This document shows, piece after piece, positions 1-48,239 of a stretch of DNA of 48,239 nucleotides. The notes beneath the pieces were generated by a model that did no database searches, was not told the DNA's origin, and saw only the letters and a program-made list of their open reading frames with translations. The stretch covers positions 1 to 48,239 of the forward strand of contig JAUVVY010000033.1 of assembly GCA_030604405.1 (NCBI GenBank), given 5' to 3'. The translations under genes were made by a program, and so were the position numbers. Source of the DNA: a bacterium (GTDB taxonomy: Bacteria > Armatimonadota > Zipacnadia > Zipacnadales > UBA11051). Position 1 is the stretch's first letter. Each line of letters starts with the position of its first letter.

Positions 1-272
1 GCTCAGTCGTCCAATACCGGCGGCGCGGTACAAGCCCGCGCCCTACAGAACGGTGGCTGTTCTCAACAGGTTGTTGAAAGTTCCTAACAGATACGACAAG
101 AATGTCGCGAAACGGCTATCACGCACTGCGACCTATTCAGGACCTAGTGGGGGACAGTCCCTAAAGGGACAGTCCCCGTATGCAGCGTATTTCAAAAAGC
201 AGCAGCGTCTGGAAAGCCTGTGCCACGCGAGCATTCGCTACGGGTTTGTCAATAGTGCGAACTGGCCGTCGC
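1..272. other. Intergenic region downstream of proS
   Basis: No convincing gene is visible in this stretch beyond the 3' end of proS. It holds one palindrome at 149-177 (listed separately). Near 28-45 a short GC-rich motif (gcccgcgccctac) resembles half of the GTAGGGGCG-type hairpins seen at 6720-6739. The short open frames here have no ribosome site and no recognisable protein. Confidence 0.6.
149..177. repeat. GGGGACAGTCCC palindrome
   Basis: Two arms, ggggacagtccc and gggacagtcccc, are separated by taaa and pair with one central mismatch. The same GGGGACAGTC core recurs in the long inverted repeat at 10180-10264, so this looks like a dispersed REP-type element. It lies about 100 bp past the proS stop and could also end proS transcription, although no T-tract is visible. 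Confidence 0.6.
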
Positions 273-1988
273 TTACAACTCCTGCAGTATTCCCATGATG
301 TCATCGGCAGCCGCGTCGGTAGGCACATTGAACTGTTCGCCATCGCGGCGGCGCTGCAGTTCGATCTGGCCGGAGTCCTTAGTGCGCTTGCCCAACACCA
401 CGCGCAACGGATAGCCAATCAACTCTGCATCATTGAACTTGACACCGGCCCGCTCCTGCCGATCATCGAGCAGCACACGGCATCCGCGGGCTTCGAGTTG
501 ATCGTGCAACCTGGCCGCGCCGATGGCCAGGTCAGCGTCATCCGGATCGAGCAGCAATATGACGACCTCGAAGGGCGCGACCGCCCTCGGCCAGATGATG
601 CCCTTGTCATCATGTGACTGTTCCACAATGGCGGCCATCATGCGACTGACCCCTACCCCGTAGCAGCCCATAACCATCGCTCGCTGCCGGCCGCTTTCGT
701 CCTGCACCAGCGCCCCGAGCGCTTCGGAATACTTGGTGCCGAGTTTGAAGATATGGGCCAGCTCGATGGCGCGGTAGCCCTGCAGCCGCCCGTCTTCACA
801 CTCCGAACAGGGATCGCCGGCAACCACGTATCGCAGGTCGGCGTAATCGTCGGGCCGGAAGTCCACGCCGACGTTTGCACCGACGATGTGAGCGTCAGTC
901 TTGTTAGCGCCGACAACACAGTCCTGCATCGCGGCGATTTCATGGTCTGCCACGATGGTCACTGCCTCGGGCAGTCCGATGGGGCCGGCATAGCCGACCT
1001 GCGCCCGCGTCAGCCGCTCGACTTCTTCGTCATTCGCCATGCGGAGGTCTTCGGTTTGCAGATAGGCGGCGAGCTTGCCTTCGTTGAGTTCACGGTCCCC
1101 GCGAACAAGTGCTGCGACGAACCTATCGCCGGCGCGGCACAACAGCGTCTTGACGAGACGGTCGGCGGTGGTGTCAAGCATCCTGGTGACGGCTTCTATG
1201 GTCTTAGCGCCCGGAGTATCAACAAGCTCGGGGGGGCCTGCGGCATCACCGGCTGGCAACGGCTGAGGAGGACGGGATGAGGCGCAGTCGGCATTGCTGG
1301 CATACTCGCAAGCGTCGCACTTAAACACAGTGTCCTCGCCGTTTTCGCAGATGAGCATGAACTCGCGGGTATCGAAGCCTCCCATGGAGCCGGCCTCGGC
1401 GAGAACAACCTCGACCTGTAGCCCGCAGCGGTCGAATATGCGGACATAGGCCTCGTACATCTTGTCGTAAGATAGATCAAGCCCTGCGCGATCCAGGTCG
1501 AAGCTGTAGGCGTCCTTCATGGTGAACTCTTTGACCCTGATGAGACCGCCGCGCGGCCGGATCTCGTCGCGGAACTTGGTCTGGATCTGATACAGGGTCA
1601 CAGGCAGTTGCTTGTAGGAGGTGATGTCATCGGCGACCAGGGTGGTGATGACTTCTTCGTGGGTCGGGCCCATACAGAATTCGCGGCCGGTGCGGTCCTT
1701 GAAGCGCAGCGGCTGCGGCTCGAAGGTATCCCAGCGCCCGCTTCTCTCCCAAAGCTCGCGCGGCTGCATCACCGGCATGAATAACTCGACAGCGCCGGCG
1801 GCGTTCATCTCCTCGCGGACTATCTGCTCGATGCGACGCAAGACAATATAGCCGAGTGGGAGGTAGTTGAATACGCCGGCGGCAACGGGGCGAATGAAGC
1901 CGGCACGGCGGAGGAGTCTGTCGCTGGGTATCTGGGCGTCGGATGGCGCTTCGCGCAGGGTGTGGATGTAAAACTCAGTAACGCGCAC
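273..1988 (-). CDS. proS: Prolyl-tRNA synthetase
   Basis: Charges tRNA-Pro with proline in the cytoplasm. The 571-residue product has the bacterial ProS layout. Class II motif 2 (FRDEIRPRGGLIR) is at about 139-151, preceded by GPTHEE at 107-112, and motif 3 (GCYGVGVSR) is at about 441-449. A YbaK-like editing insertion, with VGANKTDAH, lies between motifs 2 and 3 and removes misacylated Ala-tRNA-Pro. The C-terminal hundred residues form the anticodon-binding domain. The start is GTG, with AAAGGT upstream, and lies 4 bp after the ispG stop, so the gene is almost certainly the last one of the dxr-rseP-ispG-proS operon. The length is normal for the family and no key motif is missing. Confidence 0.97.
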   Translation of the reverse strand: MRVTEFYIHTLREAPSDAQIPSDRLLRRAGFIRPVAAGVFNYLPLGYIVLRRIEQIVREEMNAAGAVELFMPVMQPRELWERSGRWDTFEPQPLRFKDRTGREFCMGPTHEEVITTLVADDITSYKQLPVTLYQIQTKFRDEIRPRGGLIRVKEFTMKDAYSFDLDRAGLDLSYDKMYEAYVRIFDRCGLQVEVVLAEAGSMGGFDTREFMLICENGEDTVFKCDACEYASNADCASSRPPQPLPAGDAAGPPELVDTPGAKTIEAVTRMLDTTADRLVKTLLCRAGDRFVAALVRGDRELNEGKLAAYLQTEDLRMANDEEVERLTRAQVGYAGPIGLPEAVTIVADHEIAAMQDCVVGANKTDAHIVGANVGVDFRPDDYADLRYVVAGDPCSECEDGRLQGYRAIELAHIFKLGTKYSEALGALVQDESGRQRAMVMGCYGVGVSRMMAAIVEQSHDDKGIIWPRAVAPFEVVILLLDPDDADLAIGAARLHDQLEARGCRVLLDDRQERAGVKFNDAELIGYPLRVVLGKRTKDSGQIELQRRRDGEQFNVPTDAAADDIMGILQEL

Positions 1989-1992
1989 TCAG

Positions 1993-3069
1993 TCACGACC
2001 TTTCATCTTCCAGTACCTCGGCGATAAGCTCGCGGAGCGCGTCGAGGGCCTGGGATACTTCCACGGTCTTTACGACTTCGCCGTGCTTGAAAAGCGCCAC
2101 GCGATCACGGCCCGCTGCCAGCCCGACATCGGCTTGTCTGGCCTCGCCCGGGCCATTCACCTCACAGCCCATCACCGCGACCACAAGCGGCTCCTCCACG
2201 CCAATCAGAAGCTGTTGAACCTGCTGTGCCAGTGCCGCCAGGTCAACCTGACAGCGCCCGCACGTCGGACACGATACCAGCCTCGGGCCACTAATCAGCC
2301 CCAGAGAGATGAGTATGTCGCGGCCAACCAGGACCTCCTCCGCCACATCACCGGTCAGCGAAACCCTGATGGTGTCTCCTAGCCCCTCCGCCAACAGGAT
2401 GCCGAGGCCAACGGCTGAATGGACAATGCCGGAGCGGCCGATTCCGGCCTCGGTGATCCCGAGATGCAGCGGCAGGTCGGATTGCGCTGCGAAGGCCCGA
2501 TTGGCGGCCACTGTGGTCGCCACATCGGAGGCCTTGATCGAGACGATCAGGTTGTCAAATTCCATGTTTCGCAGACGCTCTATGTTGCGCAGGGCACTTT
2601 CGGCAAGGGCGGGCGGCGTAGGATGACCGTGCTTTTGCAGCAGGTCTTTTTGCAGCGAGCCGGCGTTGATGCCGACGCGGATCGGGATGCCGTGCTCTGC
2701 TGCCGCATCAGCTACCGCGCGGAGCCGCTCGTCACCGCCGATATTGCCCGGGTTAATGCGAAGCTTATGAGCGCCTGCCTCAGCCGCTGCGACGGCCAAT
2801 TCGTAGTCGAAATGAATGTCGGCCACAATCGGGACGCCGGCCATAGGGATGATGTCGCACAGCGCCGCGGCAGCATCTCGACTGGGCACCGCCACACGCA
2901 CAATGTCAGCACCGGTGGCTGCCGCGGACATGATCTGGGCCACAGTAGCTTCGACATCGCAGGTGTCGGTGTTGGTCATCGTCTGGACGGAGACCGGTGC
3001 ATTCCCACCGATGAGCACGTTTCCGACGCGTACTTGCCTTGTTTTTCGCCGGCTGCATTGTTGGCTCAT
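1993..3069 (-). CDS. ispG: 4-hydroxy-3-methylbut-2-enyl diphosphate synthase (flavodoxin)
   Basis: Penultimate enzyme of the MEP isoprenoid pathway. It converts methylerythritol cyclodiphosphate to HMBPP using a [4Fe-4S] cluster. The product has an N-terminal TIM barrel (VGNVLIGGNAPVSVQTMTNTDT) and a C-terminal cluster domain with CPTCGRC and GCEVNGPGE supplying the three cysteines and a glutamate. The frame stays open up to 3138, but those 23 extra residues are encoded by a dispersed repeat. I therefore place the start at the ATG at 3069 (MSQQCSRRK), which has GAGGTC about 11 bp upstream. That gives 358 residues, usual for the short, insert-free type. The gene sits between rseP and proS, a common bacterial arrangement. 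Confidence 0.95.
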   Translation of the reverse strand: MSQQCSRRKTRQVRVGNVLIGGNAPVSVQTMTNTDTCDVEATVAQIMSAAATGADIVRVAVPSRDAAAALCDIIPMAGVPIVADIHFDYELAVAAAEAGAHKLRINPGNIGGDERLRAVADAAAEHGIPIRVGINAGSLQKDLLQKHGHPTPPALAESALRNIERLRNMEFDNLIVSIKASDVATTVAANRAFAAQSDLPLHLGITEAGIGRSGIVHSAVGLGILLAEGLGDTIRVSLTGDVAEEVLVGRDILISLGLISGPRLVSCPTCGRCQVDLAALAQQVQQLLIGVEEPLVVAVMGCEVNGPGEARQADVGLAAGRDRVALFKHGEVVKTVEVSQALDALRELIAEVLEDERS

Positions 3070-3498
3070 GACTGCTAGCGACCTCAGCGGGTGCCGTGCC
3101 GAAAGACAACGGCTGTCGGGCTGGAAAGCCCGACCCACGCGAGTATATTAGTGAAGCCCGACCCACGCGAGACTTGGGCTGGCCTTCGGCAGGCTCCCGT
3201 CTGCGCCGAGCCTTTGGCCTGCGGCAAGGCTATGGCGGAGAGGATAGCGGGCAAGCCGAAAGACAACGGCTGTCGGGCTAGAAACTGTAGTTATGCAGAT
3301 TGTGCTAACGGCTGGGCCGGATTCTCGGCGGAAGCTGCGCTTCCGCCTCGTATGCGGCCCCTCCGAAAGGCAACGTCTAAACCTTTGAGCGCGTAGGTCG
3401 GGCTTTCCAGCCCGACGCCGTTACGGGCGAGCCAGCAGCCAGGCTAGAAAGCCTGGCCCACCCGATAATATGAAGGAAGCCCGAGCGACGCGAGTGTA
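3070..3498. repeat. Repeat-filled ispG-rseP spacer
   Basis: This 429-bp spacer contains no gene and is made almost entirely of repeats. A 25-bp sequence (starting gccgaaagacaacgg) occurs identically at 3098-3122 and 3255-3279. The motif agcccgacccacgcgag occurs near 3127 and 3154, with a degenerate copy near 3480. The palindrome gtcgggctttccagcccgac sits near 3397-3416, and a variant (ccaggctagaaagcctgg) near 3440-3457. A single MITE-like terminus (aaactgtagttatgcagatt) is at 3282-3301, followed by a ggcccctccgaaaggcaacg module that also occurs in the larger copies elsewhere. The stretch interrupts an otherwise tight operon. Confidence 0.85.
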
Positions 3499-4908
3499 TC
3501 AGGGAGTGCCGTAGCGGATCAGATTCAATACGTCCCTGGAGGTGAAGATCAATAGCCCAATGACTATTACGATGAAGCCGGCCAGAGTGAGGGCGAGTTC
3601 CTTGTTGGCGTCAATGCGCCGCCTCATGATGCCCTCGGCGCCGAGCAAGGCGATACGGAAACCATCAAAGGGCGGAAATGGGAGCAGGTTGATGACGGCG
3701 AGGTTGGCGCTTATTATTCCGACCCATCTTAGTACGGCGTCCCATCCGACTCTGGCCTGCTCAGCACTCATCGCCATAATGGCCACCGGGCCACCGGCAG
3801 CGCCCTGGATCTGCTTGGTAGCGATGAACCAGAGACTCACGCCGACCATACGCACAGCGCCGTAGGAGCCCATAACGCCTACTTTCAGGGCCTCGCCCCA
3901 ACTCGCGCGCCTTCTCGCACCTTGCAGTACCACGCCAATGCGGCCAATCCTTGTGTGTGGGGCTGTGATAGCGCCGGAGCGGTCGCGCACCGCCTGACGG
4001 GCCCACGCAGGCGCAGGCACTACGGTAATTTTGGTTTCAACGCCGTCGCGCAGCACGGTCATGTTCACCGGCTTGCCTGGGCGTAAGGCGATGGTGCCCA
4101 CAATGGTGCTGGTGTCAAGGTCGCCAAACTTCACACCCCATGCGTCTTCCAAGGCCTGCATTGCCCGCTTGCAGTCCGCCTCTTGCTGCAGATTGGGTCG
4201 AGGCAACAGCACAATCGTTTGCTGGTCAGTGAGCTTGGCAGCGCTATAGTCGAGTGCAACGATCTTAACCTGTTCGTCGGTGCTTTCCAGCAGGTACCTG
4301 TAAAGCCTCATCGGAAGAATCAGCGGCGTGTTGCCAAACTTACTGATGACCATTCCCGTGCGTAGCCCGGCCTTGTAGGCAACGCCGCCCTCGCTAACCT
4401 CTCGCAATGTCAGCGAAAGCCTGCAGTCCTCGATGGCGACGAGACTGTCGTTGACCATCAGGCCGTCGCGTTCAGCCGCAGAATCAGGGATGACTTTGCC
4501 AATAATGATGCTGTTGTCGGTCGGGTCCGGAACGCCAACCCACAAGGCAACAACTGTGAACACGATTACGGCCAGCACGACATTCATGGCGACGCCTGCG
4601 CAGAGGATAATCGCTGACTTATAGCGAGCAATGGCATGGAAGCCACCCGCAACCGGCTCGGAGCCGGGCTCCATGCCGGCAATCCGCACGTACCCGCCAA
4701 AAGGGATTGCGTTGACCCGATAGGTGGTTTCGCCGTACTCCCTGGCAATCAGCGATGGGCCAAAGCCGAAGGCAAAGTCATGCACCTTGCAGCCGAAGGC
4801 CTTCGCTGCAAGAAAATGACCCGCCTCATGAAAATAGAGGCAAAGGCCAAGCACGACAACAATTGCGGCAATTCCGTTGAGAGTGGAAAGCACCCCAGTC
4901 AATTCCAT
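3499..4908 (-). CDS. rseP: RIP metalloprotease, site-2 protease (RseP family)
   Basis: Membrane-embedded zinc protease that cuts transmembrane substrates such as anti-sigma factors and leftover signal peptides. The HEAGH zinc motif is at residues 27-31 in the first membrane helix. The second conserved site appears as NLLPFPPFDG at about 407-416, with the metal-binding Asp kept and the usual LDG changed to FDG. The roughly 290 residues between them contain PDZ-like sequence (around SEGGVAYKAGLRTGMVI), probably two tandem domains, plus further hydrophobic segments. At 469 residues it is near the length of E. coli RseP. The ATG has GGAG seven bases upstream. It lies between dxr and ispG, its usual neighbours in many bacteria. 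Confidence 0.94.
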   Translation of the reverse strand: MELTGVLSTLNGIAAIVVVLGLCLYFHEAGHFLAAKAFGCKVHDFAFGFGPSLIAREYGETTYRVNAIPFGGYVRIAGMEPGSEPVAGGFHAIARYKSAIILCAGVAMNVVLAVIVFTVVALWVGVPDPTDNSIIIGKVIPDSAAERDGLMVNDSLVAIEDCRLSLTLREVSEGGVAYKAGLRTGMVISKFGNTPLILPMRLYRYLLESTDEQVKIVALDYSAAKLTDQQTIVLLPRPNLQQEADCKRAMQALEDAWGVKFGDLDTSTIVGTIALRPGKPVNMTVLRDGVETKITVVPAPAWARQAVRDRSGAITAPHTRIGRIGVVLQGARRRASWGEALKVGVMGSYGAVRMVGVSLWFIATKQIQGAAGGPVAIMAMSAEQARVGWDAVLRWVGIISANLAVINLLPFPPFDGFRIALLGAEGIMRRRIDANKELALTLAGFIVIVIGLLIFTSRDVLNLIRYGTP

Positions 4909-5000
4909 AAGTTAACACTCCGCATTCAGGTAACTAGTGACCTTGTGGCTCTTGCCGGAGCCAAATCGCAAGGCGGGTACCCACGCCACAGGCGTCAGGT

Positions 5001-5021
5001 ACCCATGCTGGAGGCATGGGT
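5001..5021. repeat. Short hairpin in dxr-rseP spacer
   Basis: Arms acccatgc and gcatgggt enclose tggag. The flanking sequence repeats the word ggtaccca twice nearby (about 4975-5005). The rest of the 270-bp dxr-rseP spacer shows no gene. The hairpin could be a processing or attenuation site within the operon transcript, but no T-tract follows. Confidence 0.4.
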
Positions 5022-5178
5022 GAGGCTGGGGGAGAAAAGCTAGCCCATACACCATTGCATGTGCATTTTGCTTGCAAGTGACAAGGTGAGTAAGCACGGC
5101 TTCAGACAGATACTGCAAACAATCGGCCGCAAGTCCAGAAGTCCGTCGTTGCAGCCATTGACCAAGAGCGACCGTCGC

Positions 5179-6333
5179 TCAACGGCTTTTCGCCGCTTCC
5201 GTGACGTATTGATAAGCCCAGTCATTGAGCCGTTGGATATCGTGCAGGGTGTCTGCCGGCGCGCCGTCGTGCGCCTCCAGCGCCCTTTCGACACAAACCG
5301 GGATGTCAGTGAACCGTATGCGTCCAGCCAGGAATAATTGCACGGCGGCCTCGTCTGCGCCAGTGAGCACCGCCGGATAGCCGGCACCTGCCTCTGCCGC
5401 CTGCCTGGCAAGTCGCAGACACGGGAAGTTTTCGGCATCCGGCTCGGCAAAGGTAAACGGGCCCGCCGCGACAAGGTCCAGCGGCTCGAGAGGCGCACGA
5501 AGCCGCTGCGGGTAGCTGAGGGCATACTGTATAGGTACGCGCATGTCCGGCCAGCCCAACTGGGCAATGACCGAGGTATCGCAGAACTCTACCAGGGAAT
5601 GAATCATACTCTGGTGATGGACAACGACCTGCACCTGCCTGAATGATACACCAAACAGCCACCGAACTTCAAATATTTCGAAGCCCTTGTTGGCCAGTGT
5701 CGCCGAATCGACGGTCACCTTCGGCCCCATCTTCCAGTTTGGATGCGCCAGAGCCTGCTCGGGAGTGACTTCGGCCAGCTCTTCTGCCGGAAGCGTGGCA
5801 AACGGCCCGCCCGATGCGGTGAGCAGGATACGCGCAACAGCCGCCTGGCTCTCGCCCTGAAGGCACTGAAAGATGGCCGAAAGCTCGCTGTCTATCGGGA
5901 TGACCTCGGCCCCGCTGCGGCGTGCGGTTTGCATGACCAGGGCTCCGGCGGCGACCAAAGGCTCCTTGTTAGCGAGCGCGACGTTGATGCCGGCCTCAAG
6001 AGCCGCCAGGACACAGGGCAGGCCGGCGAATCCGGAAATCGCGCCGACGACCAGATCCGGCTCGACAGCACTAACCATTTCGACGAGGCCGTCAGGGCCG
6101 GCGAAGACCCTGGCATCAGGAAGCCTGTCTCGCAATCTGCCGGCGGCGCTGGTGTCGGCCAGGCCGAGGTATCCAGCGCCGGTGGCGGCGGCTTGCTCGG
6201 CCAGAGTGTTGAAGTCGGAGCCGGCAGCAAGCCCCGCGACCTCAAAACACTCCGGATGGCAAGACATCACCTCCAGGGTCTGGATGCCGATCGAACCGGT
6301 TGAGCCAAGCAGCAGGATGCGGCTTTTGTCCAT
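5179..6333 (-). CDS. dxr: 1-deoxy-D-xylulose 5-phosphate reductoisomerase
   Basis: First committed enzyme of the MEP pathway. It rearranges and reduces DXP to 2-C-methyl-D-erythritol 4-phosphate with NADPH and a divalent metal. The N-terminal Rossmann motif GSTGSIG is at 10-16. The substrate and metal site is seen in IDSELSA, SGGPF and HPNWKMGPKVTVDSATL, and the C-terminal helical domain is complete (384 residues, normal length). The ATG start has CCGGAG six bases upstream. It is the promoter-proximal gene of dxr-rseP-ispG-proS, so two MEP steps share one transcript with a membrane protease. Confidence 0.97.
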   Translation of the reverse strand: MDKSRILLLGSTGSIGIQTLEVMSCHPECFEVAGLAAGSDFNTLAEQAAATGAGYLGLADTSAAGRLRDRLPDARVFAGPDGLVEMVSAVEPDLVVGAISGFAGLPCVLAALEAGINVALANKEPLVAAGALVMQTARRSGAEVIPIDSELSAIFQCLQGESQAAVARILLTASGGPFATLPAEELAEVTPEQALAHPNWKMGPKVTVDSATLANKGFEIFEVRWLFGVSFRQVQVVVHHQSMIHSLVEFCDTSVIAQLGWPDMRVPIQYALSYPQRLRAPLEPLDLVAAGPFTFAEPDAENFPCLRLARQAAEAGAGYPAVLTGADEAAVQLFLAGRIRFTDIPVCVERALEAHDGAPADTLHDIQRLNDWAYQYVTEAAKSR

Positions 6334-6370
6334 AATCCACTCCGGTTACGCCGCTGAGTCGTGAACTACA

Positions 6371-6399
6371 AACATAACAATGCGGCGCCGACTTGTCAA
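6371..6399 (-). promoter_or_regulatory. Sigma-70 type promoter for the dxr operon
   Basis: On the minus strand TTGACA (6394-6399, a perfect -35) is followed after 17 bp by TATGTT (6371-6376, 4 of 6 matches to the -10). Transcription would begin near 6364, leaving a leader of about 30 bases before the dxr ATG at 6333. Confidence 0.65.
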
Positions 6400-6878
6400 G
6401 GCCGGCGGGTGCGAGTTTAGATTGTCGGTACAGGAAGTTGGCTGATGGCAGGAGCAGAAACGCCGTTCTTGTCGAAGGAGGGGCTGGCTGAGCGAAGCGA
6501 AACCGGCCCGTGTGCCGTCGCAGGTTACGCGGGACGGTGCCAGGTCGCGGGCCGGGCTCACGTCGGACAGACAACGTCCGCCGTTCGGCCGGCCCCTCCG
6601 ACGGCTACGGCAACGGCAACAGCGGAGAGCGAGCGTGCACGCCGCGTACCCACTCCAAGGGAGTGGGTCCGGCGTGGGTGAGGGCGCAATGAATTGCGGC
6701 CAATGAGCAGCGGTGTGAAGGGCGTGATGAATCACGCCCCTACGAATAGGCAGACTGCGCCCTTTGTCACTTACCGATACTCCTTAGGTGCACCCCTGGT
6801 CAGCGACCCAAAAGGAGGTTTCCGGGCCGCCAGAGGCTAACAAGACACGCCGAACAGGCTGCGACAGGAGATTCGCTG
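6400..6878. repeat. Intergenic region with mosaic repeats and three hairpins
   Basis: No gene is supported between dxr and the MFS gene. Around 6540-6610 there is a fragment related to the inner module of the MITE-like elements (gggccgggctcacgtcggac, then ggcccctccgacggc). Three hairpins follow in a row: acccactccaagggagtgggt near 6648-6668, gggcgcaatgaattgcggcc at 6682-6701, and gggcgtgatgaatcacgccc at 6720-6739. The last two resemble each other and look like members of one dispersed palindrome family. The final 100 bases lead into the MFS ribosome site. Confidence 0.7.
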
Positions 6879-8153
6879 ATGGAAAACGATCGCCCCCAGG
6901 CGGAAAGCGCCGGCAAAGACGGCCGCCTGGGGATAATTGTCTTCATTCTGGTTGTGGACATCATCGCCCGCTACTGCGGTACGTCGCTGCCGGTGTTCGC
7001 CGACAGGCTGCGAAGCTATTTTCAGCTCGATTACGGCGGGCTGGGAATGTTGCTAAGCGCCGGTGCTGTCGGTGGGCTCGTCTCTGTGGTGCTCGTTGGG
7101 CTGCTGTCGCAATTGTGGGGTGTCAGGCGACTGCTGATTGTGACGCTGTGGGGTGTCGGCGTCAGCTATCTGCTCCTGGGGCTGGGGCGCAATCTGGTTT
7201 GGTTCTCGGCAGGCCTGGTACTGCTGGGCCTGTTTCTGGCACCGCTGGCCATCTGCGTGCCGGCATTTCTGATTAAGACATATCCCGCGTTAAAACGGCG
7301 CATGCTGACCGTAAGCCTGATATCAAGCGCGGTTCCGGGAGCGCTTTTCCCGCTCTTTGCCCAATACCTGCTCCGTACCGCAGGTGCTGACGGCAGCAAC
7401 GCAAGCTTCGCAAAGCTATTCCACATACCGCTGCTGGTTTGCTGTATTGGGGTGCTCTTGTCACCCCTGCTGCTGACCACATTGGCCTCAAAGCCCGGGG
7501 GGAACGGAGCAAATGAGGGGGCAACGCGACGAATCAGATGGCGGGACCTGACCCGAGCATCTACACTCGGCATCTTTGTCCTGATGGGCCTGCACGCTTC
7601 TGCCGACGAGGGTGTGGCCAAGTGGTTCCCGATGCTACTGGAGAGCCAGCAGACACATCTGCCACTTTCTCCGGGCCTGGTGTTGTCATTGTACTCGGTC
7701 GCGTACGTTGTCTCGCGGTTGGCCCTGGCGGCATTGCCCGAAGGATACCTGCAGCGGCTTTTGCTGGTGCTGCCGGGGCCCGTGGGAGGCCTTCTGCTGA
7801 TCCTGGGCGTGTGGTCAGGCAACCTTGTGCTAATGTGCATCGCCCTGCCCCTGGGCGGACTATTCTGGTCTTTGGAATACCCGGTAATACTAACCGAGGT
7901 CGCCCACCGAGCAGGTGACGAGTTCCCATCATGGTACGCCGCCGCGATGCTCGTCTTCCAGGTGATGGCTGTCGGCTGTGTCAATCTCGTCGGCCAGCTT
8001 GGCCAGGCCACGGGGGACTTGCGCATCGGGATAAGCGTTGCCGCTGGCGGCTTTATTCTGTTTGGGATTGCCAGCTACTTCTCGCGTCTGGGGCGCGGGC
8101 CCGCGGGCGGCGCTGCGGTCGAAGGCACAATCAATGAGCCAGTGGAGAACTAA
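6879..8153 (+). CDS. Major facilitator superfamily transporter
   Basis: Predicted inner-membrane secondary transporter of 424 residues with about twelve hydrophobic helices and a hydrophilic central loop (around GGNGANEGATRRIRWRD). The loop between helices 2 and 3 contains GLLSQLWGVRRLLI, a loose version of the MFS motif-A region. The substrate cannot be deduced. The ATG has CAGGAGA seven bases upstream. The gene stands alone, divergent from dxr and convergent with the small zinc-ribbon gene, so neighbours give no hint of function. Family assignment is good; any substrate would be guesswork. Confidence 0.85.
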   Translation: MENDRPQAESAGKDGRLGIIVFILVVDIIARYCGTSLPVFADRLRSYFQLDYGGLGMLLSAGAVGGLVSVVLVGLLSQLWGVRRLLIVTLWGVGVSYLLLGLGRNLVWFSAGLVLLGLFLAPLAICVPAFLIKTYPALKRRMLTVSLISSAVPGALFPLFAQYLLRTAGADGSNASFAKLFHIPLLVCCIGVLLSPLLLTTLASKPGGNGANEGATRRIRWRDLTRASTLGIFVLMGLHASADEGVAKWFPMLLESQQTHLPLSPGLVLSLYSVAYVVSRLALAALPEGYLQRLLLVLPGPVGGLLLILGVWSGNLVLMCIALPLGGLFWSLEYPVILTEVAHRAGDEFPSWYAAAMLVFQVMAVGCVNLVGQLGQATGDLRIGISVAAGGFILFGIASYFSRLGRGPAGGAAVEGTINEPVEN

Positions 8154-8273
8154 CACCGGACCCCCTGGTTGCAGAGGTGTCGTTGCACCACTGTGACCGC
8201 TGCTTCACGGTTTGCTCGTCCATCGCCCTTGAGCTGGTTGTTGGCCGTTGTCGTCCCTTATGCAGGTGTCCTG

Positions 8274-8504
8274 CTATTCGTCTTCTGGGGTATACTGCAG
8301 CTCATATGTCGTGCTGCAGTGTGGGCATCGAAGACGAACGTTCTTCATCCCAACCATGGCGAGCATTTGCTCTTCCATCTCACTGAGGACATGCTTTCCT
8401 CCCACCTTGCTGGATTCGATGTCGTGAAGCTTGCGGCAGCGCGGACATCGATTCTTCCCAGGAGGCATTTTCTCGATACTGCCCGAGTGCTCGTACGTTC
8501 CCAT
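8274..8504 (-). CDS. Small zinc-ribbon-like protein
   Basis: A 76-residue protein with two CxxC knuckles, CPRC at 20-23 and CPHC at 60-63, separated by a charged, probably helical stretch (SEMEEQMLAMVGMKN). This is the pattern of a zinc-ribbon or rubredoxin-like fold that binds one metal. A strong ribosome site (AAAGGAG, six bases before the ATG) supports real translation despite its size. It is convergent with the MFS gene and about 215 bp downstream of the sulfatase-like gene on the same strand. The function is unknown; regulators, RNA-binding factors and formyl-Met FmdB-like proteins share such knuckles. Confidence 0.75.
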   Translation of the reverse strand: MGTYEHSGSIEKMPPGKNRCPRCRKLHDIESSKVGGKHVLSEMEEQMLAMVGMKNVRLRCPHCSTTYELQYTPEDE

Positions 8505-8718
8505 TGTCTGCTCCTTTCATTCTGTGTTGACCGGTCAGTGAAGACGGCAAACTACTGTTTATGTGGCTCTAATTCCGTAATTCCGGGGGCACCATACTCA
8601 ATCCTGAAGTATCGTGAATTGTCAATTGGCTAAATCTCTTCGATTGCATAAGCAAGGCTACCCCTGGTTTATGATGGAATTAGGTATGGTGTCCCCGAGA
8701 TTTGGGCTTCCGCCTTCG

Positions 8719-10146
8719 CTATTGCTCGCTGGGGAGAGCGTCGAATGTGATGGTGACAGCCTTCGACATCTTTGGATCCGGCTCCTGGATGGTGCCGGTT
8801 GTCAGCGGTGCCTGGCGCTTGATGTACTCCTGGGCGAGTTCGGCCAGCTCGCGCGCTACGGCCGGGTGGTCTTCGATGACGTTATCGAGCTCCTCCGGAT
8901 CGGCCTGCAGATCGTAGAGCTCACGTACAGGCTCTTCGTCGCCGAGGAACTCCTCCCACATCGGTACGATCAGGTTCCACTCCCTGGTCCGCACGCTGCA
9001 GTAGCGGCTCCAGCCGATGAAGACGCTGTCGCGTTCGGGCTGCTCTTCGCCGGCGGCCATTGGCCAGACATCGTTGCCCAGGGCGCGCTCAGGTGCGTCT
9101 ATCCCCATAATGCCCAGAGCGGTCGGCAGGATGTCATGGTGTTGCACAAAGCCCTCGATCTCCTCGCTCGCCAGCTCACCGTCCGGATGTCTGATCAGCA
9201 GCGGTACCCTCGTGCACTGGTGGCGCAGGCGGGTCTCGCCCTTGTGAAGCTCGCCCCGTTCACCAAGCATCGTGCCGTGGTCGGCGGTGAAGACGATGAC
9301 GGTATCTTCCATCAGGTCCTCGTCGGCCAGGGTCGCAAGCAGATGACCGACCCAGGCGTCAACGAGGGTGACTTCGCCCGCGTAGGCGGCTTTGATGCAG
9401 CGGAATTGTTCTTCGGTCACGTCGGCGGTCAGGCCCGGCGGTGCGACACCGGCAAGGCCCTCGTAATCGGGGTAGTATATCTCTGCGTACTCAGTCGGCG
9501 GGTCCCACGGCTCGTGCGGATCGAAGCAGTCCACGCACAAAAAGAACGGCTTGTCGAGCGTATAGCCGTCCACCCAGTCCGCCGCCGCACTCATGACCTT
9601 CGCCACTGAGGTATCGGCATCGCCGTGCCAGTCTTTGCGCAGCATCAGATGCTGGATCACCCAGTGGTCGTCGGCGGTGGTTTCGGGGTCCAGAGTGGTC
9701 TGGGCGAGCAGGTCCATTACCTGCTGCTTGTCCCGCAGCGCGTACATGTCGCCTTCCTGGCCGCGAATCCATTCCCAGTAGTCGAAGCCTCGGTGGTAGT
9801 TCTTGCCCGGCTTCATCATGTGATAGACGTCGGTGACGAAGCCGCTGCAGTAGCCCTGCTCTTTGAGCCACTCCGCAGCGGTGACATCCTGATCGAAGAA
9901 CGGATGCCAGCCGAAATTGGCCACTGCGTCGGTGTGCTGATAGATGTAGCGGGCTGGACTGACGGGCCGGCCGGTGAGGATCGAACGCCTCGCCGGCAAG
10001 GTCGGCAGGCCCTCCGCATACGCATCTACGAAGATCGCGCTTTCAGAGGCAAGCTTGTCCAGATTAGGCGTCTCAATCCAGTCATTGCCGTAGAATCCAA
10101 GATAATCCCATCTCAACGTGTCGCTGACGATCAGTACCCAATTCAT
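8719..10146 (-). CDS. Sulfatase-like hydrolase (alkaline phosphatase superfamily)
   Basis: A member of the sulfatase / phosphodiesterase group, about 475 residues and apparently cytoplasmic, since no signal peptide is visible. The N-terminal metal site reads SDTLRWD, and the later one ADHGTMLGERG followed by HKGE. The active-site box is GLPTLPARRSILTGR at about 46-60. The residue that is Cys or Ser in true sulfatases, and becomes formylglycine, is Thr49 here. It may therefore act on phosphate diesters with a Thr nucleophile, or on another ester, rather than on sulfate. I choose the internal ATG at 10146, with CGGAG nine bases upstream, over an ATG at 10170 that has no ribosome site. It may be co-transcribed with the GNAT gene upstream. 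Confidence 0.85.
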   Translation of the reverse strand: MNWVLIVSDTLRWDYLGFYGNDWIETPNLDKLASESAIFVDAYAEGLPTLPARRSILTGRPVSPARYIYQHTDAVANFGWHPFFDQDVTAAEWLKEQGYCSGFVTDVYHMMKPGKNYHRGFDYWEWIRGQEGDMYALRDKQQVMDLLAQTTLDPETTADDHWVIQHLMLRKDWHGDADTSVAKVMSAAADWVDGYTLDKPFFLCVDCFDPHEPWDPPTEYAEIYYPDYEGLAGVAPPGLTADVTEEQFRCIKAAYAGEVTLVDAWVGHLLATLADEDLMEDTVIVFTADHGTMLGERGELHKGETRLRHQCTRVPLLIRHPDGELASEEIEGFVQHHDILPTALGIMGIDAPERALGNDVWPMAAGEEQPERDSVFIGWSRYCSVRTREWNLIVPMWEEFLGDEEPVRELYDLQADPEELDNVIEDHPAVARELAELAQEYIKRQAPLTTGTIQEPDPKMSKAVTITFDALPSEQ

Positions 10147-10179
10147 GTGCAATGTCTCCGTTCGATCCATTATTTTGGT

Positions 10180-10264
10180 AAATTGGGGACAGTCACCTAT
10201 TTCTGCAGAGGAATAGGACTGGAAGTTACAGAAATCGCAAGAAATGGGTGACAGTCCCCAATTT
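10180..10264. repeat. Long inverted repeat with GGGGACAGTC core
   Basis: A 24-bp arm starting aaattggggacagtcacc (10180-10203) is mirrored at 10241-10264, with two mismatches, around a 37-bp loop. The loop contains further short pairings. The palindrome core matches the element at 149-177. It fills the whole gap between the GNAT stop and the sulfatase start and could end or stabilise the upstream transcript. REP elements of this type are often spread by RAYT transposases, and none is present in the window. Confidence 0.8.
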
Positions 10265-10266
10265 TC

Positions 10267-11256
10267 CTAAGGCATCAGGGCGTATATGTGCACGTCGGTC
10301 GGCGGCCCGGCCTTGGTCCTGTACTGGAGCGGGAGAGTAGCCTCCAGCGAAAATCCGAGCGCTTGCAGAATCTCGGCGCGGTCTCTTGCCGCTCCGTCGC
10401 AGTAGGCCTGTATCTTCGTCTCAGGCGGCAAGTCTATGGCATCGAGCAGTCGTGTGGCATGGTCGAGGAAAAGCGGGTGGACGAAGAATTCGAGCAGATG
10501 CGGCCCGTATGGCCATTTTTCATCGCGCGCAACAAATGCGTGGCCGACGATAGCGCCGGTCTCCACACACTCAAGCGCCGTCACTTGTTGGGCTTTGTCT
10601 GCTGCCATCCATTCTCGCAGCTTGCAGTAGGTGCCTTCGTAAGAGCTATGGCCGAACTGGCCGAAGACGTAGCCGCGCAGGTCCCAGCCGCTCTGGACCT
10701 GGTAGAGCGCAGTCAGCAGCGGCCAGTCGCTCCATTCGACAGGACGCACCCTCACTTTCCCAGGCACAAAGAAATCGTCCGGATAGTTCTCGTCCAGAAT
10801 CCACACCATGCTGCCGGTGCTGCCGATCGGCCTGAAGCCTAACGAGAGGTAGATGCGGAACGCCAGATCCTCGTGGTCTGTACCGAGGTACATGGCCCTG
10901 CCGTTCTCGGCGGCGAAGTCCTGCATCACCAGGGCCATCAAGTGGTTGCAGATGCCCTTGCGGCGGTGGTTGGGGTCGGTGAAAACGTGCTCCAGCATGG
11001 CCACAGGGCGCTCGAGGGCTTGAGTTATGGTCGCGTTTCCAGCCGCCTGATCGTCCAGCCGCATCTGGTAAAAGGCCATCGTCAAGCCGGGCAGGTCCTC
11101 CCGTAGAGCCTGCGACATCGCCCGCGTCCAGAGTTCGCCCTTGTGCTCCAGTAGCGGCACCAGGCGTTGTTCCCATTCAGGCTCCGGAGCCGTGACCTTG
11201 TAGATTTCGGCCTGTTCGCCGGATTTCAGCGTGACAGGTGGCAACTGCCTGACCAT
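10267..11256 (-). CDS. Tandem GNAT-family acetyltransferase
   Basis: A 329-residue protein built from two acyltransferase-like halves. The N-terminal half carries a clear GNAT acetyl-CoA motif (HVFTDPNHRRKGICNHLM, with the R/Q-x-x-G-x-G/A variant RRKGIC) and a following LGTDHEDLAFRIYLSLGF segment. The C-terminal half, from about residue 170 (VRVRPVEWSDWPLLTALY), has the beta-strand pattern of a second GNAT domain but lacks a clean CoA loop, so it may be a substrate-binding remnant. The acceptor is unknown. It sits between a secreted unknown and the sulfatase-like gene on the same strand, 28 bp after the former. Confidence 0.8.
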   Translation of the reverse strand: MVRQLPPVTLKSGEQAEIYKVTAPEPEWEQRLVPLLEHKGELWTRAMSQALREDLPGLTMAFYQMRLDDQAAGNATITQALERPVAMLEHVFTDPNHRRKGICNHLMALVMQDFAAENGRAMYLGTDHEDLAFRIYLSLGFRPIGSTGSMVWILDENYPDDFFVPGKVRVRPVEWSDWPLLTALYQVQSGWDLRGYVFGQFGHSSYEGTYCKLREWMAADKAQQVTALECVETGAIVGHAFVARDEKWPYGPHLLEFFVHPLFLDHATRLLDAIDLPPETKIQAYCDGAARDRAEILQALGFSLEATLPLQYRTKAGPPTDVHIYALMP

Positions 11257-11284
11257 GCAAGTGTTTCCTCTTCAGGAGACGCTA

Positions 11285-12733
11285 TTACTGAGGTTGCGGG
11301 CCGACTGGCAAGAGCACCTGGCGCTCGACGTTGATTGTGAGCGGGGCGCCAAGCTCTGAAGTATCCTGCAGCCATGCCGCGAGATCCGGCAGCGGCTTGG
11401 CGCGGAAACTCTGCAACCATTGCGTCGCCGGCTGTGTGCTCACTCCGATTCGGATATGCGCGCCGCTGTCTTCAAGTCGCGGCGGATTTTCGCTACCCGT
11501 CATCCGCAATACCACGCCGCCCTCACTGCCGGCGTTTCTGGCTTCGGCGATGATCTTGTTGGTGCCCCGGAGAACCCGGGTGACGATAAAGAGAGCCTTG
11601 AGGGTGGGCCAGTCCGGCTCGACAACATCGCCGGCCTCGTCCAACTGGAAGCGCTTTGCAATCCACAGGCGGCTGCCAGCGGCGACTTGTGAATCCGCGT
11701 CGAACTGAAAGCGGCCGGTTATCCGCTCCGTGCCGAGCAGCCCATACCACAGCCGCCCGCTGGTGCCGGCCTTGCCCCAGACGCAGAGGTTCGATGTTGT
11801 CGGCGACCAACTGCAGCCACTGAGAGCAAAACCAGCATCAGCCATGTTTTTCAGGCAGCGAGGCGTGTACTCTTCGACTGACGCTGCCATCAGTTTATGG
11901 GGTTTGGTGTAGATTACTGCCCGGCGGTCAGGTGAGACGCAAAAGCTGGTTATGCCCTGATCAACAATCACGCCCTCGGTCGCCGACCTGTTGAATATCA
12001 ATTGGCCTTCGGCGTCCATGGCGAACGACAACGGCTCGGTGCCGCCTAGCGGCTCAAGCGGCGTGATCTGCACCTGACCCGAAGACATCAGACAAACATG
12101 ATGGCGCAGCAAACCGGCGGCAGTGATGAATTCGGAGATGGCGGTAGGACCGGGCATCTGGTTCAGAGCCTGCCATGCGCCGCCCTCTCTTCGCATCACC
12201 TCGACCGGTGCGCCGCCGCGCAGGTCGGCCACAAACAGCGTGCCGGTTCGCGTCTCGTCGCGCTGGAAGGTGAAAAGGATTTGCTGGTCCGAAAGCCAGG
12301 CCAGGTGCATGCCGGCATTGATACTGCGGGGCGCGCCGAGTGTTGATATGACCGGCCCGGCAAGGTCCAGCACGCTCAATTCCGCGGCAGCGCCCTGTTC
12401 CATCGGTACCCGGCGCCAGTACGCTATCGTGCGACTGTGGGGAGCCACGGCAAAGTGCTGCGAGACGGCGTCGGGGCATAGCTGCGCCCCCGCACTGCTG
12501 GAGCGGTATATCACCACGGCGCACTGGTCGGGCCACTGCTGCCAGCCGCCGATCACAACCGTTCCGCCATCATCCAGCCACTGAGCCTGATTAACAAGCA
12601 CGTCAGCAGCCGGCTGCCATTGCAGCAGTACCAGTGACGAGACGTCTGCCTCAGTTAGCCCCCACGACCAATGCGAACAATACGCCACAAGCAGTACACC
12701 ACAGACACCGCCACAAACACGCAGTCTGGTCAC
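11285..12733 (-). CDS. Secreted protein of unknown function, possibly beta-propeller
   Basis: A 482-residue protein with a hydrophobic N-terminus (GGVCGVLLVAYCSHWSWG) that looks like a signal peptide. The body repeats short blocks such as AWLSDQQILFTF, VAPHSRTIAYWRR and VSPDRRAVIYT. These resemble the PD40 / TolB-type blades in which S/P-D-G-x-x-I-x-Y strands recur, so a beta-propeller fold is plausible. I recognise no catalytic motif, and the C-terminal third resembles nothing I know. It is followed at 28 bp by the GNAT gene, which suggests co-transcription. Only the secretion and propeller readings are supported, both moderately. Confidence 0.6.
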   Translation of the reverse strand: MTRLRVCGGVCGVLLVAYCSHWSWGLTEADVSSLVLLQWQPAADVLVNQAQWLDDGGTVVIGGWQQWPDQCAVVIYRSSSAGAQLCPDAVSQHFAVAPHSRTIAYWRRVPMEQGAAAELSVLDLAGPVISTLGAPRSINAGMHLAWLSDQQILFTFQRDETRTGTLFVADLRGGAPVEVMRREGGAWQALNQMPGPTAISEFITAAGLLRHHVCLMSSGQVQITPLEPLGGTEPLSFAMDAEGQLIFNRSATEGVIVDQGITSFCVSPDRRAVIYTKPHKLMAASVEEYTPRCLKNMADAGFALSGCSWSPTTSNLCVWGKAGTSGRLWYGLLGTERITGRFQFDADSQVAAGSRLWIAKRFQLDEAGDVVEPDWPTLKALFIVTRVLRGTNKIIAEARNAGSEGGVVLRMTGSENPPRLEDSGAHIRIGVSTQPATQWLQSFRAKPLPDLAAWLQDTSELGAPLTINVERQVLLPVGPQPQ

Positions 12734-12849
12734 CTGAAGTCACACCCCCGGGACATCGAGTATTCTTCCGCAGCGATCGTGCTGATCTAGCGACCAACTA
12801 AGATACCGGTATTACTTTTCGACGCGGGGCGCCGGCGTCCTGCCGCGCC

Positions 12850-13653
12850 TCACAGATCGAGGTAACGTCCAATGGCTTCTGCGACGCCGTCCTTAGCAGA
12901 TGTTGCGACATAATCGGCTCCGGCGCGGACCTCGTCACAGGCATCCGGCATCGCGACGCCGATAGCGGCCTGCTGAATCATCGGCAAATCGTTTAGCTGA
13001 TCGCCCAGCGCCATCGTATGCTCCAGGCCGACGCCCAGATGCCGGGCAAGCCACGCCAGCGCACTGCCCTTTGTGGCATCCATGTTGAGGTACTCAATAT
13101 ACTCGGGCAGCGAGTGGGTCACGTAAAGCTCGCCACGCCAGCGCTCCCGTTCCTGCGGCAGAGCCTGGGCGATGCTGTCGGGCTCATCGGCAATCAGCAG
13201 CTTGGTAGGAGATTGCCCGTCGAACTTGCGCAAATCACCAACCGGCACAGGCACGTCACCGGTTCGCTGCAAATACAGCCGACCCCAGCGATTCAGGTGA
13301 GTGACGTACAGTGTATCCTTCAGGAAGTAATGCAGACAGCGGCGGCTGTCCATGCTGTGGCGGACGATGAGGGCGGCCTTTTCTGGCGGCACGGGTACGT
13401 GGTGGATCGGCTGCTGCTCGTCGCAGCCGCGTACCATCGCACCGTTGCAGGAGATGATAAGGCTGTCTTCAAGGCCGAGCCGGCGGGCGAATTGTGCGGC
13501 TGAACGGTGGCTGCGGCCAGTGGCTAGGCAGACGGTGATGCCGCTGTCCACGACGGCCTTGAGGGCGGCGATGTTGGCATCCGAAATGTCCGTGGAGTTG
13601 TGCACCAGGGTGCCGTCGAGGTCGGTTGCGATCAGCCTTATATCAACGGCCAC
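12850..13653 (-). CDS. HAD-superfamily hydrolase, Cof type
   Basis: A cytoplasmic phosphatase of the Cof / YidA group (267 residues). The HAD nucleophile motif DLDGT is near residue 11, motif II is in CLATGRSHRS, and the acidic motif is GDQLNDLPM near the C-terminus. A type IIB cap of about 100 residues lies between them. Relatives hydrolyse sugar phosphates, FMN or related small phosphates, and the sequence does not reveal which. The GTG start has GGAGA about nine bases upstream. It lies 105 bp downstream of a sugar isomerase-like gene, a context compatible with sugar-phosphate metabolism. Confidence 0.9.
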   Translation of the reverse strand: MAVDIRLIATDLDGTLVHNSTDISDANIAALKAVVDSGITVCLATGRSHRSAAQFARRLGLEDSLIISCNGAMVRGCDEQQPIHHVPVPPEKAALIVRHSMDSRRCLHYFLKDTLYVTHLNRWGRLYLQRTGDVPVPVGDLRKFDGQSPTKLLIADEPDSIAQALPQERERWRGELYVTHSLPEYIEYLNMDATKGSALAWLARHLGVGLEHTMALGDQLNDLPMIQQAAIGVAMPDACDEVRAGADYVATSAKDGVAEAIGRYLDL

Positions 13654-13693
13654 AAATAACCATCTCCAAACACGCGAAGACCAATTAGACCAT

Positions 13694-13721
13694 ACATCCG
13701 GCCATCATGACGGCCGGATGT
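13694..13721. repeat. Hairpin between isomerase and HAD genes
   Basis: A perfect 10-bp stem, acatccggcc with ggccggatgt, encloses atcatgac. It lies just past the stop of the sugar-isomerase gene on the minus strand and could act as a terminator or 3' stabiliser. No T-run follows in either direction, so Rho-independent termination is doubtful. Confidence 0.5.
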
Positions 13722-13758
13722 AGAAACAAAGCACTCTCGCCGGAGCCTGCTTGCCTGA

Positions 13759-14634
13759 TTAGTAGTTGAGGCCGGCCAGTATCTTCTTGATGTTGTCGAA
13801 GCAGATGCGGCTGGCCGGCTCGCCGGTTGCCGAGAAGGCCGCGCCACCGGGCTGGTCGAGCAGATCGCTGTCCAGCTCTTCGTCAGGGCGCCAGTGCGTC
13901 TCCAGCGAGCAAGCGCCCTCGTAGCCCATGTCAATCAGCGCCTGAAACTGGCCGGGATAGTCAATGTAGCCACCGTCGCCGACAGGCACACAGCGGCCCT
14001 TCTCAGGGGTGTCGGCCTTCACGGCGTCCTTGATGTGGACGTGGATGAGGAAGGGCTTCATGCGCTCGAAGGCCGTGGGATACGGCAACTCGCCGCCTTC
14101 TGCAAAGACCTCGTTAGCCGGGTCCCAGATGGCGCGCACGCGCGGGCTGGCCATTGCCTTGTAGAGCTGTTCGGCCTCCCCGGCCGAGCCAATGTGAGTG
14201 GAGGATTCGTTTTCAATGCCGATATAGACGTCTTCCTGCTCGCAGATCTCGATTGGCTCTTCGTAGGCGTCCAGGAGTTGCTGCCAGACATCTTGAGGCG
14301 GGCCGGTGCGCCAGAACGTGAAGCCTCGGATGATCTTGCAGTTGAAAGTGTGCGCCAACTCGATGCAACGGCGCAGGATGCCAAGGTGCTCCTGATACTG
14401 CTGCTCGTCGCCCAGATCGCACTTGAGGAACGGAGACGCGATACAGCAGACGCTCATGTCGTATTGCTCAAGCAGCTTTTTCATCTTGGCCACATCAGCA
14501 TCGGGGATGTCCTGCGGAGGGTTGTCCCAGACCGACCGCGGCTCCACCTGCGGCACGTCATAGTCCTGGCACACCTGCAGCACTCGTTCGAAGTCCTGAG
14601 ATATTTCATCGCTGATAACACTGAGCTTAAACAT
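13759..14634 (-). CDS. Sugar phosphate isomerase/epimerase, TIM barrel
   Basis: A xylose-isomerase-like TIM-barrel enzyme of about 291 residues. Expected metal ligands are visible in order: Glu in GIENESSTH, Asp in IWDPANE, the His pair in HVHIKD and Glu in SLETHWRP. Relatives interconvert keto and aldo sugars, epimerise them at C3, or act on inositols, using Mn or Mg. The substrate cannot be read from the sequence. The open frame begins at a GTG at 14643, but the ATG at 14634 (MFKLSVISDE) is preferred because GGGGTGAG precedes it. It is a frequent gene in sugar-scavenging lineages that also carry sulfatases. Confidence 0.88.
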   Translation of the reverse strand: MFKLSVISDEISQDFERVLQVCQDYDVPQVEPRSVWDNPPQDIPDADVAKMKKLLEQYDMSVCCIASPFLKCDLGDEQQYQEHLGILRRCIELAHTFNCKIIRGFTFWRTGPPQDVWQQLLDAYEEPIEICEQEDVYIGIENESSTHIGSAGEAEQLYKAMASPRVRAIWDPANEVFAEGGELPYPTAFERMKPFLIHVHIKDAVKADTPEKGRCVPVGDGGYIDYPGQFQALIDMGYEGACSLETHWRPDEELDSDLLDQPGGAAFSATGEPASRICFDNIKKILAGLNY

Positions 14635-14767
14635 GCTTCTCACCCCATGTATGTGATTTCGGACACTGCACTATTCCTCGTCGCTGGGCTGCGGACCTGC
14701 ACGTTGCTGCCTGGTGGGTATCGCCTTGTGGAGGCAGTTGATCGGATGGTCGCCCGCCAGCGCAAAC

Positions 14768-14784
14768 TTGCCTGAATCAGGCAA
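14768..14784. repeat. 17-bp perfect palindrome
   Basis: The sequence ttgcctgaatcaggcaa is symmetric around one base. It lies in the 171-bp spacer between ptb and the isomerase gene. It could be the operator of a dimeric regulator or a small hairpin. No second copy was noticed in the window. Confidence 0.35.
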
Positions 14785-14805
14785 CGGCGCAAGCCCCCCG
14801 CACAG

Positions 14806-15747
14806 TCAGAAATGCACCCTCCCGATTTTGAGGCGCTCGCTCCGGCGCAGATTAGCCATCAGAACAGCGGTGGCCATTGAATAGAGTCTTGCCTCAGCGC
14901 TATCGGCGCGCGAGGTAAGGATCACCGGGGCTGCCGCGCCGACGAGCACGCCGGCTACGCGTCCGTTGGCCAGGAAAGTGAAGGACTTGACAAGGATGTT
15001 TCCGGCCTCGATATCAGGGACTAAGAGAATATCGCAGTTGCCGGCCACCTCCCCTTTGATGCCTTTGATCTCGGCGGCCATTGCCGAAACGGCATCATCA
15101 AGTGCGAACGGGCCGTCCACTATGCAGTCGGGGAATTGATCGCGCGCTGCCATCGTAGTAAGCGCCGCGGCGTCGAGGGTAGCCGGCATCTTCGGGTTGA
15201 CTACCTCGACGGCTGCGAGCACGCCAACCTTTGGCCGGTTGATGCCGAAACAACGCGCCAAATAGACAGCATTCATGATAATATCGCCCTTGGTGATCAG
15301 GTCCGGTGCGATGTTCATCGCACCGTCAGTGATGAAGGTGAGACGGCCCCGATCCAGGGCTTCGAGGATGAAGATATGGCTCATGATGTATCCGCTGCGC
15401 AAGCCGGTCTCCTTGTCCAGTATCGCCCGTAGGAAGTCGTCGGTGTGGATATGGCCCTTCATCAGCAGGTCGGCGCGCCCCTCATGGACGGCCAGTGCGG
15501 CCTGCCGTGCGGCCTGCAGATCGTCCGCCTCGTCAATAAGCTCGATTTCGGCGAGGTCAAGGCCGACCTCCTGAGCGAGCGGTTCGATGACCTCGCGGCG
15601 GCCGACCAAGAGCGGCCTGGCGATGTCCATCTCCATTGCGACCTTAACCGCCTCAATGATCGGCTTCTTCTCGGCCACTGCTACCGCAACTGTGCGCAGC
15701 GGATAGTCGGCTGTGGCCTCAGTAATCTGCTCAAACGTGGTAATCAT
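14806..15747 (-). CDS. ptb: Phosphate acetyl/butyryltransferase family protein
   Basis: Interconverts an acyl-CoA plus phosphate with acyl-phosphate plus CoA. The 313-residue product has the Pta/Ptb fold features: RPLLVGRRE early, LLMKGHIHTDDFLR in the substrate region, FITDGAMNIAPD, and NILVKSFTFLANGRVAGVLVG split over the C-terminal half. The short length and lack of a Pta N-terminal extension favour Ptb over classical Pta. No butyrate or acetate kinase partner is present in the window. The start codon overlaps the ispH stop (ATGA), with GAGGAGG upstream, so translation is coupled to ispH. The true acyl chain is undetermined. Confidence 0.85.
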   Translation of the reverse strand: MITTFEQITEATADYPLRTVAVAVAEKKPIIEAVKVAMEMDIARPLLVGRREVIEPLAQEVGLDLAEIELIDEADDLQAARQAALAVHEGRADLLMKGHIHTDDFLRAILDKETGLRSGYIMSHIFILEALDRGRLTFITDGAMNIAPDLITKGDIIMNAVYLARCFGINRPKVGVLAAVEVVNPKMPATLDAAALTTMAARDQFPDCIVDGPFALDDAVSAMAAEIKGIKGEVAGNCDILLVPDIEAGNILVKSFTFLANGRVAGVLVGAAAPVILTSRADSAEARLYSMATAVLMANLRRSERLKIGRVHF

Positions 15748-16598
15748 GCGTCCTGTTCCTCCTCGGCAATCTGCTTGAGAGCAGCATCCACGGCCTCGAT
15801 GGCACTATTGGGTGTGGAAGCGCCGGCAGTTATGCCCACTCGCTGGGCCCCGGCGATCCATTTGCGCTGCAGCTCCTCGGCACGTTCTATGTGATGAGTG
15901 CGGGGATTGACTTCAGAGCAGATCTCGGCCAGGCGAGCGGTGTTGGCGCTGTGATAGCCGCCGATGACTATCATCACATCAACCTGCCTAGCCGTAGCCA
16001 GTGACGCCTCCTGGCGCTGAGTGGTAGCGCCGCAGATGGTATTGCTGACTATGAGCAGACGCACGCGCGGCAGCAGCGCATTGACCAGAACGTTGAGGCT
16101 GTCAATACGCTGCGTGGTCTGACACACGACGGCCACTTTGTCTTGCAGCTTCACCTCTTCGAGGTCCTCGGGCCCTTCGACAATGATGGCCGCGCCGCCG
16201 GTGTGTTCCCTGATGGAGCGGGCTTCCGGGTGCTGTGGCTCGCCCAGGATAATGACTTGCCAGCTTTCGTTGCACAGCCGCTGGGCTTCACGCTGAGCAC
16301 GAGCGACAAAAGGACAGGTGGCGTCCAGTATCACGACACCGCGCTCCTGGGCCTCTTGCTCGACATCAGGGCTACAGCCGTGGGTGCGAATCATGAGAGT
16401 TTCACCGGGCCGCATGTCGGTGACCTGGCCCACGACACGCACGCCCTGCTGCTGGAGCTTTTCGACCACCTGGGGGTTGTGGATTAGTGGGCCGAGGGTG
16501 GCGCTAAGCTGACTTTGCTCGATGGCCTGCTCGGCCATATCCAGCGCTCGCCGCACACCGAAGCAGACGCCTGCATCTTTGACGATGACTATCTCCAT
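15744..16598 (-). CDS. ispH: 4-hydroxy-3-methylbut-2-enyl diphosphate reductase
   Basis: Last MEP enzyme. It reduces HMBPP to IPP and DMAPP with a [4Fe-4S] cluster. The three cluster cysteines are Cys12 (GVCFGVRR), Cys95 (DATCPFV) and Cys189 (SNTICGATTQRQ). Substrate-binding His40 (LIHNPQVV), His73 (RTHG) and His123 (PQHPEA), with the following Glu, are all present, as is TTQ near 161-163. At 284 residues it lacks the C-terminal S1 extension found in some lineages. The ATG has AAGGAAG upstream. It lies 11 bp downstream of ispA and overlaps ptb by 4 bp, so isoprenoid precursor supply and prenyl chain building are co-expressed. Confidence 0.97.
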   Translation of the reverse strand: MEIVIVKDAGVCFGVRRALDMAEQAIEQSQLSATLGPLIHNPQVVEKLQQQGVRVVGQVTDMRPGETLMIRTHGCSPDVEQEAQERGVVILDATCPFVARAQREAQRLCNESWQVIILGEPQHPEARSIREHTGGAAIIVEGPEDLEEVKLQDKVAVVCQTTQRIDSLNVLVNALLPRVRLLIVSNTICGATTQRQEASLATARQVDVMIVIGGYHSANTARLAEICSEVNPRTHHIERAEELQRKWIAGAQRVGITAGASTPNSAIEAVDAALKQIAEEEQDA

Positions 16599-16609
16599 GC
16601 TGCTTCCTT

Positions 16610-17494
16610 CTAGTTGTTGCGTTGGAGGAGCAAGTTGACCAGTTCAATCCACAACTCGTTGTGGGCCGGCAGGGCTTCGGCGGCGGCGATGGCCATCGCT
16701 GCCACCTCCTGCGCGCGCTGTCGCGAGCCCTCTACACCCAGAAGCGCCGGATAAGTCATTTTCTGCGAGGCTTCGTCAGCGCCGACCGGCTTGCCGAGTT
16801 GCGCCTCGCTGGCAGTTGCATCGAGAATATCGTCGGTAATCTGAAACAGCAGGCCGAGGTGATGGGCGTATTTGGTAAGCGTCCGCAGGGCGGTGTCTTC
16901 AGCTCCGCCAAGAATTGCGCCACTGCGGGCTGCTGCGACGATCAATTTCGCGGTCTTATTGGTGTGGATGAAGTTGAGCAGGCCGGCCTCCGCCGCTTCG
17001 TTTTCGGCTTCGATGTCCGCGGCCTCGCCCCCGATGAGTCCCATCGCGCCGGTCGCTTCGGCGAATTCGCCGACAACGCGCAGCACTGCTTCGGCGTCAA
17101 GGCCGCTGGTGCGGAGTAAGGCCAGCAGTTCGAAAGCGCGTACGATCAGTGCATCGCCCGCCAGCAGGGCCGTGTGTTCATCGAACTGGGTGTGAGATGA
17201 TGGCAAGCCACGCCGCATCGGGGAATTATCAATGCAGGGCATGTCGTCGTGAATGAGGGAGGCGGCGTGCATAAACTCAAAGGCGATGGCAGCGGGCAAC
17301 ACCGTTACTGTGGCCAAGCCGAACATCTCAGCGGCCTTGATTGTGATAAAGGCGCGGACGCGCTTGCCTCCCTGGACACTGTGCCTCATGGCGGCCAGCA
17401 AGCGCGCAGCCGGCCCCACCGGCTCGGGCAGGAAGCTACAGATGCGTTCATCAATCAGTGCTTGTGTCGCTGCGAGTTGCTGCGCTATGTCCAT
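16610..17494 (-). CDS. ispA: Polyprenyl (farnesyl/geranylgeranyl) diphosphate synthase
   Basis: Condenses IPP with allylic diphosphates to build short prenyl chains. The first aspartate-rich motif is LIHDDMPCID (DDx4D, the bacterial type), followed by MRRG, and the second is FQITDDILDA. The lysine and arginine of GGKRVRAF bind diphosphate. The open frame continues upstream to a GTG at 17539, but MDIAQQL at 17494 matches the normal start of IspA (MDFPQQL in E. coli, from memory), giving 294 residues. No strong ribosome site precedes either start. The chain length made (C15 or C20) cannot be fixed from the motifs alone. Confidence 0.93.
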   Translation of the reverse strand: MDIAQQLAATQALIDERICSFLPEPVGPAARLLAAMRHSVQGGKRVRAFITIKAAEMFGLATVTVLPAAIAFEFMHAASLIHDDMPCIDNSPMRRGLPSSHTQFDEHTALLAGDALIVRAFELLALLRTSGLDAEAVLRVVGEFAEATGAMGLIGGEAADIEAENEAAEAGLLNFIHTNKTAKLIVAAARSGAILGGAEDTALRTLTKYAHHLGLLFQITDDILDATASEAQLGKPVGADEASQKMTYPALLGVEGSRQRAQEVAAMAIAAAEALPAHNELWIELVNLLLQRNN

Positions 17495-17611
17495 TCTGTG
17501 CAATTCTATCCGCCAATCATAGCGTCGTGTTTGGGTCACTGCTGTGAAGATTGCCGGCGAGGGTCATGCACTGTGTCACCTGAGCGTCAAAAGGGCAGCG
17601 ATGAGTAAGCC

Positions 17612-18712
17612 TCAGCCAGCATCTCCGGTGCCGATGAGCACGCGTTTGGGCTGGGGCTTCTCAATGATCTGCTCCTCGAGCACTTCCTTGGTCACCTGCT
17701 TGTCGTTGTGTTTTTTGATGCGATAGGTGACCTTGCGGCGGCCTGGCTTGCCGGCAGAAGACACGCGCCTCTCGCCACGTTTTAGTGCTGGGGAGTGCTG
17801 CTTGCTGACCGGCGGCTCAATCGTTTCTTCGCTGGTGACCTCCAGGACGGTGACGACAGTGATCGCCGGCACGGTGACGCCGACCTTGAGCTTCTCGCCC
17901 GGATGAATCGTGCGACCTTTTAGCCCGGGATTTGCCTTGTAAAGCTCGGCCACACGCATATTGTGTGCGCCGGCGATTTTTTCCGGAAAGTCCCCCGTCT
18001 TGACGACGTACACTTCTGGCTGGCGTCGGGTCTGGGTCAACTGGGCGACGACCTCGCGAATGTCTGTGGAGATGTCTTCGGGGCGCTCGCCGGAGGTGGA
18101 GATGCTGGGTTCGGGCGTCAGCTTCTGGGAGACGACTGTCGCAGCGGCGTCACCGATGTATTCAGATTTGAGCGTGTCGAGCACTTTTTGAGCGAGGTCC
18201 TCGGAGGCCAGTGTCGCGATGTTAACACCGTTAACACTGATGGCGGCGGCCTCGACCTTTACACTGACCTTGTCTTTGAGGACCTCGACGGCCTCAGCCA
18301 CCGAGAGCACTGGCCGCTCCTCAACGGCCCACGTTTCGTCTTCCCACTTCTGCTCAATGCATGCTTCGCCGGGCAGTTTGCCTTTGGCCGCGGCGACGAT
18401 CCGCTGGCGGACGGTCTCGGCATCTTTCTGGGTGGCGACCAGGCAGCAGATTTCATTATCCACAACAATGGCGCGCGCAAAGTGCCTGCGCTGACCGAAG
18501 GCATTGACCAGCAGCACGCCGAGCAGAAGCGCCACGCAAACGCCCAATGCGACCCGATAGACACGCACAGCGTGTTCCAGCCGCTCAGTCTTTCCCCGAG
18601 CGAGGCGCAATGCTTCCGGGCTGTCTTCGTTTTCTGTGTGCATCGGCGGCATCTTCACAGAGGCGGCGCGGCTTGTGAAACGGTCTGTGCCGCGCCGCAG
18701 AGGACTTGCCAA
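17612..18712 (-). CDS. Membrane-anchored LysM and G5 domain protein
   Basis: A cell-envelope protein of up to 366 residues. A membrane helix (VALGVCVALLLGVLLV) lies near 55-70 and puts the rest outside. A LysM domain for peptidoglycan is seen in VYVVKTGDFPEKIAGAHNM through YKANPGLKGRTIHPGEKLKV. The C-terminus looks like a G5 domain (EETIEPPV through TKEVLEEQIIEKPQPKRVLIGTG). Proteins of this architecture usually end in an M23 or 3D catalytic domain, which is missing here, while a separate M23 peptidase is encoded two genes upstream. The frame opens at TTG 18712, and ATGs at 18652 and 18643 are alternatives. It lies 11 bp after ctpA. Confidence 0.85.
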   Translation of the reverse strand: MASPLRRGTDRFTSRAASVKMPPMHTENEDSPEALRLARGKTERLEHAVRVYRVALGVCVALLLGVLLVNAFGQRRHFARAIVVDNEICCLVATQKDAETVRQRIVAAAKGKLPGEACIEQKWEDETWAVEERPVLSVAEAVEVLKDKVSVKVEAAAISVNGVNIATLASEDLAQKVLDTLKSEYIGDAAATVVSQKLTPEPSISTSGERPEDISTDIREVVAQLTQTRRQPEVYVVKTGDFPEKIAGAHNMRVAELYKANPGLKGRTIHPGEKLKVGVTVPAITVVTVLEVTSEETIEPPVSKQHSPALKRGERRVSSAGKPGRRKVTYRIKKHNDKQVTKEVLEEQIIEKPQPKRVLIGTGDAG

Positions 18713-18723
18713 TTGCTCCCAGG

Positions 18724-20022
18724 TCAGGCGTTTTTCTTCGCTTTCAGTATTTCTATAGCTTGATCAATCTGCTTCTGGTGCCATTCTTCACCTGAGTAGG
18801 TGGCGTCGGGCTCAGGATCAGCGAAAAGGTGATCGGGCTTGACGCCTCGGTTGCCCTCGGCGTCCTCGGCACCGAGGTCAGTCAGCTCCGGCGTCAAATA
18901 GACGGCGGTTGACAAGAACAGGGCGGAGCCGTCGCGCATCTCAATAATAGTCTGGACCTTCGCCTTTCCAAAGGTGCGGTGTCCGGCGACCTCGGCGCGG
19001 CCACGTTCCTTGAGCGCACCGGCGACGATCTCGGAGGCGCTTGCGCTGCCCCGGTTCACCAGCACCAGCATCGGCATGTCTTCAGGAATGGCGGTGCCCG
19101 GGGAGGCGTTGAGCGGCTGCGGGTCGGTGTCGCGCGCCTTGATATAGACCACAGGGCCACCGTCCAGGAAGAAGCTGGCCACAGTCACGGCGGCGTCGAG
19201 AATGCCCCCGGGGTCCGTGGACATGTCAAGAAGCAGTGCTTCCATGCCCTGCTTGGTGAGCTCATCTATGGCTTCGGTCATCTTTTCTTCTGCGAGTTGG
19301 TTGAAGCTTCGGAGCCAGATATAGCCGATTTTGTCATCCAGCATTTCCGACTCGAGCGTGGGGAACTGGACCTCGGCCCTGATTATCTCGACGTCAAAGC
19401 TGTCCTCCAGGCCCTCACGTACTAGCGTGAGAACAACTGGGGTTCCACGCTTGCCGCGGATCTGGCGCACCACTTGATATAGCGTCTGGCCTTTAGTCGC
19501 CTTTCCGTCAACTTTGACGATCTGGTCGCCGAACCTGAGGTCGGTCGTGGCGGCTGGTCCCTCGGGGATCACATCACTGATTACCACCCGCTCGTGGCCA
19601 GTGTCATCGGTCTGCGCCTCGAGGACAGCACCGATGCCATCGAAGTGGCCCTCGCTTTCCGTGCGGAAATCCTTGAACTCTTGCGGGTCCAGGAAACGGC
19701 TGTAGGGGTCCTTCAGTGCGGCTAACATGCCGCGGATCGCGCCGTAAGTGAGTGTCTTATCATCCTCGACAGGATAGACATAGTGCGTCTTGATCTTCTC
19801 CCGCACCTGCCAGAACGTCGCGATCGGCGACAGATCGGTGACGGTAGGTATGTCGTAGTCCTTATCCTGTTGATAGACCCCGGGTATTATCTGGGCCAGC
19901 GAGGCCGAGAATGCCAGCATGTTGCCCTCGCTCAATACTTCCGCGGTCATCAGAGCCCCCCCAACAAAAAAAACTGCCGCGATAACCATAGCTACTATGC
20001 ATAGATACACGTTTCGCTTCAT
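18724..20022 (-). CDS. ctpA: C-terminal processing peptidase (S41 family)
   Basis: A periplasmic or extracellular serine protease that trims or degrades envelope proteins. The start at 20022 gives MKRNVYLCIVAMVIAAVFF, a signal or anchor helix. The open frame runs 24 codons further, but those would overlap the M23 gene. A PDZ domain (around VISDVIPEGPAATTDLRFGDQ) precedes the S41 core. The catalytic Ser is in GSASASEIVAGAL and Lys in RTFGKAKVQT, the usual Ser-Lys dyad. It is 432 residues long, normal for the family. It follows the M23 peptidase by 31 bp in the ftsEX operon. In other bacteria CtpA controls the level of M23 hydrolases, so the linkage may be functional (inference). Confidence 0.94.
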   Translation of the reverse strand: MKRNVYLCIVAMVIAAVFFVGGALMTAEVLSEGNMLAFSASLAQIIPGVYQQDKDYDIPTVTDLSPIATFWQVREKIKTHYVYPVEDDKTLTYGAIRGMLAALKDPYSRFLDPQEFKDFRTESEGHFDGIGAVLEAQTDDTGHERVVISDVIPEGPAATTDLRFGDQIVKVDGKATKGQTLYQVVRQIRGKRGTPVVLTLVREGLEDSFDVEIIRAEVQFPTLESEMLDDKIGYIWLRSFNQLAEEKMTEAIDELTKQGMEALLLDMSTDPGGILDAAVTVASFFLDGGPVVYIKARDTDPQPLNASPGTAIPEDMPMLVLVNRGSASASEIVAGALKERGRAEVAGHRTFGKAKVQTIIEMRDGSALFLSTAVYLTPELTDLGAEDAEGNRGVKPDHLFADPEPDATYSGEEWHQKQIDQAIEILKAKKNA

Positions 20023-20053
20023 TTTATCCGGTAAGCCTCCACAAAGTGACGGA

Positions 20054-21217
20054 TTATAGGTAGTTGATAGGATTGACGTGTCTGCCATTAACACGGACTT
20101 CGAAGTGCAGGTGGTTGCCGGTTGACAGCCCGGTGGTCCCGCAGCGACCGATCATCTGGCCGCGGCTGACGGTCTGGCCCCTGCACACACGCATACTGCC
20201 CGACTGCAGGTGGCCATAGAGTGTGGACATGCCGCTGCCGTGATCTATAATCACGCAGAACCCGTAACCTCTGCGCCACCCGGCGGAGATGACGCGACCT
20301 GCGGCTGCGGCTTTGATTGGCGTACCTCCGGCTCGTGCGATGTCAATTCCGGTGTGCATCTTCCTGCGGTGCAGTATCGGGTGCATCCGCATTCCATAGG
20401 GGGAGCTGAGGCGGCCCGTCATCGGCCAGGCGAATGTCCCTGCCCACTTGCCATGATACGCTCCGGCTGTTCCCGTGCCGCTGGCCAGCCTGGCCAGCAT
20501 TTCCCCAATCGCCCTGGACTCAGCCTCCCATTGCGCGAGCTCTCTTTCGTAGGTGGCCCGGTCGGTGGTGGCCTTGTGCAGCAACTGTTGAGCGACGTCC
20601 TTCTTTCTCGCGACCTCGTTGCGCTGTTTTCTCACCTTCTGTCGCAAGGTTACCTGTTCTTTTTCTTTAGCCCTCAATTGCCCCCGTTGCTTTTCGCGGC
20701 GCTCCTGGTAGTCAATCATGGCTTGTAGCAGTCGCGTGTCCCCGGCTGCGATACGGGCATTGAAGTCGGCGCGGTTGGCAAAATCATTAAAATCAGTCGC
20801 GTTGAGCAGCACCTCGACATAGGTGGGTATGCCGAGCTTGTAGGTGACCAACATGCGCTGCTGCACTTCATCTTTGTGACGGTTGAAGGTGGCTTCAGTG
20901 TTGGCCAATTCCTGCTTGACTCTGCGAATAGTCGTGCGCGTTTTTTCAAGCTGCCACTCAGCGGCCTTCAGGCGTCTTTCTGCCTCCGCAAGGTCCCGCT
21001 GCGCCTCGATAAGCTCGTTGCGGGACGTAGCCTGCGCGGCCTTGGCAGACTTCAGTTTCCTTCTGGCGTCGGCCTTCTGCCGCTCAATGCGGTTGAAGCT
21101 GCGGCGCAGTTGGGACCGGCTCTGTGCATCGGCCTGCTCCGTAGTCGCAAAGATACTCAGAGCCACTACGAGGCCCGCTATAATCCAAAAAGTCCGCAAG
21201 CCGGTTCTGTTGTCCAT
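20054..21217 (-). CDS. M23 family peptidoglycan endopeptidase with coiled coil (EnvC-like)
   Basis: An exported murein hydrolase of 387 residues. A signal peptide (FWIIAGLVVALSIFATTEQADAQ, cut after ADAQ) is followed by about 200 residues of heptad-rich coiled coil and a C-terminal LytM domain. The zinc ligands look complete: HTGID, then HLHFE, and DHGSGMSTLYGHL supplies the other catalytic His. E. coli EnvC has a degenerate LytM domain and only activates amidases, so this protein is probably an active peptidase. It starts 15 bp after ftsX (GGGAG before the ATG), which fits the known role of the FtsEX ABC complex in controlling coiled-coil hydrolases. Confidence 0.94.
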   Translation of the reverse strand: MDNRTGLRTFWIIAGLVVALSIFATTEQADAQSRSQLRRSFNRIERQKADARRKLKSAKAAQATSRNELIEAQRDLAEAERRLKAAEWQLEKTRTTIRRVKQELANTEATFNRHKDEVQQRMLVTYKLGIPTYVEVLLNATDFNDFANRADFNARIAAGDTRLLQAMIDYQERREKQRGQLRAKEKEQVTLRQKVRKQRNEVARKKDVAQQLLHKATTDRATYERELAQWEAESRAIGEMLARLASGTGTAGAYHGKWAGTFAWPMTGRLSSPYGMRMHPILHRRKMHTGIDIARAGGTPIKAAAAGRVISAGWRRGYGFCVIIDHGSGMSTLYGHLQSGSMRVCRGQTVSRGQMIGRCGTTGLSTGNHLHFEVRVNGRHVNPINYL

Positions 21218-21232
21218 GCAAAGCTCCCGTGT

Positions 21233-22108
21233 TCAGGCCTCGGAGAGATAGCGATTTGCGCTAATGAACGCGCCGGCTGTTCCGAAAAGCGCCCCAGCCA
21301 GAATAAGCCCCAGTGCAAATGCTGTCAAGAACTGTGCCGAATACACGATCTTTATGAACTGGAGGCTCTCGGCCAGGTAAGAATGCAGGTACGCGTAGCC
21401 GATGGTCAGCGCAATAGCGGCCAATATGCCTCCGACGATGCCCTGAAACGCCCCTTCGAATACCAATGGGGCCCTGATAAACCAGTTGGTTGCCCCGACA
21501 AGCTGCATGATGCGAATTTCGCGGCGCCGGGCGTAGATGGTCAGCCGAATTGTGGTACTGACAATCAGCATTGTGGCCGCAACCAGCAGCAGCCCGACCA
21601 CCACGCCGCTGACCTTGATGCCGTGAGACAGCAACAGGATCTTGTCGAATACCGACCTGCTGTACAATACCTCATCGACACCGGGCAGTTGCTCGGCGAA
21701 TTCCGCTACGGCCGCCATATCGTCGGGGTCCGCAACTTTCACCCGGATGATGTCCGACAACGGGTTGCCAGCTATCTTGAGGGTCTCGGGATCAACGCCC
21801 ATCATTTCGGCCCATTCATCCCGAGCCTGCTTCTTGCTGACAAACTCAGTCTCTTTGACGCGCAAGTCGCCGTAGAGTTTAGCCTCGATATCCCCGGCGT
21901 CAGCGTCGTCTTGCAGCCAGACGCTTATGGAGGCGCTTTTCGCCTGCAAACTGGCCATGTAGTCCAGGTTGATCGCGCCCACTACAAAGGCGCCCAGTAT
22001 GGCGACCGAGACCGTCATATTGCCGATGGCAGCAAGGGTGATCAGCAGGTTACGCCGGATCGCCGTCCAGGTCTCCAGGAGGATGAACTCCAGCCCGCTA
22101 CGTTCCAT
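21233..22108 (-). CDS. ftsX: Cell division ABC-type membrane protein FtsX
   Basis: Membrane subunit of the FtsEX complex, which transmits FtsE ATP hydrolysis to a periplasmic hydrolase. The 291-residue product has one N-terminal helix (LLITLAAIGNMTVSVAILGA), an extracellular domain of about 130 residues (LQAKSASISVWLQDD to SRSVFDK), and three C-terminal helices with RRREIRIMQLVGAT between them. The open frame extends further upstream in a frame overlapping ftsE. The ATG at 22108 (MERSGLEF) is the real start and overlaps the ftsE end by 11 bp, which suggests translational coupling. Confidence 0.95.
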   Translation of the reverse strand: MERSGLEFILLETWTAIRRNLLITLAAIGNMTVSVAILGAFVVGAINLDYMASLQAKSASISVWLQDDADAGDIEAKLYGDLRVKETEFVSKKQARDEWAEMMGVDPETLKIAGNPLSDIIRVKVADPDDMAAVAEFAEQLPGVDEVLYSRSVFDKILLLSHGIKVSGVVVGLLLVAATMLIVSTTIRLTIYARRREIRIMQLVGATNWFIRAPLVFEGAFQGIVGGILAAIALTIGYAYLHSYLAESLQFIKIVYSAQFLTAFALGLILAGALFGTAGAFISANRYLSEA

Positions 22109-22784
22109 CGTAGCTGCCCCCCTGCTTGGCGTCCCTGACGACGGTGCCCTGGACGAGGTTGACCACGCGCTTGCGCATGCGGTCAACGATATACTTATCA
22201 TGAGTGCCGACAACAACGGTGGTGTCGCGTTCCGCGATATTGGCCAGCAGTTGGACGATGTCCCACGACACGTCGGGGTCCACGTTGCCGGTCGGCTCAT
22301 CTGCCAGCAGCACTGGTGGCGCATTGACCAGCGCACGGGCAATCGAAACCCGTTGCTGCTCGCCACCCGAAAGCTGATGCGGAAAGGCGTCGCTCTTGTC
22401 GGCAAGGCCCACAAGCTCCAGGCTTATCGGAACCTTGTGGTGCTTCTCCTTGCGACCGGTGCCCAGCACGTCGAGCGCGAATCCCACATTCTCCCACACG
22501 GTCTTGTCCGGCAGGAGCCGAAAGTCCTGGAACACCACTCCAACCTGGCGGCGCAGATAGGGCACCATCCGCCTCGGCAGGGCCGCCACATCCTGCCCGG
22601 CTACAATCACTCGGCCCTCAGTGGGCACGAACTCGCGGTAGATCAGCGCCAACAGCGAGCTCTTGCCACTACCCGATGCGCCAACGAGGAAGGAAAACTC
22701 ACCACGTTCTATGTGCAGATCGATGGAGCGCAAGGCCCGGGTTCCGTCAGGATAAACCAGGCCGACGCCTTCCATGTGTATCAT
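22098..22784 (-). CDS. ftsE: Cell division ATP-binding protein FtsE
   Basis: Cytoplasmic ATPase of the FtsEX complex. All ABC motifs are present: Walker A GASGSGKSS, Q-loop in VGVVFQDFRLLPD, signature LSGGEQQRVS, Walker B VLLADEPTGNVD and H-loop VVVGTHD. The start at 22784 (MIHMEGVGLVYPDGT) aligns with normal FtsE and gives 228 residues. The upstream open frame to 22886 would run through the promoter. It is the first gene of ftsE-ftsX-M23-ctpA and probably of the whole run through the LysM/G5 and isoprenoid genes. Confidence 0.96.
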   Translation of the reverse strand: MIHMEGVGLVYPDGTRALRSIDLHIERGEFSFLVGASGSGKSSLLALIYREFVPTEGRVIVAGQDVAALPRRMVPYLRRQVGVVFQDFRLLPDKTVWENVGFALDVLGTGRKEKHHKVPISLELVGLADKSDAFPHQLSGGEQQRVSIARALVNAPPVLLADEPTGNVDPDVSWDIVQLLANIAERDTTVVVGTHDKYIVDRMRKRVVNLVQGTVVRDAKQGGSYDGT

Positions 22785-22848
22785 ATCTCGTCGCCATCTT
22801 CTGTTGTGAACTATAACTGGGTATATTTCTGCGAGATTTGACCTATCT

Positions 22849-22877
22849 AGTATAGCAAAAACCACCGCCAGAGGCAA
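22849..22877 (-). promoter_or_regulatory. Sigma-70 type promoter for ftsEX operon
   Basis: On the minus strand TTGCCT (22872-22877) and TATACT (22849-22854) are 17 bp apart, with the -10 matching five of six consensus bases. The start of transcription would be near 22842, about 58 bases before the ftsE ATG. Confidence 0.55.
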
Positions 22878-22976
22878 CCGCTGCACGCGCCAGAAGCAAT
22901 TTCGGCCGACCAGGCAGGTAATCGCACCAAAGGCCCGAAAGTAAGCGCAATTGTATAAGCAATTTGGTGCTCACGG

Positions 22977-22985
22977 TGCTATAAT
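22977..22985 (+). promoter_or_regulatory. Extended -10 promoter for the M48 protease gene
   Basis: TGC followed by a perfect TATAAT (22980-22985) forms an extended -10 element, with no good -35. Transcription would begin around 22992. This excludes the earlier ATGs at 22951 and 22984 as starts and supports the lipoprotein start at 23026. Confidence 0.6.
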
Positions 22986-23025
22986 GGGACACCAGACGGA
23001 GCCGAAAGGGGGTCACACCGGGCCT

Positions 23026-23781
23026 ATGAAGCCAACGATATTGCTTACGCGTGCGTGGCTGTTGCTGTTGGTAGCGTTGGTTGTGCTCACTGTTGCCGGC
23101 TGCAAGCGTCCGCAGCGGCTGTTGAGCACGGATCAGGAGATAGAGCTTGGACGAGAGGCCGGCGACGACTTTGAGCGCGAGCACGGCCGCGATCGCGACC
23201 AGCGCCGCAACGAGATGCTGCAGCGCATTGAGGGGCGAATCGAGAATGTCGCCGAGCCCCCGGACTATCCCTATGACTTCCGGGTGCTTGCTGACGACGC
23301 GGTCAATGCCGTGGCGTTTCCGGGCGGCCGCATTTACTTCTACCGTGGGCTATTCGAGGCGCTTGCCTACGACGAGGATCAACTGGCGTGGGTTGGCGGC
23401 CATGAGGCAGTCCACATATCGCGCCAGCACGCATGTCGCCGCATCGAAAGGTCGTTGGGCTATGAGCTGGTAATCCAACTGATCTTCGGCAAGGACACCG
23501 CAGGCGAGATAGCCGGTCTGGTGGCCGGCCTGGTGCTCCAGGACTACGGGCGCGATAACGAGCTCGAGGCCGACCGTATGGGACTGGAATACACCCATGC
23601 GGCGGGCTATGACCCGACGGCGGCGCTGGCGGTGCTTGAGAAGTTCAGCGAGATTCAGGGCGAGGACCCTAGCGATGTTGAGTTGCTGTTCATGACGCAT
23701 CCCGGAAATACCACCCGCAGTGATGCGGTCAAGAGCTACCTGCGGCAGCGTGGCTGGAGTGGCAGCTACTTCCGGCCCTGA
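23026..23781 (+). CDS. M48 family metalloprotease, lipoprotein
   Basis: An exported zinc protease of about 251 residues, related to BepA/LoiP. The N-terminus is a lipoprotein signal (LLLLVALVVLTVAGC), with Cys26 as the lipid-modified residue. The zinc motif HEAVH is at about 126-130, and the third ligand is in NELEADRMG. The region before it (VNAVAFPGGRIYFYRGL) is the conserved M48 edge strand. The likely role is quality control of envelope proteins, by analogy. The start is fixed by the extended -10 promoter just upstream and by the signal peptide. It is divergent from ftsE and followed after 75 bp by a glycosyltransferase. Confidence 0.92.
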   Translation: MKPTILLTRAWLLLLVALVVLTVAGCKRPQRLLSTDQEIELGREAGDDFEREHGRDRDQRRNEMLQRIEGRIENVAEPPDYPYDFRVLADDAVNAVAFPGGRIYFYRGLFEALAYDEDQLAWVGGHEAVHISRQHACRRIERSLGYELVIQLIFGKDTAGEIAGLVAGLVLQDYGRDNELEADRMGLEYTHAAGYDPTAALAVLEKFSEIQGEDPSDVELLFMTHPGNTTRSDAVKSYLRQRGWSGSYFRP

Positions 23782-23856
23782 ATGCCGGCGCTGCTTGAGC
23801 CTTGCTGCGGTGCTTGCGTGGCGCCTATCCGCATTTATCTGAGGCTGCGGTGACTT

Positions 23857-25137
23857 ATGTCTGAGCCGATACAGCTAATGCACATATTCCGTTCTGGAGC
23901 AGGCTTCGTCCGCAGCCAGGCGCTGGCGCTAATCTCGCGTCTGTCCCGGCGACGATTTCATACCACCGTCGCCGGCGAACTCGACGCGCGTGCCAAACGC
24001 CGACTGGCCATGAGCAGAGCGCGCTGGGTGCAGATGGCCTTGCCCACTGACATCCACCCGCTGCGGCAGATCGGCACAGCCAGGCGGCTGGCGCGGCTGC
24101 TGTCCACTCAAGACACGGCCCTGGTGCACGCCCACGGCTTTCAGGCGGCCTTTACAGCGCTGCTTGCAAGGCGCCACTTGGCCAACGGGCCGGTCGTTAT
24201 CTGCAGCCCCTATGGTCTGCCCGGCCTTGTCCAGAGGTCAGGGCTTGCACGCCAATCGGTGATCACGGCGGCTCGCTGGGTGATGCGTGAGGCCGATGTT
24301 ATGGTCGTACAATCTGACCATGAAGCCTTGCAGCTTGGTAGCCTGGCCCCCGGCAAGCTGGACAACCTGCACGTGGTGCCGGAGGGTGTTGTGCTGGAGG
24401 ACCTGCGGGAGGATTTCGAGCCCGGTGCCAAGCGCAGGCTGGTCGGTTTGGACCCGATGGCCGCGATCGTGGGCGTGATGGCTCCGCCGGAGGGCACGGG
24501 TGTCACAGGCTTCCTGGAGGCTGCGCGTTCAGTGATGGCGCTGAGGCCCAATGTCGAGTTTGTCTCAATCGGCCACGGGGCAAAGACGGAGCACTTCGTG
24601 GAAGTCGCGCATCAGTTGGGCTTGAGCGGATGCATGGTGTTTCTCGGCGAACGCGCCGATATCGTGGAGATAATTGCCTCGCTCAACGCCCTGGTCATTC
24701 CAGCGGACTATCCCGGGTCCCGTCGCTACGCCGTCCATGCCCTGGCCAACAACATTCCGCTGATAGTCGCTGAGCACGGCGGGCTGCCGGATGTAGTCAG
24801 TGAAATCAAGCACGCGCGCGCCGTCCCGCAAGATGATGTGGCCGGCCTCGAGAAGGCGATGGCCGAATTCCTCGACACTGTCCCCGTCCGCGACAGTGAC
24901 GAGCTGTTTGATGACGAGCTGGGCTTCAGCCACCGCGAACTGCTGGTATCCGGTACGGTCATAGACTTTGATACTGTCGGCCTTGACCCCGTCCCGGGCG
25001 GCGAGCTCAGCGAAGAACAAGATGCCATACAACGGACTATCGAGCGCTTCAGCATGCAGCAGATGGCCAGGCACTTCACACACCTTTACACGCAAGTAGC
25101 TACCAAGCAAGCCACCGTCGCGGAAAGCACTGGTTGA
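23857..25137 (+). CDS. Glycosyltransferase family 4-like protein
   Basis: A 426-residue GT-B-type enzyme, likely transferring a sugar onto a lipid or polysaccharide. The N-terminal half has the pattern of a GT4 acceptor domain (MHIFRSGAGFVRSQALALISRLSRR, split by loops, and LVHAHGFQAAF). The C-terminal half has VVPEGVVLEDL, the usual hinge strand, and PADYPGSRRYAVHALANNIP where GT4 enzymes carry their sugar-nucleotide loop. The loop's classic E-x7-E is not obvious, so donor and acceptor are unclear. It is followed immediately by the FGGY kinase (2 bp gap), implying translational coupling. Confidence 0.8.
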   Translation: MSEPIQLMHIFRSGAGFVRSQALALISRLSRRRFHTTVAGELDARAKRRLAMSRARWVQMALPTDIHPLRQIGTARRLARLLSTQDTALVHAHGFQAAFTALLARRHLANGPVVICSPYGLPGLVQRSGLARQSVITAARWVMREADVMVVQSDHEALQLGSLAPGKLDNLHVVPEGVVLEDLREDFEPGAKRRLVGLDPMAAIVGVMAPPEGTGVTGFLEAARSVMALRPNVEFVSIGHGAKTEHFVEVAHQLGLSGCMVFLGERADIVEIIASLNALVIPADYPGSRRYAVHALANNIPLIVAEHGGLPDVVSEIKHARAVPQDDVAGLEKAMAEFLDTVPVRDSDELFDDELGFSHRELLVSGTVIDFDTVGLDPVPGGELSEEQDAIQRTIERFSMQQMARHFTHLYTQVATKQATVAESTG

Positions 25138-25139
25138 GG

Positions 25140-26642
25140 ATGGCATACTTCCTGGGCATAGATGTTGGCACGACGATAGTCAAGGCACTGGTCGCTGATG
25201 AGGCGGGGCGGGTCGTCTGCGAGGAGACCGTAGAATACGGCTACAGCCAGCCGCGGCCGGGCTGGGCCGAGCAGGACGCCGAGGACTGGTGGCGCTGCCT
25301 CAAGCAGGTTACGCAGGCCGTTGCCAGCCGGCTTGCGCAGCCGCCCGTGGCCCTGGCGCTCTCGACCCACGGCGATACGATGGTGCCGGTGGATGGCGAT
25401 AATCGGCCGCTGCTGCCGGCGCGACTGTGGTTCGATGGGCGTACCACGGCGCAGGTCGCGCGGATGCTGCAGCAGGCGCCCCAGGAGCAATGGCGCCAGA
25501 CAACGGGCAGTGGCCTTGGGGTTTATGCCGCCGCCGCAAGCCTGGCGTGGTGGGCCGATGAGCACCCGCAGATATTCGCCCAGGCTGCTCGCTTCTGCCT
25601 GGTGCAGGATTTTTTGATGGCGCGGCTGACGGGTCGCTACATGGCGGATGCGCCCAATGCCTCGCGCACGCTCATTTTCGACATTCACACCCGCGACTGG
25701 TGTGACCCCCTGATGGCGATTGTCGGAGTAGAACGTGACCGGCTGCCCGCCGCTGCCGAGTCAGGCACCCCGGTCGGTAACCTAGCACCTGAGGCCGCTG
25801 CGGAACTCAACTTGCCCGAGAAGACGTTGGTTGTGCTCGGGGCGCACGACCAGACCGCGGCAGCCATCGGCTGCGGAGCCGTCAAGCCGGGCACTGTCAT
25901 GCTCTCTACCGGCACGGCCTGGGTGGTTTTGGGCGCGGCCGATGAATTGCACATTGATGCGCACGGGCGGCTGCAGACTTACTGCCATGCCATGCCTGGA
26001 GGCATTGCTATTCTGGGTGCTTATGCCGGCGGCTCGCTGCTGCGCTGGGCCCGCGACAGTTTTTCGCAGCTTGCCGACGCCGATACCGCCGATTATGACA
26101 CCGTGGTGGCTGAGGCGCAGCAAGCGGAGCAGGCAGGGCGCAGCCCGCTTGTGTTCCTGCCGCATTTCTACGGCTCCGGCCCGCCGCTGCGGTGCACGTA
26201 TGCGCTTGGGGCCATAGCCGGGCTGCAACTGCAGCATACCCGCGCTGATATATACCTCTCGCTGCTCAGAGGCGTCGCCACCCAGACCGCCTCGGTGCTG
26301 GCGACCATGGCGGAGTTGGGCTATGAAATTGCCGAGGTGCGCATGATCGGAGGCGGCGCGCAGAGTGATTTCTGGGCGCAGCTTGTCGCCGATGCGCACG
26401 GCGGGCCGCTCAAGTTGCCGGTGGTATCCGAGGCGGCGGCCTACGGTGCGGCGATGCTGGCCGCCATCGGCTCAGAGCACATCAACTCAGCGGAGCAAGT
26501 GGCGGAGATGGTCGCCATACGCAGGGAGATTGCACCGCGGCCCCAAGCCTCCACCATCGCGTCGGAGTGGCACGCGAAGTATCTTGACGCACTTGACGAA
26601 ACGTGGCAAGCTCTTGCGGCCTATCGCACCAAATACCAATAG
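25140..26642 (+). CDS. FGGY-family carbohydrate kinase (xylulokinase-like)
   Basis: Phosphorylates a sugar or polyol with ATP. The ASKHA phosphate-1 motif GIDVGTTIVKALVADEAG is at the N-terminus, the sugar-site sequence GAHDQTAAAIGCGAV is central, and the adenosine motif MIGGGAQSDFWAQL is in the C-terminal domain. The length of about 500 residues and overall order match xylulokinase and its unassigned relatives, but the substrate is not certain. I take the ATG at 25140, two bases after the preceding stop. A TTG at 25134 would overlap the glycosyltransferase. No sugar isomerase or aldolase follows in the cluster. Confidence 0.9.
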   Translation: MAYFLGIDVGTTIVKALVADEAGRVVCEETVEYGYSQPRPGWAEQDAEDWWRCLKQVTQAVASRLAQPPVALALSTHGDTMVPVDGDNRPLLPARLWFDGRTTAQVARMLQQAPQEQWRQTTGSGLGVYAAAASLAWWADEHPQIFAQAARFCLVQDFLMARLTGRYMADAPNASRTLIFDIHTRDWCDPLMAIVGVERDRLPAAAESGTPVGNLAPEAAAELNLPEKTLVVLGAHDQTAAAIGCGAVKPGTVMLSTGTAWVVLGAADELHIDAHGRLQTYCHAMPGGIAILGAYAGGSLLRWARDSFSQLADADTADYDTVVAEAQQAEQAGRSPLVFLPHFYGSGPPLRCTYALGAIAGLQLQHTRADIYLSLLRGVATQTASVLATMAELGYEIAEVRMIGGGAQSDFWAQLVADAHGGPLKLPVVSEAAAYGAAMLAAIGSEHINSAEQVAEMVAIRREIAPRPQASTIASEWHAKYLDALDETWQALAAYRTKYQ

Positions 26643-27077
26643 TAGGCCGAGCTAACATACATTTCCTCAACCTCCGCGTAGGTCGGGCCTTTCTAAAGTA
26701 GTTATGCAAATCTTGGGCAACCGAAGCTGTAGGGGGACGGTGTGGCGTCGTTAGTCGTAATGGAGGGGCCTGTCGCCCCTCGACGTTGCTCGGGGCCGTG
26801 AGCCTGTCGAACGGCAGGCTGTTTCGCAGAGCGAAACAGGCAAGGCTGGCCCAGTTGTTGTCGTTGGTCGTTTGGGTGTGCAGAGTTCGTCAGGATAGCG
26901 TTTTGCGTGGGCCGGGCTCCCAGCGCCCGATACGGCAGGGCGCTGCTCGACGCGGCCCCTCCAACGGCAACGCAATCTGCAATAGGACTGGCTTGCAGGG
27001 CTCTGAACTCATTCTGGAACTAAAAATCTGCATAACTACAGTTTCCAGCCCGACATCGTTGGCACCATGGAGACAAC
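26643..27077. other. FGGY to DUF1638-hydantoinase spacer
   Basis: A 435-bp gene-free gap. It holds half of a GTAGGTCGGGC palindrome at about 26677-26690, the full MITE-like element A (26697-27044), and the other half of the palindrome (ccagcccgac) at 27045-27054. A short leader then carries the ribosome site GGAG before the GTG at 27078. The element appears to have been inserted within the older palindrome. Confidence 0.75.
26697..27044 (+). mobile_element. MITE-like element, copy A
   Basis: About 348 bp bounded by imperfect inverted ends, agtagttatgcaaatct on the left and aatctgcataactacagttt on the right. The interior contains gacggtgtggcgtcgttagt, a stem-loop around gcctgtcgaacggcaggc, and cgtttgggtgtgcagag. 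It has no coding capacity that I trust. Its full length aligns with the reverse complement of copy B at 29926-30238. The interior modules recur at the window's right end. It is a non-autonomous element by appearance; no matching transposase is in view. Confidence 0.75.
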
Positions 27078-29879
27078 GTGATACGCATCAAAGTAGTGGC
27101 CTGCGGGGTGTTCGAGCCGGAACTTACCGAGCTCGCACAGCAGGTCGAGAACGAGATAGATCTGCATTTCCTCGACGCCGGTCTGCACGAGCAGCCTGAC
27201 AGTTTGCGTTCGCAGTTGCAGCAGGCCATTGATGAGGCCGAGGGCCGGGGCTATGACGCAATTGTGGCCGGTTACGGTCTGTGCGGCCGTGGCACGTCTG
27301 GGATTGTTGCGCGCAGTATTCCGGTGGTGCTGCTGCGGGTGCATGACTGCATTACCCTGTTTCTGGGCTCCCGTGCCGCGTACATGGAGCAATTCAGCAA
27401 ACACCCCGGCACCTTTTACATCACCCCGGGCTGGTATGAGAAGCAAGCGAGGGCCGGCAAGGACGCTCTAACAGACAAGCAAGCGGCGCAGGAGGTCGAA
27501 GACGACCCGCGCTTTGCCGAGTGGGCTGAGCGGTTCGGCGCAGATGCAGCGGCGCATATACTGCATTTCCAGGATAGCTGGAAGCGCAACTACACCCGCG
27601 CTGCCTACATTGACACGGTGCGCAATGCCCCGGAGGATTGTGAGCTATACGCCCGCCGACTCGCCGAGAGCATGGGCTGGGAGTATGAGCGGCTGCCGGG
27701 TGATTGCGACATGCTGCGGCGCGCACTGCAGGGCGACTGGGACGCCGAGGCTGTTTTAGTGCTGCAGCCGGGCCAGAGGTCGGCGATAACCGGCGACGAC
27801 CGCCTGCTGACTACGATTGACCCGGGCGAGCCGATAGCACACCGCAAGGCCCCTGACGGCGAGCGCGAGACCGAGGTTGTGATCTCGCAGCCGGCCGGCA
27901 TTGTGGCTCTGGGCATAGACGCCGGCGGCACCTATACGGACGCCGTGGTGTATGATTTTTCCGCCGATAGAGTGATCGCAAAAGCCAAGGCGCTGACGAC
28001 GAGGCACGATCTGACTATCGGCATACAGGCCGCGCTGGATCAGCTTGAGCCCTTGCCGGCTGAGCAGGTGGCAATGGTTGCGCTCTCGACCACGCTGGCG
28101 ACCAATTCGATAGTGGAGGACAAGGGTGGCCGACCGGGTGTGCTGATTATGGCCCCGTTCGATCCACCCCCTGGGGCGATCAAGTGGCAGTCGGTGCGGA
28201 AGGTCCGAGGCCAGATGACCATCAGCGGCCGAGAACTGCAGCGGCCCGATCCCGCCGAGGTCAGCCAGGCAGTGCGTGAGTTGCTGGCCGAGGGCGTGGA
28301 TGCCTTTGCAGTCAGCGGCTACGCCAGCGTCCGTAACCCCGACCACGAAAACACGGTGCAGCAACTGATTGAACGGGAGTGCGATCTGCCGGTGATCTGC
28401 GGCCATCATCTTTCGACGAAGCTGGACTACACCACGCGGGCCAATACTGCAATCCTCAACGGCCGGCTGCTGGCGGTCATCAACCAGCTAATTGTAGCCG
28501 TAAAGGCGGCGCTGCGCCGGCGCAATATCCAAGCCCCACTGATGATCGTAAAGGGCGATGGGTCGCTCATCAATGAGGCGATCGCACTGCAGAGGCCGGT
28601 GGAAACGGTGCTTTCCGGCCCGGCGGCAAGTATCGTGGGCGCGAAATTCCTCACGGGCGTCAAAGACGCGCTCGTTTTCGACATGGGCGGCACCACTACC
28701 GACGCAGCGACAATCAGTGGCGGTCTGCCGAAAATCCATCCGCAGGGGGCCAGCATCAACGGCTGGCGGACTGCGGTCGAGGCGGCCGATATCGTTACTA
28801 TCGGTCTCGGCGGCGATAGCCACCTCAATTTCAACGCCGAGCGCAGACTGCTGGTCGGTCCGCGCCGCGTCGTACCGCTGTGTTACTTAGCGGCATACCA
28901 CGAGCCGGCTCGGGCGCAGTTGATGGCGCTCGACGCGTTGTCCATAGTGGACCCGACCAGCGCCCAGGCCCTCGACTTTTTCGTGTTCGTGACTACTCCA
29001 TCAGATCGGACAACGCTTGCGGAGCGAGACGCAGCGGCTCTGGACGCTTTGCGCGACGGCCCGCTGTCCACAGGGGCCCTGGCGCGACGTTTGGGCCTGC
29101 AATCGCCGCAACTGCTGCGCACGGGAGAGCTGGAAAGCGCCGGCTACATACAGCGCAGCGCCTTGACGCCCACCGACATATTGCACGTGACCGGCGAATT
29201 CGTTGCCTGGGATGTGGAAGCGGCTGCCCACGGCCTGCGGATGTTCGCCGAGCTTTATGGCGAAGATGAACGGGCCGTGATTGATGCGGTGCATGAGCAG
29301 ATAGTGCGGCGGCTGTGCATGCAGGTGCTGACCTGTGCCTACGGCCTGCCGCCGTACGACATGACTGGCCCTGACTGTCCGTTGTGTACGCGGCTGCTTG
29401 ACGCCGCCCTATCACAAAGCGACGGCAAGCCCATCCATGTAAGCCTCAAGTATCTGCAGCACCTGGTCGCCATAGGCGCGCCGGTCAAGCCGTTTTTCCC
29501 GGAAGTAGCAAAGCGCCTTGGGGCGAATTTGATCATTCCCGATCACGCTGAGGTCGCCAATGCCATCGGAGCGGCCGCCTCGGAGGTAGTGATGCACGAG
29601 ACGGTCACAGTGCGGCCCGGAGAACTCGGCAATTTCGTAGTCCACAGTCGCCAGCAGCGCAACGAGTACCTCAAGTTAGAAGACGCCATCGCGGCCGCTG
29701 AAACTCTCGCCGAGCAGTTGGCGGCACAGAGAGCAGTCGCCGCCGGCGCTGCTAGCCCTGATACGCGGACTGAGGTCAACAAACGTGAGGTGCGTATAGC
29801 CGACGGCACCGTGCAGCTTATCGAAGTGACGGTCGAGGCGATTGCTGCAGGCAGGCCAACGCTCGCACCGAGCACTTAG
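27078..29879 (+). CDS. DUF1638-like domain fused to hydantoinase/oxoprolinase A-like ATPase
   Basis: A 933-residue two-part protein. Residues 1 to about 240 resemble DUF1638, with GYGLCGRGTSG at 65-75 and VHDCITLFLGS at 88-98. From about 275 the sequence is a hydantoinase A-type ASKHA protein: GIDAGGTYTD at 279-288, ALSTTLATNSIVEDKGG, LSGPAASIVGAK, and the second phosphate motif FDMGGTTTDAA. Around 650-720 lies a short winged-helix-like stretch (LSTGALARRLGLQSPQLLR). As I recall, DUF1638 proteins are often encoded beside corrinoid methyltransferases, and such ATPases can reactivate corrinoids or act on lactams, but neither role can be proved here. It starts at GTG with GGAG. It stands alone between two inverted MITE-like copies. 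Confidence 0.82.
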   Translation: MIRIKVVACGVFEPELTELAQQVENEIDLHFLDAGLHEQPDSLRSQLQQAIDEAEGRGYDAIVAGYGLCGRGTSGIVARSIPVVLLRVHDCITLFLGSRAAYMEQFSKHPGTFYITPGWYEKQARAGKDALTDKQAAQEVEDDPRFAEWAERFGADAAAHILHFQDSWKRNYTRAAYIDTVRNAPEDCELYARRLAESMGWEYERLPGDCDMLRRALQGDWDAEAVLVLQPGQRSAITGDDRLLTTIDPGEPIAHRKAPDGERETEVVISQPAGIVALGIDAGGTYTDAVVYDFSADRVIAKAKALTTRHDLTIGIQAALDQLEPLPAEQVAMVALSTTLATNSIVEDKGGRPGVLIMAPFDPPPGAIKWQSVRKVRGQMTISGRELQRPDPAEVSQAVRELLAEGVDAFAVSGYASVRNPDHENTVQQLIERECDLPVICGHHLSTKLDYTTRANTAILNGRLLAVINQLIVAVKAALRRRNIQAPLMIVKGDGSLINEAIALQRPVETVLSGPAASIVGAKFLTGVKDALVFDMGGTTTDAATISGGLPKIHPQGASINGWRTAVEAADIVTIGLGGDSHLNFNAERRLLVGPRRVVPLCYLAAYHEPARAQLMALDALSIVDPTSAQALDFFVFVTTPSDRTTLAERDAAALDALRDGPLSTGALARRLGLQSPQLLRTGELESAGYIQRSALTPTDILHVTGEFVAWDVEAAAHGLRMFAELYGEDERAVIDAVHEQIVRRLCMQVLTCAYGLPPYDMTGPDCPLCTRLLDAALSQSDGKPIHVSLKYLQHLVAIGAPVKPFFPEVAKRLGANLIIPDHAEVANAIGAAASEVVMHETVTVRPGELGNFVVHSRQQRNEYLKLEDAIAAAETLAEQLAAQRAVAAGAASPDTRTEVNKREVRIADGTVQLIEVTVEAIAAGRPTLAPST

Positions 29880-30310
29880 GGGACTGGTAAGCTGCTGGCT
29901 GGCCCGTAAGAGCGTCGGGCTGGAGAAACTGTAGTTATGCAGATTTCTAATCGTAAGAGGAGTTTAGAGCTTTGCAAGGGTCTCCGATTACACGTTGTGC
30001 TGCTGTTGGAAGGGCCGCGTCGAGCAGCGTACGGTTGTTCCGTGCGCTGGGAGGCCGGCCCACGTAGCACGCTATGGTGGCAAGGCCTCTGGACCCAAAC
30101 GGCCAACGACAACGACTGGGCCAGCCTTGCAGGCCTCGACAAGCTCGGCCTGCTGCGACAGGCCCTTCCATTATGACTAACGACGCCACACCGTCACCGT
30201 ATAGCTTGACTTGCCCAGAATTTGCATAACTACTGTTTGCAGCCTGACAATGCCTTTTCTATCCCGTACTTCGGGCTTCCGGCCCGACACCGTATAGGGC
30301 TTTCAACCGC
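29880..30310. other. Spacer between the fusion gene and mutS
   Basis: A 431-bp gene-free gap with half-palindrome gtcgggctgg at 29914-29923, MITE-like element B, then cagcctgac at 30240-30248 as the other half. A further copy of the palindrome-like word (cgggcttccggcccgac) is near 30268-30284, before the mutS start. No clear mutS promoter was seen outside the repeats. Confidence 0.7.
29926..30238 (-). mobile_element. MITE-like element, copy B (inverted relative to A)
   Basis: About 313 bp with ends aaactgtagttatgcagattt (left) and aatttgcataactactgttt (right). Reverse-complemented, it follows copy A block by block: tagttatgcaaat, gggcaa, gacggtgtggcgtcgttagtc, aaggctggcccag, tgtcgttgg, cgtttgggt, gctgctcgacgcggcc and tctgcataactacagttt. 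A variable middle hairpin differs between copies. The divergence, judged by eye, is large enough that the copies are old or under weak constraint. Confidence 0.75.
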
Positions 30311-32986
30311 ATGTTGAATGACGCAGAGCTGACACCGATGTACCGACAATGGGCCCAGGCCAAGCGGGACTATCCCGATGTCCTGATACTGTTCCGCATG
30401 GGTGATTTTTATGAGATGTTCGGCGAGGATGCCGAAATCTGCGCGCGCGTGCTCGAACTCACGCTCACCAGCCGTGGCATGGGGAGCAAAGGCCGCATCC
30501 CGATGTGTGGCGTACCGCATCACGCAATTGGCCGCTATCTGAAGACCCTGGTCGAAAAGGGCTACCGCGCGGCGATATGCGAACAGGTCGAAGACCCCAA
30601 GCAAGCCAAGGGACTGGTGCGGCGGCAGGTCACCCGCGTCGTCACACCCGGCACGCTGCTCGAGGACGAACTCATCGGCGACAGCGGCTACAACTTCCTG
30701 GTCTCAATTGAGAAGGCCGGCCACGCCTATGGTGTGGCGACTGTTGACGCCTCGACCGGCGACTTTCTGGTAACTCAAATTGATCCGCGCACCGCTAGCC
30801 AGCCGCCCGTTGAGTCCACGCTTCCGGAGACGACGACAACGGGGCTTGAGCCGACGCTGGCCGCCGCGCTTGACGAGCTGGTGCGCCTGCAGCCCGCTGA
30901 GGTGCTGATCAGTCCCGAGCTGGCTGAGGATGAAACAGCACACTCCGCCCTGCGCGATGCCGTCGGCGTGCCGATTAACGTCGCGGCGGCCGACAGCAGC
31001 TTCTCATCTCCCGCTCAGCAGTTGCAGGAGCATTTTGGCGTCACCACGCTGCACGGCTTTGGATGCCAGGATAAGCCGGCGGCGGTGGCAGCGGCGGCTC
31101 AGGCTTTGCGCTATCTCCACAGCACGCAACTGGAGGCCATGCCACGCCTGACCGGCCTGACCACATATTCCACCAGCGATTTCATGGTCATAGACGCCGC
31201 GACCCGGCGCAACCTGGAGCTGGTGCACTCGCTGCGCGACGGCGGCAAGCGCGGAACGTTGCTGGAGTTGCTGGACAATACGGAGACCCCGATGGGCGGC
31301 AGGGCGCTGCGCTCTGCCCTGCTGCAGCCGCTTCTCAGCCTGGACGAGATCAATCTGCGCCTCGATGGCGTGGAGAATCTTGCCGCCGATACCATTGTGG
31401 CCGACCAGCTTCGCCAGCGACTGCATCAGATCTACGACCTGGAGCGCCTCGCCAGCCGCGCCACTGCAGGGACCGCCAACGGCAAGGACCTCCGCGCCCT
31501 GTGCATTTCGCTGCAGCAGCTTCCCCAGATTCGCCAGGAGCTCGATAGCGCTACCGCCCAAGTGCTCAAGAACATACAGGGCCGCATTGACGCGCTCGAG
31601 GATCTCACTGAACTGCTGGAACGTGCCATCGTTGAGGACCCGCCGGTTCAGATAACCGAAGGCAACATTATTCGCGAAGGCTACAATGCCGAGCTCGATG
31701 AATTACGCGGCGGCGCTGCCAGTGGCCGCGACTGGATCGCCCAGCTACAGGACCGCGAACGCGCTCGCACTGGCATCAAATCGCTGAAGGTTGGCTTCAA
31801 CAAGGTCTTCGGCTACTACATCGAGGTCAGCAAGCCCAACCTCGACCTGGTGCCCCAGGACTATGACCGCAAGCAGACGCTGGTCAACGCAGAGCGCTTC
31901 ATCACTCCGCAACTCAAGGAGCAGGAGGCCAGGATACTGGGCGCCGACGAGCGCAGCCAGGAGTTGGAGTACGAGCTTTTCGTCGAGCTGCGACAGCAGG
32001 TGGCGCAGGTCAGCGACCGGATTATGTCCACCGCGCGTGCTATAGCGGAACTCGACATGCTGATATCGCTGGCTAGCGCCGCGGTGCAGTACAACTACAC
32101 CAAACCGCAGGTCAACGCCTCTGCTGAATTAGACATCATTGACGGCCGCCACCCGGTCGTGGAACAGGCCCTGCTCAGCGAATTGTTTGTGCCCAATGAC
32201 GCGCATCTCGACTGCGAAAGCGACCAGTTGCTGATAGTGACGGGCCCCAACATGGCCGGCAAGTCCACGTACTTGCGGCAGGTCGCGCTGATCGCGTTGA
32301 TGGCGCAGATGGGCTCTTTCGTGCCGGCCAGGTCGGCCACGGTGGGGCTGTTGGACCGCATATTCACGCGCGTGGGGGCCAGTGACGACCTGGCGAGCGG
32401 GCATTCCACGTTCATGATCGAGATGACCGAGGCGGCCAATATTCTGCAGAACGCTACCGACAGAAGTCTCATTATCCTCGATGAGATCGGCCGCGGCACC
32501 TCGACTTACGATGGCATGTCCCTGGCATGGGCGGTGGCGGAATATCTCGTAAAGAACATCGGGGCCAAGACGCTGTTCGCCACCCATTACCATCATTTGA
32601 ACGAGCTTGCTGAGCTACTTGAGGCTGTCAAGAATCTGCGGGTTACGGTAAAGGAAGAGGGCGATCAGATAATCTTTCTGCGCAAGATCGTCCCTGGCGG
32701 CACGGATCGTTCATACGGCATTCAGGTGGCGCGGCTGGCGGGGCTGCCTCATGCCGTGGTCGAGCGGGCCAAGGAAGTGCTTCGTACTCTCGAACAGCAG
32801 GACATCGCGGCCGGCCCGAGCGCCGAAGCGGTCAGCAAGGTGGCCGACACGGTGCAGTTGCGGTTGTTCGAGGGTGCGCGCGATCCGGTGGTGGAGAAGC
32901 TTAAGGAGTTGGACTTGGACACGATGTCGCCGCTGGAGGCGCTGACGAAGCTCAAGCAATTGCAGGACGAGGCCGAGCAGGACTAA
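30311..32986 (+). CDS. mutS: DNA mismatch repair protein MutS
   Basis: Binds DNA mismatches and starts repair. The 891-residue protein has the N-terminal mismatch-binding motif FRMGDFYEMF (Phe-x-Glu intact), a connector, the lever/clamp helices, and a C-terminal ABC-type ATPase. The latter has Walker A TGPNMAGKSTYLRQ, the signature region SGHSTFMIEM and Walker B SLIILDEIGRGTSTYDG. Both the mismatch-reading and ATPase elements are complete, so it is MutS1 rather than MutS2. No mutL follows; the next gene, mreB, is convergent and only 25 bp away. The start lacks a strong ribosome site, but MLNDAELTPMYRQW is a normal MutS beginning. Confidence 0.97.
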   Translation: MLNDAELTPMYRQWAQAKRDYPDVLILFRMGDFYEMFGEDAEICARVLELTLTSRGMGSKGRIPMCGVPHHAIGRYLKTLVEKGYRAAICEQVEDPKQAKGLVRRQVTRVVTPGTLLEDELIGDSGYNFLVSIEKAGHAYGVATVDASTGDFLVTQIDPRTASQPPVESTLPETTTTGLEPTLAAALDELVRLQPAEVLISPELAEDETAHSALRDAVGVPINVAAADSSFSSPAQQLQEHFGVTTLHGFGCQDKPAAVAAAAQALRYLHSTQLEAMPRLTGLTTYSTSDFMVIDAATRRNLELVHSLRDGGKRGTLLELLDNTETPMGGRALRSALLQPLLSLDEINLRLDGVENLAADTIVADQLRQRLHQIYDLERLASRATAGTANGKDLRALCISLQQLPQIRQELDSATAQVLKNIQGRIDALEDLTELLERAIVEDPPVQITEGNIIREGYNAELDELRGGAASGRDWIAQLQDRERARTGIKSLKVGFNKVFGYYIEVSKPNLDLVPQDYDRKQTLVNAERFITPQLKEQEARILGADERSQELEYELFVELRQQVAQVSDRIMSTARAIAELDMLISLASAAVQYNYTKPQVNASAELDIIDGRHPVVEQALLSELFVPNDAHLDCESDQLLIVTGPNMAGKSTYLRQVALIALMAQMGSFVPARSATVGLLDRIFTRVGASDDLASGHSTFMIEMTEAANILQNATDRSLIILDEIGRGTSTYDGMSLAWAVAEYLVKNIGAKTLFATHYHHLNELAELLEAVKNLRVTVKEEGDQIIFLRKIVPGGTDRSYGIQVARLAGLPHAVVERAKEVLRTLEQQDIAAGPSAEAVSKVADTVQLRLFEGARDPVVEKLKELDLDTMSPLEALTKLKQLQDEAEQD

Positions 32987-33011
32987 GCCTTGCCATCGTG
33001 CCCGCCGGTCT

Positions 33012-34046
33012 TCAGAGCAACCCCCGCCGCGGCGCGAACTCGCCGGTGGTTTTCTCGATAATGTCCAACTGATCCAGGACCTTGCCGGTGCCCATCGCCA
33101 CCGAGGAAATCGGGTCTTCGGGCACGTGTACTGGAATGCCGGTCTCCAGATACAGCAGGCGGTCCAGGCCGTTTAGCAATGCCAGGCCGCCGGTCAGGGT
33201 GATGCCGCGTTCGATGATATCGGCCGCCAATTCCGGCGGGGTACGTTCTAGTTGGCCCTTGACGGCCTCGATGATCTGGTTGATGTTTTCAGCCATCGCC
33301 TCACGCACCTCGTGAGAGCTTACCGCTACGGTCTTCGGCAGGCCGGAGACGATGTCGAGGCCGCGCACCTCCATCTCCTGTTCCTCTTCCGGCTCAAACG
33401 CCGAGCCAATATCGTGCTTGATCGTCTCAGCCGTCCGCTCACCGATATCCAGGTTATACACATGCCGGATGTGCCGGGTGATGGCCTCATCCAGCTTCGT
33501 GCCTCCCACACGCAGCGATGCGCTGACCACTATGCCGCCCAGCGAAATGACGGCGATGTCAGTGGTGCCGCCGCCGACGTCCACGACCATATTGCCACCG
33601 GCGTTAGCGATCGGCAGACCGACACCGATAGCTGCGGCCATTGGCTCTTCGATAGGGATGACTTTGCGGGCTCCGGCCGCCCGCGTGGCCTCCAGGGCGG
33701 CTCGTTCCTCCACGGCTGTAGCACCTGAGGGGATGCAGATTACAACGAGGGGCTTGAGGAATCGCGCACGACCCCCGCACGCCTTTCGAATCAGGTAGCG
33801 CAGCATTTCGCGCGTGACGGAATAGTCGGCTATTACCCCGTCGCGCAGCGGCCTGAGCGCGACGATACTGCCCGGCGTGCGGCCCAGCATTTCCCGCGCC
33901 TCATGACCGACAGCGAGCACCCGCTTGGTCTGCTCGCTGATAGCCACGACAGAAGGCTCGCGGACCACGATACCTCGGCCGCGAGCGAATACGATGATAG
34001 TGGCGGTGCCCAGGTCAATTCCTATACGCTCACCGATGCCAAGCAT
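33012..34046 (-). CDS. mreB: Rod shape-determining protein MreB
   Basis: An actin-like filament protein that guides lateral cell-wall synthesis. The 344-residue product has the actin-fold motifs IGIDLGTATIIVFARGRG, a phosphate-2 motif VVDVGGGTTDIAVISLGG and GLALLNGLDRLLY near the C-terminus, and reads as a typical MreB of normal length. It implies a rod-like cell or at least an elongasome. Its start overlaps the murA stop by 17 bp and it closes the atp-murA-mreB transcript. No mreC or mreD follows; mutS converges on it. Confidence 0.96.
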   Translation of the reverse strand: MLGIGERIGIDLGTATIIVFARGRGIVVREPSVVAISEQTKRVLAVGHEAREMLGRTPGSIVALRPLRDGVIADYSVTREMLRYLIRKACGGRARFLKPLVVICIPSGATAVEERAALEATRAAGARKVIPIEEPMAAAIGVGLPIANAGGNMVVDVGGGTTDIAVISLGGIVVSASLRVGGTKLDEAITRHIRHVYNLDIGERTAETIKHDIGSAFEPEEEQEMEVRGLDIVSGLPKTVAVSSHEVREAMAENINQIIEAVKGQLERTPPELAADIIERGITLTGGLALLNGLDRLLYLETGIPVHVPEDPISSVAMGTGKVLDQLDIIEKTTGEFAPRRGLL

Positions 34047-35328
34047 TCCGCGCCTTGTCGTCCTCTGCGGTTCGCGTGCTGGTTATCGCGGCACCGAGGT
34101 TCTGCAGTTTGCCCTCGAGATCTTCATACCCGCGAGCCAAAAACTCGGCCCCGCTAATCTCGGTGTAGCCGTCTGCAGCCAGCCCGGCCACCACCAGGGC
34201 CGATCCGGCGCGGATGTCGGTGGCCTCGACCGGGGCCCCGTACAGTTTCGGCACACCTCTGATGATCGCCACGCTGTCCTTCAACTGCATGTCAGCACCC
34301 ATCCGCTTCAGTTCATCTATGTAGTTGAACCGGCCCTCAAAGATGGTTTCCTGTAGCACCGTGGTGCCGACGGCGACCGCGCCGAGAACGCCAACATTAG
34401 GCTGCAGATCGGTGGGGAAACCGGGATAAGGAGCGGTGGTCACTTCGAACGCCTGCGGGCGCGTGTCGGAGATTGCGCGCACAAAATCCGGCCCGCTTTC
34501 CAGCCTTAAGCCCACCCTTTGCAGCAGATTAAGCACCGCGCCCATGTGCCGTGGCTCTACCGCTTGCACTGTCACGTCACCGTGCGCGGCACCGCATGCC
34601 ATCAGGAAAGTGCCGGCTTCCATGCGGTCAGGAATAGAGCGGAAGCGGCAGCCGTGCAGCTTCTTGACGCCTTTGATGACAACAATGTCGGTGCCTGCCC
34701 CGCGGATGTCAGCGCCGGCCTGTGTCAGAAAGCGCTGGCAGCAGGTCACTTCTGGCTCGCGCGAGGCGTTTTCAACTACTGTCACGCCATCTGCAAGCAC
34801 TGCCGCCAGCATTACGTTGATGGTCGCGCCGACGCTGCGATAGCGGCTGTCCATATACATGTGGCTACCTGTCAGTTTCTCGGCACGTGCCTGCATCACA
34901 CCGTGGCGCTCCTCTACGACTGCGCCAAGCGCCCTGAAGCCACTGAGATGGAAGTCAACCGGCCGCGAGCCGATGACACAACCGCCCGGCAGCGGAACCT
35001 CCGCCTCACCGAAGCGTCCCAAGAGCGCGCCGGCCACATAAAAAGAGCCCCGCATCTTTCGAACCAGATCGTACGGGGCGCTTACTGAGGTTATGTGCGT
35101 TGCGTCAATACTGAGTACTGAGCGGCCAATGAATTCACACTTGGCACCCAGCGAACGCAGCATGTCAATCATTGCGTTGATGTCGTCAATGCGGGGAACG
35201 TTCTCGATGATGCTCTGGCCCTCGATGAGTAGCGAGGCCGCCAGAAGCGGCAGGGTTCCGTTCTTGGAGCCGCTGATTACCACATCACCAAGCAGGGGAT
35301 TGCCGCCGTGTATCCTGATGGTTGCCAC
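34030..35328 (-). CDS. murA: UDP-N-acetylglucosamine 1-carboxyvinyltransferase
   Basis: First step of peptidoglycan precursor synthesis: adds enolpyruvate from PEP to UDP-GlcNAc. The catalytic cysteine is in PLPGGCVIGSRPVDFH, so fosfomycin sensitivity would be expected. KNGTLPLLAASLL at the N-terminus carries the PEP-binding Lys-Asn. The open frame runs to 35418, but GTG at 35328 (start of VATIRIHGG) has GGGAGGGAG five bases upstream and gives 432 residues, the usual size. The longer version would add about 30 unrelated residues. It lies 82 bp after atpC, linking cell-wall synthesis to the ATP synthase operon. Confidence 0.95.
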   Translation of the reverse strand: MATIRIHGGNPLLGDVVISGSKNGTLPLLAASLLIEGQSIIENVPRIDDINAMIDMLRSLGAKCEFIGRSVLSIDATHITSVSAPYDLVRKMRGSFYVAGALLGRFGEAEVPLPGGCVIGSRPVDFHLSGFRALGAVVEERHGVMQARAEKLTGSHMYMDSRYRSVGATINVMLAAVLADGVTVVENASREPEVTCCQRFLTQAGADIRGAGTDIVVIKGVKKLHGCRFRSIPDRMEAGTFLMACGAAHGDVTVQAVEPRHMGAVLNLLQRVGLRLESGPDFVRAISDTRPQAFEVTTAPYPGFPTDLQPNVGVLGAVAVGTTVLQETIFEGRFNYIDELKRMGADMQLKDSVAIIRGVPKLYGAPVEATDIRAGSALVVAGLAADGYTEISGAEFLARGYEDLEGKLQNLGAAITSTRTAEDDKARNAWHR

Positions 35329-35410
35329 GCTAACTCCCTCCCAGTGTCCGTCAATGGCTGCATAGAGGCTGCGAGTTGTTGCTGCGATGCCGGCGGGCCG
35401 GTACTCGCCC

Positions 35411-35842
35411 TTACCCAAGCATACCAGCTTTTCCGGCGGCGTGCAAGCGGTTCAGCGCCCTGGCCAGAGCCAGCCTTGCGCGGTCCGTATCAATTGCCTC
35501 TCGCTCAGGACCGCGGTAAGCGGCCTCAAGACGCTGTTGGGCACGCCGCATCGCCTGTTGCACTCGCTCTATGTCAATCTTGCTGGCCATTTCTGCGGCA
35601 TCCGCCAGCAGTGTCACGCGGTTGTCGAAAACCTCCATCACCCCGCCGGCTACGGCACTATACTCGTCTCCGCCACTGGTGTGCAGAGTCACCACGCCGG
35701 TGGCCAGACTGGTCAACAGCGGAGCGTGTCCTGGCCTGATACCCAGGTAGCCCAGAGCGCCGGGCACAACTACTCCGTCAACGGGACCCTGAAATTCCAC
35801 ACCAAATTGAGTAACTATCTCAACTATCAATTCGCTATTCAT
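35411..35842 (-). CDS. atpC: ATP synthase F1 epsilon subunit
   Basis: A stalk subunit that couples rotation and inhibits ATP hydrolysis. It is 143 residues, with the beta-sandwich N-terminal domain (GPVDGVVVPGALGYLGIRPGH, containing the conserved GxLGxxPGH), followed by DEYSAVAGGVMEV and a helical hairpin C-terminus (RVQQAMRRAQQRLEAAY). The C-terminal helices are complete, so regulatory inhibition is possible. It follows atpD by 32 bp and is the last atp gene. Confidence 0.96.
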   Translation of the reverse strand: MNSELIVEIVTQFGVEFQGPVDGVVVPGALGYLGIRPGHAPLLTSLATGVVTLHTSGGDEYSAVAGGVMEVFDNRVTLLADAAEMASKIDIERVQQAMRRAQQRLEAAYRGPEREAIDTDRARLALARALNRLHAAGKAGMLG

Positions 35843-35874
35843 AGCAACTGTCGGCCCACTTAGCCGCTTCCCTG

Positions 35875-37251
<1,377 letters not shown>

Positions 37252-37367
37252 CTATTCCGGCCTTCCTGGTTTATCTTCCGCATAGGTTCGCGTGCTAGTC
37301 TGACGCAGTTGGCGTCATGTCATTTGGAGGGGCTGGTCTCACTGCGGTCGGCCGGCCCGCCTGTGGC

Positions 37368-38231
37368 TTACAAATGCCCCAGCGCCTCCGCTCCCGTTGC
37401 TACTTCCAGTATCTCGTTGGTGATTTTCTGCTGCCGGGCGCGGTTAAGTTGCCGGACCAGGTTGTCGCGCATCTCTTCGGCATTGTCCGAAGAGGCCGTC
37501 ATAGCGATCATGCGCGCCGCGTGCTCGCAGGCGAGCGACTGCACCAGATAGTAACGCAACTCGGCTTCCACCGCCATCGGCAGCAGCGTATTGATGAGCT
37601 CCGCCGCGTCGGGCTCGTAGATGTACTCCACAGGCGCCTCGGCCTGTGCTATATCGTGTGGGATCGGTAGCACCTGCTGCAGCGTCGGTACATGTCGGGA
37701 GATGCTGACAAACTGGGTGTAGACAATGTGCAAGCTGTCGAGGCCGCCTGCATCGAAGTATTCGCGGATTTCTCTGCAGATTTGGGCGGCCTTTTCGGTC
37801 TCCTGCACATCCCTCAGAGAGTAGTAGGCCTCAATAACATTCCAGCCGCTGCGACGAGCGTAGGCGACCGCCTTAGCCCCCACTGCGATGACATCAACCG
37901 GGCAGCCGGTGCCACGGACGAATTGCTCTGTCGCTCGGAACACGTTGGTGTTATAGCTGCCACACAGCCCACGGTCGCCGGCGGCCAACACCAGCCCGAC
38001 CCGTCGTTGTGGGCCTGGCTCGCGCAGATAGGGGTGTGAGATCGGCGTCTCGCTGCTGCTGATGCGCGCGAGTATCTCGCTGAGCCGCAGGAAGTACTCG
38101 CGCCGCCGCTCGACGCCCTCTTGCACCCGGCGCAACTGCACTGCCGAGACCATGCTCATGGCTCTGGTTATTTGCCAGATGTTTTCGGTCGTGCGTATTT
38201 TTCGGCGCAGGACCCGCAGATTCTCAGGCAT
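37368..38231 (-). CDS. atpG: ATP synthase F1 gamma subunit
   Basis: Central rotating stalk. The N-terminal helix begins MPENLRVLRRKIRTTENIWQITRAM and the C-terminal helix includes SSDNAEEMRDNLVRQLNRARQQ, the two halves of the rotor coiled coil, with a Rossmann-like middle (GLVLAAGDRGLCGSYN). The 287-residue length is normal. It begins 5 bp after the atpA stop, a tight coupling typical of F1 genes. Confidence 0.97.
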   Translation of the reverse strand: MPENLRVLRRKIRTTENIWQITRAMSMVSAVQLRRVQEGVERRREYFLRLSEILARISSSETPISHPYLREPGPQRRVGLVLAAGDRGLCGSYNTNVFRATEQFVRGTGCPVDVIAVGAKAVAYARRSGWNVIEAYYSLRDVQETEKAAQICREIREYFDAGGLDSLHIVYTQFVSISRHVPTLQQVLPIPHDIAQAEAPVEYIYEPDAAELINTLLPMAVEAELRYYLVQSLACEHAARMIAMTASSDNAEEMRDNLVRQLNRARQQKITNEILEVATGAEALGHL

Positions 38232-38236
38232 CGGCT

Positions 38237-39805
38237 CTATTCAACACCCTCAATCTCGCTGGTGGGCCGCTCTGCATATTGTTCTTTTTCCAAGTATTGC
38301 TCATCCAATTTGGTCCTGAAATCCTCGATGGCTTTGTCCAGCCGCTCCGCCATTTCGTCCGACAGTTGCTGTGTCTGGCGCAGCCCGCTTTCTATCTCCG
38401 GGTAGCGTTCGCGGATGAATGTGAGCAGTTCGGCTTCCAAAGCAGTAATCGCTTCCAGCTTGACGTCGTCCCAGCACCCGTGGGTGCCGGCGAATATGAC
38501 GATGACCTGCTCGGCAATCGCCATCGGTACGTACTGGTCCTGCTTGAGTGCTTCCGTCATGCGGTCGCCGCGCTTGAGGATATTGCGGGTCTCCTCGTCA
38601 AGATCAGAGGCGAACTGTGAGAAAGCGCGGTACTCGCGGTATGAGGCCAGGTCCAGTTTGAGCCGCCCCGCGACCCGGCGCATCATCTGCGTTTGCGCAT
38701 TGCCCCCGACGCGTGAGACGCTCAACCCGACGCTAATGGCCGGACGGACACCGGCATAGAACAGCTCCGGCTCCAGGTATATCTGCCCGTCGGTAATCGA
38801 GATCAAGTTCGTGGGGATATAAGCGGCGTAGTCGCCTTCCTCGGTCTGAATTACCGGAAGCGCGGTCAGTGAACCTCCGCCTTCTGCCTCGCTGAGCTTC
38901 GCAGCGCGCTCCAGTAGCCGCGAGTGCAGGTTGAAGATGTCGCCCGGGTAGGCCTCCCGCCCTGGTGGACGCCGCAGCAGCAGACTCACTTCGCGGTAAG
39001 CCTTGGCGTGTCTGGTCAGGTCGTCGTAGATGACCAGCGCATGGCCGCCGTTGTCGCGAAGGTACTCGCCGATAGTGCAACCTGCATAGGGCGCGATGTA
39101 CTGCACCGCTGCAGGATCGGATGCCGTTGCTGCGACTATGCAGGTGTACTCCATCGCGCCGTGTTCCTCAAGTATCGCGGCGGTGCGCCGAACCGAGGAG
39201 CTCTTCTGACCGATTGCGACATATATGCACTTAACACCGGTGTCCCGCTGGTTGATTATCGTGTCAATGGCGATGGCGGTCTTACCGGTTTGGCGGTCGC
39301 CGATGAGCAGCTCGCGCTGGCCACGGCCGATAGGTATCATCGAGTCAATGGCCTTGATGCCGGTATGCAGCGGCTCACTCACCGGCTGCCGCTTGACGAC
39401 GCCGGGAGCCTTGACTTCTAGTGGCCGCGTGTATTTGGTCACTACGACCCCTTTGCCGTCAAGCGGCTCGCCCAGCGGACTTACCACGCGCCCGAAAAGC
39501 TCTTCACCCACTCGCGTCTCGGCGATGCGGCCAGTGGTTTGCACCTGGTCGCCCTCTTTGACATGCTCGTAGGGGCCCATCAGGATGCAGCCGACATTAT
39601 CCTCCTCCAGGTTCAGCGCGATGCCCATCAGTTCGCCGGGAAATTCGACCAGTTCTGCAGCCATCACATCGGCAAGGCCATAGACGCGCGCGATCCCGTC
39701 ACCGACCTCGATGACGGTGCCCACTCCCACCATTTCCACTTGGCTTTCGAGTCTTTGCAGTTCGTCTCTGAGTATCGCGGAGACCTCGTCAGGCCTGCCT
39801 TGCAC
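38237..39805 (-). CDS. atpA: ATP synthase F1 alpha subunit
   Basis: Non-catalytic nucleotide-binding subunit of F1. Walker A is [13 protein letters not shown], followed by [16 protein letters not shown], and the arginine finger lies in [17 protein letters not shown]. It is 522 residues. The start is GTG with GAGGTGA six bases upstream. Its N-terminal helix ([15 protein letters not shown]) is shaped to contact the delta subunit. It lies 85 bp after atpH. Confidence 0.98.
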
Positions 39806-39890
39806 GGCGTTTCACCTCAATGCTCTGTCAGAGCCGCCGACACTTCATTCTGGGAGAGCGGGCGAGAATCAGTGAGGGTCACGGTCAAGT

Positions 39891-40442
39891 TCAATACCTC
39901 TGCAGCCCTTCGGACAGCTTCTTGAGTTTCCCACGCACGCTGCCCTCAATCAGCCGGTCACCCATGCGAACGGTCATGCCGCCGACCAGCGAAGGGTCCA
40001 CGGTGAGATCCAGTTCGATGCTGCAGTTGGTCAAACTGGCAAGTGCTTGTTTCAGTTCTGTCTGCTCTCGCTCCGAAAGCGGAAAGGCGGACACTACTTC
40101 TGCCCGCATCAGATTGCGGTCTTCATCCCACAGCTCCAGGAAACCGTCCGCGGCTGCCTCCAGCACGTGCGCCCGTCCCTTGGTCAGTACCAAACGCAAG
40201 AACGGCTTGAAACTTGCTGTGGGCCGTTGATCAGCCCCTGCTATCCTCAGCAGCATCGCGACCTTATCCTCGACAGGCAGTGTCGGGTGCTTGAGCGCAT
40301 CGAGGAATCGTGCCTCGGCACGCAGCGCCTCTGCGACAGCCTGTAGTTGTGCATAGACGGCGCTTTGCTCGGCGCGTTCGGCCGCTTCGGCGTAGAGCGC
40401 GCGTACATATCTTTTCGTAAGCGTATCTACAACCATATTCAT
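39891..40442 (-). CDS. atpH: ATP synthase delta subunit
   Basis: Links the F1 head to the peripheral stalk. It is 183 residues, with an all-helical N-terminal domain (KRYVRALYAEAAERAEQS) and the C-terminal strand-helix part containing NCSIELDLTVDPSLVGGMTVRMGDRLIEGSVRGKL broken up by loops. No strong ribosome site is visible before the ATG. The gene follows an odd tandem-repeat spacer (40489-40749) that carries copies of the atpF end, so the repeats may have separated it from its original signal. Confidence 0.93.
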   Translation of the reverse strand: MNMVVDTLTKRYVRALYAEAAERAEQSAVYAQLQAVAEALRAEARFLDALKHPTLPVEDKVAMLLRIAGADQRPTASFKPFLRLVLTKGRAHVLEAAADGFLELWDEDRNLMRAEVVSAFPLSEREQTELKQALASLTNCSIELDLTVDPSLVGGMTVRMGDRLIEGSVRGKLKKLSEGLQRY

Positions 40443-40488
40443 AATCTGGCTACTGCCCGTCGGCTCGACACTATTTTTCTGGCACGTT

Positions 40489-40749
40489 ACCGTACCAGCT
40501 CGTCTTCCGGCATTTCCTGGGCGATGCGGTTCACATCTATTTCCCTTCGCGTAGGTCGGGCTTCCAGCCCAACATGCCGCCTCTTCGTCGCGCTACCGCG
40601 CCAGCTCGTCCTCCGGCATTTCGTGGGCGATGCGGTTTACATCTATTTCCGTTCGCGTAGGTCGGGCTTCCAGCCCGACATGGCGCCTCTTCGTCGCGCT
40701 ACCGCGCTAGCTCGTCCTCCGGCATTTCGTGGGCGATGCGGTTTACATC
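40489..40749. repeat. 106-bp tandem repeat carrying copies of the atpF 3' end
   Basis: Two full copies (40489-40594 and 40595-40700) follow a partial third copy that is the true end of atpF (40701-40749). On the minus strand each ends in the same coding sequence plus stop. The gene and copy 2 give DVNRIAHEMPEDELAR, and copy 1 gives DVNRIAQEMPEDELVR. The stops are TAG, TAG and TAA. The unit's remaining bases include the dispersed gtaggtcgggcttccagcccgac palindrome. The spacer is thus a duplicated gene end plus a repeat element, multiplied in tandem. Confidence 0.92.
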
Positions 40750-41235
40750 GGCGATGAAGGCATCAATCACCGCTCTGTGGCGCTCTTCGTCCAAGGCGTC
40801 GCGCACGACTTTGCTGGCCACTTCAATTGCCATTGCCGCGACCTGCTGTTTGAGTTCGGCCAGCATTGCCTCGCGGGCCCTGCGCAGTTCCTCCGCGCCC
40901 TGTGCAACCATCTGCTGCCGTTGGGTGCGGGCCTCTGCGTGGAGGTCCGCGATGGCCTGCTTGGCCTCGCGGCTGGCTCGGGCGATATCGGCGCGGAACG
41001 TCTCCCGCATGGCGTCAAGCTGTTGTTGCAGGTTTTGGCGCTCTGCGGCGGCTGCAGTGCGCTCCTGCTCGGCCTCGCGCAGATCGGCTGCGATACCATC
41101 GGCGCGTTGCTGCATGAACTCGCCGATGGGGCCGAAGGCGTAGCGCCGCAGCAGGTAGAGTAGCAGCAGGAAGCCGATAATGTTGACGACTATGGCCCCC
41201 GGTTCTATCCCCAGGGCTTCCAGTATGGATGCCAT
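40699..41235 (-). CDS. atpF: ATP synthase Fo b subunit
   Basis: Peripheral stalk. A single N-terminal helix (IVVNIIGFLLLLYLLRRYAFGP) is followed by a long charged coiled coil that dimerises and reaches the delta subunit. It is about 178 residues. I take the ATG at 41235 (MASILEALGIE), one codon after a GTG at 41238. GGGGGAT precedes both. The final 16 residues (DVNRIAHEMPEDELAR) are repeated twice more downstream in the tandem array. Only one b gene is present, so a homodimer is likely. Confidence 0.94.
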   Translation of the reverse strand: MASILEALGIEPGAIVVNIIGFLLLLYLLRRYAFGPIGEFMQQRADGIAADLREAEQERTAAAAERQNLQQQLDAMRETFRADIARASREAKQAIADLHAEARTQRQQMVAQGAEELRRAREAMLAELKQQVAAMAIEVASKVVRDALDEERHRAVIDAFIADVNRIAHEMPEDELAR

Positions 41236-41256
41236 CACTTATCCCCCGGCGATGCA

Positions 41257-41526
41257 CTACCTGCCGACGTGCGATTGAATCATCTCGGCTACCGGGGCGA
41301 GTTTCCCCTGCAGCGTAAAGAACACGATCAGACAGTAGATCACCAGCGACTCGATCAAAGCCAGCGTGAGAAGCAACAGGCCGCGCACGTTGCCGGCCAT
41401 ATCAGGCTGTCGCGCGATGGCTTCCATGGCCGCGACAGCCGCCTTGGCCTGCGCCATCGAGGCTGCCAGTACTGCGATCGTAACTCCCAGGCTTACGCCC
41501 AATGCTAACGCTGTTTCGTAGGACAT
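41257..41526 (-). CDS. atpE: ATP synthase Fo c subunit (rotor ring)
   Basis: An 89-residue hairpin that forms the ion-carrying ring. The ion-binding residue is Glu59 in ALIESLVIY, and the polar loop is ARQPD at 38-42. Gln26 lies exactly 33 residues before Glu59, with Ser60 and Tyr64 following, which matches several ligands of the sodium-binding ring of Ilyobacter (Gln32, Glu65, Ser66, Tyr70). One Ilyobacter ligand, Thr67, is Leu here. The first helix lacks the usual GxGxG and reads LAASMAQAKA instead. The ribosome site is GAGGAGC. Confidence 0.96.
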   Translation of the reverse strand: MSYETALALGVSLGVTIAVLAASMAQAKAAVAAMEAIARQPDMAGNVRGLLLLTLALIESLVIYCLIVFFTLQGKLAPVAEMIQSHVGR

Positions 41527-41604
41527 GTCATCTTGCTCCTCGTACTTGTTGTGCTTGGAAAAAGCGCGACTGTTTGCAGCCGCCTGAACTCGGCTTGTGC
41601 CTCC

Positions 41605-42387
41605 TTAAGTCGCCTGCTCGATTTCACGGGCCGTGTGTCCCTCTTCATGCTCTTCCTCATGGCCAGTCGCCATGTTGATGTAGGCGCACGTGAGCATCAC
41701 AAAAACCAGCGCCTGAATAAGGGCGATGAACATGGCGAGAAACAGAAACGGCAACTGCAGAGGCAGCGGCACCCAGATTGCCCTCATCATCTCGGCCGAC
41801 AATCTTATGAACTCCGCGACCAAAGTATCGTCCCCGAAGGTGTTACCGAAGAGACGAACGGCGAGGCTGAGCGGCCTGGCCAGTTCGCCGATCAAGTGGA
41901 CGGCCACCATAATGGGTGCCATCCACCATACGTCGCCTGTAAAATGCTTCACATATCTGATACCGTGCTCTTTCAATCCAAAATATTGAACCGCAAAAAA
42001 CACCACTAGCGCCGGCGCAAAAGTACCATTCAACGTCGCCGCTGGTGCTGCAAAGCCCGGTACTAATCCGACTAGCGCGTTGAAGAAAACATACAGGAAA
42101 ACAGTCGTTATGAACGGCGCAAAACGCCCACCGCCCGGCCCGATCATCTCCACGCACAGGCCTTGGATCGCCTCTATGAAAAACTCCCACACATTCTGCA
42201 CGCCGCTCGGAACACTACGCAGGTGGCGGCTACCCATATACGCCAAAACCACCAGCAAGGCGATTATCAGCCAGCCAGTGATCACAACCGGGTTCACGAA
42301 ACCGTCCGCCCACTCCGGTATATACGGCTGCAGCGCGTTGAGCCACTGGCCGTGTTCACCAAATCCGCTGCTGGACTCTCCGTGCAT
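41605..42387 (-). CDS. atpB: ATP synthase Fo a subunit
   Basis: The membrane ion-channel half of Fo. It is 260 residues with five or six helices. The essential arginine is Arg178 in LAVRLFGNTFGDD. The C-terminus is unusually acidic (GHEEEHEEGHTA). Other conserved parts, such as PFITTVFLYVFFNALVG, are present. The ribosome site is AAGGGCT. It lies after atpI and before atpE, as normal. Confidence 0.96.
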   Translation of the reverse strand: MHGESSSGFGEHGQWLNALQPYIPEWADGFVNPVVITGWLIIALLVVLAYMGSRHLRSVPSGVQNVWEFFIEAIQGLCVEMIGPGGGRFAPFITTVFLYVFFNALVGLVPGFAAPAATLNGTFAPALVVFFAVQYFGLKEHGIRYVKHFTGDVWWMAPIMVAVHLIGELARPLSLAVRLFGNTFGDDTLVAEFIRLSAEMMRAIWVPLPLQLPFLFLAMFIALIQALVFVMLTCAYINMATGHEEEHEEGHTAREIEQAT

Positions 42388-42443
42388 TAGCCCTTATCAT
42401 CCAAATCTTCGACAAAAACAGCCCCCGTCGCCGGGTCTTGATC

Positions 42444-42839
42444 CTACAAGCCCGGTCCCGACGCGCAACTATCGCGCTCTGTGGCGGTGAAATTCGCAGC
42501 GATGAAGCCCGCCAAGCCGATCGTATATCCGCCCGCCAAACCGACGATGTCTATTTGGGGGCATTTCACTGCGCCGTAAATGGCTGCACCGATTAAGCCG
42601 TACTTAGCAACGTGCAGTAAAAGAAAAAGCAGCCTGTGCCGACCGCCTCGTGTCGCGGTGACCTCCGTTGTGCATACCACAAGCAGCAATATGCCGAACG
42701 CCCAGAGCAGCACGCCGCAGATCAGACCCGCTGCCACTGCCAAACGCCCGATGCCAGCAAAAAACCCAGCAATAAGTATGCCAGGCAGCACGGCTAAGAG
42801 CCACGAGCGCGGCTTGATACGCTCCCGATATGTTTTCAA
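42444..42839 (-). CDS. atpI: ATP synthase I-like membrane protein
   Basis: A 131-residue protein with four predicted helices (LLAVLPGILIAGFFAGIGRL, AAGLICGVLLWAFGILLLVV, LLFLLLHVAKYGLIGAAIYG and GLAGGYTIGLAGFIAA). Position, size and topology fit AtpI, which helps assemble the c-ring in several bacteria, but sequence matches to AtpI are weak by eye. It overlaps atpZ by 4 bp and ends 56 bp before atpB. Confidence 0.75.
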   Translation of the reverse strand: MKTYRERIKPRSWLLAVLPGILIAGFFAGIGRLAVAAGLICGVLLWAFGILLLVVCTTEVTATRGGRHRLLFLLLHVAKYGLIGAAIYGAVKCPQIDIVGLAGGYTIGLAGFIAANFTATERDSCASGPGL

Positions 42840-43081
42840 TCTTCGTCACTGGCGCGCTGTACCGTGCGCCATAGCTCCAGGAACCCCGCCGCCGACCCCA
42901 GCAGCACCCCTATCACTGTCAGCCACGGCTCCGTTCCCCAGCGCCCGTCCAGCCACACCCCGATACCTGCACCGATACCGACGCTGGCCGCCATCGTAAT
43001 CCCGAGAGTTGCGAGGCCAAGCGTCCGCGACATACCGGCTCTGGTGGGGGATTTGTCGCTGTTCTCGCGGCCTTGGGGCAT
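42836..43081 (-). CDS. atpZ: AtpZ/AtpI-type small membrane protein
   Basis: An 81-residue protein with two helices (LATLGITMAASVGIGAGIGVWLDG, split, and LTVIGVLLGSAAGFLELWR). The pattern GxGxGxWLDxxxGT...GxxxGxxxGF/LxxL is typical of the AtpZ (F0F1 ATPase-associated, Mg/Ca-related) family. It is the first gene of the atp operon, with a GAGGTAGAGG-like ribosome site. Its function in other bacteria is to aid ATP synthase assembly or ion supply. Confidence 0.85.
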   Translation of the reverse strand: MPQGRENSDKSPTRAGMSRTLGLATLGITMAASVGIGAGIGVWLDGRWGTEPWLTVIGVLLGSAAGFLELWRTVQRASDED

Positions 43082-43106
43082 GTTCGACCTCTACCTCAAC
43101 ACGGCC

Positions 43107-43136
43107 ATGATATACCGTGCAGCAACTGCGTGTCAA
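43107..43136 (-). promoter_or_regulatory. Sigma-70 type promoter for the atp operon
   Basis: On the minus strand TTGACA (43131-43136) is followed by TATATC at 43109-43114 (16 bp spacing) or TATCAT at 43107-43112 (18 bp spacing). Either gives a good promoter about 20-30 bp before the atpZ ATG. Confidence 0.6.
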
Positions 43137-43185
43137 GTTAGCGCGTCTCCGCACCGCAGCCCTTGAGGGCGAGAGCATCAATGGC

Positions 43186-43215
43186 TTGACGCCTGCCTAC
43201 GTCCGATGCTAACAT
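43186..43215 (+). promoter_or_regulatory. Sigma-70 type promoter for gatCA
   Basis: TTGACG (43186-43191) and TAACAT (43210-43215) are 18 bp apart, and TGC just before the -10 makes it extended. The expected start near 43222 leaves a leader of about 47 bases before gatC. Confidence 0.5.
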
Positions 43216-43268
43216 GACACTCGCCGTAGCCTGTAATGTGAGTCGAAGACCGAACAGGATGAGCAACC

Positions 43269-43565
43269 ATGCCCGAAGTCACCCTCGACGAAGTCCGCCA
43301 TGTGGCCGAACTGGCGCGCATGGCACTTAGTGACGAAGAACTCGAGCGCGTGCGCCGCGAGCTCAACCGCATTATGGACTATTTCGCCGAACTCCAGCAG
43401 CTCGATACCGAAGGCATCGGCGACACCTCTCATGCCATCCCCATGACCGATGTGTATCGGCAAGACGAGATTGGCGACAGTCTGCCGGCGGCGAAAATAG
43501 TCCAGAACGCGCCCGACAGTATCGAGAACTTCTTCCGCGTGCCGACGTTCATGGAAGAAGAATAA
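43269..43565 (+). CDS. gatC: Asp/Glu-tRNA amidotransferase subunit C
   Basis: A small 98-residue subunit that wraps around and stabilises GatA. It has the expected opening helix (VRHVAELARMALSDEELERV), ELQQLDTEGIGDTSH and the C-terminal MTDVYRQDEIGDSL. It is followed by gatA after 27 bp. The genes let the cell make Gln-tRNA or Asn-tRNA by amidation. gatB is not in the window. Confidence 0.95.
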   Translation: MPEVTLDEVRHVAELARMALSDEELERVRRELNRIMDYFAELQQLDTEGIGDTSHAIPMTDVYRQDEIGDSLPAAKIVQNAPDSIENFFRVPTFMEEE

Positions 43566-43592
43566 TTCCCCAATTCCGGGAGGCCTTGCGAC

Positions 43593-45056
43593 GTGGAATT
43601 GCACGAAATGACCGCATGGGAGCTTGCGGGGTATCTGCACACCGGCGAGGTATCGGCCGAGCAGACCGTGCAGGCGTGCTATGACCGCATAGACGCCGTC
43701 GAGGACAACGTCCGGGCGTTCCTGACATTGACTCCGGAGATGGCTTTCGACCGCGCCAGGCAGATTGACGAGTTGCGGGCCTCGGGCGAGCAGTTGCCTG
43801 CGACCGCGGGCATACCTATTGCCCAAAAGGACCTGCTTTGCACAGACGGCGTACCCACCACGTGCGGCTCGAAGATTCTCGAAAACTTCGTCCCTCCGTA
43901 CAATGCCACGGTCATCCAGCGCTGCCGCGACGCGGGTATGATCATGATTGGCAAGACCAACCTGGACGAGTTCGCGATGGGCTCTTCCACCGAGAACTCG
44001 GCCTTTCAGATTACCGGCAATCCCTGGGATCTCAACTGTGTCCCTGGCGGCTCCAGTGGTGGTTCAGCCGCTGCGGTAGCCGCTGGCGAGGCTACCACCG
44101 CGCTGGGTTCGGACACTGGCGGCTCGATCCGCCAGCCGGCCTCGCTGTGCGGCCTGGTCGGCGTAAAGCCGACTTACGGGCGTGTCTCGCGCTATGGTCT
44201 GATCGCTTACGCCTCATCCCTCGACCAGATCGGGCCGCTGTGCAAGGACGTGCGCGATGCGGCACTGCTGATGAACGTGATTTCTGGCCGCGATCCGATG
44301 GATGCCACCTCCGCCGACATACCCGTGCCTGACTTTACCGGGACTCTGCACACAGATATCAAGGGCCGCAAGGGCGGCATTGCCCACGAGCTGTTGTACG
44401 GCGAGGGCATTGACCCTGCGGTGCGCGAGACCATTGAACAGGCCGTCGAGCAGCTTTCCTGCCTCGGCGTGGAGTTCGAGGACGTAGCCATGCCCCATGC
44501 CGAGTATAGTCTCCCCTGCTACTACATCATCGCCCCTGCCGAGTGCTCCTCGAATCTCGCCCGCTATGACGGCGTGCGCTACGGTCACCGCACCGACGAG
44601 CCGGCCACTGACATTTACGATCTGTTTGCCAAATCACGCGCCGAGGCATTCGGCCCGGAGGTCCGCCTTCGCATCATCAAGGGCACCTACGTGCTCTCGG
44701 CCGGCTACTATGATGCCTACTATTTGAAGGCTCTCAAGGTCCGCACGCTGATTAAGAGCGACTTTGACAAAGCTTTCGAGGATTACGATTTCCTCATCTG
44801 CCCCACCTCGCCGACGGTAGCTTTCAAGATCGGCGAGAAGGCTGATGATCCGCTGGCGATGAAGCTGGCCGACATCTGCACGATTCCCGTCAATCTTGCC
44901 GGCATCCCGGCCCTCAGCGTACCGTGCGGCTTTGTTGACGGCTTGCCGGTGGGCATGCAGCTCATGGGCGCACCATTCTCAGAGGACACTTTGCTGCAGG
45001 TCGCCTATGCCTACGAGCAATCCACCGACTGGCACAAGCAGCGGCCCGGGCTCTAG
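43593..45056 (+). CDS. gatA: Asp/Glu-tRNA amidotransferase subunit A
   Basis: The glutaminase/amidase subunit that frees ammonia from glutamine for transfer to Glu-tRNA-Gln or Asp-tRNA-Asn. The amidase catalytic triad is present: Lys in [12 protein letters not shown], cis-Ser in [12 protein letters not shown] and the nucleophile Ser in [13 protein letters not shown]. The later [16 protein letters not shown]-type region reads here as [17 protein letters not shown]. The 487-residue length is normal. The start is a GTG-free ATG-like beginning [15 protein letters not shown]. It ends at a clear terminator. Confidence 0.97.
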
Positions 45057-45071
45057 CCGGAATTCCAGAAC

Positions 45072-45108
45072 AGAGAGCCGCCCATCAGGGCGGCTCTCTT
45101 TGATTGCT
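45072..45108 (+). terminator. Rho-independent terminator after gatA
   Basis: A perfect 12-bp stem, agagagccgccc with gggcggctctct, around atca (45072-45099), followed by a short T-rich tail (ttgatt). It begins 16 bp past the gatA stop. The convergent gene ending at 45193 may also use it from the other side, although that side lacks a T-tract. Confidence 0.85.
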
Positions 45109-45192
45109 GAATCTTGGCTCTCTTCGTGTGCGCTCTTGGTCGGGCCGTACGGTGCCCACGTGGCACCACAATGCACTAGCGTGTTTTCCCCG

Positions 45193-46422
45193 CTATCGCG
45201 CAAAGGCCGCGCCTATACCGACGATCGTCTCACTATGGTCAGTGAATTTTGGTGGCTCGGCACCGCCAGTGTGCCTGACAAAAAAGCGCATATTGTCAGA
45301 TATCTTGTGGGACAACTCGGCTTCCAGATGCCCTTCGAAATCCTCAGGCCCTGCCGGATTGTACCACCCACGAAGTCTCAAATGGAAACCAATATCATCA
45401 TCAATAATCGGGTCCCACACAATTTCAGTTGTTGCCCGGGGTTGGAAGCCTGTATCTCCCTTTAGCTCCTGGCTCAGCTCCGCTCCCAGCCTTATATCCA
45501 GCCCTGGTTTCACCCAGGGGTAGCTTTGCCATTTCCAGCCCGCTGTGACGTTGATCGTATCTGCCTTTTGGTCAGCCTCAAGTCCAACTGACAATATGCT
45601 GGCCCGTATTGTTCCCGCGACGTCACTGTGATCTGTGACGAACCGTTCCCAAGACAGACGCATGGAGTTTCTGGATGGCGCCTCCTCTGAGGGCTGAGGC
45701 TTAAAGCGGGTATCCACATGCATCTCCCCTGTGATACGGTCCGAACCTATGCTCAGCACTTTCCTGACGTGTGGTCTGTCGGGCCGGGCCAGCTTGGCCC
45801 AGGGCTCCAGAGTCTGCTTCACCCAATCCTGCAGCTTTGGCGGCAATTCCTGGGTGCTGGGCTGACCGTGCATCACCTTAACGTCGTACTCTGCCTTAAC
45901 GTCGTACTTTGGTAGCGGCTCGTAGGTAATATCCAGCGTATCCTGATTCTGACCTAGGGATACGTTGAAAGGGGACCGGTACACCGGGTCGAACTCAATG
46001 GCCACATTGACAGGTCCGTCCGTCCTTGGGATGTCAGCTCTAAGGCGGTACGAAGTATAACCGCAGAGAGGCTCTCGCGTCCTAATGTGTATGAGGTTCC
46101 GGGCAAGGTGCGAGACCTGCACATACTCAACTTCGACGTCCGGCGATATGTGGAACGCATTCACGTCCACGAACAACACGCGGTAACCCTCCTCCAGGGC
46201 CTTCGTCAACAGGCCTTCGAGCTCTCCTGATGGGAGCTTATATATGTCGCCTGTCGCTTGCAGATCGATGGTGACCCAGTAGGGATTCTCGAGCGTTGCC
46301 GTTGCCGTTGCCGTTGCCGTATCTTTCTTCGGTGCAGCGCGCGCCGTAGCAAGTAGGACGAGCATCAGCCCAACACAAACCGCGCTCACCCCACACATCG
46401 AACACCTACTGTTCGTGCGCAT
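45193..46422 (-). CDS. Secreted protein of unknown function, possible outer-membrane beta-barrel
   Basis: A 409-residue protein with a signal peptide (VSAVCVGLMLVLLATARAA) followed by a threonine-alanine run (TATATATAT) coded by a GTTGCC repeat. The middle, about 40-230, resembles nothing I know. The last 150 residues alternate polar and hydrophobic positions in strands (RASILSVGLEAD, DTINVTAGWKW, LDIRLGAELSQ, RATTEIVWDP, IGFHLRLRGWY, HLEAELSHK, MRFFVRHTGG, IVGIGAAFAR). This is the pattern of a membrane beta-barrel, though the last residue is Arg rather than the usual aromatic. It follows the small gene upstream by 39 bp, has an AGGGAGGAA ribosome site, and probably shares its transcript. Confidence 0.65.
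   Translation of the reverse strand: MRTNSRCSMCGVSAVCVGLMLVLLATARAAPKKDTATATATATLENPYWVTIDLQATGDIYKLPSGELEGLLTKALEEGYRVLFVDVNAFHISPDVEVEYVQVSHLARNLIHIRTREPLCGYTSYRLRADIPRTDGPVNVAIEFDPVYRSPFNVSLGQNQDTLDITYEPLPKYDVKAEYDVKVMHGQPSTQELPPKLQDWVKQTLEPWAKLARPDRPHVRKVLSIGSDRITGEMHVDTRFKPQPSEEAPSRNSMRLSWERFVTDHSDVAGTIRASILSVGLEADQKADTINVTAGWKWQSYPWVKPGLDIRLGAELSQELKGDTGFQPRATTEIVWDPIIDDDIGFHLRLRGWYNPAGPEDFEGHLEAELSHKISDNMRFFVRHTGGAEPPKFTDHSETIVGIGAAFAR
46295..46320 (-). repeat. Hexanucleotide microsatellite
   Basis: Four and a third copies of gttgcc, read on the minus strand as Thr-Ala pairs just after the signal peptide of the 409-residue protein. Slippage by whole units would add or remove two residues without shifting the frame. 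Confidence 0.85.
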
Positions 46423-46461
46423 AACACTTCCTCCCTGTGTGCAGTCGCGACGCCTGCATGA

Positions 46462-46818
46462 CTATACAACATTACGTCTAATCCACTCCGCAAGCTGCCC
46501 CACCTTCTGGAAGCTCCTTACAGTGCGAGCCTGAAGCATTCTGATAGGCAGCGCGCGCGATCGCCATGCAAGGTGCTCGTAGATTACCCGTCCTACTATT
46601 GCTTCACTGCCGGGCCCAAGCTTCACCGTTGTTCTGAACGGCTTGTGGAGCGATGTGCCCTGATTTTGGTAGGTAAATTCCTTTCTCATTTCCCTCTCAA
46701 GCTTCTGCCTATCTCCGCCCGCGAGGATCCATCTCGCGCAGGCCAAACTGGTAGCTAGGTAGTTGATCAATAGCGGGTCGAACCACCTCGACTTCTCATC
46801 ACCCGATATCTGTGGCAT
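46462..46818 (-). CDS. Unrecognised 118-residue protein
   Basis: A soluble protein with a basic, helical character (KLEREMRKEFTYQNQG, RTVRSFQKVGQLAEWIRRNVV). I recognise no family, and no signal peptide or metal motif is evident. The gene is supported by an excellent ribosome site (AAGGAGAGGTG, seven bases before the ATG) and by the perfect consensus promoter upstream. It is followed by the secreted protein gene, so it may serve the same process. Confidence 0.75.
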   Translation of the reverse strand: MPQISGDEKSRWFDPLLINYLATSLACARWILAGGDRQKLEREMRKEFTYQNQGTSLHKPFRTTVKLGPGSEAIVGRVIYEHLAWRSRALPIRMLQARTVRSFQKVGQLAEWIRRNVV

Positions 46819-46905
46819 TTCTGTTCACCTCTCCTTGCAGCACTGGATGTAGATGCCCTGCGCCTGACAGATATCTGCCTCCGCGGCCGACACTTACCAA
46901 AGGAT

Positions 46906-46934
46906 ATTATACGTGACTAATCGTGTATTGTCAA
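46906..46934 (-). promoter_or_regulatory. Perfect consensus sigma-70 promoter
   Basis: On the minus strand TTGACA (46929-46934) is separated by 17 bp from TATAAT (46906-46911), matching the consensus at all twelve positions with ideal spacing. Transcription would start near 46899, leaving an 80-base leader before the 118-residue gene. Confidence 0.8.
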
Positions 46935-47112
46935 CCAACGCGACCAATTCAACCATCACCTCTCATCTCAGTGCTTCCTTTGTCAAATGATCTCCAAGAG
47001 AATCATGCATTGCTGCCTAATTCTGGGTTCGGACAATAGCGAATTCAATACTGGATCCGGAGCTACCTGCCGCTGACCTTCGATTTCCCCTCTGTGGGCC
47101 GTTTGTGCGCTG

Positions 47113-47141
47113 TTGCATTGAGTACTGCTGTTTGCTATACT
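47113..47141 (+). promoter_or_regulatory. Sigma-70 type promoter for dapB
   Basis: TTGCAT (47113-47118) and TATACT (47136-47141) are 17 bp apart, with TGC before the -10 making it extended. The expected start is near 47148, about 53 bases before the dapB ATG. Confidence 0.55.
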
Positions 47142-47200
47142 AACGCCTCCTGCGGGAACCCATCACGCAGATTAGCGAACCAAGGGCCGGGTGATCCTGG

Positions 47201-48013
47201 ATGGTCGTCATCAGAGTGCTCGTGAGCGGGGCGTGTGGCAGCATGGGCGGCTATGTCTGCCGCGCTGTGGACGCTGCCGAGGACATGACCATCGCCGCAG
47301 CCGTTGATCCGGCGGGGATCGGTCACAAGCTCGGCGAGTACATGCCTGACCTCTCCGAAGATGCCCAACAGATTCAGGTAAGCGGGCATCTGGCCGCCAC
47401 TCTTCAGGAAGCCGGGCCCAATGTGATGATTGACTTCACCGCTCCGGCGGTGGTGATGTCCAACATCGAGGCCGCGCTTAGTGCCGGCACCGCGTGCGTG
47501 GTCGGCACCACTGGCTTTAGCGAAATTGACCTCAAGACCATCCAGCGCATGAGCGAGAGCAAGGGCGTGGCGTGCGTGATAGCGCCCAACTTCAGCATCG
47601 CTGCCAACCTGATGATGAAGTTCGCCGCCGAGGCCGTAGCATCTTTTGAATACGCCGAAATCATCGAGCGCCACCACGAGCATAAGAAAGACGCGCCGTC
47701 TGGAACCGCCGTAAGGACTGCTCAGATAATGGCCGAGGCCCGCGAGGGCCCTCTGTCTGTGGTGCCAACGGAGCGCCACAATGTCGAGGGCAGTCGCGGC
47801 GGCGCGCTCGGCAACATACCGATACACGCGGTGCGCATGCCCGGATACGTGGCCGATCAGGAGGTTTTGCTGGGGAGCCCGGGCGAGATACTGAAGATCT
47901 CTCATGAGACCACCAGCCGCGAGTGTTTCATACCCGGCGTAATGCTGGCGGTCCGGGCGGTGCAGGCCCTCTCCGGCCTCACCTACGGCCTCGACAAGCT
48001 CCTGACCAGATAG
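47201..48013 (+). CDS. dapB: 4-hydroxy-tetrahydrodipicolinate reductase
   Basis: Reduces hydroxy-tetrahydrodipicolinate on the lysine / diaminopimelate route, supplying peptidoglycan cross-links. The N-terminal nucleotide motif is VSGACGSMGGYVCRAV, VIDFTAPA is read here as MIDFTAPAVV, and the substrate loop is ERHHEHKKDAPSGTA. The C-terminal half closes the fold normally (270 residues). The ATG at 47201 has a weak GGGTGAT site. No other lysine-pathway gene is visible, although the window stops soon after. Confidence 0.96.
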   Translation: MVVIRVLVSGACGSMGGYVCRAVDAAEDMTIAAAVDPAGIGHKLGEYMPDLSEDAQQIQVSGHLAATLQEAGPNVMIDFTAPAVVMSNIEAALSAGTACVVGTTGFSEIDLKTIQRMSESKGVACVIAPNFSIAANLMMKFAAEAVASFEYAEIIERHHEHKKDAPSGTAVRTAQIMAEAREGPLSVVPTERHNVEGSRGGALGNIPIHAVRMPGYVADQEVLLGSPGEILKISHETTSRECFIPGVMLAVRAVQALSGLTYGLDKLLTR

Positions 48014-48049
48014 CATCATCACATCTCTGGCGCAGGCTCTCCAAATATA

Positions 48050-48239
48050 CTGGCGTAGGTCGGGCTTTCCCGTAGGGGCTGAGCTTGTCGAAGCCCAGCC
48101 CGACGCTGTTGCCTTTCGGAGGGGCCGCGTCGAACGTCGGACGTTGTTTGTCCGACGTGAGCCCGGCCCGCGCAGACCGCTATTCTGGCGTGCTCTGCAC
48201 ACCGCAACGGCCAACGACAACGGCAGGGCCAGGCTTGCA
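48050..48239. repeat. Mosaic repeat at the right edge of the window
   Basis: The half-palindrome gtaggtcgggctttcc near 48056-48071 is followed by a hairpin (ctgagcttgtcgaagcccag) and then cggaggggccgcgtcgaac, agcccggcccgcgcaga, ctctgcacaccgc and ccaacgacaacg. These blocks match MITE-like copy A read backwards. The copy runs off the end of the window, so its total length is unknown. Confidence 0.7.

Follow-up and report, generated by a model that had tools for sequence, protein, structure and literature searches.

Two diverged MITE copies in split REP-like palindromes on either side of a DUF1638-hydantoinase fusion gene in an Armatimonadota genome

REPs are established targets of insertion sequences (IS), with insertion documented in the IS3, IS110, IS4, IS256 and IS5 families (PMC1525189). 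IS1397, ISKpn1, IS621, ISPsy8 and ISRm22 all enter REPs that also stand unoccupied in many copies, and hybrid copies with unmatched flanks have been reported for ISRm22 (PMC1525189); both features recur in the genome described here. Similarly the GTAG-23 repeats of Thermomicrobium roseum insert in small palindromes that are rich in GC and have loops of 3-4 nt, and hundreds of these palindromes are unoccupied (PMC3733652), however in that species the inserted repeat is of the REP class, whereas here the inserted element is a MITE of about 300 bp with IS-like ends and the palindrome is most likely the REP. Bacterial MITEs, including Correia/NEMIS, RUP, ERIC and others (PMC3733652, PMC10969869), share with the present family their short and non-coding nature, inverted ends in common with an IS, dispersed copies and target duplications. 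The class itself is therefore not new; in comparison with these known MITEs the target here is very regular, being the loop of a REP palindrome. Compared with the IS already known to target REPs, the present case brings together an IS701-like element in Armatimonadota and a large MITE family on one target. Our literature search turned up no paper that treats MITEs and insertion sequences in Armatimonadota, nor one joining IS701, MITEs and palindromic targets.

The window, that is the whole stretch of 48,239 nucleotides that was analysed, is contig C47 of a 4.37-Mb assembly with 96 contigs (the own genome, labelled G000). It contains a DUF1638-hydantoinase A fusion gene framed by two copies, A and B, of one element. 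In our view A and B, members of a non-autonomous MITE family (about 220-470 bp), very probably entered REPs independently of each other, with the fusion gene as a bystander.

Copies A and B

The features around the fusion gene are as follows.
25134..26642, forward strand: sugar-kinase-like gene upstream of the fusion gene, named from the appearance of its sequence only
26678..26695, forward strand: left half of the REP split by A, with a GTAG head, a GTCGGGC arm and one extra C
26690-26695, forward strand: left target duplication of A, TTTCTA
26696..27041, forward strand: MITE copy A, 346 bp, inverted ends GTAGTTATGCAAAT and ATCTGCATAACTAC
27042..27054, forward strand: right half of the REP split by A, with the TTTCCA duplication (27042-27047) and a GCCCGAC arm
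27078..29879, forward strand: DUF1638-hydantoinase A fusion gene, 933 aa
29914..29928, forward strand: left half of the REP split by B, with a GTCGGGC arm followed by TGGAGAAA
29929..30235, reverse strand: MITE copy B, 307 bp, in the opposite orientation to A
30236..30248, forward strand: right half by B, with TTTGCA and a GCCTGAC arm
30311..32986, forward strand: mutS, downstream of the fusion gene

The original prediction had described two diverged copies of one element in opposite orientation, each with inverted ends of its own and each inside a split palindrome, and all of this was recovered. Aligned by blastn over the full element A and B are 71.5% identical (E = 7e-51), and a repeat search within the window returned them as inverted arms at 26840-27045/29925-30130 (206 nt, 77% complementary) and 26697-26776/30155-30234 (80 nt, 88% complementary), with a longest exact match of 22 bp. 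The inverted ends of A lie at 26698-26714/27023-27039 (I7) and those of B at 29926-29945/30219-30238 (I3). Boundaries were refined by taking CT..AG as the outermost element bases, with the element start read as CT-GTAGTTATGCA; A begins with AA where CT is usual. The ORF list contains no transposase ORF inside either copy.

Both palindromes are of the GTCGGGC/GCCCGAC type, with A in GTCGGGC-C-TTTCTA[element]TTTCCA-GCCCGAC and B in GTCGGGC-TGGAGAAA[element]TTTGCA-GCCTGAC. A has a near-perfect 6-bp duplication of its own (TTTCTA/TTTCCA). B is without a matching duplication, and as its right flank differs from its left we regard it as decayed or recombined.

The MITE family and its target palindrome

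A and B are ordinary members of a MITE family of about a hundred copies. A search with A by blastn gave 62 matches in its own genome, and the named relatives with a matching repeat are Armatimonadota / Candidatus Zipacnadia MAGs. The end motif GTAGTTATGCARAT occurs five times in the window at up to 2 mismatches, against 0.29 expected, and 137 times genome-wide at up to 1 mismatch, against a single occurrence of the reversed control pattern. Paired ends lie 216-466 bp apart, most commonly near 300, and enclose several internal sequence types; in total the genome has about 112 such elements or IS ends. The family is short and non-coding, with terminal inverted repeats, dispersed copies, target duplications and ends in common with a longer IS, which bears out the earlier description of A and B as MITE-like. 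Further members and empty targets are present in the same window.
3115..3134, no strand: empty target palindrome GTCGGGCTGGAAAGCCCGAC
3285..3300, forward strand: start of another family member, of a different internal type
3397..3416, no strand: empty target palindrome GTCGGGCTTTCCAGCCCGAC, with a GTAG head
40555-40573, no strand: empty target palindrome with one mismatch
40661..40679, no strand: empty target palindrome GTCGGGCTTCCAGCCCGAC, with a GTAG head
48108..48239, reverse strand: partial related element running into the contig end (blastn)

The target is highly constant. A GGGCT arm (up to 1 mismatch) lies no more than 16 nt outside the end at 98 of the 101 distinct ends, and is exact in 82. 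In addition at least 102 intact palindromes stand in the genome, mostly in the form GTCGGGCT-TCC-AGCCCGAC or GTCGGGCT-TTCC-AGCCCGAC, and three intact palindromes in the window have a GTAG head, which REPs typically carry. The only Y1_Tnp (RAYT-like, PF01797) match in the genome is at G000:C2:14144-14413, and its gene (L219:1189-1896) is found about 150-260 bp from two GTGG-headed REPs, both in its 5' region. The palindrome thus combines a GTAG or GTGG head and a hairpin with many intergenic copies and an adjoining RAYT-type gene. Given the heads, the lone Y1_Tnp gene beside two REPs and what is generally known of RAYTs (see also PMC2817692), we regard it most probably as a REP of the RAYT type. 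Some MITEs in turn have a whole REP palindrome inside them (L168:294-617, L165:165-464, L143:6060-6190), so nesting of the two goes both ways.

Direct repeats of 5-6 bp (up to 1 mismatch) flank 23 of 34 paired copies from the own genome and its congeners, in comparison with a mean of 10.2 and a maximum of 17 for shuffled partners. The duplications seen include TTCCA/TGGAA at 5 bp and TTTCTA, TAGAAA, TAACTA, TAGAAT and GCAATA at 6 bp, and in REP targets they correspond to the bases that separate the GGC arm from the GCC arm. A shorter duplication of 3-4 bp, with an element start of ACT, is possible in perfect palindromes, however TAACTA, TAGAAT and GCAATA favour the 6-bp reading. About one third of copies lack matching flanks; such hybrids would be expected from decay or from recombination between copies, the latter as discussed for ISRm22 (PMC1525189). 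In B (29926-30238), L026, L038, L079 and L145 both flanks come from one side of the REP, either GGA twice or TTC twice, and these copies are likely products of recombination between copies.

A probable partner insertion sequence

Many contigs of the assembly break off some 100 bp into a longer, nearly identical element whose ends and REP arms are those of the MITEs. We found 18 left ends of this IS, with the ORF start MANTGLNAATFNAELAKDAADETVF, and 14 right ends, with the ORF end EREKLRALIKIYETTNDIDQVFAAAGCA, all of them at contig ends; loci are given below.
L150-L155, L163, L170-L187: IS left ends
L052, L060, L063, L067-L071, L073, L195-L207: IS right ends

The IS and the MITEs have in common the inverted repeat CTGTAGTTATGCA, with only about 14 terminal bp alike. 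The middle of the IS is unassembled and its transposase is known only from the two ends of its ORF. The copies apparently represent a recent burst of a young IS and, as so many contigs end inside them, explain part of the fragmentation of the assembly.

In a relative (G017) a transposase of 404 residues has a C-terminus that matches the ORF end at 50% identity (E = 4e-4), with just 28 C-terminal residues being comparable. The G017 protein matches PF13546 and is placed in IS701 by NCBIfam NF033540 (186 bits, cut-off 150), its gene is framed by CACTGTAGTCATGCG inverted repeats, and the two elements have a common inverted repeat core, ACTGTAGTYATGC. Duplications in IS701 are almost always exactly 4 bp (PMC2266710) whereas those of the MITEs are 5-6 bp, as in IS1634, and for this reason we name the partner IS701-like and keep it out of IS701 proper. 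A search for a full-length IS in 61 relatives (by end pattern), 291 genomes of the phylum (by C-terminus) and viral contigs returned the G017 relative alone. This relative (L189:1460-2800) stands between the flanks CAGGCTTCA and TGAAATCCTG with no clear duplication, and the flanks may themselves be a palindromic target. In a congener (L143) the two ends enclose an interval of 1.8 kb, which was considered as a full IS and rejected, as it has a glycerate-kinase-like gene between separate MITEs instead.

Judged from these sequences the MITEs are probably mobilised by the young IS. Its transposase (IS4 superfamily, IS701-like) would recognise the MITE inverted repeats in trans and insert MITEs into the loops of REPs, themselves probably spread by the one RAYT-type Y1 transposase of the genome, and each insertion would duplicate the 5-6 bp between the palindrome arms. 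The intergenic REPs up- and downstream of the fusion gene would each have been struck once, at different times. We also entertain, at rather long odds, the idea that the transposase recognises the extruded REP hairpin as a structure, and not by sequence alone, and cuts at both borders of stem and loop, in which case the size of the loop (3 or 4 nt plus the closing pair) sets a duplication of 5 or 6 bp.

An IS110/IS1111-type element is a very improbable mobiliser of the MITEs. After the element end L072 comes the start of an ORF, MTYIAMDVHKTT, which we take to have the look of an IS110-type transposase N-terminus, and members of that family do target REPs as outlined above. Against this the own genome has no PF01548 match, a MITE seems to enclose the L072 ORF, and the matching ends belong to a separate multi-copy IS; moreover IS110 elements are not known to make duplications of 5-6 bp such as those seen here. 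On these grounds the candidate was set aside. At L072:1-198 (G000:C24) the IS110-like ORF, seemingly inside the MITE, is broken off by the contig end.

The fusion gene as a probable bystander

Of the 61 genomes searched 43, the own genome included, have either the fusion gene or a homologue of one half of it; the fusion is widespread in relatives, and DUF1638 also stands alone. A weak winged-helix match lies near residues 641-693 of the fusion protein. The order and strand of the kinase, the fusion gene and mutS are kept in all four members of the genus found to have the gene (G000, G001, G003 and G004), and the fusion gene and mutS are also collinear in three genomes of another family (f6). 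At this locus the end motif is absent from G003, G004 and all more distant loci. In G001, where the protein is 91% identical, the left junction of A is at the same site and the right half of A is rearranged; B is absent together with its REP, so that G001 offers no clean empty site for B. As G001 has A without B at the orthologous locus, and as each copy has its own split target, we conclude that A and B are separate insertion events of different age.

Nothing special has to be invoked for the framing of the gene. About 112 sites spread over 4.37 Mb should by chance give 8.9 pairs of neighbours whose starts are no more than 3.23 kb apart, a count that is approximate, with MITEs and IS ends mixed among the matches listed. 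Other close pairs are indeed seen on contigs C57, C37, C53, C11, C56 and C10, and a MITE pair surrounds a glycerate-kinase-like gene in a congener. A and B stand on either side of the fusion gene by chance.

Three further readings give the elements a role at this locus. It is very unlikely that they are retained as structured RNAs or regulatory cassettes that serve the function of a neighbouring gene. Single-strand folding is somewhat beyond that of shuffled sequences (A z = -2.4, B z = -5.0) and A lies just upstream of the start codon, however inverted ends and internal palindromes suffice for such folding, no above-threshold Rfam match overlaps A or B, copies occur at many unrelated places, and two other congeners have the fusion gene without the elements.

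The original prediction saw in the layout a composite unit able to move the gene, or a recombination switch for its orientation, and neither found support. A composite transposon that is bounded by A and B and moves the 2.8-kb gene as a unit is highly unlikely: two inverted copies of a mobile element do frame one gene, but such a unit would show one target across its outer ends, where instead each copy has its own split REP, and the congener with A lacks B. Nor is the unit seen at different places or missing as a whole, as in relatives without the repeats the gene remains between the kinase and mutS; solitary copies meanwhile stand by many other genes, and these two findings are the ones that the original prediction had set as grounds for dropping its reading. 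Equally remote is an inversion switch with A and B as arms for homologous or site-specific recombination, as despite the inverted layout, and hybrid flanks that point to recombination between copies in this genome, an exact A/B match of 22 bp at most is short for RecA-type recombination, the ORF list has no recombinase gene nearby (20000-37000), and in none of the relatives showing both genes is the fusion gene inverted relative to mutS.

With independent insertion as the preferred reading, there is little reason left to suspect a composite transposon or a switch at the DUF1638-hydantoinase gene. In its place is a three-layer system in a little-studied phylum, made up of RAYT-associated REPs, an apparently young IS in REP loops and a MITE family, older than the IS, that shares its ends and sites. 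IS targeting of REPs is already known, and what is new here is a well-preserved example with regular anatomy. The regular target, together with duplications of 5 versus 6 bp, makes hairpin-guided target choice by a DDE transposase testable; if true, this would mean a structure-guided DDE transposase whose duplication depends on the target, common to an IS and a MITE family on RAYT-made REPs.
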